The notes under the pieces: model-generated
The model's input: only the letters and a program-made list of their open reading frames with translations
Database searches by the model: none
What the model was told of the DNA's origin: nothing
DNA from: Enterobacter chengduensis
GTDB taxonomy: Bacteria > Pseudomonadota > Gammaproteobacteria > Enterobacterales > Enterobacteriaceae
DNA: 64,000 bases
Assembly: GCF_001984825.2 (NCBI RefSeq)
Contig: NZ_CP043318.1
Coordinates: forward strand, 4,402,001-4,466,000
Direction: 5' to 3'
Part shown: piece after piece, positions 1 through 64,000 of the stretch
How positions within the stretch are numbered: the first letter of the stretch is position 1
Layout of the letters: every line of letters begins with the position of its first letter
Program-made: the position numbers and the translations under genes

Positions 1-102
1 CAGGCTCAGCAGAGACAGGCTCGCGCTGATCGCCATCAGGACAATAAAGAACCCAAATGCCAGAAATAATTTCGTGCCGATCTTTACGTCATGTAAGAAC
101 AT
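1..102 (-). CDS. methyl-accepting chemotaxis protein, N-terminal fragment
   Basis: Only the first 34 codons are inside the window; the gene continues past position 1. The protein starts MFLHDVKIGTKLFLAFGF and runs into a hydrophobic stretch from about residue 11, which fits the first membrane segment of a Tsr/Tar/Trg-type chemoreceptor. A good ribosome site (GGAGAAAAT) sits directly before the ATG at 102. A FliA-type flagellar promoter lies about 45 bp upstream, which supports a chemotaxis role. Ligand and exact receptor class cannot be told from the fragment. Confidence 0.75.
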   Translation of the reverse strand, partial: MFLHDVKIGTKLFLAFGFFIVLMAISASLSLLSL

Positions 103-142
103 ATTTTCTCCATCGATGTGATTATTTCTCAGACGATCGCTG

Positions 143-169
143 TTATCGGTAACGATTTTGCTAACTTTA
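143..169 (-). promoter_or_regulatory. FliA (sigma-28) promoter of the chemoreceptor gene
   Basis: On the minus strand the sequence reads TAAAGTTA, 11 bases, ACCGATAA. The flagellar sigma-28 consensus is TAAAGTTT-N11-GCCGATAA, so both boxes match in 7 of 8 positions with the exact spacing. It lies about 40-65 bp before the start codon at 102. Confidence 0.8.
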
Positions 170-385
170 TGACTTTGATCGTTTTTTTATTTCATAATCA
201 CCACAATGGATAGGTACAGACTATTAATATCGCCACATCGATCGTTACCAGACCACCAGAGGGGTAATTTTCGAAATAGCACGCTGAATAACTGACTTAG
301 GCAGGGATAAATAACTGAGGCACTTTCTTTAGTTATTTAATATTAACTTAACAATAAAACTCAGCAATAGTCACAAGCAGACGTT

Positions 386-421
386 AAAAAACCGCTTATT
401 CCTTACGGAATAAACGGCTTT
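386..421 (-). terminator. rho-independent terminator of aer
   Basis: On the minus strand a 13-bp stem (AGCCGTTTATTCC pairing with GGAATAAGCGGTT, loop GTAA) is followed by a run of T. It lies just past the aer stop codon. Confidence 0.85.
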
Positions 422-438
422 ATTGGAACATGACTGAC

Positions 439-1959
439 TCAATGGAGCACGGTCACCGCATCCTTAAGACGCCCGGCGCGGTGTTTCACCATGGACGAAA
501 TGTGCGCGCTCTCCTCAACCAGGTCGGCGTTTTTCTGCGTGATGCTGTCGAGTTCGGCCACCGAACGGGTCAGCTCTGACAGCCCGGTTGCCTGCTCGGA
601 GGTCGCGTGGCTGATCTGGGCGATAAGCTGCGTCACGTTTTTCACCTGCTCGACAATATCGTCCATCGTGCGGCCTGCGGCGTGTACCTGCTCAGAGCCG
701 GACTGCACCTTGCTGGCGCTGGCATCAATGAGTTTACGAATATCATTCGCGGCGCTGGCGCTGCGGCTGGCGAGATGGCGGACTTCACCTGCGACCACGG
801 CAAACCCTTTCCCCTGCTCGCCTGCCCGTGCCGCTTCAACTGCCGCATTGAGCGCCAGAATATTGGTCTGGAAGGCAATGTCGTTAATCAGGGAGGTGAT
901 CGAGCCAATTCGCTGCGTGCTGTCGGCGATGTCGTCCATGGTTTTGACGACGGTCTGCATGGCATTGCCGCCCTTCGTCGCCGCGCTGCTCGCGGCTACG
1001 GAAAGTTTATCCACCTCGGCGGCGGTTTCGGAGTTGCTCTGCACCGACGCGGCCATCTGGTTCATCGTCGCAACGGTCTGCTGCACGTTCGCCACGGTCT
1101 GACGCGTGCGATCGTTGAGATCGTCATTCCCCTGCGCCAGCCTGTCGCTGCCGTCACGGACGCTCACCACCTGACTCGAAACGTCATTAATCAACCAGCG
1201 GCACATCAGGCCAAGCTGCCCTACCGCACGCAGCGTCAGCCCCATCTCGTCGCTGCGGTTCAGGTGCTGCACGCTGTTGCGCTCGCCGGTGGCCACCCTC
1301 AGCGCCTGTCGCGCCACATTTTCTACCGGACGGACAATCTGTTGTTCAAACAGCACGGTTCCCAGCAGCATCACCGCCGCCGCCGCCGCGAGCGGTGCCC
1401 AGCCTGCGGAGGTCGTTACCAGCGTAGCGGCGAGGAGGGCAAAGAGCGCCGCCATCACGCTGCGCACGCGCCAGCGCAGCGGCATGGCCGGCAGTTTGCC
1501 CAGCCAGCCCTTGCCCACCACCAGCCCTTTGTGAATTCGCTTTTTACAGCGCCCGTCGTTCAGCGCCCGGTAGAGCGGCTCCACGGCGGCAATCTCTTCC
1601 GCGGTGGCTCGGGTACGAATCGACATATAGCCCGTCACCTGCCCGCGGCGCACCATCGGCACCGCGTTAGCACGCACCCAGTAGTGGTCACCGTTTTTGC
1701 GTCGATTTTTGACAATCCCGCTCCACGGCTCGCCCTGCTGCAGCGTGTACCACATATCGGCAAACGCGGCTTTTGGCATATCGGGATGGCGCACCATATT
1801 GTGCGGCTGGCCCGTTAGCTCATCCAGCTGATAGCCGCTCACCTGCACAAAGGTGTCGTTGGCGTGGGTAATGTAGCTGTGGACGTCTGTGGTAGACATT
1901 AAGGTGGTGTCATCGTCCAGAGGATATTCATTCTGGGTGACATAGGTTGGAGAGGACAT
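439..1959 (-). CDS. aer: aerotaxis receptor Aer
   Basis: Inner-membrane energy and oxygen taxis sensor that signals through CheW/CheA. From the chosen ATG (MSSPTYVTQ) it is 506 residues, the length of E. coli Aer. In order: a PAS domain (about residues 15-120, with the [13 protein letters not shown] block) that binds FAD in the family; a hydrophobic anchor around 165-205; a HAMP region; and the kinase-control coiled coil with the conserved tip around [20 protein letters not shown]. It ends AVTVLH, with no NWETF methyltransferase-docking tail. An ATG three codons upstream (1968) is possible, but the AAGGGA ribosome site is too close to it. A FliA promoter lies 50-80 bp upstream. Its neighbour patA is the same as in E. 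coli. Confidence 0.97.
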
Positions 1960-2010
1960 GGCGTGCATCCCTTGCAGGTTATTTGAATGTTAATTTTGTG
2001 GGTCAATGTT

Positions 2011-2037
2011 TTTTCGGCGGTAAACAATTTATCTTTA
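2011..2037 (-). promoter_or_regulatory. FliA (sigma-28) promoter of aer
   Basis: On the minus strand TAAAGATA, exactly 11 bases, then GCCGAAAA. This is close to the sigma-28 consensus (TAAAGTTT-N11-GCCGATAA) and sits 52-78 bp before the aer start. E. coli aer is known to belong to the flagellar regulon. Confidence 0.85.
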
Positions 2038-2332
2038 GTTGTTAAACTTGATGGAGATCGCAGATTTGACTTAAACCATACTTTTTGTACGATTTTTTAA
2101 TCCATTGATTTCTAATACTTTCAGCAAGAAATTACCTACAAAGCATGACCCGTTAACGCCCACTTAAGTTGCAGCCTATGCTCTTCTTTAGTGCAGCGGC
2201 TCGCTTCTCCCCTGTCTTTTACTCTCTGGTCTGTACCGCTAAATACCGTTTGGCTTCTATCGGCATGATTAAATATTGTGCAACATTATTTTAACCTGGC
2301 GTTTATCCCGATTTTCGTTATGGCATCTGAAG

Positions 2333-3774
<1,442 letters not shown>

Positions 3775-3780
3775 TAAAAT

Positions 3781-3810
3781 GCCGGGTGGCGCTAACGCTT
3801 ACCCGGCCTA
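3781..3810. repeat. REP-like palindrome (GCCGGGTGGCGC family)
   Basis: Begins GCCGGGTGGCGC and ends TTACCCGGCCTA, giving an imperfect hairpin between the 3' ends of patA and the convergent XRE-cupin gene. Relatives are at 6013, 14458, 30678, 50903 and 63713. Confidence 0.75.
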
Positions 3811-3814
3811 CTTT

Positions 3815-4417
3815 TTATCGGTGAAACTCCGCCACGGTCATGGTGAAGTGAAGCACGGTATCGCCAGCATTGGCATAGCCGTGCGCCGCTTCCGTTTTGG
3901 CCACCGCCGACGCCCCGGCAGCTACCCGCGTTACCGTCTCGTCCACCGTCAGGGTTAACACGCCCGCGTTTACGTGCAGCAGCTCACAGGTTCCCGCCGG
4001 GTGCCCCGGAGAGGTGAAGCACTCCCCCGGCTGCATTTCCCACTGCCACAGCTCAATCATATCCGGGCCCGCTGTACCTGCCAGCAGTCTGGCGTAACCA
4101 CCCTGTTCACCCTGCCACAGCACCGGGATGGCCTGTTCTTCAATAACGTGTACAACCGGCTCGCTGGAGACGTTGACAATATCCGCCACCGACACGCCGA
4201 GCGCGGCGGCCAGCTTGCACAAGATGGCAATGCTGGGGTTCGCTGCCCCTTTCTCAATCTCAACCAGCATCCCTTTGCTGACGCTGGCGCGGCGGGACAG
4301 CTCGTCCAGCGACATTTTTTTATCTTTACGCCAGTTGCGGATGCGGTTCGCCACGGCCAGGCTTACCTGGGCAACATCGGCTCCCTGCACAGTCATTATA
4401 TTGACTTTATCAGTCAT
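3815..4417 (-). CDS. XRE-family regulator with C-terminal cupin domain
   Basis: A 200-residue transcription factor: helix-turn-helix around residues 22-78 (MSLDELSRRASVSKGMLVEI, then NPSIAILCKLAAALGV) followed by a small cupin barrel around 105-198. This is the architecture of PuuR/SutR-type regulators, where the cupin is thought to sense a small metabolite. The ATG at 4417 is used; an in-frame ATG at 4396 is possible and neither has a strong ribosome site. It is divergent from the B3/B4-domain gene with only 42 bp between the starts, so it probably controls that gene and the DapA-like gene. Ligand unknown. Confidence 0.85.
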   Translation of the reverse strand: MTDKVNIMTVQGADVAQVSLAVANRIRNWRKDKKMSLDELSRRASVSKGMLVEIEKGAANPSIAILCKLAAALGVSVADIVNVSSEPVVHVIEEQAIPVLWQGEQGGYARLLAGTAGPDMIELWQWEMQPGECFTSPGHPAGTCELLHVNAGVLTLTVDETVTRVAAGASAVAKTEAAHGYANAGDTVLHFTMTVAEFHR

Positions 4418-4459
4418 TGGTCACTACCATGGTATAAAACAGTCAATACAGGATTATTT

Positions 4460-5146
4460 ATGTCTCTCGTTACGCCGTCAATAGATCCGCGTCTTGCCGG
4501 AATTGCCCCGGGCTTTCGGGCGCTGAGCATTCTGGTTGAAGCCGCGGCGATTACCCATCCAGAGATCGCCCCTGCCGCGCTGGCGCAGGCCTGCCAGCAG
4601 GTGTTGAATGATGATGTGCCTTGGGCAGATGCGCACCTCTCAAACTGGGATGAGGTATTTAAAGCCTTCGGCGCGAAACCGAAGCGCACGCCCTGCTCCG
4701 CCGCGGCCCTGCGCAAGCGGGTCTTAAAAGACGGCTCGCTGCCGTCGTTAGATCCGGTCGTGGATATCTATAACGCAGTGAGTATTCGCTACGCCATTCC
4801 GGTAGGGGGCGAGAATCTCGCGGCCTACTCCGGTGCGCCGCGCCTGACGCTGGCCGAAGGTCATGAACCTTTCGATACCTTTAAAGAGGGCCAGCCGATG
4901 GTGGAATATCCGGAGCCGGGCGAGGTTATCTGGCGCGACGACCTCGGCGTCACCTGCCGCCGCTGGAACTGGCGACAGGGGGTACGCACCCGTCTTGATA
5001 GCGAAGCGCAGTCCATGTGGTTTATTCTCGAAAGCCTGCCGTCGATGCCCTTAACGGCGCTTGAGGAGGCGGGCGCAGAGCTGATCAACAACCTGCAACG
5101 CCTCATGCCAGGCGCAACGGCTCAGGTTCAACTGCTGGAACTGTAA
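4460..5146 (+). CDS. B3/B4 (PheRS beta-type) domain protein
   Basis: 228 residues, starting MSLVTPSIDPRLAG after an AGGA ribosome site. The central part (DGSLPSLDPVVDIYNAVSIR, then IPVGGENLAAYSG) matches the B3/B4 domain found in the phenylalanyl-tRNA synthetase beta chain and in many stand-alone proteins, some tied to editing of mischarged tRNA; for most stand-alone versions the role is unknown. The cassette order (regulator opposite this gene, aldolase 12 bp downstream) suggests a shared metabolic job. Family assignment is by motif recognition; function is not established. Confidence 0.8.
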   Translation: MSLVTPSIDPRLAGIAPGFRALSILVEAAAITHPEIAPAALAQACQQVLNDDVPWADAHLSNWDEVFKAFGAKPKRTPCSAAALRKRVLKDGSLPSLDPVVDIYNAVSIRYAIPVGGENLAAYSGAPRLTLAEGHEPFDTFKEGQPMVEYPEPGEVIWRDDLGVTCRRWNWRQGVRTRLDSEAQSMWFILESLPSMPLTALEEAGAELINNLQRLMPGATAQVQLLEL

Positions 5147-5158
5147 GAGGACAACACG

Positions 5159-6007
5159 ATGTTTCACGGGTTAAGTGCGTTTCCGTTAACGCCCCTGAAA
5201 GCGGGAAAGTTTGACGAGCAGACCTTTATCAACCTGCTGCGCCCCCTGGTCGACGCGGGGGTGGATTCGCTGGGGGTTCTGGGTTCAACGGGCAGCTATG
5301 CCTACCTCACCGTTGAGGAGCGCACGCACATTACCCGCTGCGCGGTGGAACATGCCAATGACATTCCGGTCATGGTCAGTATTGGCGCACTGAGACTGGA
5401 TGACATTCTGCGTCTGGCCGAGCACGCGCAGAAGGCGGGTGCATCCAGCGTGCTGATGGCACCGGTGTCGTACCAGCGCTTGACGACGGACGAGGTCTAT
5501 TCGCTGTATGAGACGGTAACTCGTCAGCTCTCCGTCCCGCTGTGCGTTTATGATAATCCCGCCACCACCGGGTTTGAGTTTAGCGACGAGCTGATGTTTG
5601 CCGTGGCGGCGCTGCCCAATATTGGCTCGGTGAAAATGGGCCGCATGCCGGAGGATGTGTCGCAGGTGCGGGCGCGTCTTCCCAAGACGGTCACGCTGGG
5701 GATAAGCGGCGACTGGCGGGCAGCATCCGCCCTGCAGGCCGGGTTTGACGTCTGGTATTCCGTCGTCGGCGGGCTGTTCCCTCGGGCGGCACTGGCAATC
5801 GCGCACTCGGAAGACGGTACGGAATCAGAACGTCTGGCTCCACTGTGGGCGCTGTTCCGCCGTTACGGCAGCTTGCGGGTGATGGCAGCGGCAGCCGAGA
5901 TGCTGGGAAAAGTGGAGGCACCGGCGCTCCCCTTCCCGCTGCAGGCGATTCAGGGTGAGCCGCGCGAGGCGCTTGCTGCGATCCTGGCGGAGCTGAAGCT
6001 GGCCTGA
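5159..6007 (+). CDS. dihydrodipicolinate synthase/N-acetylneuraminate lyase family aldolase
   Basis: 282-residue class I aldolase of the DapA/NanA superfamily. The TIM-barrel hallmarks are visible: GSTGS loop at residues 42-46, catalytic tyrosine Y131 in VYDNPATTG, and Schiff-base lysine K159 in GSVKMG. The family cleaves or condenses pyruvate with an aldehyde. The true biosynthetic dapA is normally elsewhere and this copy is divergent, so a catabolic substrate such as a keto-deoxy sugar acid or hydroxyproline-type compound is more likely. It follows the B3/B4 gene by 12 bp with an AGAGG ribosome site, so the two form one operon, probably under the divergent XRE-cupin regulator. Confidence 0.85.
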   Translation: MFHGLSAFPLTPLKAGKFDEQTFINLLRPLVDAGVDSLGVLGSTGSYAYLTVEERTHITRCAVEHANDIPVMVSIGALRLDDILRLAEHAQKAGASSVLMAPVSYQRLTTDEVYSLYETVTRQLSVPLCVYDNPATTGFEFSDELMFAVAALPNIGSVKMGRMPEDVSQVRARLPKTVTLGISGDWRAASALQAGFDVWYSVVGGLFPRAALAIAHSEDGTESERLAPLWALFRRYGSLRVMAAAAEMLGKVEAPALPFPLQAIQGEPREALAAILAELKLA

Positions 6008-6012
6008 GAAAC

Positions 6013-6043
6013 GCCGGGTGGCGCTGGCGCTTACCCGGCCTAC
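6013..6043. repeat. REP-like palindrome
   Basis: GCCGGGTGGCGC...TTACCCGGCCTAC, nearly identical to the copy at 3781, placed 6 bp after the DapA-like gene. It may act as a 3' hairpin for the transcript. Confidence 0.75.
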
Positions 6044-6157
6044 AAAACTTCATCCATCTGTTGCGTCCCCGATCAAACGTGGAATCTCGCAATAATGATT
6101 CCTTTTCCAGGATGAGATATCATTTCCAGATAATCGGCCAGCAGCCTCTGAGGGACC

Positions 6158-6262
6158 ATGCGCTATTTTTTTCTGGGATACAGCGCCTTTCCGTTCCTGG
6201 ATTATGTCGCCGGTATGCCGTGTAAAAAGTGCTTATTCTCCGCGACGTCCTTGACGCCCTGA
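6158..6262 (+). CDS. possible small protein (34 aa) or gene remnant
   Basis: An ATG frame of 34 codons behind a GAGGG ribosome-like site, with sequence MRYFFLGYSAFPFLDY then MPCKKC. It is not recognised. The neighbouring frames also look partly coding, so a frame-shifted remnant is at least as likely as a real small gene. Confidence 0.2.
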   Translation: MRYFFLGYSAFPFLDYVAGMPCKKCLFSATSLTP

Positions 6263-6482
6263 CGCGTAAATATAGCTTTGATCCCGCCATATGAGCCTAT
6301 TCGCGCAAATGTGGTGCGCACATTAACATCGGCACTCGAAAATAGCGGCTTCAAAACAGATTTCTACCTGCTGGATAAGTACGGTAATCAGGATAGCCAT
6401 CCTGATAATTGTCAAATAAACAACTCAGCCATCAGGAAAATACTGCGCAGACGGCCTGCTCGCAACGTTGCTGGAGTAAAAC

Positions 6483-6513
6483 CTGGCCGCGCTGCGGGCG
6501 AGCGTGGAAGAGG
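6483..6513 (+). repeat. 31-bp direct repeat, copy 2 (duplicate of patA 3' end)
   Basis: Matches 3739-3769 at 30 of 31 bases and in the patA frame would read LAALRASVEE, then V and a TGA stop. The sequence upstream of it is not obviously patA-like, apart from a short GTAAA match a few bases before. Confidence 0.85.
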
Positions 6514-7016
6514 TATGACATAAAGACCTACTCTTCAGATGTAGAGGGCGTGTTTTCAATTGTCTATATGATTCAATATTATTTCTTGAATATATTTATA
6601 GAAAATTCTGTCATCGCGTTAATTTATCGACCGCATCAATAACTTCACAGCATTAGCCGTCCCTTCGATTTTACAAAATACTACCGACGCATGTAACAGG
6701 TATAAAGTACAGTGTTATTATAAACACTAATAACCTTAATAGTACATCAATAAATACAAGGCGTTAAGAATAAAGTAATGCACCACGCCAAAATCATTAA
6801 TTACAAGTTAATTCATTTTTAAGTAAAAATAATACTAAAGGAGTAGTTCCAATATTGATCTTTTTTTCACCTAAACATAAAATAAACTTCAACGTTGTTT
6901 ATTTGTAAAGCTAATATCATCCTTCCACTTCACATGCTAACGGATTGAGAAAGCCGTTCCAGACAAATTAAACATCAAATCAACCAAATAGAACTTTATT
7001 TAATAAAAGGATTTGT

Positions 7017-7559
7017 ATGAAAAAGAATATTTTGGCACTGGTCACTGCTGCAGCAGTGACGGGCGGTATTTGCGCGAACGCGCAGGCTGATACCGTAACC
7101 GTCTCTGGCGGTACCGTTGATTTCGTTGGGCAGGTTGTCAATGCCGCCTGTTCTGTTGCTGCTGATTCTGTCGACCAGACCGTTATTCTGAGCCAGGTTC
7201 GTACCGTGAAACTGACGCAGGCAGGGATGCTGGCCAATCAAAAAGAAGATTTCCAGATCAAACTGGAAGACTGTGACACCTCCGTAAGCCAGAACGCGGC
7301 GGTCATCTTTAACGCACAGCAAGATGAATCACAGCCCGGCACGCTGGCGAACACTGCAGGCGCTGGCTCCGCGCTGAACGTGGCACTGCAGCTGTTTGGA
7401 CCAGATGGTAAGAAGCTGAATCTGGGCACGACATCGTCCACGATTAAGTTGATCAACGGCGAAAACATTATCCCTCTGAGCGTTGATTATATCGCCACAG
7501 GCGCTGCTGTAGCAGGTAACGTTGCCGCAACCGCAACGTTCCAGATGGTTTACTCCTGA
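7017..7559 (+). CDS. major fimbrial subunit (BcfA-like pilin)
   Basis: 180-residue type 1-family pilin and first gene of an eight-gene chaperone-usher operon. A signal peptide (about residues 1-24, ending ANAQA) is followed by the mature N-terminal donor strand. A disulfide pair (C45 in NAACSV and a second Cys in LEDCDT) holds the Ig-like fold, and the C terminus ends ATFQMVYS with the penultimate tyrosine of the beta-zipper motif recognised by the chaperone. Exported by Sec and polymerised by the usher. The ribosome site is AAAGGA before the ATG. A weak hairpin follows at 7574-7592, which may lower expression of the downstream genes relative to the major pilin. Confidence 0.92.
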   Translation: MKKNILALVTAAAVTGGICANAQADTVTVSGGTVDFVGQVVNAACSVAADSVDQTVILSQVRTVKLTQAGMLANQKEDFQIKLEDCDTSVSQNAAVIFNAQQDESQPGTLANTAGAGSALNVALQLFGPDGKKLNLGTTSSTIKLINGENIIPLSVDYIATGAAVAGNVAATATFQMVYS

Positions 7560-7573
7560 TTAATTAACCCGAT

Positions 7574-7592
7574 AACCCTCAGCACGAGGGCT
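7574..7592 (+). terminator. weak hairpin between pilin and chaperone genes
   Basis: AACCCTC and GAGGGCT can pair across a short loop, 15 bp after the pilin stop. There is no strong T run. Such partial terminators or stabilising hairpins are common after the major pilin gene of fimbrial operons. Confidence 0.35.
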
Positions 7593-7633
7593 ATATAGAT
7601 CCTTTATTTCTGAAGCAGGTAAGAGAAGTCGTC

Positions 7634-8320
7634 ATGAAGAAAATGTGTAAAATAGCCAGCGGACTCTTATTTGTGTCAGTAATGGTATCAAATGCCTATG
7701 CTGGAGGAATTGCCCTGGGCACGACTCGCGTTATTTATCCTCAGGGTGACAAACAAGTTTCACTTCCTGTTATCAACTCTTCAACAAACAACGCTTTTTT
7801 AGTGCAATCGTGGGTTGCCAATGCCGATCAGTCTAAATCTTCTGATTTTATCCTGACCCCACCGTTATTTGTCATGCATCCTAAAAAAGAGAATACCATA
7901 CGGATTATGTACGTCGGGCCTGATTTACCGACCGATCGCGAAAGCGTATTTTACTTAAATAGCAAAGCGATACCTGCGGTGGATAAAAACAACTTGCGCG
8001 GAAACACGCTGCAAATTGCCACTCAAAGCGTCATTAAATTATTTGTACGCCCTAAAAAGCTACCGACCCCTTCTATTGATGCGCCGAAAACGCTTCGCTG
8101 CCGGGTCGCTAATGGCAAAGTTACCATTACCAATCCATCGCCGTATTACGTCTCGCTGGTGAAGTTTAACGTCGGCACCACGCTGCTTAAGAACAACATG
8201 GTTTCACCAAAAAACACGCTTACGGTCGACGTACCCGGTGAACAGGGCGGACAGGTGAGCTTCCAGACGGTTAATGACTTCGGTGCGACTACGCCGGTGC
8301 AGTCATGTCCATCCGCCTAG
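7634..8320 (+). CDS. periplasmic fimbrial chaperone (BcfB-like)
   Basis: 228-residue PapD/FimC-family chaperone. A signal peptide to about residue 23 (ending SNAYA) is followed by two Ig-like domains. The first has GTTRVIYPQGDKQVSL and the family signature region LPTDRESVFYLN with the conserved DRES; the G1 strand region carries basic residues and alternating hydrophobics (QSVIKLFVRP). It completes the pilin fold by donor-strand complementation and delivers subunits to the usher. Its 3' end overlaps the longest possible usher frame by 16 bp. Confidence 0.93.
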   Translation: MKKMCKIASGLLFVSVMVSNAYAGGIALGTTRVIYPQGDKQVSLPVINSSTNNAFLVQSWVANADQSKSSDFILTPPLFVMHPKKENTIRIMYVGPDLPTDRESVFYLNSKAIPAVDKNNLRGNTLQIATQSVIKLFVRPKKLPTPSIDAPKTLRCRVANGKVTITNPSPYYVSLVKFNVGTTLLKNNMVSPKNTLTVDVPGEQGGQVSFQTVNDFGATTPVQSCPSA

Positions 8321-8367
8321 CCGCGGGAACGAACGCTGCGCCACTAACCTCCAGGCATAAACAGACA

Positions 8368-10995
8368 ATGCATCGTAAGCAACAACATTTGTTACACACA
8401 GGTAACTATTCGCTGGCGCCCGTAGCGCTGTCAGTCCTGTGTATGTTGGCCTCTTTGGATGCACGGGCAAGTTACTACTTCAACCCTGCATTTCTCTCCA
8501 GCGATCCATCCGCGGTTGCAGATTTATCACGCTTCAGCGCTGATGGGCAGGCACCTGGCACATATCGCGTCGATCTGTGGCTAAATGACAATTTTCAGTC
8601 AACGCGAGATATTGTCTTCAACGCACGTAAAGCCTCCGCACCAGGCGATGACGATACAGGCCTGACGGCCTGCTTCACGCTGAAATCCTTAGACGATCTC
8701 GGCGTAAATGTTCACTCTATTCCTGCGCTGAAAGATGTCTCCCCCGACAGCTGTATCGATATTGCGACGGCCATTCCGGCCGCAAGCGCGCGTTTTAATT
8801 TCGAACAGCAGCGTCTGGATCTGAGCGTTCCGCAGGCGGCCATTCGCAACAATGCGCGCGGATACATCCCGCCAGAACAATGGGACGAGGGCATCAATGC
8901 CCTGCTACTGAACTATAACTTCAGCGGTTCTCACAGCCGTTCTCAGGGGGAGAACAGTTCAACATCAAAGAACTACTTCCTGAACCTGAACAGCGGGCTC
9001 AATCTTGGGCCGTGGCGCCTGCGCGACTACTCGACCTGGAATTACAGCCACTCCGGCTCCAGCAGTTATAACGACTGGGAACACGTTTCAACCTATGCCC
9101 AGCGGGCCATTATTCCGCTTAAGAGTCAGCTTACGGTTGGGGAAAACTACACCCCCTCCGAGGTGTTTGATAGCCTGCCCTTTCGCGGCATCCAGCTAAA
9201 CTCCGATGACAACATGTTGCCAGATAGCATGAAGGGCTTTGCGCCGACTATCCGTGGCATCGCGCGTTCAAACGCTCAGGTCACCGTAAAGCAGAATGGC
9301 TATACCATTTATCAAAGCTATGTACCGCCTGGCGCCTTTGCCATTAACGACCTGTTCCCTACCTCCTCCAGCGGTGACTTAACCGTAGAGGTGAAAGAAT
9401 CGGACGGCAGCATAAACAGCTACTCCGTTCCGTACTCCGCCGTTCCGGTTTTACAGCGCGAAGGCCGCGTAAAGTATGCCGCAACGGTTGCCCGGTATCG
9501 CAGCAACAGCAGTCAGCAGAACGATCCGAATTTTGCGCAGGGCACGGTAATTTGGGGCCTGCCAAAAGGCTTTACGGCGTATTCAGGCTCACAATTGTCG
9601 TCCAATTATACCGCCCTTGCCCTGGGCGGCGGTGTGAATATGGGCACGCTGGGCGCGGTCTCGGTGGATCTCACCCATGCAAAAAGCGAACTTTCGGATG
9701 ACTCCACGCACAGCGGGCAATCCATTCGTTTTTTATATGCCAAATCGCTCAATGGCTTAGGCACCAACTTCCAGCTTCTGGGGTATCGCTACTCGACTTC
9801 CGGGTTCTATACCCTTAATGAGACAACCTATAAGCGGATGGAAGGGTACAACGGCGATAGCGGTGATAATGAGCACCAGGACGATCAAGACACCACGCCG
9901 GTCTGGACGGAATATTACAACCTCTATTACACCAAACGCGGCAAATTGCAGTTCAATATTTCCCAGCAAATTGCGCAGGCTGGCTCAATCTTCCTTACCG
10001 GCAGCCAGCAAACGTACTGGCATACTGACAAAAAGAACACGCTTGTGCAGGTCGGATACAGCGGTACAACGGCGGGTATCACCTACAACCTAAGCTACAA
10101 CTACAACAAAGCCCCCGGTCTGGAGAAGAGCGACAGCATCTATTCTTTGACGCTGTCGCTGCCTATCAGTCTGTGGCTGCACCCCGGCGGGGACGTGACA
10201 AAACGTGTCAATAATATGTACGCCACGGCGGGAACGAGTACAGACAATCACGGTAAAGTTTCAAACATCGCGGGTTTGAACGGAACGCTGCTGGAAGATA
10301 ACAACCTGTCCTATGCCATTCAGCAGGGTTATCAAAATCAAGGGGAGGGAGCCAACGGCTCGCTCAACGCCGAGTATGACAGTGCGTATGGCAATATCAA
10401 CGCCGGTTATAACTACAGCAACAACGGTGACTATCAGCAGATCAACTACGGGCTTGAAGGCGGCGTTGTCTTACACCGTAACGGCCTCACGCTCAGCCAG
10501 CCGCTCGGTGAAACGAATGTACTTATCGCCGCCCCGGGTGCCGGCAATGTGAAAGTTGAGGATGGACCAGGCATCCATACCGACAGTCGCGGCTACGCGA
10601 TCGTCCCTTACGCCACGGCCTATCACCGTAACCGGATGGCGCTGGATACCAACTCCTTGCAGGACGATCTTGATATTGATGAGGCGGTCGCGCACGTCGT
10701 TCCAACTCAGGGCGCTCTGGTGCGCGCAACCTTCAAAGCACGCCAGGGCGCGCGTGCGCTCTTTACCCTGATGCACAACGGCAAGCCCGTGCCGTTTGGC
10801 GCAGTGGTTGCCCTCATCGACGAAGGTGGAAATACCATTGTCGGCGAAAATGGCGAAGCCTACCTGTCGGGTCTGAGCCAGAAAGGGTCACTCCACGTCC
10901 AGTGGAGCGACGCAGTTGACGGCCAGTGCAACGCAAATTATCAGTTACCCGAAACGAAGCAAACTCTGGTTCGTTTGAAAGCGGAGTGTAAGTAA
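8368..10995 (+). CDS. outer-membrane fimbrial usher (BcfC-like)
   Basis: About 875 residues from the ATG at 8368; an in-frame ATG at 8305, inside the chaperone gene, would add 21 residues. Neither start has a strong ribosome site, and 8368 leaves a more plausible signal peptide ending at DARAS. Visible family features: N-terminal periplasmic domain YYFNPAFLSSDPSAVADLSR, the 24-strand barrel region rich in alternating aromatics, the plug/middle domain (FAPTIRGIARSNAQVTVKQN), and the C-terminal CTD with ALFTLMHNGKPVPFGAVV. It forms the pore that assembles and anchors the pilus. Confidence 0.94.
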   Translation: MHRKQQHLLHTGNYSLAPVALSVLCMLASLDARASYYFNPAFLSSDPSAVADLSRFSADGQAPGTYRVDLWLNDNFQSTRDIVFNARKASAPGDDDTGLTACFTLKSLDDLGVNVHSIPALKDVSPDSCIDIATAIPAASARFNFEQQRLDLSVPQAAIRNNARGYIPPEQWDEGINALLLNYNFSGSHSRSQGENSSTSKNYFLNLNSGLNLGPWRLRDYSTWNYSHSGSSSYNDWEHVSTYAQRAIIPLKSQLTVGENYTPSEVFDSLPFRGIQLNSDDNMLPDSMKGFAPTIRGIARSNAQVTVKQNGYTIYQSYVPPGAFAINDLFPTSSSGDLTVEVKESDGSINSYSVPYSAVPVLQREGRVKYAATVARYRSNSSQQNDPNFAQGTVIWGLPKGFTAYSGSQLSSNYTALALGGGVNMGTLGAVSVDLTHAKSELSDDSTHSGQSIRFLYAKSLNGLGTNFQLLGYRYSTSGFYTLNETTYKRMEGYNGDSGDNEHQDDQDTTPVWTEYYNLYYTKRGKLQFNISQQIAQAGSIFLTGSQQTYWHTDKKNTLVQVGYSGTTAGITYNLSYNYNKAPGLEKSDSIYSLTLSLPISLWLHPGGDVTKRVNNMYATAGTSTDNHGKVSNIAGLNGTLLEDNNLSYAIQQGYQNQGEGANGSLNAEYDSAYGNINAGYNYSNNGDYQQINYGLEGGVVLHRNGLTLSQPLGETNVLIAAPGAGNVKVEDGPGIHTDSRGYAIVPYATAYHRNRMALDTNSLQDDLDIDEAVAHVVPTQGALVRATFKARQGARALFTLMHNGKPVPFGAVVALIDEGGNTIVGENGEAYLSGLSQKGSLHVQWSDAVDGQCNANYQLPETKQTLVRLKAECK

Positions 10996-12009
10996 ATGCT
11001 CAAACCTTCATCAACGTTATTACTCATTCTGCTGACCTCCTTCAACTGTCTGGCAAGCGTTTGTCATAACGTCAAGAATGCTGCCTCTCTGGTGAATTAC
11101 GATTTAACAACAACGCTCACCAAGGAACAAAACCAGCTTGGCCAGGCGACTGAAATGACTAAGTCTCAGTTTGTTGGCGTAGACGCGATATGTCCTGAGT
11201 ACGATCCTACTAACACCGATAGTCGAACATATCGAAGCTACACCACCAGCTTCCCCGTGGTTGAAACCGACGGACAATGGCAGTACTTAACACTCGATCC
11301 AGAGTATATAAACGGCGCCATGAGCATTACCGACACCGACGCTGGGGTTTTCTATCCCCCCATTAACTACATTCATATGGGTCGAAACACGCAGGTAAAT
11401 AGGCTAAAAAGTTTCGGGGTTTATGACTCGAATTTAACGTTCCGGTTAAAGGTCGTTAAGCCGTTTATTGGTTCCGTGGTCATTCCAGCCAGAACGATGT
11501 TTAACGTCTATGTCACGACCAATAATAAAGACCCGCTTTCTACCATCGTTTACCAAATTACTTACAGTGGTGTTGTCACCGTTCCGCAAAACTGCGAAAT
11601 CAACGGCGGTCAGATTATCACCGTTGATTTAGGGAAGCTGAATAGCGCCGCCTTTAACGAGGCGGGGAAAAAGCCGTATAACGTGCCAGAGAAAACCTTC
11701 AACGTGCCCATTGCCTGCAACGGCGACGTCATTTCTCCAGCGCATCTGACATTGCGTATGCAAGCCACGCCAGACAGCCATATTGCCGACGCCATTGCGA
11801 CGGATAACCAGGATGTTGGCGTAGTGGTCACCAGTGAAAACGGTTCAATTTTAAAGCCCAACGATATCAACAGCAGCGTCGATTTCACGACCAATGACGC
11901 AGGCAACGCCAACATTACGCTGAAAACCTATCCTGTCAGTACGACCGGTAACGCGCCAGCGGAAGGGATATTTACGGCACTTGCCTGTTTGCGAGTCGAT
12001 TTTGCCTAG
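10996..12009 (+). CDS. fimbrial tip adhesin (BcfD/FimH-type)
   Basis: 337 residues, starting immediately after the usher stop codon. The signal peptide ends around CLAS (residue 21). The N-terminal half (about 22-195) would be the receptor-binding lectin domain. The C-terminal half (from about PQNCEINGGQIITVDLG) has pilin-domain features: the CEI start, VPIACNGD, and a beta-zipper-like end (LACLRVDFA). Length and two-domain layout match FimH-class adhesins. Its position after the usher agrees. The receptor is unknown. Confidence 0.85.
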   Translation: MLKPSSTLLLILLTSFNCLASVCHNVKNAASLVNYDLTTTLTKEQNQLGQATEMTKSQFVGVDAICPEYDPTNTDSRTYRSYTTSFPVVETDGQWQYLTLDPEYINGAMSITDTDAGVFYPPINYIHMGRNTQVNRLKSFGVYDSNLTFRLKVVKPFIGSVVIPARTMFNVYVTTNNKDPLSTIVYQITYSGVVTVPQNCEINGGQIITVDLGKLNSAAFNEAGKKPYNVPEKTFNVPIACNGDVISPAHLTLRMQATPDSHIADAIATDNQDVGVVVTSENGSILKPNDINSSVDFTTNDAGNANITLKTYPVSTTGNAPAEGIFTALACLRVDFA

Positions 12010-12018
12010 GTGCGATGC

Positions 12019-12564
12019 ATGAAAACATTCTTGTTAAAAGTAATAACGCTGTTGGCTTTGCTCAATACTCTTGCCGCGTACGCCGACAGTGGGGCGGTCT
12101 ATAACCTGCGTGTGACGGGAACCATCATCAGCGAGTCCTGTGAAGTCGACACATCAAGCCAGGAGCAAAGCGTCTCACTGGGTGAGTTCGATAGCAGCGA
12201 TTTCCCATCAACTGGAGCGACATCGGCATGGGTGCCGTTTAATATTCAGTTGAAAAATTGTTCAAAAGCAATCAACGGGACCAAAATCTGGTTTAGTGGC
12301 CTGGCCGATACTGACAACCCGGCGCTGCTTGCGTTAAGCGACACGGGCAAAGGAACAGGCAGCACGATGGCGACAGGTCTCGGTGTGGAAATTAGCGATG
12401 CGGACCAGAGCATAGTGCCCATTAACAATACTGAATCAGCTACCTTTACGCTTCGGACCGGTGATAACGAACTGACATTCAACCTGCGTTATAAATCAAC
12501 CCGTCAGGACATGACGCCGGGGGACGCGACCGCCGTGATGTATTTTGACCTTCTTTATCAATAA
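12019..12564 (+). CDS. minor fimbrial subunit (BcfE-like)
   Basis: 181 residues from ATG 12019 (MKTFLLKVITLL), preceded by AGGTG; a GTG at 12010 is a less likely start. The signal peptide ends near AAYA. The mature part has the pilin disulfide pair (ISESCEVD and LKNCSK) and ends AVMYFDLLYQ, with a penultimate tyrosine. Probably an adaptor or tip-fibrillum subunit. Confidence 0.87.
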   Translation: MKTFLLKVITLLALLNTLAAYADSGAVYNLRVTGTIISESCEVDTSSQEQSVSLGEFDSSDFPSTGATSAWVPFNIQLKNCSKAINGTKIWFSGLADTDNPALLALSDTGKGTGSTMATGLGVEISDADQSIVPINNTESATFTLRTGDNELTFNLRYKSTRQDMTPGDATAVMYFDLLYQ

Positions 12565-12573
12565 GAGCGCGCC

Positions 12574-13104
12574 ATGAAACCAATAATCTTCTGGATCGTT
12601 GCCACCGTTTATACAGGGTTTGCCTTCTGCCTGCCCGTCCAGGCGCATGACGGCACGGTCTATATTAATGGCAAAATCAACCAACGAACCTGTACCGTCG
12701 CCACCGACTCTCAGGCACTGCTTGTCAAAATGGGGAACGTTCAGCGCAATCAATTCACTCAGGTCGGCGACAGTAGCTATTACGAATCCTTTACGATAAA
12801 TCTGGAAAACTGCCAGGGTTCAAAGCAGAACATGAGCATCAGCTTTGAAGGTGCGCCTGATAAGAGCAATCCTTCCCTTCTTGCCCTTACACCCGACGCT
12901 GCCAGCGCGACGGGGATAGGCATTGGGATCTATAATCAGGATAAAACGCTTATTCCCATGGGCAAACCCAGCTCAACGCTTACGCCCGCGCAGGCCAGCG
13001 ATACGCTGGCGTTTATCTTCTTTGCTCGCTATGTCTCGACTGTCACAGACGTGACGACCGGGACGGCCAACGCGTCCACCACGTTTATCGTCAATTATGC
13101 TTAA
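12574..13104 (+). CDS. minor fimbrial subunit (BcfF-like)
   Basis: 176-residue pilin-family protein: signal peptide ending about LPVQA, cysteines in NQRTCTVA and LENCQG, and C terminus STTFIVNYA with the penultimate tyrosine. It is similar in layout to the preceding minor pilin, from which it is 9 bp away, and its stop overlaps the start of the second chaperone gene by 8 bp. Confidence 0.87.
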   Translation: MKPIIFWIVATVYTGFAFCLPVQAHDGTVYINGKINQRTCTVATDSQALLVKMGNVQRNQFTQVGDSSYYESFTINLENCQGSKQNMSISFEGAPDKSNPSLLALTPDAASATGIGIGIYNQDKTLIPMGKPSSTLTPAQASDTLAFIFFARYVSTVTDVTTGTANASTTFIVNYA

Positions 13105-13798
13105 TTTTCCCGGCATCCTGCTCAGCGCCTGCGCGTTGCTTACCGCCGTGCCCGCCGCTCACGCTGGCGTGGTTATCAGCGGAACGCGTTTCATTTATCC
13201 GGCGGGCGAGAAATCAATCACCTTCACGGTACGTAACCCGTCGACAAGCACGTGGCTGATTCACACGAAAGTCAATGCGGGAGGCAGTTGGAAAGGCGCG
13301 GACCAGCCTGAGACGACACAAAACACGTTCATTGCCACCCCGCCGCTTTTTACCCTCAGACCCGACCGGGAAAATACCGTCCGCCTGACCTTTACCGACG
13401 GTGCGCTGCCGACCGATCGTGAGTCACTTTTTACCCTGATTGTCGCGGCCATTCCTGAGGGGAAAAATGGGGGCAACAGCGTGCAGACTGCGGTTCGCTC
13501 CCGCTTCAAGCTCTTCTATCGCCCGGCCAAACTGCCCGGCGAACCTGACGGCGCCTACCAGGCATTACGCTGGTCATACGGTAATGGCGCAGTGACCGTG
13601 GAAAACCCAACGCCCTATTACGTCACGCTGTTTCAACTTTCGCTCAATGATAAAAAATTGGCCGACAGCGGCCTCGTTGCTCCTTACGCAAAGCGCACCT
13701 TCGCAGGATGCCAGCAGGCAAGCCGCTGTGATATCCGCTGGCACGCTATCAACGAGTACGGACGCATTCTGCCCGAAATCACTCGACATGTGAGATAA
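13097..13798 (+). CDS. second fimbrial chaperone (BcfG-like)
   Basis: 233-residue PapD-type chaperone with a signal peptide ending around AHAG. The motifs are GTRFIYPAGEKSITFTV, LPTDRESLFTLI and the hydrophobic-basic strand AVRSRFKLFYRP. It overlaps the previous gene by 8 bp, so it is probably translationally coupled. Having two chaperones in one operon is the pattern of the Salmonella bcf cluster and suggests each serves different subunits. Confidence 0.92.
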   Translation: MLNFPGILLSACALLTAVPAAHAGVVISGTRFIYPAGEKSITFTVRNPSTSTWLIHTKVNAGGSWKGADQPETTQNTFIATPPLFTLRPDRENTVRLTFTDGALPTDRESLFTLIVAAIPEGKNGGNSVQTAVRSRFKLFYRPAKLPGEPDGAYQALRWSYGNGAVTVENPTPYYVTLFQLSLNDKKLADSGLVAPYAKRTFAGCQQASRCDIRWHAINEYGRILPEITRHVR

Positions 13799-13802
13799 CC
13801 CT

Positions 13803-14447
13803 ATGAAAAACCCTTTCCTCCCTCTCGCGCTTTGCGTATCACTCTTCCCCGCCTTTCAGGCTAGCGCAGAGCCGGCCAACACGCTCACGCCGCAACAAAT
13901 CGAGCAAACGGGCAAAGCTGCGGAAGCCTGGTTTGAAGCGCATCCTGAAAAAATGGGCGAGATTGTTGCGACCTACCTGGCAGAGCATCCTGAGTTTCTG
14001 GTGGCTGCTGGTGAAAATCTTCGTCAGCGCCAGCAGGTAGCTCAGCAGCAGGCCTTCGTGCAGGCCGCGCTGCACCAGCGCGATGCTCTGCTCAACGGCA
14101 AAAGTCCGGAACATGGCCCAAAAACAGCGAAAGCAGCCGTTATCGCCTTCCTGGATGAGACGAGCCCGGCAGGCCAGGCGGCCAGTGAAATGCTTAGCAA
14201 TGTCGAAAAATCAAACCCGGACGTGCGCTTCATTTTTAAAGCGTTGGCTGCGACCGACAAGCAGCCGCTCGCGGCTGCCGTGCAGGAAACAAACGTCGCC
14301 CTGGCTCAGGCGATGAGTTTCACCGTCACGCCAGCGTTCGTCGTGATGCCGCAGGAGCAAGATCCGGAGATCCATCGGGTGAGCGTAATGAGCGGCAACG
14401 TCTCCGAAGAGGCGCTGATCATGGCAATCCAGAAAGCGAAGAAATAA
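13803..14447 (+). CDS. DsbA/BcfH-like thioredoxin-fold protein lacking the CxxC site
   Basis: 214 residues. The signal peptide (about 1-22, ending QASA) is followed by an alpha-helical N-terminal segment (WFEAHPEKMGEIVATYLAEH) like that of ScsC/BcfH trimerising proteins, then a thioredoxin-fold domain from about residue 108. In Dsb proteins the first strand leads to a CxxC motif; here that place reads LDETSPAGQAASEML, with no cysteine. The only Cys in the protein is in the signal peptide. The loop TVTPAFVV, the equivalent of the cis-Pro loop, is kept. By position it is the eighth gene, like bcfH of Salmonella, whose product is a thiol oxidase/isomerase. This copy cannot do thiol chemistry itself and may act as a non-redox chaperone or scaffold. 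Confidence 0.82.
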   Translation: MKNPFLPLALCVSLFPAFQASAEPANTLTPQQIEQTGKAAEAWFEAHPEKMGEIVATYLAEHPEFLVAAGENLRQRQQVAQQQAFVQAALHQRDALLNGKSPEHGPKTAKAAVIAFLDETSPAGQAASEMLSNVEKSNPDVRFIFKALAATDKQPLAAAVQETNVALAQAMSFTVTPAFVVMPQEQDPEIHRVSVMSGNVSEEALIMAIQKAKK

Positions 14448-14457
14448 GAACATTATG

Positions 14458-14483
14458 GCCGGGCGGTCCGCTATCCGCCCGGC
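14458..14483. terminator. palindromic hairpin between convergent fimbrial and lsr operons
   Basis: GCCGGGCGG-TCCGCTAT-CCGCCCGGC forms a perfect 9-bp GC-rich stem. It lies between the 3' ends of two convergent operons (stops at 14447 and 14491) and belongs to the REP-like repeat family. Without a T run it is more likely a transcript-stabilising or roadblock hairpin than a classical terminator. Confidence 0.55.
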
Positions 14484-14490
14484 AAAGCCA

Positions 14491-14784
14491 CTACTCCGGC
14501 AACAATCCTACAAAACTGCGTTTTTTGCGCGGCTCTGACATCAATTCCTCAAGCTTATCCACGCACGCCAGATAGTGCGGGGTTTGCTTATGCGCCAGCA
14601 CCGCTTCTTCATCTTTATAGGCTTCGTAGATAAAGAACCGGGTTTTCACCCTCGGATCCTGCAGCACGTCAAAGCGCAGGTTTCCCGGCTCCTTAATCGC
14701 CCCCTCGTGGTTGGCGCGAAACACCGTCAGAAACTCGTCTACCCGCTCGGGCTTGATGTTGATCTCCACTAACGTCACGTTCAT
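14491..14784 (-). CDS. lsrG: (4S)-4-hydroxy-5-phosphonooxypentane-2,3-dione isomerase LsrG
   Basis: 97-residue ABM-fold enzyme ([41 protein letters not shown]). It isomerises phospho-DPD, the internalised form of the AI-2 quorum signal, in the pathway that destroys the signal. Last gene of lsrACDBFG. Its ATG overlaps the lsrF stop by 4 bp. No tam gene follows, unlike E. coli, where tam is next. Confidence 0.95.
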
Positions 14785-15668
14785 TTTGCTTCTCCCTGTT
14801 TCTCTTCCTGCCAGAACTGGAACGCTTCACGGGCGCTCATGCTCTCGTGAACCACTTTTTTCACCGCCTTCAGCATGGCGAGCGGCGCGCTGGACTGGAA
14901 GATGTTGCGCCCCATGTCCACGCCGGACGCGCCCTGGTCAATCGCGCGCCAGCACATCTCCAGCGCCTCGTGCTCCGGCAGCTTTTTGCCGCCGGCGATG
15001 ACGATGGGCACCGGGCAGCTGGCGGTGACTTTTTCAAAACCCTCGTCCACGTAGTAGGTTTTGACGAACTGCGCCCCCATTTCGGCGGCGATGCGGCTGG
15101 CGAGCGAGAAATAGCGCGCGTCGCGCGCCATCTCTTTCCCCACCCCCGTCACCGCCAGCGTCGGCATGCCGTAGCGTGCGCCCGCGTCCACCAGCTTGAT
15201 GATGTTGTTGATCGACTGATGCTCGAACTCGCTGCCGATATAGACCTGCGCCGCGACCGCGCAGACGTTCAGGCGCAGGGCATCCTCCATTGCCACCGCC
15301 ACGCACTCGTTGGACAATTCGCCCAAAATCGAGTTACCGCCGGAGGCGCGCAGCACGACCGGCTTGTTGGTGGCCGCAGGCACGGTGCTGCGCAGGATGC
15401 CGCGGGTGCACATCAGCACGTCGGTTTCGCCAAACAGCGGGGCGATGGAGAGATCGATACGCTCAAGGCCGGTGGTCGGCCCCTGGAAATAGCCGTGATC
15501 AAAGGCCAGCATCACCGTGCGGTTGCTTTGCGGGTTGAAGATGCGCGAAAGCCTGGACTGCATGCCCCAGTCCAGCGAGCCGCAGCCCTTCAGCGTGAAC
15601 GGCACGTTGACCTGCGGCGTGCCGATGCCAAAATCCTTCCCGTCTTTGATGTCGTCTAAATCAGCCAT
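14781..15668 (-). CDS. lsrF: 3-hydroxy-5-phosphonooxypentane-2,4-dione thiolase LsrF
   Basis: 295-residue TIM-barrel protein of the DeoC/FbaB aldolase type. It transfers the acetyl group of the isomerised AI-2 phosphate to CoA. Motifs: [17 protein letters not shown] near the N terminus, the lysine in [14 protein letters not shown], and the C-terminal [13 protein letters not shown] phosphate-binding loop. Cytoplasmic. It starts 11 bp after lsrB. Confidence 0.96.
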
Positions 15669-15679
15669 TTGCTCCCCCG

Positions 15680-16681
15680 TCAGAAATCGTATTTGCTGAT
15701 GTTCTCTTTGGTGAACACCACGCGCTCCGGCAGCAGCACGATGCCGTTGCCCTTAGCCTCATACTGGTAGCCCTGCACGCTGTTTGGCTCGACCTTCAGC
15801 GAGCCGAGATCTTTCACCTCTACGCTGTCGCCAACGTTAAGATCGCCTTTTTTCAGTAAACGATCGGCGACATTGACCGCAATTTTTCCCTGTTGCACCA
15901 CGTCCCACAGGCCGAAGGCTTTTACCGTGCCGCGCTCCACGTACGGGCGCATCACGTTCGGCGTGCTGAACCCGACAATCGCTACCCCTTCCCGCTTCAG
16001 GTTTTCCGCCGCCTGCGCCGCCGCCGGCAGCGCGTTGGCGTCCGGGGCAACGATCGCATCCAGATCCGGATACGCTTTTAGGATCCCCTCGGCGGTCTGC
16101 AGGGATTTGGTGGCATCGTTATAGCCAAACTGGGTGGTGACGATCTGCCACTGGGGATGATCTTTCTCGATTTTGGCCTTCGCCTCTTTTACCCACTGGT
16201 TCTGGTCGGTGACCGTCGGGCTGGAGTAGAAGAATGCCACTTTGGCATTGGGTTTGGTGACCTGCTTGCCCGCCATCTCCACCAGCAGGCCGCCGAGCTG
16301 TTCCGGCGTCCCCTGGTTGATGTAAATACTGCGGCACTCCGGTTTGGTGTCGGAATCCCAGGTCAGCACCTTGACGCCGCGCTGCATCGCGCGCTTGAGT
16401 GCCGGGCATAATCCGTCCGGCGACACGGCGGAGACGATAATCGCGTTGTAGCCCTGGTTAACGAAGTTGTTGATGAGCTGCACCTGGCCGGAAACGCTCG
16501 GCTCGGTTGGGCCGTCGTAGGTGACGTCCACGCCAAGATCCTTCCCCGCCTCTTTCGCGCCGTTGCCGCCGCTGGTGAAGAAGCCGACGCCCACCAGTTT
16601 CGGGATAAAGGCAATGCGGTCCGCCGCCTGCGCCGAGGCGAAGCTGAGGGCCATTGCCAGGACGAGCAGTTTTGTTTTCAT
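15680..16681 (-). CDS. lsrB: AI-2 periplasmic binding protein LsrB
   Basis: 333 residues with a clear signal peptide ([19 protein letters not shown]) and a sugar-binding-type (Peripla_BP_4) fold: [60 protein letters not shown]. It captures AI-2 in the periplasm for the LsrACD transporter. It lies one base after lsrD in the operon. Confidence 0.96.
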
Positions 16682-16682
16682 C

Positions 16683-17660
16683 TTACGCTCCGGATAGTTT
16701 TTTAAAGAGAGAACGCACCCATTCGCGGTGCAGACTCAGCGAACGTCCCATCACCACCACAACCAGCAGCGCCCCTGACAGCGCGCTCGATACCTGGTTG
16801 GGGATGCCGACCATCTGTAAACCCTGCTGCAGGTAGCCCACCAGCAGCGCCGCCAGCGCCGTCCCCACAACCGAACCTGACCCGCCGTAGATATTCGCTC
16901 CGCCGAGCACGGCGGCGGTGAGCGCGGGCATCAGCAAATCGCGCCCCAGATCCGAACGCGCGGAGCCGAAATAGGAGACCATCACCAGCGCGGCAATCGC
17001 CGAAGCCACGCCCACCAGACCGTACAGCGCGTAGGGCATACCGTTAACCGACAGCGCCGCATAGCGCGCCGCGCGGGGGTTTTGCCCAATCAAAAACAGA
17101 TGACGACCAAAGCGCCCGCGGTGGGTAATGAGCCAGAAGAAGACGGTAATCACCGCGAACAGCACCAGTGGGATCGGCAAGCCCAGCACCGTGAGGTTAG
17201 CGAAGGCGGTAAAGCTGTCCGGGAAGCCGCCGATGCCCTCATAGCCCGTCGCCCCCGCCATGCCGGAAAGCAGCAGCGCCCCGCCGCCGTAGAGGTAGAG
17301 CGTGCCGAGGGTGATAACCAGCGGGCTGATGCCGGTGTAGTGGATCAGCGCCGCATTCACCAGCCCGCACAGCAGGCCGAGCAGCAGCGTCAGCGGAATG
17401 GCCACCGCCATCGGCCACCCGGCCTGCATCATCACCCCCAGCGCGATGGCGCACAGGCCGATGGTCGATCCCAGCGAGATGTCGATCCCGCCGCTGACGA
17501 TCACCAGCGTAAGCGGCAGCGCCACAATCCCGATGCAGATAAAATCGCTGGTGCTGAACAGCAGCATGTTGACGTCGAGCATGCGCGGGTTGATGGCGCC
17601 AAAGAGCAGGATCTCCAGCACCAGCAATATCAGCAGCGCGCTCTCCCAGTTAAGCCTCAT
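16683..17660 (-). CDS. lsrD: AI-2 ABC transporter permease LsrD
   Basis: 325-residue integral membrane protein of the BPD_transp_2 (RbsC) family, with about 8-10 hydrophobic segments and the family loop [15 protein letters not shown]. It pairs with LsrC to form the AI-2 import channel. Its start abuts the lsrC stop. Confidence 0.94.
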
Positions 17661-18688
<1,028 letters not shown>

Positions 18689-18692
<4 letters not shown>

Positions 18693-20176
18693 GATTGCCC
18701 CCCGAACGCCAGCGCCATCATCCTGTCGAGGCTGACGGCATGACGCGGCAGCTCGCCGCTCAGTACGCCCTGATGCATCACCAGCACGCGGTCCGCGAGC
18801 CCCGGGAACTCGTCGAGATCGCTTGAGATCATCAGCACCGCGACGTTCTGCGCCGCCACGCTTTTTATCAGCTGGTAGATGTCGGCGCGCGCCGAGACGT
18901 CCACGCCGCGCGTCGGTTCATCGACAATGAGTAATAGCGGATTGGCCTCCAGACAGCGCGCCAGCAGCACCTTCTGCTGGTTGCCGCCGGAGAGCGTGCG
19001 CACGGTTTGATCCGCATGGTTGAGCTTGATCCCGAGCGCCCGGTGATAGCGCTCCACCACCGCAGACTCCCGCTTGCGCTGCTGCCATAGGGACGGCTCG
19101 TTCAGCGCCACGGTGTTCCAGCGGATCGGCGCGTCAAGGAACAGGCCGGACACCTGCCTGTCTTCCGGCAGGTAAACCAGGCCTTTCTCCAGCCGAGAAC
19201 TGACCGGATCGCCGGTGATATCCTGATTCTCGAGCCAGACGCGACCTCCGCGCACCGGACGCAGGCCGTAAAGGGTTTCGGCAAACTCGGTGCGCCCGGA
19301 TCCCACCAGCCCGGCCAGGCCGACGATCTCTCCCGCGTAGATCTCAAGGCTCAGATCGATAAACCCCTCCCCGGTGAGATCCTCCACGCGCAGCACCGGG
19401 AAATCCTGCGGCTGGGTGCGCCGGTTGCCCGGCAGCGCCAGCCACAGCTTTTGCGTATCGCTCAGGGATTTCTCCCGGCTCACCGGCGTCATGGCGGCGA
19501 TCAGGGCGCTATCGTCAAACTGCGCGGTTTCGCCGCTCAGCACCACCGCGCCGTCGCGCATCACCGAGACGTGGCTCGACAGCAGGCGGATTTCCGGCAG
19601 CTTGTGGGAGATAAACACGATCCCGACGCCGAGCGCCTGCATCGCGCGGATCTGGCGGAACAGGCGTTCGGTTTCGCCCGGCGTGAGGGAGGCGGTAGGT
19701 TCGTCGAGGATCAGGATCCTGGCGTTGCGCATTAGCCCACGCAGGATCTCCACCATCTGCTGATCCGCCACTTCCAGGGTGCTGGCGGCGGCGTCGAGGT
19801 TAAGCCGGCACTGCAGCTGCTCGAGTTTTTCCGCCAGCCGCTTTTCACGATCGCGTTCGCGCGGCAGGCGAAACAGGATGTTTTCCCGCACCGTCAGGTT
19901 GGGGAACAGCATCGGCTCCTGCGGCACCAGGTAAATGCCGAGCCTGTGCGCCTGCGCGGGCGTAAGGCGTGCAAAAGACTCCCCTGCAACCGAAAGTTCA
20001 CCGCCGTCCGGCGTCTCAACCCCGGCGATGATCTTCATCAGCGTCGATTTTCCCGCGCCGTTCCCGCCCATCAGCGCGTGCACCTGGCCCGCAAGCAGCG
20101 TGAAATCAATGCTTTTTAGAACCGGCACGCCGGAGAACTGCTTGCTGATACTTCGCGCGTCGAGAAGTGGGGTCAT
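18689..20176 (-). CDS. lsrA: AI-2 ABC transporter ATPase LsrA
   Basis: About 495 residues with two fused ABC domains: Walker [13 protein letters not shown] in the first half, signature-type [12 protein letters not shown] and Walker [11 protein letters not shown]; the second half has the typical degenerate P-loop [10 protein letters not shown] and the signature [15 protein letters not shown]. It powers AI-2 import. The second of two adjacent ATGs (20176) is chosen because GGAG is 5 bases before it; 20179 is the alternative. First gene of the operon, divergent from lsrR. Confidence 0.95.
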
Positions 20177-20189
20177 CATCGCTCCGCTA

Positions 20190-20224
20190 TTGAACAAATG
20201 ATTTTTAGATTTAATAATGTTCAA
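20190..20224. promoter_or_regulatory. LsrR operator-like element, lsrA side
   Basis: A 35-bp imperfect inverted repeat with TTGAACA at one end and TGTTCAA at the other, an AT-rich middle and an internal ATGAT. It matches the element at 20355-20389 at 23 of 35 positions with identical length. It lies just upstream of the lsrA start. SorC-family regulators such as LsrR bind long palindromes of this kind; the assignment is by position and symmetry. Confidence 0.6.
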
Positions 20225-20320
20225 AAGCGTAGACGGTGAACTATATTTACAACCGTGCAGGGATCACAGTTTTATCGATTGAGATTCAGATAAACCAGAA
20301 ACGATCGAAATGATCCGTTT

Positions 20321-20336
20321 TGTCGCGTGGCTCACA
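20321..20336. promoter_or_regulatory. candidate CRP site in the lsr divergent promoter
   Basis: TGTCGCGTGGCTCACA matches 8 of 10 positions of TGTGA-N6-TCACA, with a perfect TCACA half. E. coli lsr is activated by cAMP-CRP from the same intergenic region. Confidence 0.45.
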
Positions 20337-20354
20337 CTTTCCCTTCGCGCCATC

Positions 20355-20389
20355 ACGAACATATGATCTAAATTTTTATAAGAGTTCAA
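20355..20389. promoter_or_regulatory. LsrR operator-like element, lsrR side
   Basis: Second copy of the 35-bp element (GAACA near the left end, ATGAT inside, GTTCAA at the right end). It ends 2 bp before the lsrR ATG, so LsrR bound here could block its own transcription or translation. Confidence 0.6.
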
Positions 20390-20391
20390 CT

Positions 20392-21363
20392 ATGAGCGAT
20401 AAACGCACTGCGGAAGAAGGACGGTTTGCCGGGCTGGCGCTGGCGGAAGAGGAGCTGGTCGCGCGCGTGGCCTGGTGCTACTACCACGACGGACTGACCC
20501 AGAACGACATCGGCGAGCGGCTCGGGCTGCCGCGTTTGAAGATCTCCCGCCTGCTGGAGAAGGGCCGCCAGTCCGGGGTGATCCGCGTGCAGATCAACTC
20601 CCGCTACGAGGGCTGCCTGGCGCTGGAGACCGAGCTACAGCAGCGCTTCGGCCTGAAGCTGGTGCGCGTCATGCCCGCGTTAAATACGCCGCCGATGAGC
20701 GTGCGGCTCGGTATTGGCGCGGCGCAGTCGCTGATGGGCGTGCTGGAGCCCGGCCAGCTGCTGGCGGTGGGCTTTGGTGAAACCACCATGATCAGCCTGC
20801 AGCACCTGAGCGGCTTTATCAGCTCGCAGCAGATCCGCCTGGTGACGCTCTCCGGCGGCGTCGGGCCGTATATGACCGGTATCGGCCAGCTGGACGCGGC
20901 CTGCAGCGTCAGCATGATCCCCGCCCCGCTGCGCGTGTCATCCGCCTCCGTTGCCGGGATCTTAAAGCGCGAAACCAGCGTGCGGGACGTGATCCTCGCG
21001 GCCACCGCCGCCGACGTGGCGGTGGTTGGGATTGGTTCGGTGAACCAGCGCCGCGACGCCACGATACTGCGCTCCGGCTACATCAGCGAAGGTGAACAGC
21101 TGATGTACGCCCGCAAAGGCGCGGTCGGCGACATTCTCGGCTATTTCCTCAATGCCGAAGGCGAATGCGTTGAGGAGCTGGAGATCCACAAAGAATTACT
21201 CGGCGTCACGCTCGATGAGCTGGCGCAGCTGCCCACCATCGTTGGCGTGGCCGGCGGGGAAGAGAAAGCCGATGCGATTTATGCCGCACTGAAGGGTCGC
21301 CGTATCAATGGCCTGGTGACGGAGGAGACGACAGCCCGCGCGGTGCTGGCTCTGGCCGAATAA
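20392..21363 (+). CDS. lsrR: lsr operon repressor LsrR
   Basis: 323-residue SorC/DeoR-type repressor. The N-terminal helix-turn-helix reads [20 protein letters not shown] (about residues 36-55) and the C-terminal sugar-phosphate-binding domain carries [19 protein letters not shown] and VVGIGSVNQ. It represses lsrACDBFG and itself until phospho-AI-2 binds. The start [10 protein letters not shown] is chosen because it matches family length; an upstream in-frame start at 20320 would add 24 residues and cover the operator element. Confidence 0.95.
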
Positions 21364-21396
21364 GAGCCCGACCTGCGCAAACAGCGAGGCAAGCTC

Positions 21397-22983
21397 ATGA
21401 GCTACCTTTTAGCGTTAGATGCAGGGACCGGCAGCGTTCGCGCCGTGATTTTCGATTTGCAGGGCAACCAGATTGCCGTCGGCCAGGCCGAGTGGAAGCA
21501 CCTGAGCGTGGAGAATGTGCCGGGATCGATGGAGTTCGACCTCGACACCAACTGGCGGCTGGCCTGCCAGTGCATTCATCAGGCGCTTGCGCGCGCGCAG
21601 CTTGGCCCGGCGGATATTCAGTCCGTCGCCTGCTGCTCGATGCGCGAAGGGATCGTACTGTATGACCGCAACGGCGAGGCCATCTGGGCCTGCGCCAACG
21701 TCGACGCCCGCGCCAGCCGCGAGGTGGCCGAACTCAAAGAGATCCACGACAACCGCTTTGAATCCGAAGTGTATGACGTCTCCGGGCAGACGCTGGCGCT
21801 GAGCGCCATGCCGCGCCTGCTGTGGCTGGCGCACCACCGCCCGGACATCTACCGCAACGCCGCCACCATCACCATGATCGGCGACTGGCTGGCGGCGAAG
21901 CTCTCCGGCGAGCTGGCGGTTGACCCGTCGAACGCGGGCACCACCGGCATGCTGGACCTCTTCTCCCGCGACTGGCGTCCGGCGCTGCTCGACATGGCCG
22001 GGCTGCGCGCCGATATCCTCTCCCCGGTGAAAGAGACCGGTACCCTGCTGGGTGCCGTTACCCGTGAAGCCGCACAGCAGAGCGGCCTGCGCGAGGGTAC
22101 GCCGGTGGTGATGGGCGGCGGCGACGTGCAGCTGGGCTGTCTGGGGCTGGGCGTGGTTCGCGCCGGGCAAACGGCGGTGCTGGGCGGCACCTTCTGGCAG
22201 CAGGTGGTGAACCTCCCCCAGGTACGCACCGACCCGGACATGAACATCCGCATCAACCCGCACGTGATCCCCGGCATGGCGCAGGCGGAGTCGATCAGCT
22301 TCTTCACCGGGCTGACCATGCGCTGGTTCCGCGACGCCTTCTGCGCGGAGGAAAAGCTGATTGCCGAGCGGATGGGAGTGGACACCTATTCCCTGCTGGA
22401 AGAGATGGCGAGCCGCGTGCCGGCGGGCTCCCACGGGGTGATGCCGATCTTCTCCGACGCGATGCATTTTAAGCAGTGGTACCACGCCGCGCCGTCGTTT
22501 ATTAACCTCTCCATCGACCCGGAAAAGTGCAACAAAGCGACGCTGTTCCGCGCCCTGGAGGAGAATGCGGCAATCGTTTCGGCCTGCAACCTGGTGCAGA
22601 TTTCGCGCTTCTCCGGCGTGACGTTTGACAGCCTGGTGTTTGCGGGTGGAGGCTCGAAGGGGGCCCTGTGGAGCCAGATTTTAAGCGACGTCACCGGCCT
22701 GCCGGTGCGCGTGCCGGAGGTCAAAGAGGCGACGGCGCTCGGCTGCGCCATTGCCGCCGGCACCGGCGCGGGGCTGTTTGCCGATATGGCCTCGACGGGC
22801 GAGCGGCTGGTGAAGTGGAGCCGGGAATTTACGCCGAACCCGGCGCACCGTGAGCTGTACGACGGCATGATGCAGAAATGGCAGGCGGTGTATGCCGACC
22901 AGCTTGGGCTGGTGGACAGCGGGCTGACGACGTCGATGTGGCAGGCGCCGGGGCTGGTGTGCGACACACGCCCCTCACCCTAA
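21397..22983 (+). CDS. lsrK: autoinducer-2 kinase LsrK
   Basis: 528-residue FGGY-family kinase that phosphorylates imported AI-2, trapping it and making the inducer of LsrR. Motifs are the N-terminal phosphate loop [28 protein letters not shown] and the C-terminal [15 protein letters not shown]. It follows lsrR by 33 bp. The last codons (TRPSP, stop) already lie inside a dispersed palindromic repeat, and an IS481-type element begins 11 bp after the stop, so the natural 3' region has been rebuilt by repeats. Confidence 0.96.
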
Positions 22984-22994
22984 CCCTCTCCCCC
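22971..22994. repeat. left part of CCTCACCCTAACCCTCTCC repeat, split by the IS
   Basis: CCCCTCACCCTAACCCTCTC followed by C residues, then the IS begins. The matching right part continues at 24280. Other members lie at 26497, 30634, 32169, 48765 and 52651. Confidence 0.75.
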
Positions 22995-24279
22995 TGTACA
23001 GTCCGGGGACATAGTGAACACTTGTTCGGGGACATGGTAGACACTTACAACTAAGGCATAAGAACCCGTTTATGGAGTCGCTTATGCCGTGGGATGCGAG
23101 AGATACCATGTCATTACGTACCGAGTTTGTTTTGTTCGCCTCGCAGGACGGGGCGAACATCCGTTCCCTCTGCCGTCGCTTCGGCATTTCACCTGCTACC
23201 GGCTACAAGTGGCTTCAGCGCTGGGCTGTCGAGGGCGAACCCGGCCTGCAGGACCGCCCCCGCACGCCGCATCATTCCCCCAACCGCTCGTCTGACGACG
23301 TCACCGCCCTGCTGCGCATGGCACATGAGCGTCATGAACGCTGGGGCGCCCGCAAGATTAAGCGCTGGCTGGAAGACCAGGGACACCGTATGCCTGCCTT
23401 CAGCACTGTCCATAACCTGATGGCCCGTCACGGCCTGCTGCCCGGCACGGCTCCGGGTATTCCGGCCACCGGACGGTTCGAACATGACGCCCCGAACCGG
23501 CTCTGGCAGATGGATTTTAAGGGGCACTTCCCCTTTGGCGGCGGCCGTTGCCATCCGCTCACCCTGCTCGACGACCACTCCCGTTTTTCCCTGTGCCTCA
23601 CACACTGTACCGATGAACGGCGTGAGACCGTGCAGCAACAGCTGGTCAGCGTCTTTGAACGCTACGGCCTGCCGGACCGGATGACGATGGATAACGGCTC
23701 ACCGTGGGGCGACACAACCGGCACCTGGACGGCGCTGGAGCTGTGGCTGATGCGCCACGGTATCCGGGTGGGCCATTCCCGGCCTTATCATCCGCAGACG
23801 CAGGGCAAGCTGGAGCGTTTTCACCGCAGCCTGAAGGCGGAAGTGCTGCAGGGGAAATGGTTCGCGGACAGCGGCGAGCTGCAGCGTGCCTTCGACCACT
23901 GGCGGACGGTCTATAACCTTGAACGCCCGCACGAGGCGCTGGATATGGCGGTCCCGGCCTCACGCTATCAGCCGTCTGCGCGGCAGTACGGCGGCAGCGT
24001 GACGCCCCCGGAATATGATGAAGGTGTGCTGGTCAGGAAAGTGGATATCAGCGGGAAGCTGAGCTTACAGGGAGCCAGTCTGAATGCAGGAAAGGCGTTC
24101 AGGGGAGAACGGGTGGGGCTGAAGGAGACGCAGGAGGATGGCTGCTATGAAGTGTGGTGGTACAGCACGAAAGTGGGGGTGATCGACCTGAAGAAAAAGT
24201 CGATCACCATGGGTAAAGGATGTTAAAAAGTGTTCACCATGTCCCCGAACACCTGTCTACCATGTCCCCGGACCGTACA
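22995..24279 (+). mobile_element. IS481-family insertion sequence, intact, 1285 bp
   Basis: Both ends start TGTAC(A/G)GTCCGGGGACAT and stay similar for about 50 bp as inverted repeats. The element is flanked by CCCCC on each side (22990-22994 and 24280-24284), read as a 5-bp target duplication. One transposase gene fills it and is uninterrupted. Each end contains two tandem copies of a unit of about 22 bp built on CGGGGACAT...ACACTT, likely transposase-binding sites. Confidence 0.9.
23084..24226 (+). CDS. IS481-family transposase
   Basis: 380 residues from ATG 23084 (MPWDARDTMSLRTEF), with GGAG 6 bases before it; an ATG at 23072 would add 4 residues. The N-terminal helix-turn-helix reads IRSLCRRFGISPATGYKWLQ. 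A retroviral-type integrase core (rve) follows with the DDE residues in WQMDFKGHF, TMDNGSPWG and QGKLERFHRSLKAE. The C-terminal part reads RKVDISGKLSLQGASL. The gene is full length, so the element may be active. Confidence 0.95.
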   Translation: MPWDARDTMSLRTEFVLFASQDGANIRSLCRRFGISPATGYKWLQRWAVEGEPGLQDRPRTPHHSPNRSSDDVTALLRMAHERHERWGARKIKRWLEDQGHRMPAFSTVHNLMARHGLLPGTAPGIPATGRFEHDAPNRLWQMDFKGHFPFGGGRCHPLTLLDDHSRFSLCLTHCTDERRETVQQQLVSVFERYGLPDRMTMDNGSPWGDTTGTWTALELWLMRHGIRVGHSRPYHPQTQGKLERFHRSLKAEVLQGKWFADSGELQRAFDHWRTVYNLERPHEALDMAVPASRYQPSARQYGGSVTPPEYDEGVLVRKVDISGKLSLQGASLNAGKAFRGERVGLKETQEDGCYEVWWYSTKVGVIDLKKKSITMGKGC

Positions 24280-24355
24280 CCCCCGAGGGGAGAGGGGACT
24301 GCTCCGTGCGGCCTTTCACCCTCTCCCCTCTGGGGAGAGGGCCGGGGTGAGGGGA
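24280..24355. repeat. right part of the palindromic repeat interrupted by the IS
   Basis: Starts with the second CCCCC target copy and GAGGGGAGAGG, and contains CCCTCTCCCCTCTGGGGAG and GGCCGGGGTGAGGGG. Joining it to 22971-22994 restores one continuous element like the copy at 26497-26590. Confidence 0.75.
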
Positions 24356-24426
24356 AGTTCTTTGAGATCTATCACAATCATTCGATCCCGCTTTTACCTT
24401 TCCGCTGCCGCTGGCTAAATTAGTAA

Positions 24427-26490
<2,064 letters not shown>

Positions 26491-26496
26491 TTTTTC

Positions 26497-26590
26497 CCCT
26501 CACCCTGGCCCTCTCCCCAAAGGGGCTAGAGGGAAAAGACCGCACCGAGCCGTTCCCTCTCCCCTCTGGGGAGAGGGTTAGGGTAAGGGG
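26497..26590. repeat. CCTCACCCT/GGGAGAGGG palindromic repeat, long form
   Basis: A complete copy with both arms: CCCCTCACCCTGGCCCTCTC at the left and GGGGAGAGGGTTAGGGTAAG near the right end, plus internal GGGGAGAG-type hairpins. It lies between the convergent 3' ends of fadH and rlmG. Confidence 0.8.
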
Positions 26591-26599
26591 ATAACAATC

Positions 26600-27736
26600 T
26601 TACCGACGGCGCCCCAGCTTCACCGACTTCAGCACCACAAACTTGTTGTTGGTCGCAACGGTGACGCAGTTGCCGAAAATTTTCTTCAGCTTGTGGAAGT
26701 AGTCCAGGTGGCGGTTCGCCACGATGTACAGCTCGCCGTTAATCTTCAGGCAGCGGCGCGCGTGGTGGAACATCTCCCAGGCGACGTTATCCGTCAGGGC
26801 GTGCTTCTGGTGGAACGGCGGGTTACAGAACACGGCGTTGAAGCGGAACGGCTCGACGCCGGAGAGCGCGTTGTTAATCATAAACTCGCAGCGGTCCAGC
26901 GCGTCCGGCAGGTTGGTTTCCACGTTCAGACGGCTCGACGCCACCGCCATCGGCGACTCGTCGCTGAACACCACGCTGGCTTCCGGGTTCTTCGCCAGCA
27001 GCGTCAGGCCAATCACGCCGTTGCCGCAGCCGAGGTCGACAATTTCCCCTTCCAGATTTTCCGGCAGATGCTCCATAAAGAAGCGCGCCCCGATATCCAG
27101 GCCGGTGCGGGAGAAGACGTTCGCGTGGTTGTGGATGGTCCAGTCGGTGCCTTCCAGCGTCCAGCTCAGCGTCTCCGGCGCGTCGGCCAGCTCCGGTGCG
27201 CTGAAGGTACAGTTGATCAGGCGCGCTTTTTTCCACGCCAGCGTCGTGGTGGTCGGGCCGAGGACTTTCTCGAACAGCTCCAGCGTCGAGGTGTGGATAT
27301 CGCGCGCCTTGGCGCCCGCGATGATGCGGGTTTCTGGCGTGACGACCTTACGCAGCGCGCGCAGCTGCTGTTCCAGCAGCGCCATGGTTTTTGGCACTTT
27401 GATCAGCACCACGCCCGGCGCCTGCGGGTACTCCGCGGTGCTGTCGAGAAACTTCACGCTGGACTCGTCGATGTCGTTATGGCGCAGGTTTTCACGCGTC
27501 GCCAGCTCGCTCAGGTAGGAATCACCGATGCTGTATGGTTTGTGCTCCGCCAGGGCGCAGCCCAGGGCGCCAAACGCGTCATTCAGGATCAAAACCGGGC
27601 CGCGGATTTCAGCGTCATCCAACTGCTGCAGCAGATATTTATCCGCCGCTTCCCACGCCTGAAGCGGGTTAACGTCGTCCGTTTCCGGGAAACGCTTAAG
27701 GTTGAGTGAACGGAAACCGTTGTCTAAGTGGCTCAT
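26600..27736 (-). CDS. rlmG: 23S rRNA (guanine-1835-N2)-methyltransferase RlmG
   Basis: 378-residue SAM-dependent enzyme that methylates N2 of G1835 in 23S rRNA. The N-terminal half is a catalytically silent methyltransferase-like domain. The C-terminal half has the SAM motif [14 protein letters not shown] and the base-methylation motif [10 protein letters not shown]. It ends with a basic tail (KSVKLGRRR). The gene is convergent with fadH and divergent from ygjP. Confidence 0.96.
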
Positions 27737-27819
27737 CGGCCCTCCTGAATGGTAAAATTTGGCGTATCCCTGAAAAGGGTGCGTGAGTATACCCGTTTTA
27801 TTGTCAATTTGGGGCGTTG

Positions 27820-28323
27820 ATGAACCAACTTACTTATCTCCAGGGCTACCCGGAGCATTTACTTTCTCAGGTTCGCAGCCTGATTGCCGAGCAGAAGCTG
27901 GGCGCGGTGCTGGAAAAACGCTACCCCGGCACGCACGATTTCACGACCGATAAGGCCCTCTGGCAGTATACGCAGGATCTGAAAAGCCGGTATCTGAAGA
28001 GCGCCCCGCCGATCAACAAGGTGATGTACGACAATAAAATCCACGTGCTGAAAAACGCGCTCGGCCTGCACACGGCGATTTCCCGCGTGCAGGGCGGCAA
28101 GCTAAAGGCGAAGGCCGAGATCCGCGTGGCGACGGTGTTTCGCAACGCGCCGGAAGCCTTTCTGCGGATGATTGTGGTCCACGAGCTGGCGCACCTGAAA
28201 GAGAAAGAGCACGACAAAGCGTTCTATTCCCTGTGCTGCCACATGGAGCCGCAGTATCACCAGCTGGAGTTTGATACCCGGCTGTGGCTGACGCATTTAT
28301 CGTTAAAGAGTAATGCGCAGTAG
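27820..28323 (+). CDS. ygjP: YgjP-type M48/SprT-like metallopeptidase
   Basis: 167 residues from ATG 27820. The zinc motif HELAH begins at about residue 121 ([18 protein letters not shown]), followed by a downstream histidine region ([11 protein letters not shown]), as in the DUF45/YgjP family of predicted metal-dependent hydrolases. No signal peptide, so cytoplasmic. Substrate unknown. Position between rlmG and ygjR matches E. coli. Confidence 0.93.
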
Positions 28324-28393
28324 CGCACGCGAATTGTCATGATGACGTGCTACAGTGGCTAAAGGTTCCCCGCTACGGAGTACGTAAACGTTT

Positions 28394-29392
28394 ATGATAC
28401 GTTTCGCAGTCATTGGAACGAACTGGATCACGCGCCAGTTCGTCGACGCCGCCCACGAAACCGGCAAACTTAAACTTACCGCAGTCTATTCCCGCAGCCT
28501 TGAGCAGGCGCAGAGTTTTGCCAACGATTACCTCGTCGAGCATCTCTTTACCTCGCTGGATGAGATGGCGCAAAGCGATGCCATAGACGCGGTGTATATC
28601 GCCAGCCCGAACTCCCTGCACTTCCCGCAGACGACGCTGTTCCTCAGCCACAAAAAGCATGTGATTTGCGAGAAGCCGCTGGCGTCGAATATCCAGGAAG
28701 TGGAAGCCGCCATCGCGCTTGCCCGCGAAAACCAGGTGGTGCTCTTCGAAGCGTTCAAAACTGCCAGCCTGCCGAATTTCCTGCTGCTACAGCAGTCGCT
28801 GCCGAAAATTGGCAAAGTGCGTAAAGCCTTTATTAACTACTGCCAGTACTCGTCGCGCTATCAGCGCTACCTCGACGGCGAGAACCCCAACACCTTTAAC
28901 CCGGCCTTCTCGAACGGCTCGATTATGGATATCGGCTTCTACTGCCTGGCCTCCGCCGTGGCCCTGTGGGGCGAGCCGCACGGCGTGACGGCCACCGCCA
29001 GCCTGCTGGAAAGCGGGGTGGATGCGCACGGGCTAGCGGTGCTCGATTACGGCGATTTCAGCGTCACGCTGCAGCACTCCAAGGTGAGCGATTCCGTGCT
29101 GCCGAGCGAAATTCAGGGCGAAGCCGGGTCGCTGGTAATCGAGAAGATCTCCGAGTGCCAGAAAGTGAGCTTTGTGCCTCGCGGCGGCAAAGCGCAGGAG
29201 CTGACGCAGCCTCAGCATATTAACACTATGCTCTATGAGGCAGAGGTCTTCGCCCGACTGGTGGAAGACAACGAAGTGAATCACCCGGGCCTCGCGGTGA
29301 GCCGCACCACGGCGAAGCTGCAGACGGAGATCCGCCGTCAGACCGGCGTGGTCTTCCCGGCGGACGGCGTGAGCACGGAAGTTATCGCGTAA
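28394..29392 (+). CDS. ygjR: Gfo/Idh/MocA-family oxidoreductase YgjR
   Basis: 332 residues. The N-terminal Rossmann fold (MIRFAVIGTNWITRQFVDAA), the EKPLASN motif typical of the family, and a C-terminal GFO_IDH_MocA_C domain with SNGSIMDIGFYCLA indicate an NAD(P)-dependent dehydrogenase of sugars or related polyols. The substrate is not known. It is followed by a terminator-like hairpin and the alx riboswitch. Confidence 0.93.
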   Translation: MIRFAVIGTNWITRQFVDAAHETGKLKLTAVYSRSLEQAQSFANDYLVEHLFTSLDEMAQSDAIDAVYIASPNSLHFPQTTLFLSHKKHVICEKPLASNIQEVEAAIALARENQVVLFEAFKTASLPNFLLLQQSLPKIGKVRKAFINYCQYSSRYQRYLDGENPNTFNPAFSNGSIMDIGFYCLASAVALWGEPHGVTATASLLESGVDAHGLAVLDYGDFSVTLQHSKVSDSVLPSEIQGEAGSLVIEKISECQKVSFVPRGGKAQELTQPQHINTMLYEAEVFARLVEDNEVNHPGLAVSRTTAKLQTEIRRQTGVVFPADGVSTEVIA

Positions 29393-29412
29393 AGCTGTGT
29401 AATGAAACGGCG

Positions 29413-29450
29413 CAGACCATTGACGAAACCGATGGTCTGACATATTTTGT
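29413..29450 (+). terminator. hairpin after ygjR
   Basis: CAGACCAT and ATGGTCTG form an 8-bp stem 20 bp after the ygjR stop, followed by the T-rich stretch ACATATTTTGTT. Probable terminator; it could also belong to the 5' part of the alx leader. Confidence 0.55.
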
Positions 29451-29455
29451 TACCT

Positions 29456-29575
29456 GCAAAGGGGAGTAACTTCTTCGCCGGTGGATCGTCATTACGATGC
29501 GTGCAAAACCGCATCCGGTCGCCGGGCAACCCTCGTGGTTGTAAGTGAGACCTTGCCGGAAGGCGAGGTCTATGC
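29456..29575 (+). ncRNA. yybP-ykoY (PRE/SraF) riboswitch leader of alx
   Basis: The leader contains the conserved GCAAAGGGGAGTAAC start and the closing GAGACCTTGCCGGAAGGCGA segment that define the yybP-ykoY aptamer, which binds Mn2+. In E. coli this leader (also seen as small RNA SraF) raises alx expression at high pH and with manganese. It is followed by a strong hairpin with a T run 18 bp before the alx start. Confidence 0.9.
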
Positions 29576-29586
29576 ATAAAAAGCTA

Positions 29587-29626
29587 ACGGCTATCGTCTT
29601 CTGACCATAGCCGTTTTTGTTTTTTA
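29587..29626 (+). terminator. regulatory terminator of the alx leader
   Basis: ACGGCTAT and ATAGCCGT form the stem (loop of about 10 bases), followed by TTTTGTTTTTT. It lies between the aptamer and the alx ribosome site (TAAGGA), so it is the expected expression platform. Confidence 0.85.
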
Positions 29627-29643
29627 TGTGTAAGGAAAATAGT

Positions 29644-30612
29644 ATGCATTCTGTCGGCACTCCAATGTTGTGGGGCGGATTCGCGGTTGTCGTGCTCATC
29701 ATGCTGGCGATCGACCTCTTTTTGCAGGGGCGTCGCGGCGAGCACGGCATGACCATGAAGCAGGCCGCCGTCTGGTCTCTGGTGTGGGTCACGCTCTCCC
29801 TGCTCTTCTGCGCGGCATTCTGGTGGTATCTGGCCTCGACCGAAGGCCGGGCGGTGGCCGATCCTCAGGCGCTCGCCTTCCTCACCGGCTATCTGATTGA
29901 AAAAGCCCTCGCCGTTGATAACGTCTTCGTCTGGCTGATGCTGTTCAGCTACTTTGCCGTACCTGCTGCCCTACAGCGCCGCGTGCTGGTCTACGGCGTG
30001 CTGGGTGCGATTATCCTGCGTACCATTATGATCTTCGCCGGCAGCTGGCTGATTACCCAGTTCGAATGGCTGCTGTACGTCTTCGGCGCGTTCCTGCTGT
30101 TCACCGGGGTCAAAATGGCGCTGGCGAAAGAGGACGGCTCTGCGATTGGCGATCGCCCGCTGGTGAAGTGGATCCGCGGCCACCTGCGCATGACCGACAA
30201 GATCGAGAGCGAGCACTTCTTCGTGCGCAAGAACGGCCTGCTGTTTGCCACACCGCTGCTGCTGGTGCTGATTCTCGTTGAGCTGAGCGACGTGATTTTC
30301 GCGGTGGACAGCATCCCGGCCATTTTCGCCGTCACCACCGACCCGTTCATCGTTCTGACCTCAAACCTGTTCGCCATTCTGGGCCTGCGTGCGATGTACT
30401 TCCTGCTGGCGGGCGCGGCGGAGCGCTTCTCCATGCTGAAGTACGGCCTGTCGGTGATCCTGGTGTTTATCGGTATCAAGATGCTGATCGTCGATTTCTA
30501 CCATATCCCGATCGCTATCTCGCTCGGCGTGGTGTTTGGCATTCTGATCGTGACGCTGATTATCAATACCTGGGTTAACCGCCAGCACGATAAGAAGCAG
30601 CAGGTGGAATAA
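29644..30612 (+). CDS. alx: TerC-family membrane protein Alx
   Basis: 322 residues from ATG 29644 ([15 protein letters not shown]), the same start as in E. coli. About nine membrane segments. TerC motifs include the acidic ones [16 protein letters not shown] and [20 protein letters not shown], which in this family are linked to Mn2+ transport. Proposed to export manganese and to be induced at alkaline pH. Controlled by the riboswitch directly upstream. An in-frame ATG at 29617 lies inside the terminator hairpin and is unlikely. Confidence 0.96.
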
Positions 30613-30633
30613 AACGTTCGGTGCGGGCTGATG

Positions 30634-30668
30634 CCCTCACCCCGACCCTCTCCCACAGGGAGAGGGAG
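30634..30668. repeat. CCTCACCCCGACCCTCTCCC palindromic repeat, short form
   Basis: CCCTCACCCCGACCCTCTCC followed by a short loop and GGGAGAGGG. Lies after alx, next to a REP-like copy. Confidence 0.75.
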
Positions 30669-30677
30669 AAATACAAT

Positions 30678-30707
30678 GTAGGCCGGGTAAGCGCAGCGCC
30701 GCCCGGC
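30678..30707. repeat. REP-like palindrome
   Basis: GTAGGCCGGGTAAGCGCAGC and then GCCGCCCGGC; this is the inverse orientation of the copies at 3781 and 6013. Confidence 0.75.
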
Positions 30708-30745
30708 AATTTCGTTAATCAATAGTTAAAAAACATGACGCAACA

Positions 30746-30766
30746 CGTAAAATCCAGCATTTTACG
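30746..30766. promoter_or_regulatory. perfect inverted repeat upstream of sstT
   Basis: CGTAAAAT-CCAGC-ATTTTACG, 8-bp perfect arms around a 5-base centre, about 120 bp before the sstT start. It could be an operator or an RNA hairpin; no regulator is assigned. Confidence 0.4.
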
Positions 30767-30883
30767 CTTCCCTCTATTCGCACATTCCCTATACTCGACC
30801 AGGCAAACATTTACTTACATCCGGACATAAATGTGACTAAGAGCACATCCAGGATGGAACGCAATTTCACTCAGGAATAACGT

Positions 30884-32125
30884 ATGAGCACACAATCAAG
30901 CGGTCTGTTCGCGCGCCTGGCGCAGGGCAGCCTCGTTAAACAAATTCTGGTCGGGCTGGTATTGGGTATTCTGCTGGCCATGGTGTCAAAACCTGCTGCA
31001 GAGGCCACTGGGCTGCTCGGGACGCTGTTCGTCGGCGCACTGAAGGCCGTCGCACCGGTTCTGGTTCTGATGCTGGTCATGGCCTCAATTGCCAATCACC
31101 AGCACGGACAAAAAACCAACATTCGCCCTATTCTGTTCCTGTATCTTCTGGGAACCTTCTCGGCTGCCTTAACGGCCGTTGTATTTAGCTTCCTGTTCCC
31201 GTCTACGCTGCATCTGACCAGCGCGGCCGGTGACATCACGCCGCCGTCCGGCATTGTCGAAGTGCTTCGCGGCCTGCTGATGAGCATGGTCTCTAACCCC
31301 GTCACGGCGCTGATGAACGGAAACTACATCGGCATCCTGGTCTGGGCGATTGGTCTGGGCTTTGCGCTGCGTCACGGTAACGACACCACGAAAAACCTGG
31401 TCAACGATTTGTCGAACGCCGTCACCTTTATGGTGAAGCTGGTGATTCGCTTTGCGCCAATCGGGATCTTCGGGCTGGTCTCCTCCACGCTGGCCACCAC
31501 CGGTTTTGACGCGCTGTGGGGCTACGCGCAGCTGCTGGTTGTTCTGGTCGGCTGTATGCTGCTGGTGGCGCTGGTGATCAACCCGCTGCTGGTGTTCTGG
31601 CAGATCCGCCGCAATCCGTATCCGCTGGTGCTGACCTGCCTGCGCGAGAGCGGCGTGTATGCGTTCTTCACCCGCAGCTCTGCGGCAAATATTCCGGTTA
31701 ACATGGCGCTGGCAGAGAAGCTGAACCTGGACCGCGATACCTACTCCGTCTCCATTCCGCTGGGTGCGACCGTGAACATGGCTGGCGCGGCGATCACCAT
31801 CACCGTGCTGACCCTGGCCGCGGTGCATACGCTGGGTATTCCGGTGGATCTGCCAACGGCGCTGCTGCTGAGCGTGGTGGCATCGCTGTGTGCCTGTGGC
31901 GCGTCCGGCGTGGCGGGCGGCTCGCTGCTGCTGATCCCGCTGGCGTGCAATATGTTCGGCATCCCGAACGAAATCGCGATGCAGGTTGTGGCCGTCGGCT
32001 TTATCATCGGCGTACTGCAGGACTCCTGCGAAACGGCCCTGAACTCTTCTACCGACGTGCTGTTCACCGCAGCGGCCTGCCAGGCGGAAGACGCGCGTTT
32101 AGCGAAGAATGCCCTGCGCGGATAA
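30884..32125 (+). CDS. sstT: serine/threonine:Na+ symporter SstT
   Basis: 413-residue inner-membrane carrier of the dicarboxylate/amino acid:cation symporter family. It imports serine and threonine with sodium. Visible: several hydrophobic segments, the serine-rich re-entrant loop [14 protein letters not shown] and the substrate-region motif [20 protein letters not shown]. Ribosome site CAGGAAT. Followed by a strong terminator. It supplies substrates that the tdc enzymes further downstream degrade. Confidence 0.96.
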
Positions 32126-32130
32126 CAGCA

Positions 32131-32158
32131 AAACGGCAACCCTGAGGTTGCCGTTTTT
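32131..32158 (+). terminator. rho-independent terminator of sstT
   Basis: AAACGGCAACC, loop CTGA, GGTTGCCGTTTTT: an 11-bp stem with a T tail, 5 bp after the sstT stop. Confidence 0.9.
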
Positions 32159-32168
32159 AGTGTTTGTA

Positions 32169-32202
32169 CCCTCTCCCCGTGGGAGAGGGCCAGGGTGAGG
32201 GC
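32169..32202. repeat. CCCTCTCCCC palindromic repeat, short form
   Basis: CCCTCTCCCCGTGGGAGAGG followed by GCCAGGGTGAGGG. Between the convergent sstT and uxaA genes. Confidence 0.75.
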
Positions 32203-32219
32203 ATCAGGCCGCACCCGAC

Positions 32220-33707
32220 TTAAAGCGTCACACCACTCTTAAAGATCGCCAGCTCGCGGAAGTCGTTCTTCTCGTTGCAGGTCTGCCTGCCGCTGGCAAA
32301 TTCCACGATAGCGTCCACGAACTCCGTCAGCAGCTGCGGCATCGCCTTGCCGTGAATGAGCTGGCCTGCATCAAAGTCGATCCAGTGTTTTTTCTTCGCC
32401 GCCAGCTCGCTGTTGGTGGCAATTTTTACCGTCGGCACAAAACCGCCGTACGGCGTACCGCGACCGGTACTGAACAGCACCATATGGCAGCCGGCACCCG
32501 CCAGCGCGCTGGTGGCAACGGCGTCATTACCCGGTGCGCTCAGCAGGTTCAGACCGTGGGTTTTCAGGCGCTCGCCGTAGCGCAGCACGTCAACCACCTG
32601 GCTTGCGCCCGCTTTCTGGGTGCAGCCCAGGGATTTCTCTTCGAGCGTAGTGATCCCGCCCGCTTTGTTACCCGGCGACGGGTTCTCATAAATCGGCTGA
32701 TTATGGGCGATGAAGTACTGCTTGAAGTCGTTCACCATGGTGACGGTCTTCTCAAACGTCGCTTCGTCGCGGCAGTGGCTCATCAGAATACGCTCTGCCC
32801 CGAACATTTCCGGCACCTCGGTCAGCACCGTCGTGCCGCCGTTGGCGATCACGTAGTCCGAGAAGCGGCCCAGCATCGGGTTAGCGGTAATGCCGGAGAG
32901 GCCATCGGACCCGCCGCACTCCAGACCAAACTTCAGCTCGCTCAGCTTGCCCGGCTCGCGCGTGTCCTGGCGCATCACCTCGTACAGCTGGTGCAGATGC
33001 TCCAGGCCCGCCTCCACTTCGTCATCCTGGTGCTGACACACCATAAAATGGACGCGCGAAGGATCGAACTCGCCCAGCGTGTCGCGGAAGGCGTCTACCT
33101 GATTGTTCTCGCAGCCCAGGCCAATCACCAGCACCGCGCCCGCGTTCGGGTGGCGCACCATGTTTTGCAGCATGGTGCGGGTGTTGATGTGGTCGTCGCC
33201 CAGCTGTGAACAGCCGTAGGTGTGGCTGAACAGATGCACCCCGTCGATGCCTTCGGCATCGCGAGTCTCTTTCAGAAAACGCGTCTGGATCTGACGCGCA
33301 ATCCCGTTGACGCAGCCGACGGTTGGAAGGATCCACAGCTCGTTGCGGATCCCCACCTCGCCGTTGCCGCGGCGATAGATCTGCACCTCACGATCCGCCG
33401 CCTCCCGCGCTTGCGCAGGTAAATCAGGTTGATAGCTATACTCGTCCAGATCGCTCAGATTGGTGCGGGTATTGTGGGAATGAATATGTTCACCCGGCTC
33501 GATATCCGCCAGCGCATGCCCAATCGGAAGCCCGTACTTAACGACGTTCTCCCCGTTAGCGATGGGCTTCACGGCAAACTTATGTCCGCGACCGATCGCC
33601 TGACGCAGGGTGGTACTCTGGTTATCAACGGTCACCACGTCGCCTTCACCGAGATCCGTCAGCGCGACGGCAACGTTATCCAGCGAATGGATTTTGATGT
33701 ATTGCAT
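32220..33707 (-). CDS. uxaA: altronate dehydratase UxaA
   Basis: 495 residues. Dehydrates D-altronate to 2-keto-3-deoxygluconate in galacturonate catabolism. The N-terminal SAF domain covers about residues 1-95. The large dehydratase domain has FSHTYGCSQLGDDHINTR, IGLGCENNQVD and LECGGSDGLSGITANP, where the cysteines suit the Fe2+-dependent enzyme. It follows uxaC by 17 bp and forms the uxaCA operon. Confidence 0.96.
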   Translation of the reverse strand: MQYIKIHSLDNVAVALTDLGEGDVVTVDNQSTTLRQAIGRGHKFAVKPIANGENVVKYGLPIGHALADIEPGEHIHSHNTRTNLSDLDEYSYQPDLPAQAREAADREVQIYRRGNGEVGIRNELWILPTVGCVNGIARQIQTRFLKETRDAEGIDGVHLFSHTYGCSQLGDDHINTRTMLQNMVRHPNAGAVLVIGLGCENNQVDAFRDTLGEFDPSRVHFMVCQHQDDEVEAGLEHLHQLYEVMRQDTREPGKLSELKFGLECGGSDGLSGITANPMLGRFSDYVIANGGTTVLTEVPEMFGAERILMSHCRDEATFEKTVTMVNDFKQYFIAHNQPIYENPSPGNKAGGITTLEEKSLGCTQKAGASQVVDVLRYGERLKTHGLNLLSAPGNDAVATSALAGAGCHMVLFSTGRGTPYGGFVPTVKIATNSELAAKKKHWIDFDAGQLIHGKAMPQLLTEFVDAIVEFASGRQTCNEKNDFRELAIFKSGVTL

Positions 33708-33724
33708 ATCAACCTCAAACGGCC

Positions 33725-35248
<1,524 letters not shown>

Positions 35249-35349
35249 TCAACAAATAAATTACCCTCAACGGAGTAAACCGTTCTGCATCCCGCGCCAT
35301 TACTGGCTTTGTCCGCGACAATGAATGTCCCCACAAAGAATCATACATT

Positions 35350-35365
35350 TGTGATGTCACTCACC
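35350..35365. promoter_or_regulatory. CRP binding site, uxaC-exuT region
   Basis: TGTGATGTCACTCACC matches TGTGA-N6-TCACA in 9 of 10 key positions. Hexuronate genes are known to be under catabolite control. Confidence 0.75.
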
Positions 35366-35373
35366 TTTTAAAG

Positions 35374-35384
35374 TTGTATGACAA
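35374..35384. promoter_or_regulatory. candidate ExuR operator
   Basis: TTGTATGACAA is a perfect 4+4 inverted repeat around ATG, extended by near-symmetric flanks (AAG/GTT). Size and TTGT..ACAA form fit a FadR-subfamily GntR regulator such as ExuR, whose gene is nearby. No binding data are available here. Confidence 0.5.
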
Positions 35385-35613
35385 GTTATCTTTTCGCCGT
35401 CGCAAACTATACGCCGACGGAATGCATTACCGATGTTTGATACATCGGGTTTAACGGTACGGATACCGACTTATGCACGCTTACTTATGGCAAGGTTCGG
35501 GCCGTTCCGGGACATGCTCCCGGCTACGCCCCTCCCGTTACACAACTGCTCCCGGAAACGGTTGAGAAGTTGCCGCGCCCAGGCGCGGACATAACATGAC
35601 GATGAGGTTTTAG

Positions 35614-36912
35614 ATGCGTAAAATTAAAGGGTTACGTTGGTATATGATCGCACTGGTGACGTTAGGCACCGTGCTGGGCTACCTGACGCGTAACACCATA
35701 GCGGCGGCTGCGCCTACGCTAATGGAAGAGCTGCACATTTCGACCCAGCAATATTCCTACATCATTGCGGCCTACTCCGCGGCGTATACCATCATGCAGC
35801 CGGTTGCTGGCTATGTTCTGGATATTTTAGGCACCAAAATCGGCTATGCCTTCTTCGCCGTCACCTGGGCTATTTTCTGTGGCGCCACGGCGCTGGCAGG
35901 CAGCTGGGGCGGGCTCGCGCTGGCGCGTGGTGCAGTAGGTGCCGCCGAAGCCGCGATGATCCCGGCAGGGCTGAAGGCCAGCTCTGAGTGGTTCCCGGCG
36001 AAAGAGCGTTCCATTGCAGTCGGGTACTTTAACGTGGGCTCGTCGATTGGCGCGATGATTGCGCCGCCGCTGGTGGTGTGGGCTATCGTGATGCACAGCT
36101 GGCAGCTGGCGTTCATTATCTCAGGCGTGCTGAGCTTCGCGTGGGCCATGGCGTGGCTGATTTTCTACAAGCACCCGCGCGACCAGAAAAAACTGTCTGA
36201 AGAAGAGCGTGAATACATTATTGGCGGTCAGGAAGCGCAGCATCAGGTCAATAACGGCAAGAAAATGTCCGTCTGGCAGATCCTGGGAACCCGTCAGTTC
36301 TGGGGTATCGCCCTGCCGCGCTTCCTGGCTGAGCCGGCCTGGGGTACCTTCAACGCGTGGATCCCCCTGTTCATGTTTAAGGTCTACGGCTTTAACCTGA
36401 AAGAGATCGCCATGTTCGCCTGGATGCCTATGCTGTTCGCGGACCTGGGCTGTATCGTCGGCGGCTACCTGCCACCGCTGTTCCAGCGCTGGTTTGGTGT
36501 GAACCTGATTGTTTCCCGTAAGATGGTGGTGACCATGGGCGCGCTGCTGATGATTGGCCCGGGGATGATCGGCCTGTTCACCAGTCCGTATGTGGCCATT
36601 GCCCTGCTGTGCATCGGTGGATTTGCGCACCAGTCCCTGTCCGGCGCGCTGATTACGCTCTCGTCTGACGTCTTTGGTCGTAACGAAGTGGCCACCGCCA
36701 ACGGTCTGACGGGTATGGCCGCCTGGACCGCGAGCACGATGTTCGCCCTGGTGGTCGGCGCGCTGGCGGACACCATCGGCTTTAGCCCGCTCTTCGCCGT
36801 GCTGGCCATCTTCGACCTGATGGGCGCGGTGGTGATCTGGACGGTGCTGAAAAACAAATCCGCCGAGGAGCTGCAGAAAGAGACGGTTGGGAGCCCCGCG
36901 ACGCAGAGCTAG
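35614..36912 (+). CDS. exuT: hexuronate transporter ExuT
   Basis: 432-residue major facilitator superfamily carrier of the anion:cation symporter group. It imports galacturonate and glucuronate with protons. Twelve hydrophobic segments; motifs are GYLTRNTIAAAAPTLMEEL near the first helix and RGAVGAAEAAMIPAGLKASS in the first half. It is divergent from uxaCA and followed by a strong terminator, then by the giant glycosidase gene instead of exuR. Confidence 0.97.
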   Translation: MRKIKGLRWYMIALVTLGTVLGYLTRNTIAAAAPTLMEELHISTQQYSYIIAAYSAAYTIMQPVAGYVLDILGTKIGYAFFAVTWAIFCGATALAGSWGGLALARGAVGAAEAAMIPAGLKASSEWFPAKERSIAVGYFNVGSSIGAMIAPPLVVWAIVMHSWQLAFIISGVLSFAWAMAWLIFYKHPRDQKKLSEEEREYIIGGQEAQHQVNNGKKMSVWQILGTRQFWGIALPRFLAEPAWGTFNAWIPLFMFKVYGFNLKEIAMFAWMPMLFADLGCIVGGYLPPLFQRWFGVNLIVSRKMVVTMGALLMIGPGMIGLFTSPYVAIALLCIGGFAHQSLSGALITLSSDVFGRNEVATANGLTGMAAWTASTMFALVVGALADTIGFSPLFAVLAIFDLMGAVVIWTVLKNKSAEELQKETVGSPATQS

Positions 36913-36958
36913 CGTCAATGCACCTACTCGGCTAATCCCCCAAAAACCGCTGACCCGC

Positions 36959-37006
36959 AAAACCGTTCACTTAAGATATTTTGAGTGAACGGTTTACTGT
37001 TTTTTA
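36959..37006 (+). terminator. rho-independent terminator of exuT
   Basis: AAACCGTTCACT pairs with AGTGAACGGTTT (12 bp), followed by ACTGTTTTTTAG. Confidence 0.9.
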
Positions 37007-37498
37007 GAGGCACGAATAATCCTCAGCAACTCTGGCGCGTGCAGACCCAATGTTTTGTGCCCCTCTTTCAAGAGGGGCATTAGATTACCTATCCCGGACC
37101 GAATATTTACGCCGCATATCTGTGTCATTTTTAAATCACCCCCGTGTTTTTTTAACACAAAATAAACATTCATCTTCGATTATAATCCCTTTAGACATAG
37201 CATTATTACGATGTATTAATTCGAAATATGTGAAATGGGATGATAAAAATAACCTCCTATATTAACCATTGTTTTGCCAGTCAATATAGTGAGTTTATTC
37301 ATGTATTTTCATAAACCCTGTTTCTTTAGCCACCTCTTGCTATAGCTTTCCATTTGGAATGGTCCTCACCCTGGAATTTATTTTAACAAGCAGTTCGAGC
37401 ATCTGAAATAGTTTGTACCACCAACCTCTCTGAAAAATTACTCTTGATGGTAATTATTGTAAGCAGAGTTAATTTTAAACCTATAGAAGGTAAATTCA
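37007..37498. other. AT-rich region upstream of the giant glycosidase gene
   Basis: No gene is supported here. A second hairpin (TGCCCCTCTT...AAGAGGGGCA, 37058-37079) follows the exuT terminator. From about 37130 to 37498 the sequence is strikingly AT-rich compared with both flanking core genes, typical of acquired DNA and of H-NS targets. No clear ExuR-like palindrome or CRP site was seen, and no confident -35/-10 pair. Confidence 0.6.
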
Positions 37499-40400
37499 AT
37501 GAACAACCGTATAGTTTATTTTCAGGATTATATTGAGAGCAATCAAAATATTAGCACCGCTTCAGCAGACAACTACAGCATGACGCACTATGATGGAACC
37601 CCAAGAATACCTAATGGTCAATCCGTTACTAATATTCCGGCTGGAGCATGGTTAAAGTTTACGGGTTCCATTCCAGCCGGATATTATGCTACCTGTATGC
37701 TGTACGCATCAGCAATGGCAGGCAACCAGAAGGTCGAGATCCGCCTGAAATCTCTTGAGGCAGAGCCGACATGGCGTTTTAGTGTAAATACCGTTTCTGT
37801 CGAAAAGTTTTTCACTGAAACCGTAGGGCAGGCTGTAAATATCCCGGAAAGCGAAGAAGATATCGATATCTATTTTACCTTCCCGGATGGCTTTACCGGC
37901 TATCTGAACTGGTTCGTGTTCTGCCAGAACCCTGGTAATGAAACCCAGGAAGATAAACAGCGGCGTATGCTGTGGTTCAATGAAGCCCGCTTCGGGCATA
38001 TGATCCACTGGGGAGCGTACTCTGTATTGGGGCGCGGCGAATGGGTGATGAATAATGAACATATCCCCAAAGATGAGTATATTCAGGAAGCCTGCATCCC
38101 GTTTGACCCACAAAATTATGATCCAGAGTACTGGGCCTATGTTATCCAGAGTACGGGTCAGAAATACCTGACCGTCACCACCAAACACCATGACGGCTTT
38201 GCCATGTTCGATACAAACGTTATCGACTTCGCACCGTATGATGTCGAAAATACCGCTAGCATTCATGCCTCCGTATTGCGCCCTCTGGCACAGGCCTGTC
38301 GTGCACGCGATATCCGTTTTTGCTGCTATTACTCATGGCTTGACTGGGGCAACGTGAATGAAGTGGCTATCGAAAACGCCGCAGCAGTGGACCCTGCAAC
38401 CATTAATCCGGACGATGTCACTCGCTACCTGTCCGAGATAAAAGAACATCTCAAAGAGCTGATTGAAATCTTTGATCCGGCCCTGATTTGGTTTGATGGT
38501 TCCTGGGCTGCCTTTATTAACAGCTCAGTCTCTCAGGACATTGGTAACTTCCTGCGTCGCCTGTCGCCGGATATCATCATTAACGATCGTATCGGTAACT
38601 CTGCCGGCGACTTCTCGACAGCGGAACAAAGCATTCCAGCAGGTGCGCAAAGCGGCCCATGGGAAGCCTGCATGACAATGAACGACAGCTGGGGCTATAA
38701 CAGCAGCGATACCGACTGGAAATCAACCCAAACCTTGCTGGCCGATTTGCTGGATTGTGCCAGCAAAGGCGGTAACCTGCTGCTGAACACTGGGCCGACC
38801 GGTGACGGGGTCATCCCTTCGGCCAGTATCAGCCGCCTTGCGGAGCTCGGGGACTGGATGAAAATCTGGGGCGCTGCCGTTTACAATACCCGCGCCGGAA
38901 CGCTGGACGTCTCTGCCCAGCCGGGCGCTTATTGTACCGTCGGACGGGATAATACGCTGTACATCACACTGACGGAACGACCCGATGACGGGCTGCTGCG
39001 TATCGATTTACCCGTGAATCTGCCGGAAAAAGCGTACTGGCTGAATGCACCAGAAACGCCTGTGGCATACCAGACTGAAGACGGTTTTATGGTCGTCCCC
39101 CTGCCAGATGCATTATCGGACGATCTTGGCGTCGTACTGGCAATGACATTCGATGAACTTCCTCAGTCACGCCAGTACCCGGACAAAGCCCTGTTCCGCA
39201 GTGCAACGGCCAGCAATGTCTGGAATGGTGATACCACAAATTACGGTCCGCAGAATCTGACCGATGGTAATGACAGTACTCGCTGGGCCGCAGATAAAAC
39301 TGATAATGTCACGCTGACGATTAATCTGAGCCAGGCGGAATCGTTTGACCGGATCGCCTTCCGCCAGTATGAGCAGCGTATTGACGCATTCCGGATTGAT
39401 GTGTATTCCGGTGCAACCATGCTGACCTCTGTGTCTGGTTCACAACCTGCACAGAACTATGTGGCTTATCTGCCGAAAGCCATCACCGCAGACCGTATTG
39501 TGCTGACCATCATCTCTTGTCTGGATGCGACCGATCCCGCCAGCCTGTACACCTTCTCCGTATTTAATTCTGCCGATACGCTGTGGCCCGTCAATCTGCC
39601 GGTAAACCTGGCACAGGGTGCTCCAACCAGCGCAAGTTCCGTCTGGGATGGTGATGAAAAGCAGTACAGCGCATCCTACGCTACGGATGGGAATACCAGT
39701 ACGCGCTGGGCCGCCAATGATAATCCGAAGCTACCGATTACGCTGACGGTCAATTTCCTGAAAGAGGAAACGTTCGACCTTGTCCGTATCAACGAAGTCA
39801 CCTACGGTGACGGTACAACACGCATTGCCGCCTTTACGCTGCAGACGCTGGGTGAAGATGGTCAGACCTGGAACGACGTATTAAGTGGTACCGACATCAG
39901 CGCACCACTGGTCTTACCCTACCTAACCCGCAGCACTGCGATTCAAATTGTCATTACAGCCCTGACGGGGGCGGGTGGACCGTCATTCTGGGAGTTCAGC
40001 GTGTACCAGACGGCGCGGGAACTGACGACCATGACAGACGCTGAGCTGCTTGACGCGGAAGCCCGCCAGTGCTTCGAATACCTCTGGCGCGAGGCAAATC
40101 TGACCAAAGGTTCTGTTGGCTATGGTCTGGTGGCGGATACCAAAGGTTCGCGCAGCGCCAGCATCGCCTGCTCCGGTTTTGCCCTGAGTGGCCTGGTGAT
40201 TGCCGCTGAGCGTGGCTGGATCAGCCACGATCTCGCGCAGCAGCGCTGCCTTGATTCTCTGAACACCATTTATCAGAACGTCCCGCAATATAAGGGTTTC
40301 CTGTACCACTTTATTAATATGGATAACCCGATGGAAAGCAGCGGTGCGGAGTACTCCACCGTCGATACCATGCTGGCGCTTAACGGGATCCTGACCGCCG

Positions 40401-43400
40401 GTCAGTATTTTGGCGGCGACTGCGCCACCGTTGCACAGCAGATTTTTGATCGCGTTGAGTGGGATCAGGCGCTGGATTCCAGCGGCTATTTCACCATGTC
40501 GTGGGATGATAACTTCAAGATGAACTCCGCCGACTGGGGAGGATACGCAGAACAGTTCTGTATGTATCCGATGGCGCTGGGGTCAACCACTCATGCACCG
40601 ACACAGGGGGCGGATCTGTTTTATTCTCTTGAGCGTAAATATGGTCATTATGCTGACAGTGGCGATTTGATTTACGTGTGGGATGGCTCACTCTTCACCT
40701 ACCAGTTCTCGCATGCCTGGCTGGATTTCCGCCGCTTATGGGATCGTCAGGGTGCGGATTGGTGGCAGAACTCTGTCAATGCCAGTAAGGCCAACCAGCT
40801 GTTCTGTATTGATAACCACGATGCGTTCCCCTCGCTTGATGCGACTCACTGGGGGTTGACTGCCTGCCATGGCCCTGCCGGTTATAATGCCTTTGGCACA
40901 CCGCCATCCGGCTACATCGGGGCGAACGATCAGCACTACACCGACGGCACCGTCAGCCCGAGTGGCCCGATTGGCAGCCTGCCATTTATGCCACAAGACG
41001 TCCTGGCCGCCATGCGCCGCTGGTATAATGACCCGCGTTTGTGGACCGGCTACGGCTTCAGCGAATCGTTTAATCTCTCCAGCCCTGCGCCGTGGTATTG
41101 CCCAACAAACTCCGGCCTGATTAAAGGGTTAACGCTGTTGATGATTGAAAACTACCGCAGTCGTCTGGTCTGGGACACTTATATGAGTCACCCAGTACTG
41201 CAGCGAGGGCTGCCGGTTATTTTTGATAACCAGGCCGCGGAAACGATTTTCCAGGAAACCGATCCGTCTATCACCTACAGCAGTATGACAAACTGGTGGC
41301 AGGCGACAGGACGCCCGCAAAGCACTGATGGTGCCAGTATGGTGGTACAGAAAGCAGACGCCTGGTTTGAATTCACATTCAACAGCCGAAATGTGGCGTA
41401 TTACGGTGAGCGGGATAATGACCAGGGGGATATTGATTTTTATCTCGACGGAGAATACCACGGCACCGCCAGCGCCTGGGGAGCAACACATGAAGACAGC
41501 GATGTCATTTACGCGATTACCAATCTGGAGCCAACGTCTCACGTACTGAAAGGCGTTAAACGTAGCGGGGAGTGGATGACGCTGGATGCGCTAAAAACCT
41601 ACGCCAGCCACAGTTTTGATGCTGTCATCACCTCTGCGGCGGCGGCGGGAAATATGGCCAGCGTCGTGTTGACCCTGACGCAGAGTGCCGATTATCAAAG
41701 CGCCAGTAATAGTGAATCCTGGCAGGTTGATCAGAACGCAAGCATTTCAGCTGTCGTTCTGAGTCGGGATAAAAAAACGGTTACCCTTACGGTCACCGGT
41801 ATTCAGGACGGTGTCACGTACCACCTGGATGCTGCACATGTTCGGAATGAAATCCTGAGTGAAACGCTGGATAAACGGATTTTGACATTCACCTGCGATG
41901 TACTTCCACCAGAGCGGGTTTACGATGACACCGATCCCGATATTGTTTATGAAGGTTCTGACTGGTGGCCTGCCGGTAACCGTGATGCCAGTATTTTTTA
42001 TAATGAAAGCGCGGTTGCCGGAAATAATGGTGACAGTTTCAGCCTGACGTTTACCGGTACCGGCATTGCCTATTACTGTGAAACCAACAGCGACCAGGGT
42101 AATGTTGATATTTATATTGATGGCGTATTGGATAAAACCGTGAGTACCCACACTGATACGCATCAGGAGAGCGATATTCAATACCTGAACCTCACGTTAC
42201 CCCTTGGGGTTCATACCATCAAAGGCGTCAAGCGTAGCGGTACCTGGATGCAGCTGGATGCATTAAAGGTTTATAACCCAGGTGATATTGCTGTCAGCAG
42301 CATTTCCACTGACAGTGAAGATAATATCATTGTCACCTTTAACCAGGCGCTTAATGAGACTCATGCACTGGATCTCAGCCACTACGCCCTGGATGGCGAT
42401 GCGATTATCACAGCGGCTACCATTGATCGCCAGCTGTACCGGGTCACCCTGGCCACCCAGGATCTGCTTCTGAATAGCAGCTATACGCTGACCATCAGTG
42501 GTATCGATAACCAGAATGGGACCGCAACAATCGGAAAACTCACGGCCACCTTTGTCAACCGCGAAGGCCTGGTCAGATGGTATGCCTTTGACGATCTGGC
42601 GCAGGGCGTGGTCACTGAAAGCATAAGCGGCGATACCAGCGCCACCCTTAATGGCACAGTCTCTGCTGCGGTCGGGAAGTCAGGCTCCGGCTGCCTGTTC
42701 GGCAATGACGGCTATATTTCGCTGGGCAACTGGGATCTGCTACAGCAGCAGTATTTCACCATTGAGGCGTGGATCAACCCACGGGCCATGAGCGGTTCCG
42801 GCGCCATTATCAGCCAGCAGATGTCTGGTAATAATGACAGCCGCCTGATGCTGTACTACAGCGGAAACCAGCTCTATTTCTCCATGTCATCCGATGATAA
42901 CAGCGAGAACGTGGGTATGCATACCGAAGGGTATATTTATGACGATGGTAATCACTGGGCGCATGTGGCGTTGATCCGCAATGGCGATATCTTCAACCTG
43001 GCGATTAACGGTAATATCCTGCGCACCTATGCTGACAACTTTACGCAAACGAATAAGCAGCCCGTCTGGATTGGCGCCTGCATGAGCGAAAGCGGCAGCA
43101 CCGATCAATTCCTGGGGATGATTGATGAGCTCCGTTTCTATAACTGTGCGGTAACGCCTGACAAACTGGTTGAACACTACCGCCAGCTGGCGGACGACAA
43201 CTACTCACTGGCGTTAATCAATGGTTCTGCCGTGGTGACGTTCAAGCAGGCACAGCCGGAACCACCAACCGCCGATGATTTCCATTGCTGGATCAAAATC
43301 AATGACGAGATGAAAGTCGGTTTACCGGTGACTTCATTTAGCTGGGATAATAAGACTCTGCAAGCCACGCTACTGTTTGACGAGATCCCGCGGGCAGCAG

Positions 43401-44848
43401 TGGTGCAGAACATCACGATTACCGTGCAGTATAACGAGTTACCGACAAAAGCCTCACTCTTCCTGGACGCGGTGGAATTTGCTGCACCTTCGGTTGAGCG
43501 TATTGCGCTGGCAGGGGATCGTAAAACCCGCGAGGTGCTGACGGCGGTATGGGAGATGCAGGACCCTGCCGGGCTGAAAGAAAATGGCAGTGCCTATACC
43601 TGGTGGGTAGGTGATACCACTGACGGTGAGTTCGAGCAGGTAATTGGCGTCTATACGCCAAGTATGATGCTGCTACCTGAACATGCCGGAAAATATATCC
43701 GTGTTGGTGTGACGCCGCGCAACGAGCGTTTTGCCTCAGGCGAGACGATGTATTGCACCACTACGCAAACTGTCGAAACACAGGAGGGTAACCCGCGTAC
43801 CGACTGGTTTATGAAGGCCAAATACGGTGTTTCACATCACCTCCTGCCGAATTATCAGGGCATGTCACCGGCAGTACCGCCTGATGAACGCTGGCAGGAA
43901 GATGATACCTGGGATAGCTATCTGAGCACGTTTGACGTTGACAGCTATATCAAAGCCGTTGAGGCGCTGGGCGTTGGGTTTGTCATGATCACCATCGACC
44001 AACACTCCGGCTATAACCTGGCGCCGTCCTCCGTCTATGACAGCATTCTGGATATTGCGCCGGGGGTTCGTTCTCCATCACAGCGGGATTTACTTATGGA
44101 AATCGCTGAAAAGCTGAAGGAAAAAGGTATTCGCCTGATGTGCTATTTCATGGGGTACCCGCCGGGTAAAGCCAGCCTGACGTTCTATGATGACAACTAT
44201 AACCAGCACTCCCCGGATCGCTGGGGGGATTACCTGGTCACCCGCACCATGGAGGTGGGACCATTCAGTGATGTCATGACCCGTGAAGCCACCCGGATGC
44301 ACGCCGCCGTGGTGAAAAGTTTTGGCGAACACTACGGTGATATGCTGGCAGGCTTCTGGTTTGATGGTATGTACGATACCGACTGGTTTGAGGATACCAG
44401 CGAGCAGTACAACATCAATACGCTGATGGATGCAGCCAGGGCAGGCAACCCGGATCGTATTGTCACTGGCGCCGGCATGGGGGGCTCTGTTTATATGGAC
44501 TTCCCGCATGGCGAAAGCTATGGCAAAACGGATGCGAATGGTAACGAGTTCATGAACGATTACCCAACCAGTCGCTGGTACAACAATGATGGTTATCATC
44601 AATGGTTTGAATGGATTGCGTTAGGTGATGTTGCCATCAACGCAGGCTGGGGAGTCCCAACCAACAGCGCCGACGGTCATCACTATGATACCGATGAACT
44701 GGTCACCTGGATTAAAGGTGCTACAGATAAGCAAGGGGTGGTGTGTATGGACGTTCGTGTTAACCGGTTCGGTGAGATTGATAGCTTCGGCGCAGAACAG
44801 GTAACAGCCGTTTGCAATGCTGTATATCCTCCTTCGGATAAAGCGTAA
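37499..44848 (+). CDS. giant multidomain glycosidase (GH29-like / CBM32 x2 / GH144-like / LamG / GH29-like)
   Basis: 2449 residues, read without interruption from an ATG behind AAGGT. Domains by motif: 1-145 beta-rich N-terminal module; 155-460 GH29 alpha-L-fucosidase-like (ARFGHMIHWGAYS with HWG at 170-172, KHHDGF at 229-234, nucleophile-type D333 in LIWFDGSW); 556-690 and 700-836 F5/8C (CBM32-like) modules, each with a TDGN(D/T)STRWAA block; 843-1236 glycoamylase/GH144-like alpha-barrel (GFLYHF, YSTVDTMLALNG, GGYAEQFCMYPMALGS); 1241-1368 and 1471-1594 duplicated beta modules, each followed by an Ig-like stretch; 1688-1893 LamG; 1900-2092 Ig-like; 2100-2445 second GH29-like domain (GFWFDGMYD at 2285-2293). 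No signal peptide, membrane anchor or secretion motif is visible. It lies between exuT and exuR, next to AT-rich DNA. Families were assigned by eye; substrates and activity are inferred. Confidence 0.85.
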   Translation: MNNRIVYFQDYIESNQNISTASADNYSMTHYDGTPRIPNGQSVTNIPAGAWLKFTGSIPAGYYATCMLYASAMAGNQKVEIRLKSLEAEPTWRFSVNTVSVEKFFTETVGQAVNIPESEEDIDIYFTFPDGFTGYLNWFVFCQNPGNETQEDKQRRMLWFNEARFGHMIHWGAYSVLGRGEWVMNNEHIPKDEYIQEACIPFDPQNYDPEYWAYVIQSTGQKYLTVTTKHHDGFAMFDTNVIDFAPYDVENTASIHASVLRPLAQACRARDIRFCCYYSWLDWGNVNEVAIENAAAVDPATINPDDVTRYLSEIKEHLKELIEIFDPALIWFDGSWAAFINSSVSQDIGNFLRRLSPDIIINDRIGNSAGDFSTAEQSIPAGAQSGPWEACMTMNDSWGYNSSDTDWKSTQTLLADLLDCASKGGNLLLNTGPTGDGVIPSASISRLAELGDWMKIWGAAVYNTRAGTLDVSAQPGAYCTVGRDNTLYITLTERPDDGLLRIDLPVNLPEKAYWLNAPETPVAYQTEDGFMVVPLPDALSDDLGVVLAMTFDELPQSRQYPDKALFRSATASNVWNGDTTNYGPQNLTDGNDSTRWAADKTDNVTLTINLSQAESFDRIAFRQYEQRIDAFRIDVYSGATMLTSVSGSQPAQNYVAYLPKAITADRIVLTIISCLDATDPASLYTFSVFNSADTLWPVNLPVNLAQGAPTSASSVWDGDEKQYSASYATDGNTSTRWAANDNPKLPITLTVNFLKEETFDLVRINEVTYGDGTTRIAAFTLQTLGEDGQTWNDVLSGTDISAPLVLPYLTRSTAIQIVITALTGAGGPSFWEFSVYQTARELTTMTDAELLDAEARQCFEYLWREANLTKGSVGYGLVADTKGSRSASIACSGFALSGLVIAAERGWISHDLAQQRCLDSLNTIYQNVPQYKGFLYHFINMDNPMESSGAEYSTVDTMLALNGILTAGQYFGGDCATVAQQIFDRVEWDQALDSSGYFTMSWDDNFKMNSADWGGYAEQFCMYPMALGSTTHAPTQGADLFYSLERKYGHYADSGDLIYVWDGSLFTYQFSHAWLDFRRLWDRQGADWWQNSVNASKANQLFCIDNHDAFPSLDATHWGLTACHGPAGYNAFGTPPSGYIGANDQHYTDGTVSPSGPIGSLPFMPQDVLAAMRRWYNDPRLWTGYGFSESFNLSSPAPWYCPTNSGLIKGLTLLMIENYRSRLVWDTYMSHPVLQRGLPVIFDNQAAETIFQETDPSITYSSMTNWWQATGRPQSTDGASMVVQKADAWFEFTFNSRNVAYYGERDNDQGDIDFYLDGEYHGTASAWGATHEDSDVIYAITNLEPTSHVLKGVKRSGEWMTLDALKTYASHSFDAVITSAAAAGNMASVVLTLTQSADYQSASNSESWQVDQNASISAVVLSRDKKTVTLTVTGIQDGVTYHLDAAHVRNEILSETLDKRILTFTCDVLPPERVYDDTDPDIVYEGSDWWPAGNRDASIFYNESAVAGNNGDSFSLTFTGTGIAYYCETNSDQGNVDIYIDGVLDKTVSTHTDTHQESDIQYLNLTLPLGVHTIKGVKRSGTWMQLDALKVYNPGDIAVSSISTDSEDNIIVTFNQALNETHALDLSHYALDGDAIITAATIDRQLYRVTLATQDLLLNSSYTLTISGIDNQNGTATIGKLTATFVNREGLVRWYAFDDLAQGVVTESISGDTSATLNGTVSAAVGKSGSGCLFGNDGYISLGNWDLLQQQYFTIEAWINPRAMSGSGAIISQQMSGNNDSRLMLYYSGNQLYFSMSSDDNSENVGMHTEGYIYDDGNHWAHVALIRNGDIFNLAINGNILRTYADNFTQTNKQPVWIGACMSESGSTDQFLGMIDELRFYNCAVTPDKLVEHYRQLADDNYSLALINGSAVVTFKQAQPEPPTADDFHCWIKINDEMKVGLPVTSFSWDNKTLQATLLFDEIPRAAVVQNITITVQYNELPTKASLFLDAVEFAAPSVERIALAGDRKTREVLTAVWEMQDPAGLKENGSAYTWWVGDTTDGEFEQVIGVYTPSMMLLPEHAGKYIRVGVTPRNERFASGETMYCTTTQTVETQEGNPRTDWFMKAKYGVSHHLLPNYQGMSPAVPPDERWQEDDTWDSYLSTFDVDSYIKAVEALGVGFVMITIDQHSGYNLAPSSVYDSILDIAPGVRSPSQRDLLMEIAEKLKEKGIRLMCYFMGYPPGKASLTFYDDNYNQHSPDRWGDYLVTRTMEVGPFSDVMTREATRMHAAVVKSFGEHYGDMLAGFWFDGMYDTDWFEDTSEQYNINTLMDAARAGNPDRIVTGAGMGGSVYMDFPHGESYGKTDANGNEFMNDYPTSRWYNNDGYHQWFEWIALGDVAINAGWGVPTNSADGHHYDTDELVTWIKGATDKQGVVCMDVRVNRFGEIDSFGAEQVTAVCNAVYPPSDKA

Positions 44849-44903
44849 AAGCGCCCTCTAACGTTTACTGAAAGGACCCATTTACGTCTTCCTGCCAGAA
44901 TAA

Positions 44904-44927
44904 ATCCCCGCTTTTAAAAGCGGGGAT
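44904..44927. terminator. perfect 24-bp palindrome after the giant gene
   Basis: ATCCCCGCTTTT followed directly by its reverse complement AAAAGCGGGGAT. It lies 55 bp after the stop of the giant gene and could stop transcription from the left and shield exuR. Only a short T-containing stretch follows. Confidence 0.65.
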
Positions 44928-45008
44928 ATTCACTTCATGGCAAAATATGGAGAGTGGTACGCAAAAGTGGTATAACAAATCATCTGCCGTACCCTGCCTG
45001 GAGCGCAT

Positions 45009-45785
45009 ATGGAAATCACCGAACCACGTCGTTTATATCAACAGCTTGCTGCGGAGCTGAAAGATCGCATCGAGCAAGGGGTCTATCTTGTCGGTGATAA
45101 ACTTCCCGCCGAGCGCTTCATCGCCGATGAAAAAAGCGTCAGCCGCACCGTGGTGCGTGAAGCGATCATCATGCTGGAAGTGGAAGGCTACGTTGAGGTA
45201 CGCAAAGGCTCCGGCATTCACGTCATATCCAATCTGCCGAAACACTCTCCCGCCGCGGACGAAAGTCTGGAATTCGCCAGCTATGGTCCGTTCGAGCTGC
45301 TCCAGGCTCGCCAGCTCATCGAAAGCAATATTGCCGAATTCGCCGCGACGCAGGTGACCAAGCAGGACATCATGAAGCTGATGGAGATCCAGGAGAACGC
45401 GCGTAAGGAAAAATGTTTCCGCGATTCCGAGTGGGATCTGCAGTTCCACGTTCAGGTCGCTCTGGCAACCCAAAACACGGCGCTGGCGGCAATCGTTGAG
45501 AAAATGTGGACTCAGCGCGTTCACAACCCGTACTGGAAAAAACTGCACGACCACATCGATTCCCGTACCGTCGACAACTGGTGCGACGATCACGATCAAA
45601 TCCTTAAGGCGCTGATTCGTAAAGATCCGCATGCCGCTAAGCTGGCGATGTGGCAGCACCTGGAAAACACCAAGCAGATGCTGTTCAATGAAACCAGCGA
45701 TGACTTCGAATTCAACGCTGACCGCTATCTTTTTGCCGATAATCCGGTTGTTCATCTCGATACGGCGTCCAGTGCCGCAAAATAG
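45009..45785 (+). CDS. exuR: hexuronate regulon repressor ExuR
   Basis: 258-residue GntR-family (FadR subfamily) repressor of uxaCA, exuT and related genes; released by galacturonate/tagaturonate-type inducers. N-terminal winged helix ([40 protein letters not shown]) and a C-terminal helical FCD effector domain ([20 protein letters not shown]). In E. coli it follows exuT directly; here an 8-kb insertion separates them, so it must use its own promoter. Confidence 0.97.
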
Positions 45786-46129
45786 CTGACGTTTCGGCTG
45801 GCAGGCGCTACGCTGCGCCTTCCGGCTTATATGGGTAAGCAAAACATATATAGTGTCAGCCTTTGTAAATCCCCTCGCTCACGTCCTGGGCTTACGCCAA
45901 AATCAATTCGCCCCTGCAAATTCTGTGACGCAGAACGTCGGGCTTTGTTACAATTGGATTCAATTCCTTATTTTGTAAGTTAGTGCTTGCTAACCAGCCA
46001 ATTAACAGGGAACAGTGTTGGCCACACCGTAATGTGTCCGCGAGCGACCATAATGAAATCACAACAATGTCGCCGTGCTGTTTGTCCCGGATAACAGGCG
46101 TGACGTTAACCGATTTCCAGGAACACTGA
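45786..46129. other. exuR-yqjA intergenic region
   Basis: 344 bp. Contains an imperfect GC-rich inverted repeat just after exuR (GGCAGGCGCTACGCTGCGCC at about 45800-45819), which may end exuR transcription, and presumably the yqjA promoter. Nothing else was recognised. Confidence 0.4.
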
Positions 46130-46792
46130 ATGGAACTTTTGACCCAACTACTGCATGCCCTCTGGGCGCAGGATTTTGAAACGCTGGCCAACCCTTCCAT
46201 GATTGGCATGCTCTATTTCGTCTTGTTTATGATCCTGTTCCTTGAGAACGGTTTGCTGCCTGCTGCCTTCCTCCCCGGCGATAGTTTACTGGTGCTGGTT
46301 GGCGTGCTGTGTGCCAAAGGGGCGATGGCGTTTCCACAAACCATTTTATTACTGACCGTCGCCGCAAGCCTCGGTTGCTGGGTGAGCTATATCCAGGGAA
46401 GATGGCTGGGCAATACCCGGATCGTCCAGAACTGGCTCTCGCACCTGCCCGCCCATTACCACCAGCGGGCGCACCACCTTTTCCACAAGCACGGTCTTTC
46501 CGCGCTGCTGATTGGCCGCTTTATCGCCTTTGTTCGCACCCTGCTGCCCACCATTGCCGGCCTGTCGGGGCTGAGCAGCGCGCGCTTCCAGTTCTTTAAC
46601 TGGATGAGCGGTCTGTTATGGGTGCTTATTCTGACGACGCTCGGCTATGCGTTGGGTAAAACGCCGGTCTTTATGAAATATGAAGACCAGCTGATGTCCT
46701 GTCTGATGCTGCTGCCTGTGGTGCTGCTGGTCTTCGGCCTGGTTGGCTCCCTGGTCGTCCTGTGGAAAAAGAAATACGGAGCCAAAGGCTGA
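46130..46792 (+). CDS. yqjA: DedA-family membrane protein YqjA
   Basis: 220 residues. DedA family (VTT/SNARE-associated domain) with [36 protein letters not shown] and [16 protein letters not shown], the last containing the conserved arginines. E. coli YqjA supports membrane energetics and alkaline and drug tolerance, and family members are linked to lipid-carrier recycling. Inner membrane. The next gene, mzrA, starts two bases after its stop codon. Confidence 0.96.
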
Positions 46793-46794
46793 CG

Positions 46795-47178
46795 ATGGTT
46801 ATCTCACCGCTCGCTTTGCGCCGTTTTGCCTTTGCCGTGATTACGCTGGTGGTACTCAGCGCCCTGCTGCTGGCATGGCGCGCGCTTTCGCATCAGGAAT
46901 CGACGCTGGCCATTCGCCCGATAAACCAGGGTGTCAGCGTGCCTGACGGTTTTTCCGTCTGGCATCATCTGGACGCGAACGGGATCCGCTTTAAGAGCAT
47001 CACCCCGCAGGACGATGTTTTACTGATCAAGTTTGATTCCCGTGCGCAAAGTGCCGCCGCGAAAGTGGTTCTCGACCGTACGCTGCCGCACGGGTATATC
47101 ATTGCTCAGCAGGAAGATGATAGCCAGCCTGCAGCCTGGCTCTCATTGATTCGCGATACGTCGCATCGGTTTGGATAA
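46795..47178 (+). CDS. mzrA: EnvZ/OmpR modulator MzrA
   Basis: 127 residues, one N-terminal membrane anchor ([20 protein letters not shown]) and a periplasmic domain ([28 protein letters not shown]). MzrA contacts the sensor kinase EnvZ in the inner membrane and links Cpx stress to OmpR output. The start at 46795 (GTG-free ATG, MVISPL) gives the E. coli length; it is expressed with yqjA. Confidence 0.94.
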
Positions 47179-47321
47179 CTTCCAGGATTCCGAATCTTTT
47201 CACTCACTTTGGTGATTCCCCCGTTTACTTACTATGCTTAAGTACGCGGAGCACCCCTCGAATGTACTCCGCATAACTTTGGATAGCGGCTTACGCCGCA
47301 GCACAATGGAAGGTTTCGATA

Positions 47322-47690
47322 ATGAAATTCCGCATGACTCTGGCTCTGGCCCTTTTTTCTTTAAGCACAGCATCCTTCGCCAACTCTCTCTGTCAGGAGA
47401 AAGAACAGGATATTCAGCGTGAGATCGGTTATGCCGAAAAGCATAACAATCAGCACCGTGTTGATGGTCTTAAAAAAGCGCTCAGCGAAGTGAAAGCGAA
47501 CTGTTCTGACAGCAAGCTGCGTGCCGACCACCAGAAAAAAATCGCTGAACAGAAGGACGAGATAGCCGAGCGCCGTCGCGACCTGCAGGAAGCGAAAGAG
47601 AAAGGGGATGCGGAAAAAATTGCGAAGCGCGAGAAGAAGCTGAAAGAAGCGCAGGACGACCTGAAAGCGCTGGAAGCTCGCGATTATTGA
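47322..47690 (+). CDS. yqjC: periplasmic DUF1090 protein YqjC
   Basis: 122 residues: signal peptide ending at ASFANS, one Cys pair region (SLCQEKEQDI, KANCSDSK), then a long charged helix (EIAERRRDLQEAKEKGDAEK) with strong coiled-coil character. Function unknown; in E. coli it is grouped with yqjD, yqjE and yqjK and is acid-induced. GGAAGG precedes the start. Confidence 0.93.
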   Translation: MKFRMTLALALFSLSTASFANSLCQEKEQDIQREIGYAEKHNNQHRVDGLKKALSEVKANCSDSKLRADHQKKIAEQKDEIAERRRDLQEAKEKGDAEKIAKREKKLKEAQDDLKALEARDY

Positions 47691-47721
47691 GTTAACGGAA
47701 ATCTCAACAGGAGAGAGAATC

Positions 47722-48027
47722 ATGTCAAAAGATACGACGTCTGAACATCTGCGCGCTGAACTGAAATCCCTGGCCGATACCCTTGAAGAGGTGCTGAACT
47801 CCTCGGCTGATAAATCGAAAGAAGAGGTCAGCAAGCTGCGCAGCAAGGCGGAGCAGGCGCTGAAAGAGAGCCGCTATCGTCTGGGTGAAACCGGTGATGC
47901 GCTGGCGAAACAGACCCGTGAAGCGGCCGCGCGCGCGGACGAATACGTGCGTGATAATCCATGGACGGGTGTAGGGATTGGTGCCGCAGTGGGCGTGGTA
48001 CTGGGTGTCCTTCTGACGCGTCGTTGA
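47722..48027 (+). CDS. yqjD: inner-membrane ribosome-binding protein YqjD
   Basis: 101 residues (DUF883 family): a charged amphipathic helix, then a C-terminal membrane segment with glycine repeats (GVGIGAAVGVVLGVLLTRR). E. coli YqjD tethers stationary-phase ribosomes to the membrane. A GGAGAGAG ribosome site precedes it; yqjE starts one base after its stop. Confidence 0.95.
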   Translation: MSKDTTSEHLRAELKSLADTLEEVLNSSADKSKEEVSKLRSKAEQALKESRYRLGETGDALAKQTREAAARADEYVRDNPWTGVGIGAAVGVVLGVLLTRR

Positions 48028-48028
48028 T

Positions 48029-48427
48029 ATGGAAGATCCTCGTCACGCACAAGGGCCTGCTAACAACGTCCTCGGCATCGGCCAGCGTATTTTAACGACG
48101 CTGGTCGGGATTGCCGAAACGCGCGTCCGCCTGGCAGTGGTCGAGCTGGAAGAGGAGAAAGCGAACCTCTTCCAGATGCTGCTGATGCTCGGGCTAACCA
48201 TGCTCTTCGCCGCGTTTGGTTTGATGAGCCTGATGGTGTTAATCATCTGGGCCATTGACCCGCAGTATCGTCTTAACGCTATGATTGCCACCACAGTCGT
48301 TCTGCTGGTCGCAGCCTTGATAGGCGGTATCTGGACGCTGCGTAAAGCGCGCAAGTCTACTTTCCTGCGCCATACGCGTCAGGAACTGGCGAACGATCGC
48401 GCCCTGCTGGAGGATGACAAGCCGTGA
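48029..48427 (+). CDS. yqjE: inner-membrane protein YqjE
   Basis: 132 residues (phage holin/DUF1469-like superfamily) with two membrane segments (MLLMLGLTMLFAAFGLMSLM and IATTVVLLVAALIGGIWTL) and charged ends. Function unknown. Within the yqjCDEK cluster; its end overlaps yqjK by 4 bp. Confidence 0.93.
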   Translation: MEDPRHAQGPANNVLGIGQRILTTLVGIAETRVRLAVVELEEEKANLFQMLLMLGLTMLFAAFGLMSLMVLIIWAIDPQYRLNAMIATTVVLLVAALIGGIWTLRKARKSTFLRHTRQELANDRALLEDDKP

Positions 48428-48720
48428 GCGGTAAAGCCGAACGTCAAAAGCGAAAAGCGTACCTGCTGAGCCAGATCCAGCAGCAGCGGCTGGATCTGTC
48501 TGCCAGCCGCCGCGACTGGATTGACGCGACGCGGCGGTTTGACCGGGGCTGGAACACCGTCCTGAGCCTGCGTTCATGGGCACTGGTCGGCAGCAGCGTG
48601 ATGGCTATCTGGTCCGTTCGTCATCCGAATATGCTGATCCGCTGGGCGCGCCGTGGGTTTGGTGCCTGGAGCGCATGGCGTCTGGTGAAATCCACGATTC
48701 GACAGCAGCAGCTGCGGTAA
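48424..48720 (+). CDS. yqjK: YqjK-family protein
   Basis: 98 residues from a GTG start overlapping the yqjE stop (GTGA). Basic N terminus (KAERQKRKAYLLSQIQQQRL) and one hydrophobic stretch (WALVGSSVMAIWS). Function unknown; part of the stationary-phase membrane cluster. A strong terminator follows. Confidence 0.92.
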   Translation: MSGKAERQKRKAYLLSQIQQQRLDLSASRRDWIDATRRFDRGWNTVLSLRSWALVGSSVMAIWSVRHPNMLIRWARRGFGAWSAWRLVKSTIRQQQLR

Positions 48721-48727
48721 TAAACGC

Positions 48728-48755
48728 AAAACGGTAACCCGGGTTACCGTTTTTT
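48728..48755 (+). terminator. rho-independent terminator of the yqjCDEK cluster
   Basis: AAAACGGTAACCC followed directly by GGGTTACCGTTTT and more T: a 13-bp perfect palindrome with a T tail. Confidence 0.9.
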
Positions 48756-48764
48756 GTTTTTAGT

Positions 48765-48796
48765 CCTCCCCCCGTGGGATAGGGCTGGGGTGAGGG
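48765..48796. repeat. CCTCCCCCCGTGGGATAGGG repeat, degenerate short form
   Basis: Diverged member of the CCCTCACCCT/GGGAGAGGG family, ending GCTGGGGTGAGGG. Confidence 0.6.
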
Positions 48797-48972
48797 TACC
48801 AGCGCGCACGTTCCCTTACTCAATATCTTTGAAGAAGATTGACAGTTTTCCTTGCTAACAATCGCCAACCGTCACGTTTATGATGCTCTCCATCGACAGC
48901 AACGACGCGGTATCTACCCGGAATTGCAGACAAATAACGTTCAGCCGCTGATGTGGTTTCCTGGAGAGTAAA

Positions 48973-49365
48973 ATGAAAAAATTAGAAGATGTTGGTGTAC
49001 TGGTAGCACGTATTCTGATGCCAATTCTGTTCATCGTGGCTGGTTGGGGCAAAATCACCGGTTATGCGGGTACCCAGCAGTATATGGAAGCCATGGGCGT
49101 TCCGGGGTTCCTGCTGCCGCTGACCATTCTTCTTGAGTTCGGCGGCGGCCTGGCAGTGCTGTTCGGCTTCCTGACCCGCACCACCGCGCTGTTTACCGCA
49201 GGCTTCACCGTGCTGACGGCGTTCATCTTCCACAGCAACTTTGCGGAATGCGTGAACTCCCTGATGTTCATGAAAAACCTGACCATCGCGGGTGGCTTCC
49301 TGCTGCTGGCCGTCACCGGTCCGGGCGCATACAGCATCGACCGCGTTCTGAATAAGAAATGGTAA
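48973..49365 (+). CDS. yqjF: DoxX-family membrane protein YqjF
   Basis: 130 residues, four membrane segments; motif VARILMPILFIVAGWGKITGY. In E. coli yqjF is strongly induced by nitroaromatics through YhaJ, whose gene lies 1.6 kb downstream here. The enzymatic role is unclear; DoxX proteins are linked to quinone or thiol redox stress. GGAGAG lies 6 bases before the ATG. A terminator separates it from yqjG. Confidence 0.94.
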   Translation: MKKLEDVGVLVARILMPILFIVAGWGKITGYAGTQQYMEAMGVPGFLLPLTILLEFGGGLAVLFGFLTRTTALFTAGFTVLTAFIFHSNFAECVNSLMFMKNLTIAGGFLLLAVTGPGAYSIDRVLNKKW

Positions 49366-49387
49366 GCACGCTATACTGAATAAACCC

Positions 49388-49414
49388 AAAGCGAGGAGAC
49401 ATCTCCTCGCTTTT
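49388..49414 (+). terminator. rho-independent terminator of yqjF
   Basis: AAAGCGAGGAG, loop ACAT, CTCCTCGCTTTT. Confidence 0.9.
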
Positions 49415-49437
49415 GCTATCTGACGGAGGAGAAACAA

Positions 49438-50424
49438 ATGGGACAACTCGTAGACGGCGTCTGGCAGGATGTCTGGTATGACACTCAATCCACCGGTGGA
49501 CGCTTCAAGCGCTCTGTTTCGGCCTTCCGTAACTGGCTGACCGCCGACGGCGCACCTGGCCCAAGCGGCGAAGGCGGCTTCGCGGCGGAGAAAGATCGTT
49601 ATCATCTGTATGTTTCTCTGGCCTGCCCGTGGGCGCACCGCACGCTGATCGTGCGCAAGCTTAAAGGTCTTGAATCCTTGATTCCGGTTTCGGTGGTCAA
49701 CCCGCTGATGCTGGAAAACGGCTGGACGTTCGACAGTGATTTCCCCGCCGCCACCGGCGACGATCTTTATCACCATGATTTCCTCTACCAGCTTTATCTG
49801 CGCGCCGACCCGCACTACACCGGGCGCGTGACCGTGCCGGTGCTGTGGGACAAGAAAAACCAGACGATTGTCAGCAATGAGTCTGCGGAAATCATCCGCA
49901 TGTTCAATACCGCATTTGACGCGCACGGCGCCCGCGCCGGGGATTACTACCCGACGGAACTGCGCGATAAGATTGATGAGCTGAACGGCTGGATCTACGA
50001 CAACGTCAACAACGGCGTCTACAAGGCAGGTTTCGCCACCAGCCAGGAAGCGTATGACGAAGCGGTCGGGAAGGTGTTTGAATCGCTGGAGCGTCTGGAG
50101 CAGATCCTGGGCCAGCATCGCTACCTGACGGGCGATCGCCTGACGGAAGCGGACATTCGCCTGTGGACCACGCTGGTGCGCTTTGATCCGGTCTATGTCA
50201 CCCACTTTAAGTGTGATAAGCACCGCATCAGCGACTACCTGAACCTGCACGGCTTCCTGCGTGACCTCTACCAGATGCCGGGCATCGCCGAAACGGTCGA
50301 CTTCGACCATATCCGCACCCACTATTACCGAAGCCATAAGACCATTAACCCGACGGGCATTATCTCCATCGGCCCGTGGCAGGACCTGGATGAACCGCAC
50401 GGTCGCGACGTCCGTTTTGGATAA
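49438..50424 (+). CDS. yqjG: glutathionyl-hydroquinone reductase YqjG
   Basis: 328 residues, Xi-class glutathione transferase. The active-site cysteine C63 sits in LACPWAHR, as in the E. coli enzyme. Thioredoxin-like N-terminal and helical C-terminal domains (GDRLTEADIRLWTTLVRFD). It reduces glutathionyl-hydroquinones back to hydroquinones. Cytoplasmic. Ribosome site GGAGGAG. Located next to yqjF as in E. coli. Confidence 0.97.
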   Translation: MGQLVDGVWQDVWYDTQSTGGRFKRSVSAFRNWLTADGAPGPSGEGGFAAEKDRYHLYVSLACPWAHRTLIVRKLKGLESLIPVSVVNPLMLENGWTFDSDFPAATGDDLYHHDFLYQLYLRADPHYTGRVTVPVLWDKKNQTIVSNESAEIIRMFNTAFDAHGARAGDYYPTELRDKIDELNGWIYDNVNNGVYKAGFATSQEAYDEAVGKVFESLERLEQILGQHRYLTGDRLTEADIRLWTTLVRFDPVYVTHFKCDKHRISDYLNLHGFLRDLYQMPGIAETVDFDHIRTHYYRSHKTINPTGIISIGPWQDLDEPHGRDVRFG

Positions 50425-50429
50425 TTATC

Positions 50430-50456
50430 AAGGGCATCAATGGATGCCCTTTTTTA
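50430..50456 (+). terminator. rho-independent terminator of yqjG
   Basis: AGGGCATC, loop AATG, GATGCCCT, then TTTTT. Confidence 0.9.
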
Positions 50457-50530
50457 ATTCACATTCTCCATCTATCCTTACCTCGATCGCTTAGAAAACA
50501 AGTGATTGACTGACTAATGAGGCAAGGAAA

Positions 50531-50896
50531 ATGGACTGGTATTTAAAAGTACTGCGCAACTACATTGGATTTGGTGGCCGTGCCCGCCGCAAAGAGTACT
50601 GGATGTTCATTCTGGTGAACTTCATCTTCGCGCTGGTGCTAAGCATCGTGGATAAAATTCTGGGCTGGGAGCGGGCTGGCGGTGAAGGCGTGCTGACCAC
50701 CATTTATGGCCTGTTAGTCCTGCTGCCATCATGGGCGGTTCTGTTCCGTCGACTGCACGACACCGATCGTTCAGCGTGGTGGTTATTGCTGCTGCTAATC
50801 CCGATCGTGGGCTGGATTGTGATTTTGATCTTCAACTGCCAGAGCGGCACGCCGGGCGAAAACCGCTTTGGTCCGGATCCTAAGATCGGCGCGTAA
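50531..50896 (+). CDS. yhaH: DUF805 inner-membrane protein YhaH
   Basis: 121 residues with the DUF805 start (YLKVLRNYIGFGGRARRKEYW), three to four membrane segments and the typical LFRRLHDTDRSAWW motif. Function unknown. A single gene with its own ribosome site (AAGGAA), followed by a REP-like palindrome. Confidence 0.93.
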   Translation: MDWYLKVLRNYIGFGGRARRKEYWMFILVNFIFALVLSIVDKILGWERAGGEGVLTTIYGLLVLLPSWAVLFRRLHDTDRSAWWLLLLLIPIVGWIVILIFNCQSGTPGENRFGPDPKIGA

Positions 50897-50902
50897 AATA
50901 AC

Positions 50903-50933
50903 GCCCGGTGGCGCTTACGCTTACCGGGCCTAC
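50903..50933. repeat. REP-like palindrome
   Basis: GCCCGGTGGCGC...TTACCGGGCCTAC between the convergent yhaH and yhaJ genes. Confidence 0.75.
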
Positions 50934-50937
50934 TCGT

Positions 50938-51840
50938 TTATTTATTATGGTGGGTGAAGAGTTTCGGTATTTCACGCAGGCACCACGACTTGGCTTCGCC
51001 CATGCTGTCGCGACGCCATGCCATAATAATGTCCACTTCGCTGGTGTACTCCGGGCTCACCACCCGCAGCCGCCCTTCCGCGATATCTTTTTCCACAAAC
51101 GGGTACGGCATGGTCGCCACGCCAAGCCCTGCCAGCAGCGCCTGGCGTTTGTCTTCCAGTGAGGTCACCGTCAGACGAGGCTGTTTATCCAGCAGTTGCA
51201 CCGTCAGTACCGGACGCTCGCGCGCGGTATCCGCGACCGCCACCCCGCGATACTTCACGCGCGTCACTTCAGAGAGCGGCTCCGGCTCCTGGTGAATCGG
51301 GTGATTGGGTGCGGCAACATAGACGTTCATGACGCTGTAAAGCTTGCGCGAGTTGATTTCCGATGAGGAACGAAAGTGCATGTCCGGCGCAATGACGATA
51401 TCCGCCCTGCCCGTCTCCAGACGTTCCCACGCCCCTGCCAGCACCTCGGTGATGATCGACAGCTGCGTATTGGCCTTCGCCGCCAGGCGATCCACCAGCG
51501 GGAACAGCGCTTCCGTCGGCACCAGCGCTTCGGTCACTAACGTCAGGTGGGTCTCCCAGCCGCGCGCCAGCGCTTCGGCGTCCGTCGTGAGCTTGTCCGC
51601 CGCTTCCAGCAGGACGCGGCCGCGCTCCAGCAGCATTCGGCCCACGTTGGTGAATTTTGTTCGATGACCGGAGCGGTCAAACAGCACCACGTCGAGCTCT
51701 TCCTCCAGCTTCTGCATGGTGTAGCTCAGCGCAGACGGAACGCGCCCCAGCTCATCTGCCGCCGCCGCAAAACTGCCGCGGCGGTCAATCGCGTCCATGA
51801 CGCGAAGCGCCTCAAGCGTCAATGCTCTCTCTTTAGCCAT
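50938..51840 (-). CDS. yhaJ: LysR-type regulator YhaJ
   Basis: 300 residues. N-terminal winged helix (LRVMDAIDRRGSFAAAADEL, VPSALSYTMQKLEEELDV) and a periplasmic-binding-like effector domain. In E. coli YhaJ activates yqjF in response to dinitrotoluene metabolites and also acts on virulence genes in pathogenic strains. It is divergent from yhaK. Confidence 0.95.
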   Translation of the reverse strand: MAKERALTLEALRVMDAIDRRGSFAAAADELGRVPSALSYTMQKLEEELDVVLFDRSGHRTKFTNVGRMLLERGRVLLEAADKLTTDAEALARGWETHLTLVTEALVPTEALFPLVDRLAAKANTQLSIITEVLAGAWERLETGRADIVIAPDMHFRSSSEINSRKLYSVMNVYVAAPNHPIHQEPEPLSEVTRVKYRGVAVADTARERPVLTVQLLDKQPRLTVTSLEDKRQALLAGLGVATMPYPFVEKDIAEGRLRVVSPEYTSEVDIIMAWRRDSMGEAKSWCLREIPKLFTHHNK

Positions 51841-51944
51841 CTCGTTCTCATTCAGGAAATTTGAACATACCGGGCAGAATATCTGGCTAACAATGAAGCG
51901 TCCATACCTTTACCATTGTTTTAGTGTAAAGAGAGGTCAAGTTT

Positions 51945-52646
51945 ATGATTACGACAAGAACAGCTAAACAGTGCGGACAAGCCGATTTCGGTTGGCTGCA
52001 GGCCCGCTACACCTTTTCCTTTGGACACTACTTTGACCCTAAACTCCTTGGTTACGCGTCATTACGCGTGTTGAATCAGGAAGTGCTCGCCCCGGGCGCC
52101 TCCTTCCAGCCGCGCACGTATCCGAAAGTCGATATCCTGAACCTGATCCTGGAAGGCGAGGCAGAATACCGCGATAGCGAGGGCAATCATGTCCAGGCAA
52201 AGGCTGGCGAAGCGCTGTTAATTTCCACGCAGCCGGGCATCAGCTACAGCGAGCACAACCTCAGCAAAGACAAAACGCTGACCCGCATGCAGCTGTGGCT
52301 GGACGCCTGCCCTGAGCGGGAAAATCCGCTGGTGCAGAAGATAGATTTAACGGGCGACGGGCAGCAGCTGATTGCATCACCCGATGGCAGCAAAGGCAGC
52401 CTGCAATTGCGTCAGCAGGTGTGGCTGCATCATATCGAGCTAAAGAAAGGTGAACAGGCGAGCTTCCAGCTTCATGGTCCGCGCGCCTATTTACAGTCTA
52501 TTCACGGTACGGTGCATGCGGTGACGCACGCGGAAGAGAAAGAGGCGCTCACCTGCGGTGACGGGGCGTTTATTCGTGATGAAGCGAATATTACCCTGGT
52601 GGCGGATACGCCGCTGCGCGCGCTGCTGATTGATTTGCCGGTTTAA
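51945..52646 (+). CDS. yhaK: pirin-family bicupin YhaK
   Basis: 233 residues, pirin N-terminal cupin (TFSFGHYFDPKLLGYASLRV; TYPKVDILNLILEGEAEYRD) and a shorter C-terminal cupin. E. coli YhaK is a cytosolic bicupin proposed as a redox or ROS sensor. Divergent from yhaJ with 104 bp between, so YhaJ control is plausible. Confidence 0.94.
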   Translation: MITTRTAKQCGQADFGWLQARYTFSFGHYFDPKLLGYASLRVLNQEVLAPGASFQPRTYPKVDILNLILEGEAEYRDSEGNHVQAKAGEALLISTQPGISYSEHNLSKDKTLTRMQLWLDACPERENPLVQKIDLTGDGQQLIASPDGSKGSLQLRQQVWLHHIELKKGEQASFQLHGPRAYLQSIHGTVHAVTHAEEKEALTCGDGAFIRDEANITLVADTPLRALLIDLPV

Positions 52647-52650
52647 CAAT

Positions 52651-52712
52651 CCCCTCAGGCGAGGGTGCGATCGGTTCCCTCTCCCCTATGGGGAGAGGGT
52701 TAGGGTGAGGGG
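52651..52712. repeat. CCTCA.../GGGAGAGGG palindromic repeat
   Basis: CCCCTCAGGCGAGGG then TTCCCTCTCCCCTATGGGGA and GAGGGTTAGGGTGAGGGG. It occupies the yhaK-cyuA gap, where E. coli has the small gene yhaL. Confidence 0.8.
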
Positions 52713-52716
52713 CAAC

Positions 52717-54021
52717 TCACAACACCTTACTCGCCATAATCTCAATAATCTGCCGGTCCGTTGCCTGCATCGAGCGGCACGCCAGCGCGCACAGGTTTGC
52801 GATCGACTGCTCCACATCGTGCGCCACAATCCCCTCGTTACCCGTCACGCCCGAGTCATCCAGCGCCATCATCACCGCTTTCCAGGCGCTACTGACGCTG
52901 GTTGAGACCTTCATGGCACAGCTGTTTGATGCGCCGTCGCAGATCATGCCGCTGACGTCACCAATCATACTGCCGATCGCCGTCGCAATGGTCTGGTAAC
53001 TGCCCCCCATCAGCCACGCCATCCCCGCCGCAGCGCCCATTGCCGCCGTTGTCGCCGCACACAGCGCGGAGAGGCGCGGAAGCTGGTAATGAATATAGAT
53101 CGCCGACAGATGCGACAGCATCAGCGCCCGCGCCAGCCGTTCGTCATCAGCCTTAAGGTGCTCAGCGACCACGACAACCGGCATGGTGGCGGCGATCCCC
53201 TGATTACCGGAGCCCGAATTGCTCATCGCCGGCAGCGTCGCGCCGCCCATCCTGGCGTCCGATGCGGCGCTGGTGCGGATAACAATGTCTGACCCCAGAT
53301 CCTGCGCCAGCCATCCGCGAGAACGCTGTTTACTGAGCGTTGCGCCTATGTGCAGCCCCCAGTGACCGCTTAAACCTTCGCGGGAGAGCGCATCGTTCAG
53401 ACGCCCCGCATCGAGAATAAAGCGGATCGCATCGAACGGTATCTGTTCCACAAACTCAAGGATCTGCGAGAGCGTGGTGTTTGACAGTACCGCCAGCGGA
53501 TCGTTACTTACCTCGGCCTGCCGATCGTCAAGCCTGAAGCGCGTTTCGCCCTGACAAACCACCTCCACCACGCGGGTATGCCCCCCCGCAATGGTCACCA
53601 TAGCCGAAGCCTCTCCGGCGTAAACGCAGGCACGCGAATAAAGGATCTCATCGCACGGCTCCTGCAATTTCACCTGCACCAGCCCGGCGTTGAGCATCGA
53701 CCTGGCGCGCGCCAGCGCATCGGCGGTGGCGTCTTTCAGCACCTCCAGCCCCGCCTGCGCATTGCCACCGATGGCGCCCAGCGCCGCTGCAATGGGCAGC
53801 CCGACCATACCGGTACCGGGCACCGTCACGCCCAGCCCGTTTTTCATCAGGTTTGGCGATACCCACGCCTCAATCTGCGTGACCTCCCCCGGCAGAAGGT
53901 CTGCGGCAATCGCGCAGGCCAATGCCAGAGAAACGGGTTCGGTACACCCCAGCGCAGGCTTAACTTCTTCCTGCACCGCGCGAATAAATTGATTCCATAA
54001 AGGATGATTTTGCTCAGACAT
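52717..54021 (-). CDS. cyuA: L-cysteine desulfidase CyuA (YhaM)
   Basis: 434 residues from ATG 54021 ([10 protein letters not shown]). A 4Fe-4S serine-dehydratase-alpha-like enzyme that degrades L-cysteine to pyruvate, ammonia and sulfide under anaerobic conditions. Conserved cysteines in [14 protein letters not shown] and [14 protein letters not shown] and the block [20 protein letters not shown]. It follows cyuP by 20 bp in the same operon. Confidence 0.95.
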
Positions 54022-54041
54022 CGTTACGACCTTAATTACCC

Positions 54042-55373
54042 TCAGGAGAATGCGAGGAAAGGAGAAACACAAAGCAGCAGTCCGGTGATGATGATAATCA
54101 CCAGCGATACGCCCTTATATTTATGCAGGGCCGGCACCTTGTAGACCAGCCATGCCGGGATCAGGCAGCCCACCATGCCGAAGATAGGGCTACAGATGGA
54201 GGTGAAGCTCAGCACCGGCGCGTTCAGGACTATCGCGCTCCAGGCCAGCAGAATGGCGAACAGCATAATCCCGCGCTGGACGGCGTTCTCATTGATTTTC
54301 TCTGCCGGCATTTTGCGGTGCAGGATGTTCATGACGATCCCCTGCGTGGCCTCGCGAAAGCCGAGGTAGACGCCGAAGAACGCGGTCATCACGGCGAAGA
54401 TATTCAGGATCACGCTGACGATTTTGACCCAGCCCGCGCCGTCACCGCTGATAAACTGCGCCGCAATCGCCAGAGCCGAAATGTTCTGTTCGTACGCTTT
54501 AACCGCCTCATCGTGCCCCATCGCCAGCGTGAAGGAGACGGCGTAGAAAAAGACCGTCACAAACAGTATGCCGAAGGCAATATTCATCGCCCGCAGCGCT
54601 TTATGGCGCGCCACCTCCACGGATTTTTCCCGTGAACGGTATGAGATAACCATCGGGCTCAGGGTCTGAATAAAGAGAATCGAGGTTAAGGTAAAAGGCA
54701 GCGTAATGATGGCGTTTTTGATCAGCAGCCCCGCTGGCGGCAGCATGCCTACGTTGGCCAGATGCCAGAGTCCAATCATCGACAGCCCCAGCGCCGCCAC
54801 GACAAACAGCTTGGTAAGTACCATCAGGCTGGAGACTTTGAACAGCAGCTTTTCACCGCGTGAAGAAATCGCGACCAGAATGCAGATCAGGCATAGACCG
54901 TAGAATGGGTTCTCCGAGAGTAAACCGTCGGTCACGCCGAAGGTGTGTAAATACGAGGCGCTATCGTTGGTAATGGCCGTGGAATAGACAAACATCCAGA
55001 TCACCAGCATCACGAAATAGAGCGCGCCTAACAAGATGCCCCAGTTTTTACCTAAATAGCCGCTAATTACGCTCGGGTAGTCTTTGCACTCCGGCGATTC
55101 CGCCAGCGTATTAATAAACAGGCGCTGGAACAGGTACATGGCCGGATAGCCAATTATTGATGAGAGCAAAAATACCCACAGCCCCATTAATCCTACCTGT
55201 ACCGGGAGAAAAACAATCCCCGCGCCAATAGCCATCCCGATACTCATGATGACCCAGCCCGTGTCGGTGCTGTCGAATTTAATGGCCTCTTGCCACTCGC
55301 TTTCACTCATTCCCGCCCGCCTTGCCGCGGGGGAATTATTCACAATCACACTGCTGTTTGTTGCCGTATCCAT
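54042..55373 (-). CDS. cyuP: cysteine/serine transporter CyuP (YhaO)
   Basis: 443-residue inner-membrane carrier of the hydroxy/aromatic amino acid permease (HAAAP) family, about 11 membrane segments ([20 protein letters not shown]). It imports cysteine for CyuA. Related to TdcC encoded further right. First gene of the cyuPA operon; the 261 bp upstream presumably holds the promoter, and the regulator CyuR (DecR) is not encoded nearby. Confidence 0.94.
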
Positions 55374-55607
55374 GGGGCACTCGCTTATTTTGTAGGGTAA
55401 ACAGTTGTTTTTATAGGGTTCCGATCGCCAGCGATTGCGAATCAGAGGGCAGCAGGTGCTTGTTATTGGTGTGGGAAGATCATATCCGCAGAGGCGGAGA
55501 AAAAAGTCACAATCTTTGTGTGGATTTTCAGAGACTGGAGGACAATTTGCTTTTATTCAGGTTTGAAATGTGGGATTTTTCTAAAAGTGACGACGATCAA
55601 GAAATAT

Positions 55608-55631
55608 AAACCCGCGCCATGCGCGGGCAGG
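55608..55631 (-). terminator. terminator of the Spy-like gene
   Basis: On the minus strand CCCGCG, loop CATGG, CGCGGG, followed by TTTATATTT. Confidence 0.75.
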
Positions 55632-55634
55632 AAA

Positions 55635-56045
55635 TCACTCAGCCAGCGCGTTAGCCATATCGGTTCGAATCTGTTTACGCTGTTCCGGCGTTAACATCTG
55701 ACTGACGTCGAAGTAATATTTCACACGGTAATAGCGGGCCTGCTCTTCAATTTTGCTAAACGCGCTAAGCTGGCTCTTCACCGTGCTTTCGTCCCATTTA
55801 CCCGCCTGGAACATGTCGATCAGCGCGCCGTCCTTCACGCCCGTCATCGGGATCTTGCTGACGTTTTGTTCCAGCTGCTTATGCAGATCGTCAATCTTCT
55901 TAACCTGCTCGTTGCTGAGCTTCAGGTGCTGAACCAGCGGATCCTGCGATGGAGAAGGAGCTGCCTCAACGTTCGCGGCCTGCGCCGTAAAACTGCACAG
56001 GGCCAGCGCCGCGGCGGCCAACGCAATACGGGTCATTTTCATCAT
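55635..56045 (-). CDS. Spy/CpxP-like periplasmic protein
   Basis: 136 residues with a signal peptide (MTRIALAAAALALCSFTAQA) and two LTxxQ-like motifs (LSNEQVKKI and LTPEQRKQI), which define the Spy/CpxP chaperone family. Mostly helical and without cysteines in the mature part. Likely an ATP-independent periplasmic chaperone or stress sensor. AAGGA lies 7 bases before the first ATG (56045). It is a single gene between cyuP and the tdc operon, at the place where E. coli has tdcF and tdcG. Confidence 0.75.
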   Translation of the reverse strand: MMKMTRIALAAAALALCSFTAQAANVEAAPSPSQDPLVQHLKLSNEQVKKIDDLHKQLEQNVSKIPMTGVKDGALIDMFQAGKWDESTVKSQLSAFSKIEEQARYYRVKYYFDVSQMLTPEQRKQIRTDMANALAE

Positions 56046-56154
56046 CTTATTATCCTTACATGCTGTGATAGGAAAGGGCAGACATATTGTTTTTCAAGAG
56101 CGGATGAATATGTGTGAGTAATTATATAAACAATTTTGTATGTTCGACGGGACA

Positions 56155-56187
56155 AAAAAATGCCCCCTGCGCTGAGGGAGCATGAGA
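56155..56187 (-). terminator. terminator of the tdc operon after tdcE
   Basis: On the minus strand TGCTCCCT, loop CAGCGC, AGGGGGCA, then TTTTTTT. It lies 12 bp after the tdcE stop, so the operon ends here. Confidence 0.85.
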
Positions 56188-56198
56188 ATTGACTTTTA

Positions 56199-58493
56199 TC
56201 AGATAGATTGGGTAAAGGTTCGCGAAATCACATCCTGCTGCTGCTCGCGCGTCAGCGCATTGAAGCGTACGGCATAGCCCGAAACGCGGATCGTCAGGTT
56301 CGGATAATTTTCGGGATGAGCAATGGCATCCAGCAGCATCTCCCGGTTCATAACGTTAACGTTCAGGTGCTGCCCGCCCTCAATAGACGCTTCATGGTGG
56401 AAGTACCCGTCCAGCAGCCCCACCAGGTTGGTTTTGCGCACCAGCTCATCTTTGCCCAGCGCCTGCGGCACGATGGAGAAGGTGTAGGAGATCCCGTCTT
56501 TGGCATAGCTGAACGGCAGCTTGGCAACCGAGGTTAGCGAGGCCACCGCCCCTTTTCTGTCGCGGCCGTGCATCGGGTTCGCGCCCGGGGCAAACGGCGT
56601 GCCGCCGCGTCGTCCGTCCGGCGTGTTGCCGGTCTTCTGCCCATAAACCACGTTGGAGGTGATGGTCAGGATCGACTGGGTCGGTACGGCGTTGCGGTAG
56701 GTTGGCAGCGCCTGGATTTTCTTCATAAAGCGTTCCACCAGATCGCAGGCGATGCTGTCCACGCGATCGTCGTTATTGCCGTACTGCGGATAGTCCCCTT
56801 CTATCACGAAATCGACCGCCAGACCGGTATGGTCGCGCACCGGCTTCACCGTGGCATATTTAATGGCCGACAGGGAATCCGCCGCTACCGACAACCCGGC
56901 AATGCCGCAGGCCATGGTGCGGTAAACGTCCCGGTCGTGCAGCGCCATCAGCGAGGCTTCGTAGCTGTACTTATCATGCATGTAGTGAATGAGATTCAGC
57001 GCGCTGATGTACTGCACCGCCAGCCAGTCCATAAAGTGATCGAGGCTCGCCATCACGGTGTCGTAATCCAGCACGTCGTCCAGCAGCGGCGCGGTCTTCG
57101 GGCCGACCTGAATCTTCAGCTTCTCGTCCACCCCGCCGTTGATCGCGTACAGCAGCGTTTTGGCGAGGTTGGCGCGCGCGCCAAAGAACTGCATCTGCTT
57201 GCCGATCACCATCGGGCTGACGCAGCAGGCAATGGCGTAGTCGTCGCTGTTGAAGTCCGCACGCATCAGATCGTCGTTCTCATACTGCAGCGAAGAGGTG
57301 ACGATCGACACCTGCGCGGCGTATTTCTTGAACGCGATCGGCAGGTGTTCAGACCAGAGGATCGTCAGGTTTGGCTCCGGCGCGGGCCCCATGGTGTGCA
57401 GGGTATGCAGATAGCGGAAGCTGTTTTTAGTCACCAGCGTGCGCCCGTCCAGCCCCATGCCGCCGATCACTTCCGTCGCCCAGATCGGATCGCCGGAGAA
57501 GAGCGTGTCGAACTCCGGCGTGCGCAGGAAGCGCACCATGCGGATCTTCATGATGAAGTGGTCGATCAGCTCCTGCGCCTGGACTTCATTCAGCCGCCCC
57601 GCCTGCATGTCGCGTTCGATGTAGATATCGAGGAACGAGGCCGTGCGCCCCAGCGACATCGCTCCGCCGTTCTGGGATTTTACCGCCGCCAGGTAGGCAA
57701 AGTAGACCCACTGCACCGCTTCCTGCGCGTTCATCGCCGGACGCGAGATATCAAAGCCGTAGCTCGCCGCCATCTGCTGGATCTGCAGCAGCGCGCGCTT
57801 GTGCTCCGCCAGCTCTTCACGCAGGCGGATCGTCGCTTCGAGATCTTCGCCGCGTTCCAGCCTGCCCTGCAGATCCGCAAACTGCAGCTCACGCTCGCGT
57901 ACCAGATAGGCGATGCCGTACAGCGCCACGCGGCGATAGTCGCCGATGATGCGTCCGCGCCCGTAGCCGTCCGGCAAGCCGGTCAGCACGCCGGATTTAC
58001 GGCAGCGCATCATCTCCGGCGAGTAAACGTCAAACACGCCCTGGTTGTGGGTTTTGCGCAGGTCGGTAAACAGGTATTCAAACTGCGGATCCATCTCGCG
58101 ACCGTAGGCTTCGAACGAGCTGCGGATCATGTTGATCCCGCCGTACGGATGGAGCGCGCGCTTAAGCGGCTTATCGGTTTGCAGGCCGACGATCGTCTCC
58201 AGATCCTGGTCGATATAGCCCGGCCCGTGGGCCGTAATGGTGGTGGCAATGTTGGTATCAAAATCCACCGGGGCGTGGGTGGCGTTCTCCTGGCGAATGC
58301 CGACCATTACCTTCTGCCACAGCGCCGTCGTTGCTGGCGTCGCCTGCGCGAGGAAAGCTTCGTCGCCGTCATAAGGGGTGTAGTTATGCTGAATAAAATC
58401 GCGCACGTTGACGGCGCTTTTCCATTCTTCACCGCGAAACCCGGCCCATGCGTCGCTGTAGGGCGCGACGCCCGTATCGATTGTTACTTTCAT
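56199..58493 (-). CDS. tdcE: 2-ketobutyrate formate-lyase TdcE
   Basis: 764-residue glycyl radical enzyme, a pyruvate formate-lyase isoform. It cleaves 2-ketobutyrate (or pyruvate) with CoA to propionyl-CoA (acetyl-CoA) and formate. The catalytic cysteine pair lies in [10 protein letters not shown] and the radical glycine near the C terminus in RVSGYAVRF. Needs anaerobic activation by PflA. It starts 16 bp after tdcD. Confidence 0.97.
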
Positions 58494-58509
58494 GTGGATT
58501 CTCGCTTTA

Positions 58510-59718
58510 TCAGGCGTAAGCCGCAGCCGGTGTCACCTTCCCAAGACGGAGGGCGTCCAGCGCGATCATTTTTTCTTCGTTGGTAGGGACAACCGCGCAG
58601 ACCACGCGGGACGACTCGGTCGAGATGATGCGCTCGCCCGCGCTGCCCGGCAGGGCATTTTTGGCGTCGTCGAGGCGGATGCCGAACACGTTCAGATGCT
58701 CCGCCACCAGCGCGCGGATCAGCTTCGAGTTTTCGCCAATGCCGCCGGTAAAGATCACGCCGTCCAGACGGTGCAGCGACGCCGCGTGCCCCGCAATATG
58801 CCGCGCAATGCGGTGAACGAAGGTGCGGATCGCAAGCACAGCCCGCTCGTTGCCTTCGTGCCACGCTTTCTCCAGCGCGCGTAAATCGGAGGAGATGCCG
58901 GAGATCCCCAGCAGCCCGGACTCTTTATTGACCACTCGCTCCAGATCCTCGAAGGACTGGCCGGTCTGCTGGGCAATCCACGCCATCGCGCCAAAATCCA
59001 CGTCGCCGCAGCGCGTGCCCATCATCAGCCCTTCCAGCGGCGTCATGCCCATCGAGGTATCAACGCTTTCGCCGTTACGCACCGCGCAGATGGACGCCCC
59101 GTTGCCGAGATGGGCAATCACCAGCCCGCTGTCGTCGGGGGACAGCCCGAGAAGCGTATGCGCCTGCGCGGCCACGTAGCGGTGAGAGGTGCCGTGGAAG
59201 CCGTACCGACGCACGCCCAGCGCTTCAAAATAGCGGTACGGCAAACCGTACAGGTACGCCTGCGGCGGCAGCGTCTGGTGGAAGCTGGTATCAAATACCG
59301 CAACCTGCTGCACGCCCGGGAACAGGCGCTCGGCGGCGTCCACGCCGCTTAAGTTGGCGTAGTTATGCAGCGGTGCCAGCGGGGAGACCTGGCGGATCTG
59401 CGCAATCACCGCTTCCGTAATCAGGGTCGACTCGCTGAAGAGGTCGCCGCCGTGCGCAATGCGGTGGCCAATTAAGGCCACGCTGCTCATCAGGTTACGC
59501 TTCTCCAGCTCCAGGGCGATGGCAGCCAGCGCCCCTTCGTAGTCCTGGTGAGCCAGTTTGACCGGCTCACCCCCGTTCACGGAAATAAAGGCCTTTTCAG
59601 TGTTAATGCCGTCCGCAATGCCCGTCATCAGGGCCTCACAGCTGCTGGCGTCGAGCACCGAAAACTTAACAGAGGACGAACCGCAGTTAATAACCAGTAC
59701 TACCGGAAACTCAATCAT
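58510..59718 (-). CDS. tdcD: propionate kinase TdcD
   Basis: 402 residues, acetate/propionate kinase fold. Motifs: [36 protein letters not shown], and the C-terminal FTGGIGENS. It makes ATP from propionyl phosphate. Of two adjacent ATGs, 59718 (MIEFPVV) matches the E. coli start and has better ribosome-site spacing; 59721 is possible. Confidence 0.96.
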
Positions 59719-59748
59719 CATGTGACTCCGCTCTTCCTGAGCAATGGG

Positions 59749-61083
<1,335 letters not shown>

Positions 61084-61089
61084 TCACCT

Positions 61090-62079
61090 TTATGCGTCAA
61101 CGAAGCCGGTAATTTGGGAAACACGGGAGAGATCGATATTGCCGCCGGAAATAATGCAGACGGTCTTGCGGCCCTGAATATAGTGATCGAGCTTGCCGCT
61201 TAACAACGCGGCACACGCCAGCGCGCCTGCGCCTTCCGTCACCACTTTATTTCGCTGAATAAGCGCGATCATGCTGTTGCGAATATCGTCTTCGCTCACC
61301 AGCACAATGTCATCGACCAGTTCACGAACGATTTCGAAGGTTAATTTCCCCGGACGAGAAACGTCGCAGCCGTCGGCTAACGTGCCGGTAATGCGATGGT
61401 TAGTTATTTCTCCGGCCTGCCAGGAAGCGGCCATTCCGTGCACGTTTTCAGACTGTACGCCGATAATATTGATGGTCGGGTTGATCGATTTAATCGCCGT
61501 CGCAATGCCGGCAATTAATCCGCCGCCGCCGATAGGGACAATGACGTTATCCACGTCGTATAAATCTTCGAGAATTTCCAGGCCGATGGTGCCCTGCCCG
61601 GCGATCACTTTGGCATCGTCGTAAGGCGGAATAAAAATACGCCCTTCCATCTCGACGATTTCGCTCACTTTGGCGATGGTGTCGTTGAAGTTCTCGCCGT
61701 GCAGCACCACTTCCGCCGAGTAGTCGCGCGTCGCGGCCACCTTGGATTTTGGCGCGCCCATCGGCATCACCACTTTGCCGTCGATGCCGAGCATGGCGCA
61801 GGAGAGCGAGACCCCCTGCGCGTGGTTTCCCGCGGAGCAGGCGACCACGCCCTTGCGTTTTTCAGCGTCGGTCAGCGAGCTTAATTTATTAAACGCGCCG
61901 CGAATTTTAAACGAACCGGTACGCTGCATGTTCTCAAACTTCAGGAATATTTCGCCCTTACAGCGCTCGCTGAGATAATTCGAACGCGGCATGCCGGTTT
62001 TATATATCTTGCCTGCCAGGCGTTTTCTGGCGTCCTGAATATCTTCAATAGTTACCGGGAGATCGTAAGTAATGTGCAT
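61090..62079 (-). CDS. tdcB: catabolic threonine dehydratase TdcB
   Basis: 329 residues from ATG 62079 (MHITYDLPV), with GAGG before it. PLP fold type II enzyme that converts threonine to 2-ketobutyrate and ammonia and is AMP-activated in E. coli. The PLP lysine is K58 in [14 protein letters not shown]; the phosphate loop is [11 protein letters not shown]. An ATG 8 codons upstream is less likely. Confidence 0.97.
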
Positions 62080-62179
62080 AATATCCTCGTTATAATAATT
62101 CATTCTTTTCAGGCAAAGTCAGGGTATCAGAGCGTTAGAAAACTAAGCTCCGGGTATTTTTAAAATGCGTTCTATAAAT

Positions 62180-63100
62180 TCATCGTCGTCTTTCGATATT
62201 CATCGACGAATACTGTTTTGCCAGCTCAACTAATACTGACGCTGATTTTTTAATTCTGTAATTTTTAGACCACACGGCGGCATAGCGCGCCACGGGTAAT
62301 TCATCTTCTACGGGCAGCACGATAAACTGGTCAGAACCGAACGGGGCAATCATGTCGCGGGGAATGACCGTCAGATAATCGGCATTCAGCACAAGGTTAT
62401 AAATGGTGACGACGGAATCGGTCTGGACGATGTTTTCGATGCTGATGTGGTTGTCTTGCAGAGTGGTCAGAAGTTCTTTGTAGTAGCCCATATCGGTTTG
62501 CGGCATCACCCACTGCTCGTGCGTGAGCGATGCCAGCGTCGTCGGGCCGGTGCACGTTCGCGTTTTGCTGGCGACCAGCACAAACTCGGACTCAAACAGC
62601 GGCTCGACGTGCAGATCCTGCAGCAACATTTCATCGCTCAGCGTGCCGATGGCGAAATCCAGACGTCCGTCGCGAATGGCCGGCAGGAAAGAGGAGAGCT
62701 GGGCTTCATACATGGATACGCGCGCTTTCGGGAACACTTCCTTGAATTTTTTGATCATTTCGGACAGGAAGGTAAAGCCGATCAGCGACGGATAGCCAAA
62801 GGAGACATCCATCACGGTGCTGAAACTCAGGCTGTTGATCTCGCTCACCATGTTTTTCATTTCGCGGGTAATCGACTCTGAGTAGGAGAGCAGCACCTGG
62901 CCTGCGGCAGTGAGTTTTACGCCGGTGTTTTTCCGCACCATCACTTCTACGCCGAAGTAGGATTCAATATCGCTGATGATTTTGCTCACGGCGGGCTGCG
63001 TCAGGCCCAGTTGTCTTGCAGCAGAACCTATGGAGCCACTTTTAATGACTTCCTGAAATACCACGAGGTGCTGTGTTTTCGGTAGAATAATAGTGTTCAT
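62180..63100 (-). CDS. tdcA: tdc operon activator TdcA
   Basis: 306-residue LysR-type activator. Helix-turn-helix with SGSIGSAARQLGLTQPAVSK (about residues 17-36) and an effector domain. First gene of tdcABCDE; it activates its own operon. Followed 100 bp later by tdcB. Confidence 0.96.
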   Translation of the reverse strand: MNTIILPKTQHLVVFQEVIKSGSIGSAARQLGLTQPAVSKIISDIESYFGVEVMVRKNTGVKLTAAGQVLLSYSESITREMKNMVSEINSLSFSTVMDVSFGYPSLIGFTFLSEMIKKFKEVFPKARVSMYEAQLSSFLPAIRDGRLDFAIGTLSDEMLLQDLHVEPLFESEFVLVASKTRTCTGPTTLASLTHEQWVMPQTDMGYYKELLTTLQDNHISIENIVQTDSVVTIYNLVLNADYLTVIPRDMIAPFGSDQFIVLPVEDELPVARYAAVWSKNYRIKKSASVLVELAKQYSSMNIERRR

Positions 63101-63162
63101 AATATTCTGCGCTTATTTCCCTATGACGGGGTGGATTCTACTCAATAATGTTTAAAGGGGTA

Positions 63163-63178
63163 TGTGCTGTTACTCACA
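63163..63178 (-). promoter_or_regulatory. CRP site of the tdc promoter
   Basis: On the minus strand TGTGAGTAACAGCACA matches TGTGA-N6-TCACA in 9 of 10 key positions. Its distance from the TAGAAT -10 box fits class II activation. E. coli tdc requires cAMP-CRP bound at the same relative place. Confidence 0.75.
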
Positions 63179-63712
63179 ATTTGCCTTCCAGGCCGTTTAT
63201 TCCGCACAGCAAAAAACCATTAAAACCTTTATATATCAAAAGTATACATAATGATAAATACGCTACTACGCTGATATTGATCAACAAAAATAGCGGTAAT
63301 AAATTTATTTTATGGCGATAACCCGGATAAATTCCCACGCCCTTAAAAAAGCAATAAAGACGATATTTCAGGCAATTAAAGGCCAATAAATAACCGTTAT
63401 TTGTTTGAAACATTCTTTCAAATTATCAATTTTTTTCGAGGTGAATTTTCAGACTTCCTTAAAAGAGTGGATTAGGTCACATATTCACGGAGGGAATGTA
63501 TTTGATTTCAATATATGTATATCAAACGAGAAAAGTTTCGCGATCATTAGAGTAACAACATTAACAAATTATCAATACTAAAAATCATCTGTTTTTTAGC
63601 GTGAAATTTTGTGATGGAGATCGTCTACAGATGCAGGAGCGACGATGAAGGGATAAAAGCAGTGGAATGTGCTTAATGTCGCAAATATGAGAATTGATGT
63701 CGTTTGTCCGCT

Positions 63713-63742
63713 GCCGGGTGGCGGTGCGCTTACCCTGCCTAC
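63713..63742. repeat. REP-like palindrome, diverged
   Basis: GCCGGGTGGCGGTGCGCTTA then CCCTGCCTAC; a weaker member of the family. Confidence 0.65.
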
Positions 63743-63756
63743 AATCCCCACAAAGC

Positions 63757-63784
63757 AAAAACCCCGCCGAAGCGGGGTTTTTTA
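63757..63784 (-). terminator. rho-independent terminator of rnpB
   Basis: AAAACCCCGC, loop CGAA, GCGGGGTTTT with T/A runs on both sides. On the minus strand it follows the rnpB 3' end directly. Confidence 0.9.
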
Positions 63785-63787
63785 AGA

Positions 63788-64000
<213 letters not shown>

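Follow-up and report, generated by a model that had tools for sequence, protein, structure and literature searches.

Type 10 secretion offers the closest described setting for a large glycan-active enzyme encoded beside genes for a holin and a peptidoglycan hydrolase. Going by the parts of the sources available to us, the Salmonella ChiA operon combines a LysR-type gene, a holin, and a hydrolase (PMC10109510), and the lytic cassette of Yersinia entomophaga uses controlled lysis for T10SS release of its cargo, almost none of which has a signal (PMC10847048). According to the accessible part of a 2022 review, Sec takes chitinase cargo across the inner membrane in Serratia, and holin passage in Gram-negatives had been demonstrated for endolysins alone (PMC9527704). 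Export of very large signal-less proteins from Gram-negative cells is an open problem. Among GH144/clan GH-S beta-1,2-glucanases, the available text of PMC12102758 describes E239 of XcSGL as catalytic, with a structure of the E239Q mutant, and E142 as the favored base of CpSGL. FucWf4, a "GH29-like" fucosidase of Wenyingzhuangia (9pnj/9pnk), is described as non-clustered within GH29 and active on sulfated fuco-oligosaccharides (PMC11189522, in part). We found no publication joining alpha-L-fucosidase with type 10 secretion, no fucosidase reported as type 10 cargo, and no published description of the multi-catalytic architecture reported here; no title among the matches listed names a fused GH29 and GH144 enzyme.

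The window (the whole 64,000-nucleotide stretch of Enterobacter chengduensis DNA analyzed here) encodes a protein of this architecture between exuT and exuR. The single uninterrupted frame of 2449 residues reported by the initial annotation is real upon re-reading of the sequence, and the product has an estimated mass, from its length, of ∼270 kDa. We put at roughly 50% the probability that it is an acquired, single-gene, glycan-degrading exoenzyme that most likely leaves the cell by type-10-like holin/endolysin release. Features of the locus are as follows.

35614..36912, + strand: exuT, MFS hexuronate transporter, flanking gene
36913..37498, + strand: AT-rich leader, 37.4% GC
36922..44933, + strand: inserted segment between exuT and exuR, ∼8.0 kb, from alignment to the empty site in genome G242 (locus L069)
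36960..36995, + strand: terminator-like hairpin after exuT, with differing sequence at the empty site
37499..44848, + strand: multi-catalytic glycosidase gene, 2449 residues, ATG start, sole stop at its end
37598..37921, + strand: CBM6, residues 34-141 (PF03422, E 4.8e-8, 33.8 bits versus a cut-off of 28.9)
37943..38872, + strand: GH29 alpha-L-fucosidase domain, residues 149-458 (Alpha_L_fucos PF01120, E 8.7e-88)
39203..39517, + strand: F5/8 type C module 1 (PF00754, E 7.2e-10)
39629..39886, + strand: F5/8 type C module 2, residues 711-796 (PF00754)
40061..41212, + strand: GH144-like domain, residues 855-1238 (8xul_A, XCC2207, E 8.6e-39; PF10091)
41306..41575, + strand: CE2_N-like jelly roll 1 (PF17996, E 0.0059, below cut-off)
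41609..41893, + strand: Ig-like module after jelly roll 1 (predicted model; no Pfam family above cut-off)
42017..42250, + strand: CE2_N-like jelly roll 2, residues 1507-1584 (PF17996, E 3.8e-6, 27.4 bits versus a cut-off of 27.9)
42698..43162, + strand: LamG module, residues 1734-1888 (Pfam, E 2.1e-22)
43571..43759, + strand: Ig-like (IG_AIR9-like) module (PF23197, E 0.0048, below cut-off)
43796..44782, + strand: second, divergent GH29-like domain (PF01120)
44904..44927, no strand assigned: perfect 12-bp inverted repeat, terminator-like on the minus strand
45009..45785, + strand: exuR, GntR/FCD regulator, flanking gene, named after the gene order of E. coli

Modules thus follow the order CBM6, GH29, two F5/8C, GH144-like, two CE2_N-like/Ig-like pairs, LamG, Ig-like, and GH29-like. 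The proposal of several catalytic domains in one chain is supported: Pfam HMM and PDB searches give GH29, GH144-like, and GH29-like matches. In the whole-protein Pfam search, PF01120 scores 295.5 bits (cut-off 25.2) with its best stretch at residues 149-458, and Glycoamylase PF10091 covers residues 1012-1232 (E 1.3e-54). The GH144-like domain is matched along its whole length in the PDB sequence search (8xul, 8.6e-39; 5gzh, 2e-32). For the last domain, the piece 43748-44845 searched separately gave PF01120 at E 8.4e-11 (42.3 bits, cut-off 25.2), and PDB sequence searches returned weak matches only; the A2 profile search modeled whole proteins. The initial annotation listed the GH29, F5/8C, glycoamylase-like, LamG, and GH29-like domains correctly and overlooked the N-terminal CBM6. 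Its "duplicated beta modules" are indeed duplicated and now read as CE2_N-like jelly rolls, each paired with an Ig-like module; the CE2_N-like match is slightly under the cut-off in the window protein and above it in relatives P0012 and P0013. Matches of LamG to clostridial neurotoxin-complex chains reflect a common jelly-roll fold and nothing more. A structure model of residues 1-1188 was poor (mean pLDDT 62.8) and was set aside.

Sequence conservation points to candidate catalytic residues in all three domains. The first domain resembles GH29 alpha-L-fucosidases (6gn6 and 9eu4) over the full length of the match and in a conserved D and E; the listed PDB relatives are chains of 342-616 residues, to which the window protein adds two further catalytic domains. 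D333 and E376, located by alignment to 6gn6, are invariant in the 14 rows of alignment A4, as is E389. We take the aligned residues of 6gn6 to be its nucleophile and acid/base; D333 is a candidate nucleophile and E376 a candidate acid/base, with E389 as an alternative. D956, E1018, and F1066 of the GH144-like domain are also invariant across the 14 rows of A4, and counterparts of them are seen in the clan enzymes. E1018 is opposite a Q in 8xul, a numbering consistent with the E239Q mutant structure of XcSGL, F1066 aligns with XcSGL F286, and the acidic residue of 5gzh that is the counterpart of D956 is taken as CpSGL E142. E1018 is the candidate acid and D956 the candidate base. Unlike in the clan enzymes, the tyrosine that aligns with XcSGL Y367 in the window protein is unconserved in one group of relatives (form A, below). 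In the GH29-like domain, D2289 (in WFDG) and E2339 are invariant in the 14 rows of alignment A3, which include distant LamG proteins; E2339 sits in a low-confidence region of the structure model. This domain is 19% identical to FucWf4 and has few close relatives (15 and 10 proteins, in searches limited by length and shared words). All three domains are predicted to be catalytic.

Relatives of the glycosidase occur in four forms. A minimal form of ∼1250 aa, found in Paraburkholderia and Budvicia, ends after GH144. Form A (1465-1488 aa) stops at about residue 1464 in the numbering of the window protein, at the border of the Ig-like module 41609..41893; form B (1617-1829 aa) has the LamG and GH29-like domains plus a GH144-like domain of its own; and form C is full length (∼2450 aa). 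P0012, of form B, begins at the border where form A ends, and P0013 begins earlier, at 1248. A single module border (∼1464) marks the end of shorter forms and the start of one other, so the forms appear to have arisen by fusion or fission at this position. One simple fusion event is unsupported by trees of the two parts: full-length P0006 groups with minimal forms in the N-terminal tree (16 rows), and split form P0012 falls among full-length proteins in the C-terminal tree (14 rows). The trees favor neither fusion nor fission. Forms A and B were not seen together in one genome in the family-wide scan of 392 genomes.

Of 7989 candidates scored in a protein search, 14 reached E ≤ 1e-3, and five of these 14 cover 97-100% of the query with the full architecture at 62-91% identity (three named Salmonella, two unnamed). 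The initial annotation knew of no described enterobacterial protein with this domain order; uniqueness is unsupported, since these five share domain order and length. As for known homologs with an established function, no characterization was found for any of the five. Proteins named "alpha-L-fucosidase" in Salmonella, Citrobacter, and Siccibacter belong to the same family and are at different genomic sites where seen; no characterization was found for these either. Among 72,556 plasmid records, 370 match, and two (pRSE40, of Salmonella, and pRSE21) match across most of the query. The copy on pRSE21 (L002, 3001-10325) matches in two pieces, with the later part alone annotated, and is possibly interrupted. 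Eight of 392 genomes match at E ≤ 1e-20 in the family-wide scan, three of them at one ordinary GH29 stretch only, leaving G001, G002, G051, G325, and G379. Further genus searches found matches in 2 of 17, 1 of 61 (the genus of the window), 1 of 1, and 2 of 14 genomes, and in 2 of 144 at E ≤ 1e-100. The glycosidase family is therefore rare and patchy. In a scan of genome contigs that yielded 22 loci, the match extends from residue 1 past residue 1240 at four (L003-L006) and lies mainly near the GH29 stretch at the others. The single match among 61 genomes of the genus of G242 is a decayed copy in G411 (residues 1-1246) within an apparent flagellar-type cluster, with ORFs read by eye. The Budvicia locus is beside apparent ilvIH/leu genes, named from ORF reading. 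In G051 (L038, 7823-9667), a full-length-type copy is heavily deleted, and its 254-aa remainder is nearly identical to P0025 of Edaphovirga cremea. Carriage by phages was considered and rejected: tblastn against 50,697 phage records gave 23 matches, all below 60% identity and none covering 80%, and two scans of viral contigs found no relative.

The gene was probably acquired. G242, the best of 392 sampled genomes across exuR-yqjA (95%), matches as far as 36921 and resumes at 44934, the two aligned parts being separated by 31 bases, and four further relatives (L070-L073) align on both flanks without the insert. No mobile-element ends were found on the insert, nor any exact direct or inverted repeat of at least 10 bases common to both of its ends. 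The glycosidase ORF has 52.5% GC (GC3 0.591), relative to 59.4% (0.764) for exuT and 53.4% (0.647) for exuR; the similarity in GC to exuR makes base composition, taken by itself, a weak argument for acquisition. The initial suggestion that the gene looks acquired is supported by the extra DNA between exuT and exuR.

The N-termini of the family differ from those of a related architecture. Hydrophobicity was screened as 10-residue means over the first ∼54 residues, which differs from a signal-peptide predictor. In all 14 proteins of forms A, B, and C (P0001-P0013 and P0016), a strongly hydrophobic N-terminal stretch is absent (maximum 1.09), whereas all seven LamG-GH29-like proteins (P0017-P0023) reach 2.05 or more, and three of the seven have a Por-secretion tail (PF18962). 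The comparison consists of these 14 and 7 proteins, with twelve other proteins uncounted. The deposited start of P0004 is trimmed; where the other proteins start, the pRSE40 frame reads MANKIQYF, and no hydrophobic stretch is apparent there by eye.

Some relatives are linked to lysis genes. In Citrobacter sp. FP75 (L006) and a second genome of that genus (G379, L036), a small ORF, a holin, a LysR gene, and an M15 endolysin gene precede the glycosidase gene. The Citrobacter holin corresponds to phrog_126 (weak, E 2e-5), the M15 endolysin to phrog_465, and the small ORF is weakly CBM-like. Small proteins upstream of the holin at the Citrobacter loci (L036, 16589-17371 and 14594-15022) have no obvious signal; the product of the latter is weakly CBM_4_9-like, judged by its L006 counterpart. 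On pRSE40 (L001), a LysR gene adjoins the full-length gene, and two holins (phrog_198 and phrog_217) and an M15 gene are within 2.7 kb on the other strand. Near them (7486-12113) are two related, unannotated proteins of ∼425 aa (49.5% identical) and an fn3 protein, which are candidate co-released cargo; the fn3 protein was considered as chitinase-like, and Pfam with a limit of E ≤ 0.1 identified nothing in it beyond fn3 and, weakly, Ig-type families. The cassette is present at 3 of 10 loci, with pRSE40 and pRSE21 treated as a single locus. A plasmid search with the cassette DNA of Citrobacter returned a single record, in which an M15 gene of Acinetobacter matched (65.8% over 15%).

The linkage to holin and M15 genes is not general, because, of nine genomes that carry a family member or a remnant of one, five are without such an M15 (E ≤ 1e-8), among them G411 (L077). 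With the cassette proteins as queries, no M15 or holin was found at L003, L004, L005, L037, or L038, and L004 has one weak LysR match (27%, E 1e-4). In the window, no ORF of at least 40 aa resembles M15, LysR, or two of the three holins at E ≤ 1e-3 (the holin queries excluded the 92-aa holin of pRSE40), and the one LysR observed (50938-51837) is unmatched by the cassette LysR query. G242, G147, G369, and G309 gave no M15 match at E ≤ 1e-10; a GH108-type muramidase is present in two of these four and absent from G242. Within the genus of the window, 12 of 61 genomes have an M15 match at E ≤ 1e-10. One of two such loci read is in a prophage-like region; at the other (L083 in G455, 852-8115), an M15 endolysin of the cassette kind is, by reading, beside RHS/Tc-like genes.

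The links of relatives to holin, M15, and LysR genes suggest type-10-like release as the best mechanism for export, for which we infer about even odds. One chain would carry an exo-alpha-L-fucosidase (GH29), a GH144-like inverting glucanase, and a second GH29-like fucosidase, and the sugar-binding and Ig-like modules would hold the enzyme on a complex, partly fucosylated polymer or surface, the putative substrate. The enzyme, without a recognizable signal peptide, would exit through holin/endolysin-dependent release, served in the window strain by a cassette presumably located outside the window. As with type 10 cargo such as Salmonella ChiA, the Serratia chitinases, and the Y. entomophaga cocktail, a large glycan-active enzyme is beside a holin, a peptidoglycan hydrolase, and LysR in three relatives, and, as in most Y. 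entomophaga cargo, a signal is absent. In contrast, no cassette was seen in the window itself, and the Serratia chitinases are Sec-dependent. Because Serratia cargo uses Sec and, as of 2022, only endolysins had been shown to pass holins, signal-less cargo would need the lytic mode of Y. entomophaga or something new. A fucosidase assay would be easy and the glycosidase is found both with and without a neighboring cassette, so the family could help test models of holin passage and lysis. Further points of interest are its GH29-related domain, about which little is known, and a pair of forms related by natural fusion or fission. We tentatively raise the possibility, itself rather doubtful, of a new kind of type 10 cargo. 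These giant, signal-less, three-catalyst enzymes would have been assembled, at a fixed border, from a pair that also exist separately, and would travel among Enterobacterales (the N-terminal part in Paraburkholderia too) as one-gene islands; their C-terminal domain would be an undescribed GH29-related family.

Alternatively, the protein may be an intracellular enzyme that trims imported oligosaccharides, with the lysis genes near relatives being chance neighbors. We consider this unlikely. The lack of a hydrophobic N-terminus and of a cassette found in the window fits such an enzyme, as does the finding that the minimal-form genomes (Paraburkholderia and Budvicia) have no such M15 at E ≤ 1e-8 and none seen nearby. 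However, CBM6, F5/8C, and LamG are binding modules usual in extracellular enzymes, and the LamG-GH29-like relatives have hydrophobic N-termini and, in three of seven cases, PF18962. Chance is also a poor account of M15 genes 41 and 48 bp from the glycosidase gene when, at E ≤ 1e-8, there is just one such gene in G001 and two in G379.

Another improbable reading is that the glycosidase belongs to a host-interaction cocktail, for example in the insect gut, released by a type 10 system and acting on mucus or other host glycans. The company of the pRSE40 gene (two holins, M15, an fn3 protein, and two related unannotated proteins) and the M15 of the same kind, by reading, beside RHS/Tc-like genes in a congeneric genome fit such a cocktail, and type 10 systems are reported to release chitinolytic and toxin cargo (PMC10847048 and PMC10109510, as far as available). 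Yet such surroundings are absent at most loci read, the chitinase reading of the fn3 protein is without Pfam support, and the beta-1,2-glucans that are substrates of GH144 are bacterial polymers (available part of PMC12102758).

That the gene is a decaying or nonfunctional passenger is very improbable. Copies in G411 and G051 have decayed, and that of pRSE21 is in two pieces and partly annotated, but the window gene has an intact frame of 2449 codons. Relative to the pRSE40 copy, its catalytic domains are the most conserved (GH29 82%, GH144 84%, and GH29-like 82% identical; remaining modules 61-70%), and dN/dS is ∼0.07 overall, which is only a sign of purifying selection because dS has reached saturation (for GH29 and GH29-like, no value could be calculated).

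The proposal of the initial annotation that products feed the neighboring hexuronate (exu/uxa) pathway has placement between exuT and exuR, and nothing else, in its favor and is scarcely credible, because the other loci read (Salmonella plasmid, Budvicia, G411, and others) lie elsewhere and none shares this site, and no uronate-specific domain was found by Pfam in the whole protein. Elsewhere in the window, a ∼100-bp interspersed repeat (32114-32214) is located between sstT and uxaA, with more copies in the congeneric loci L069-L071.
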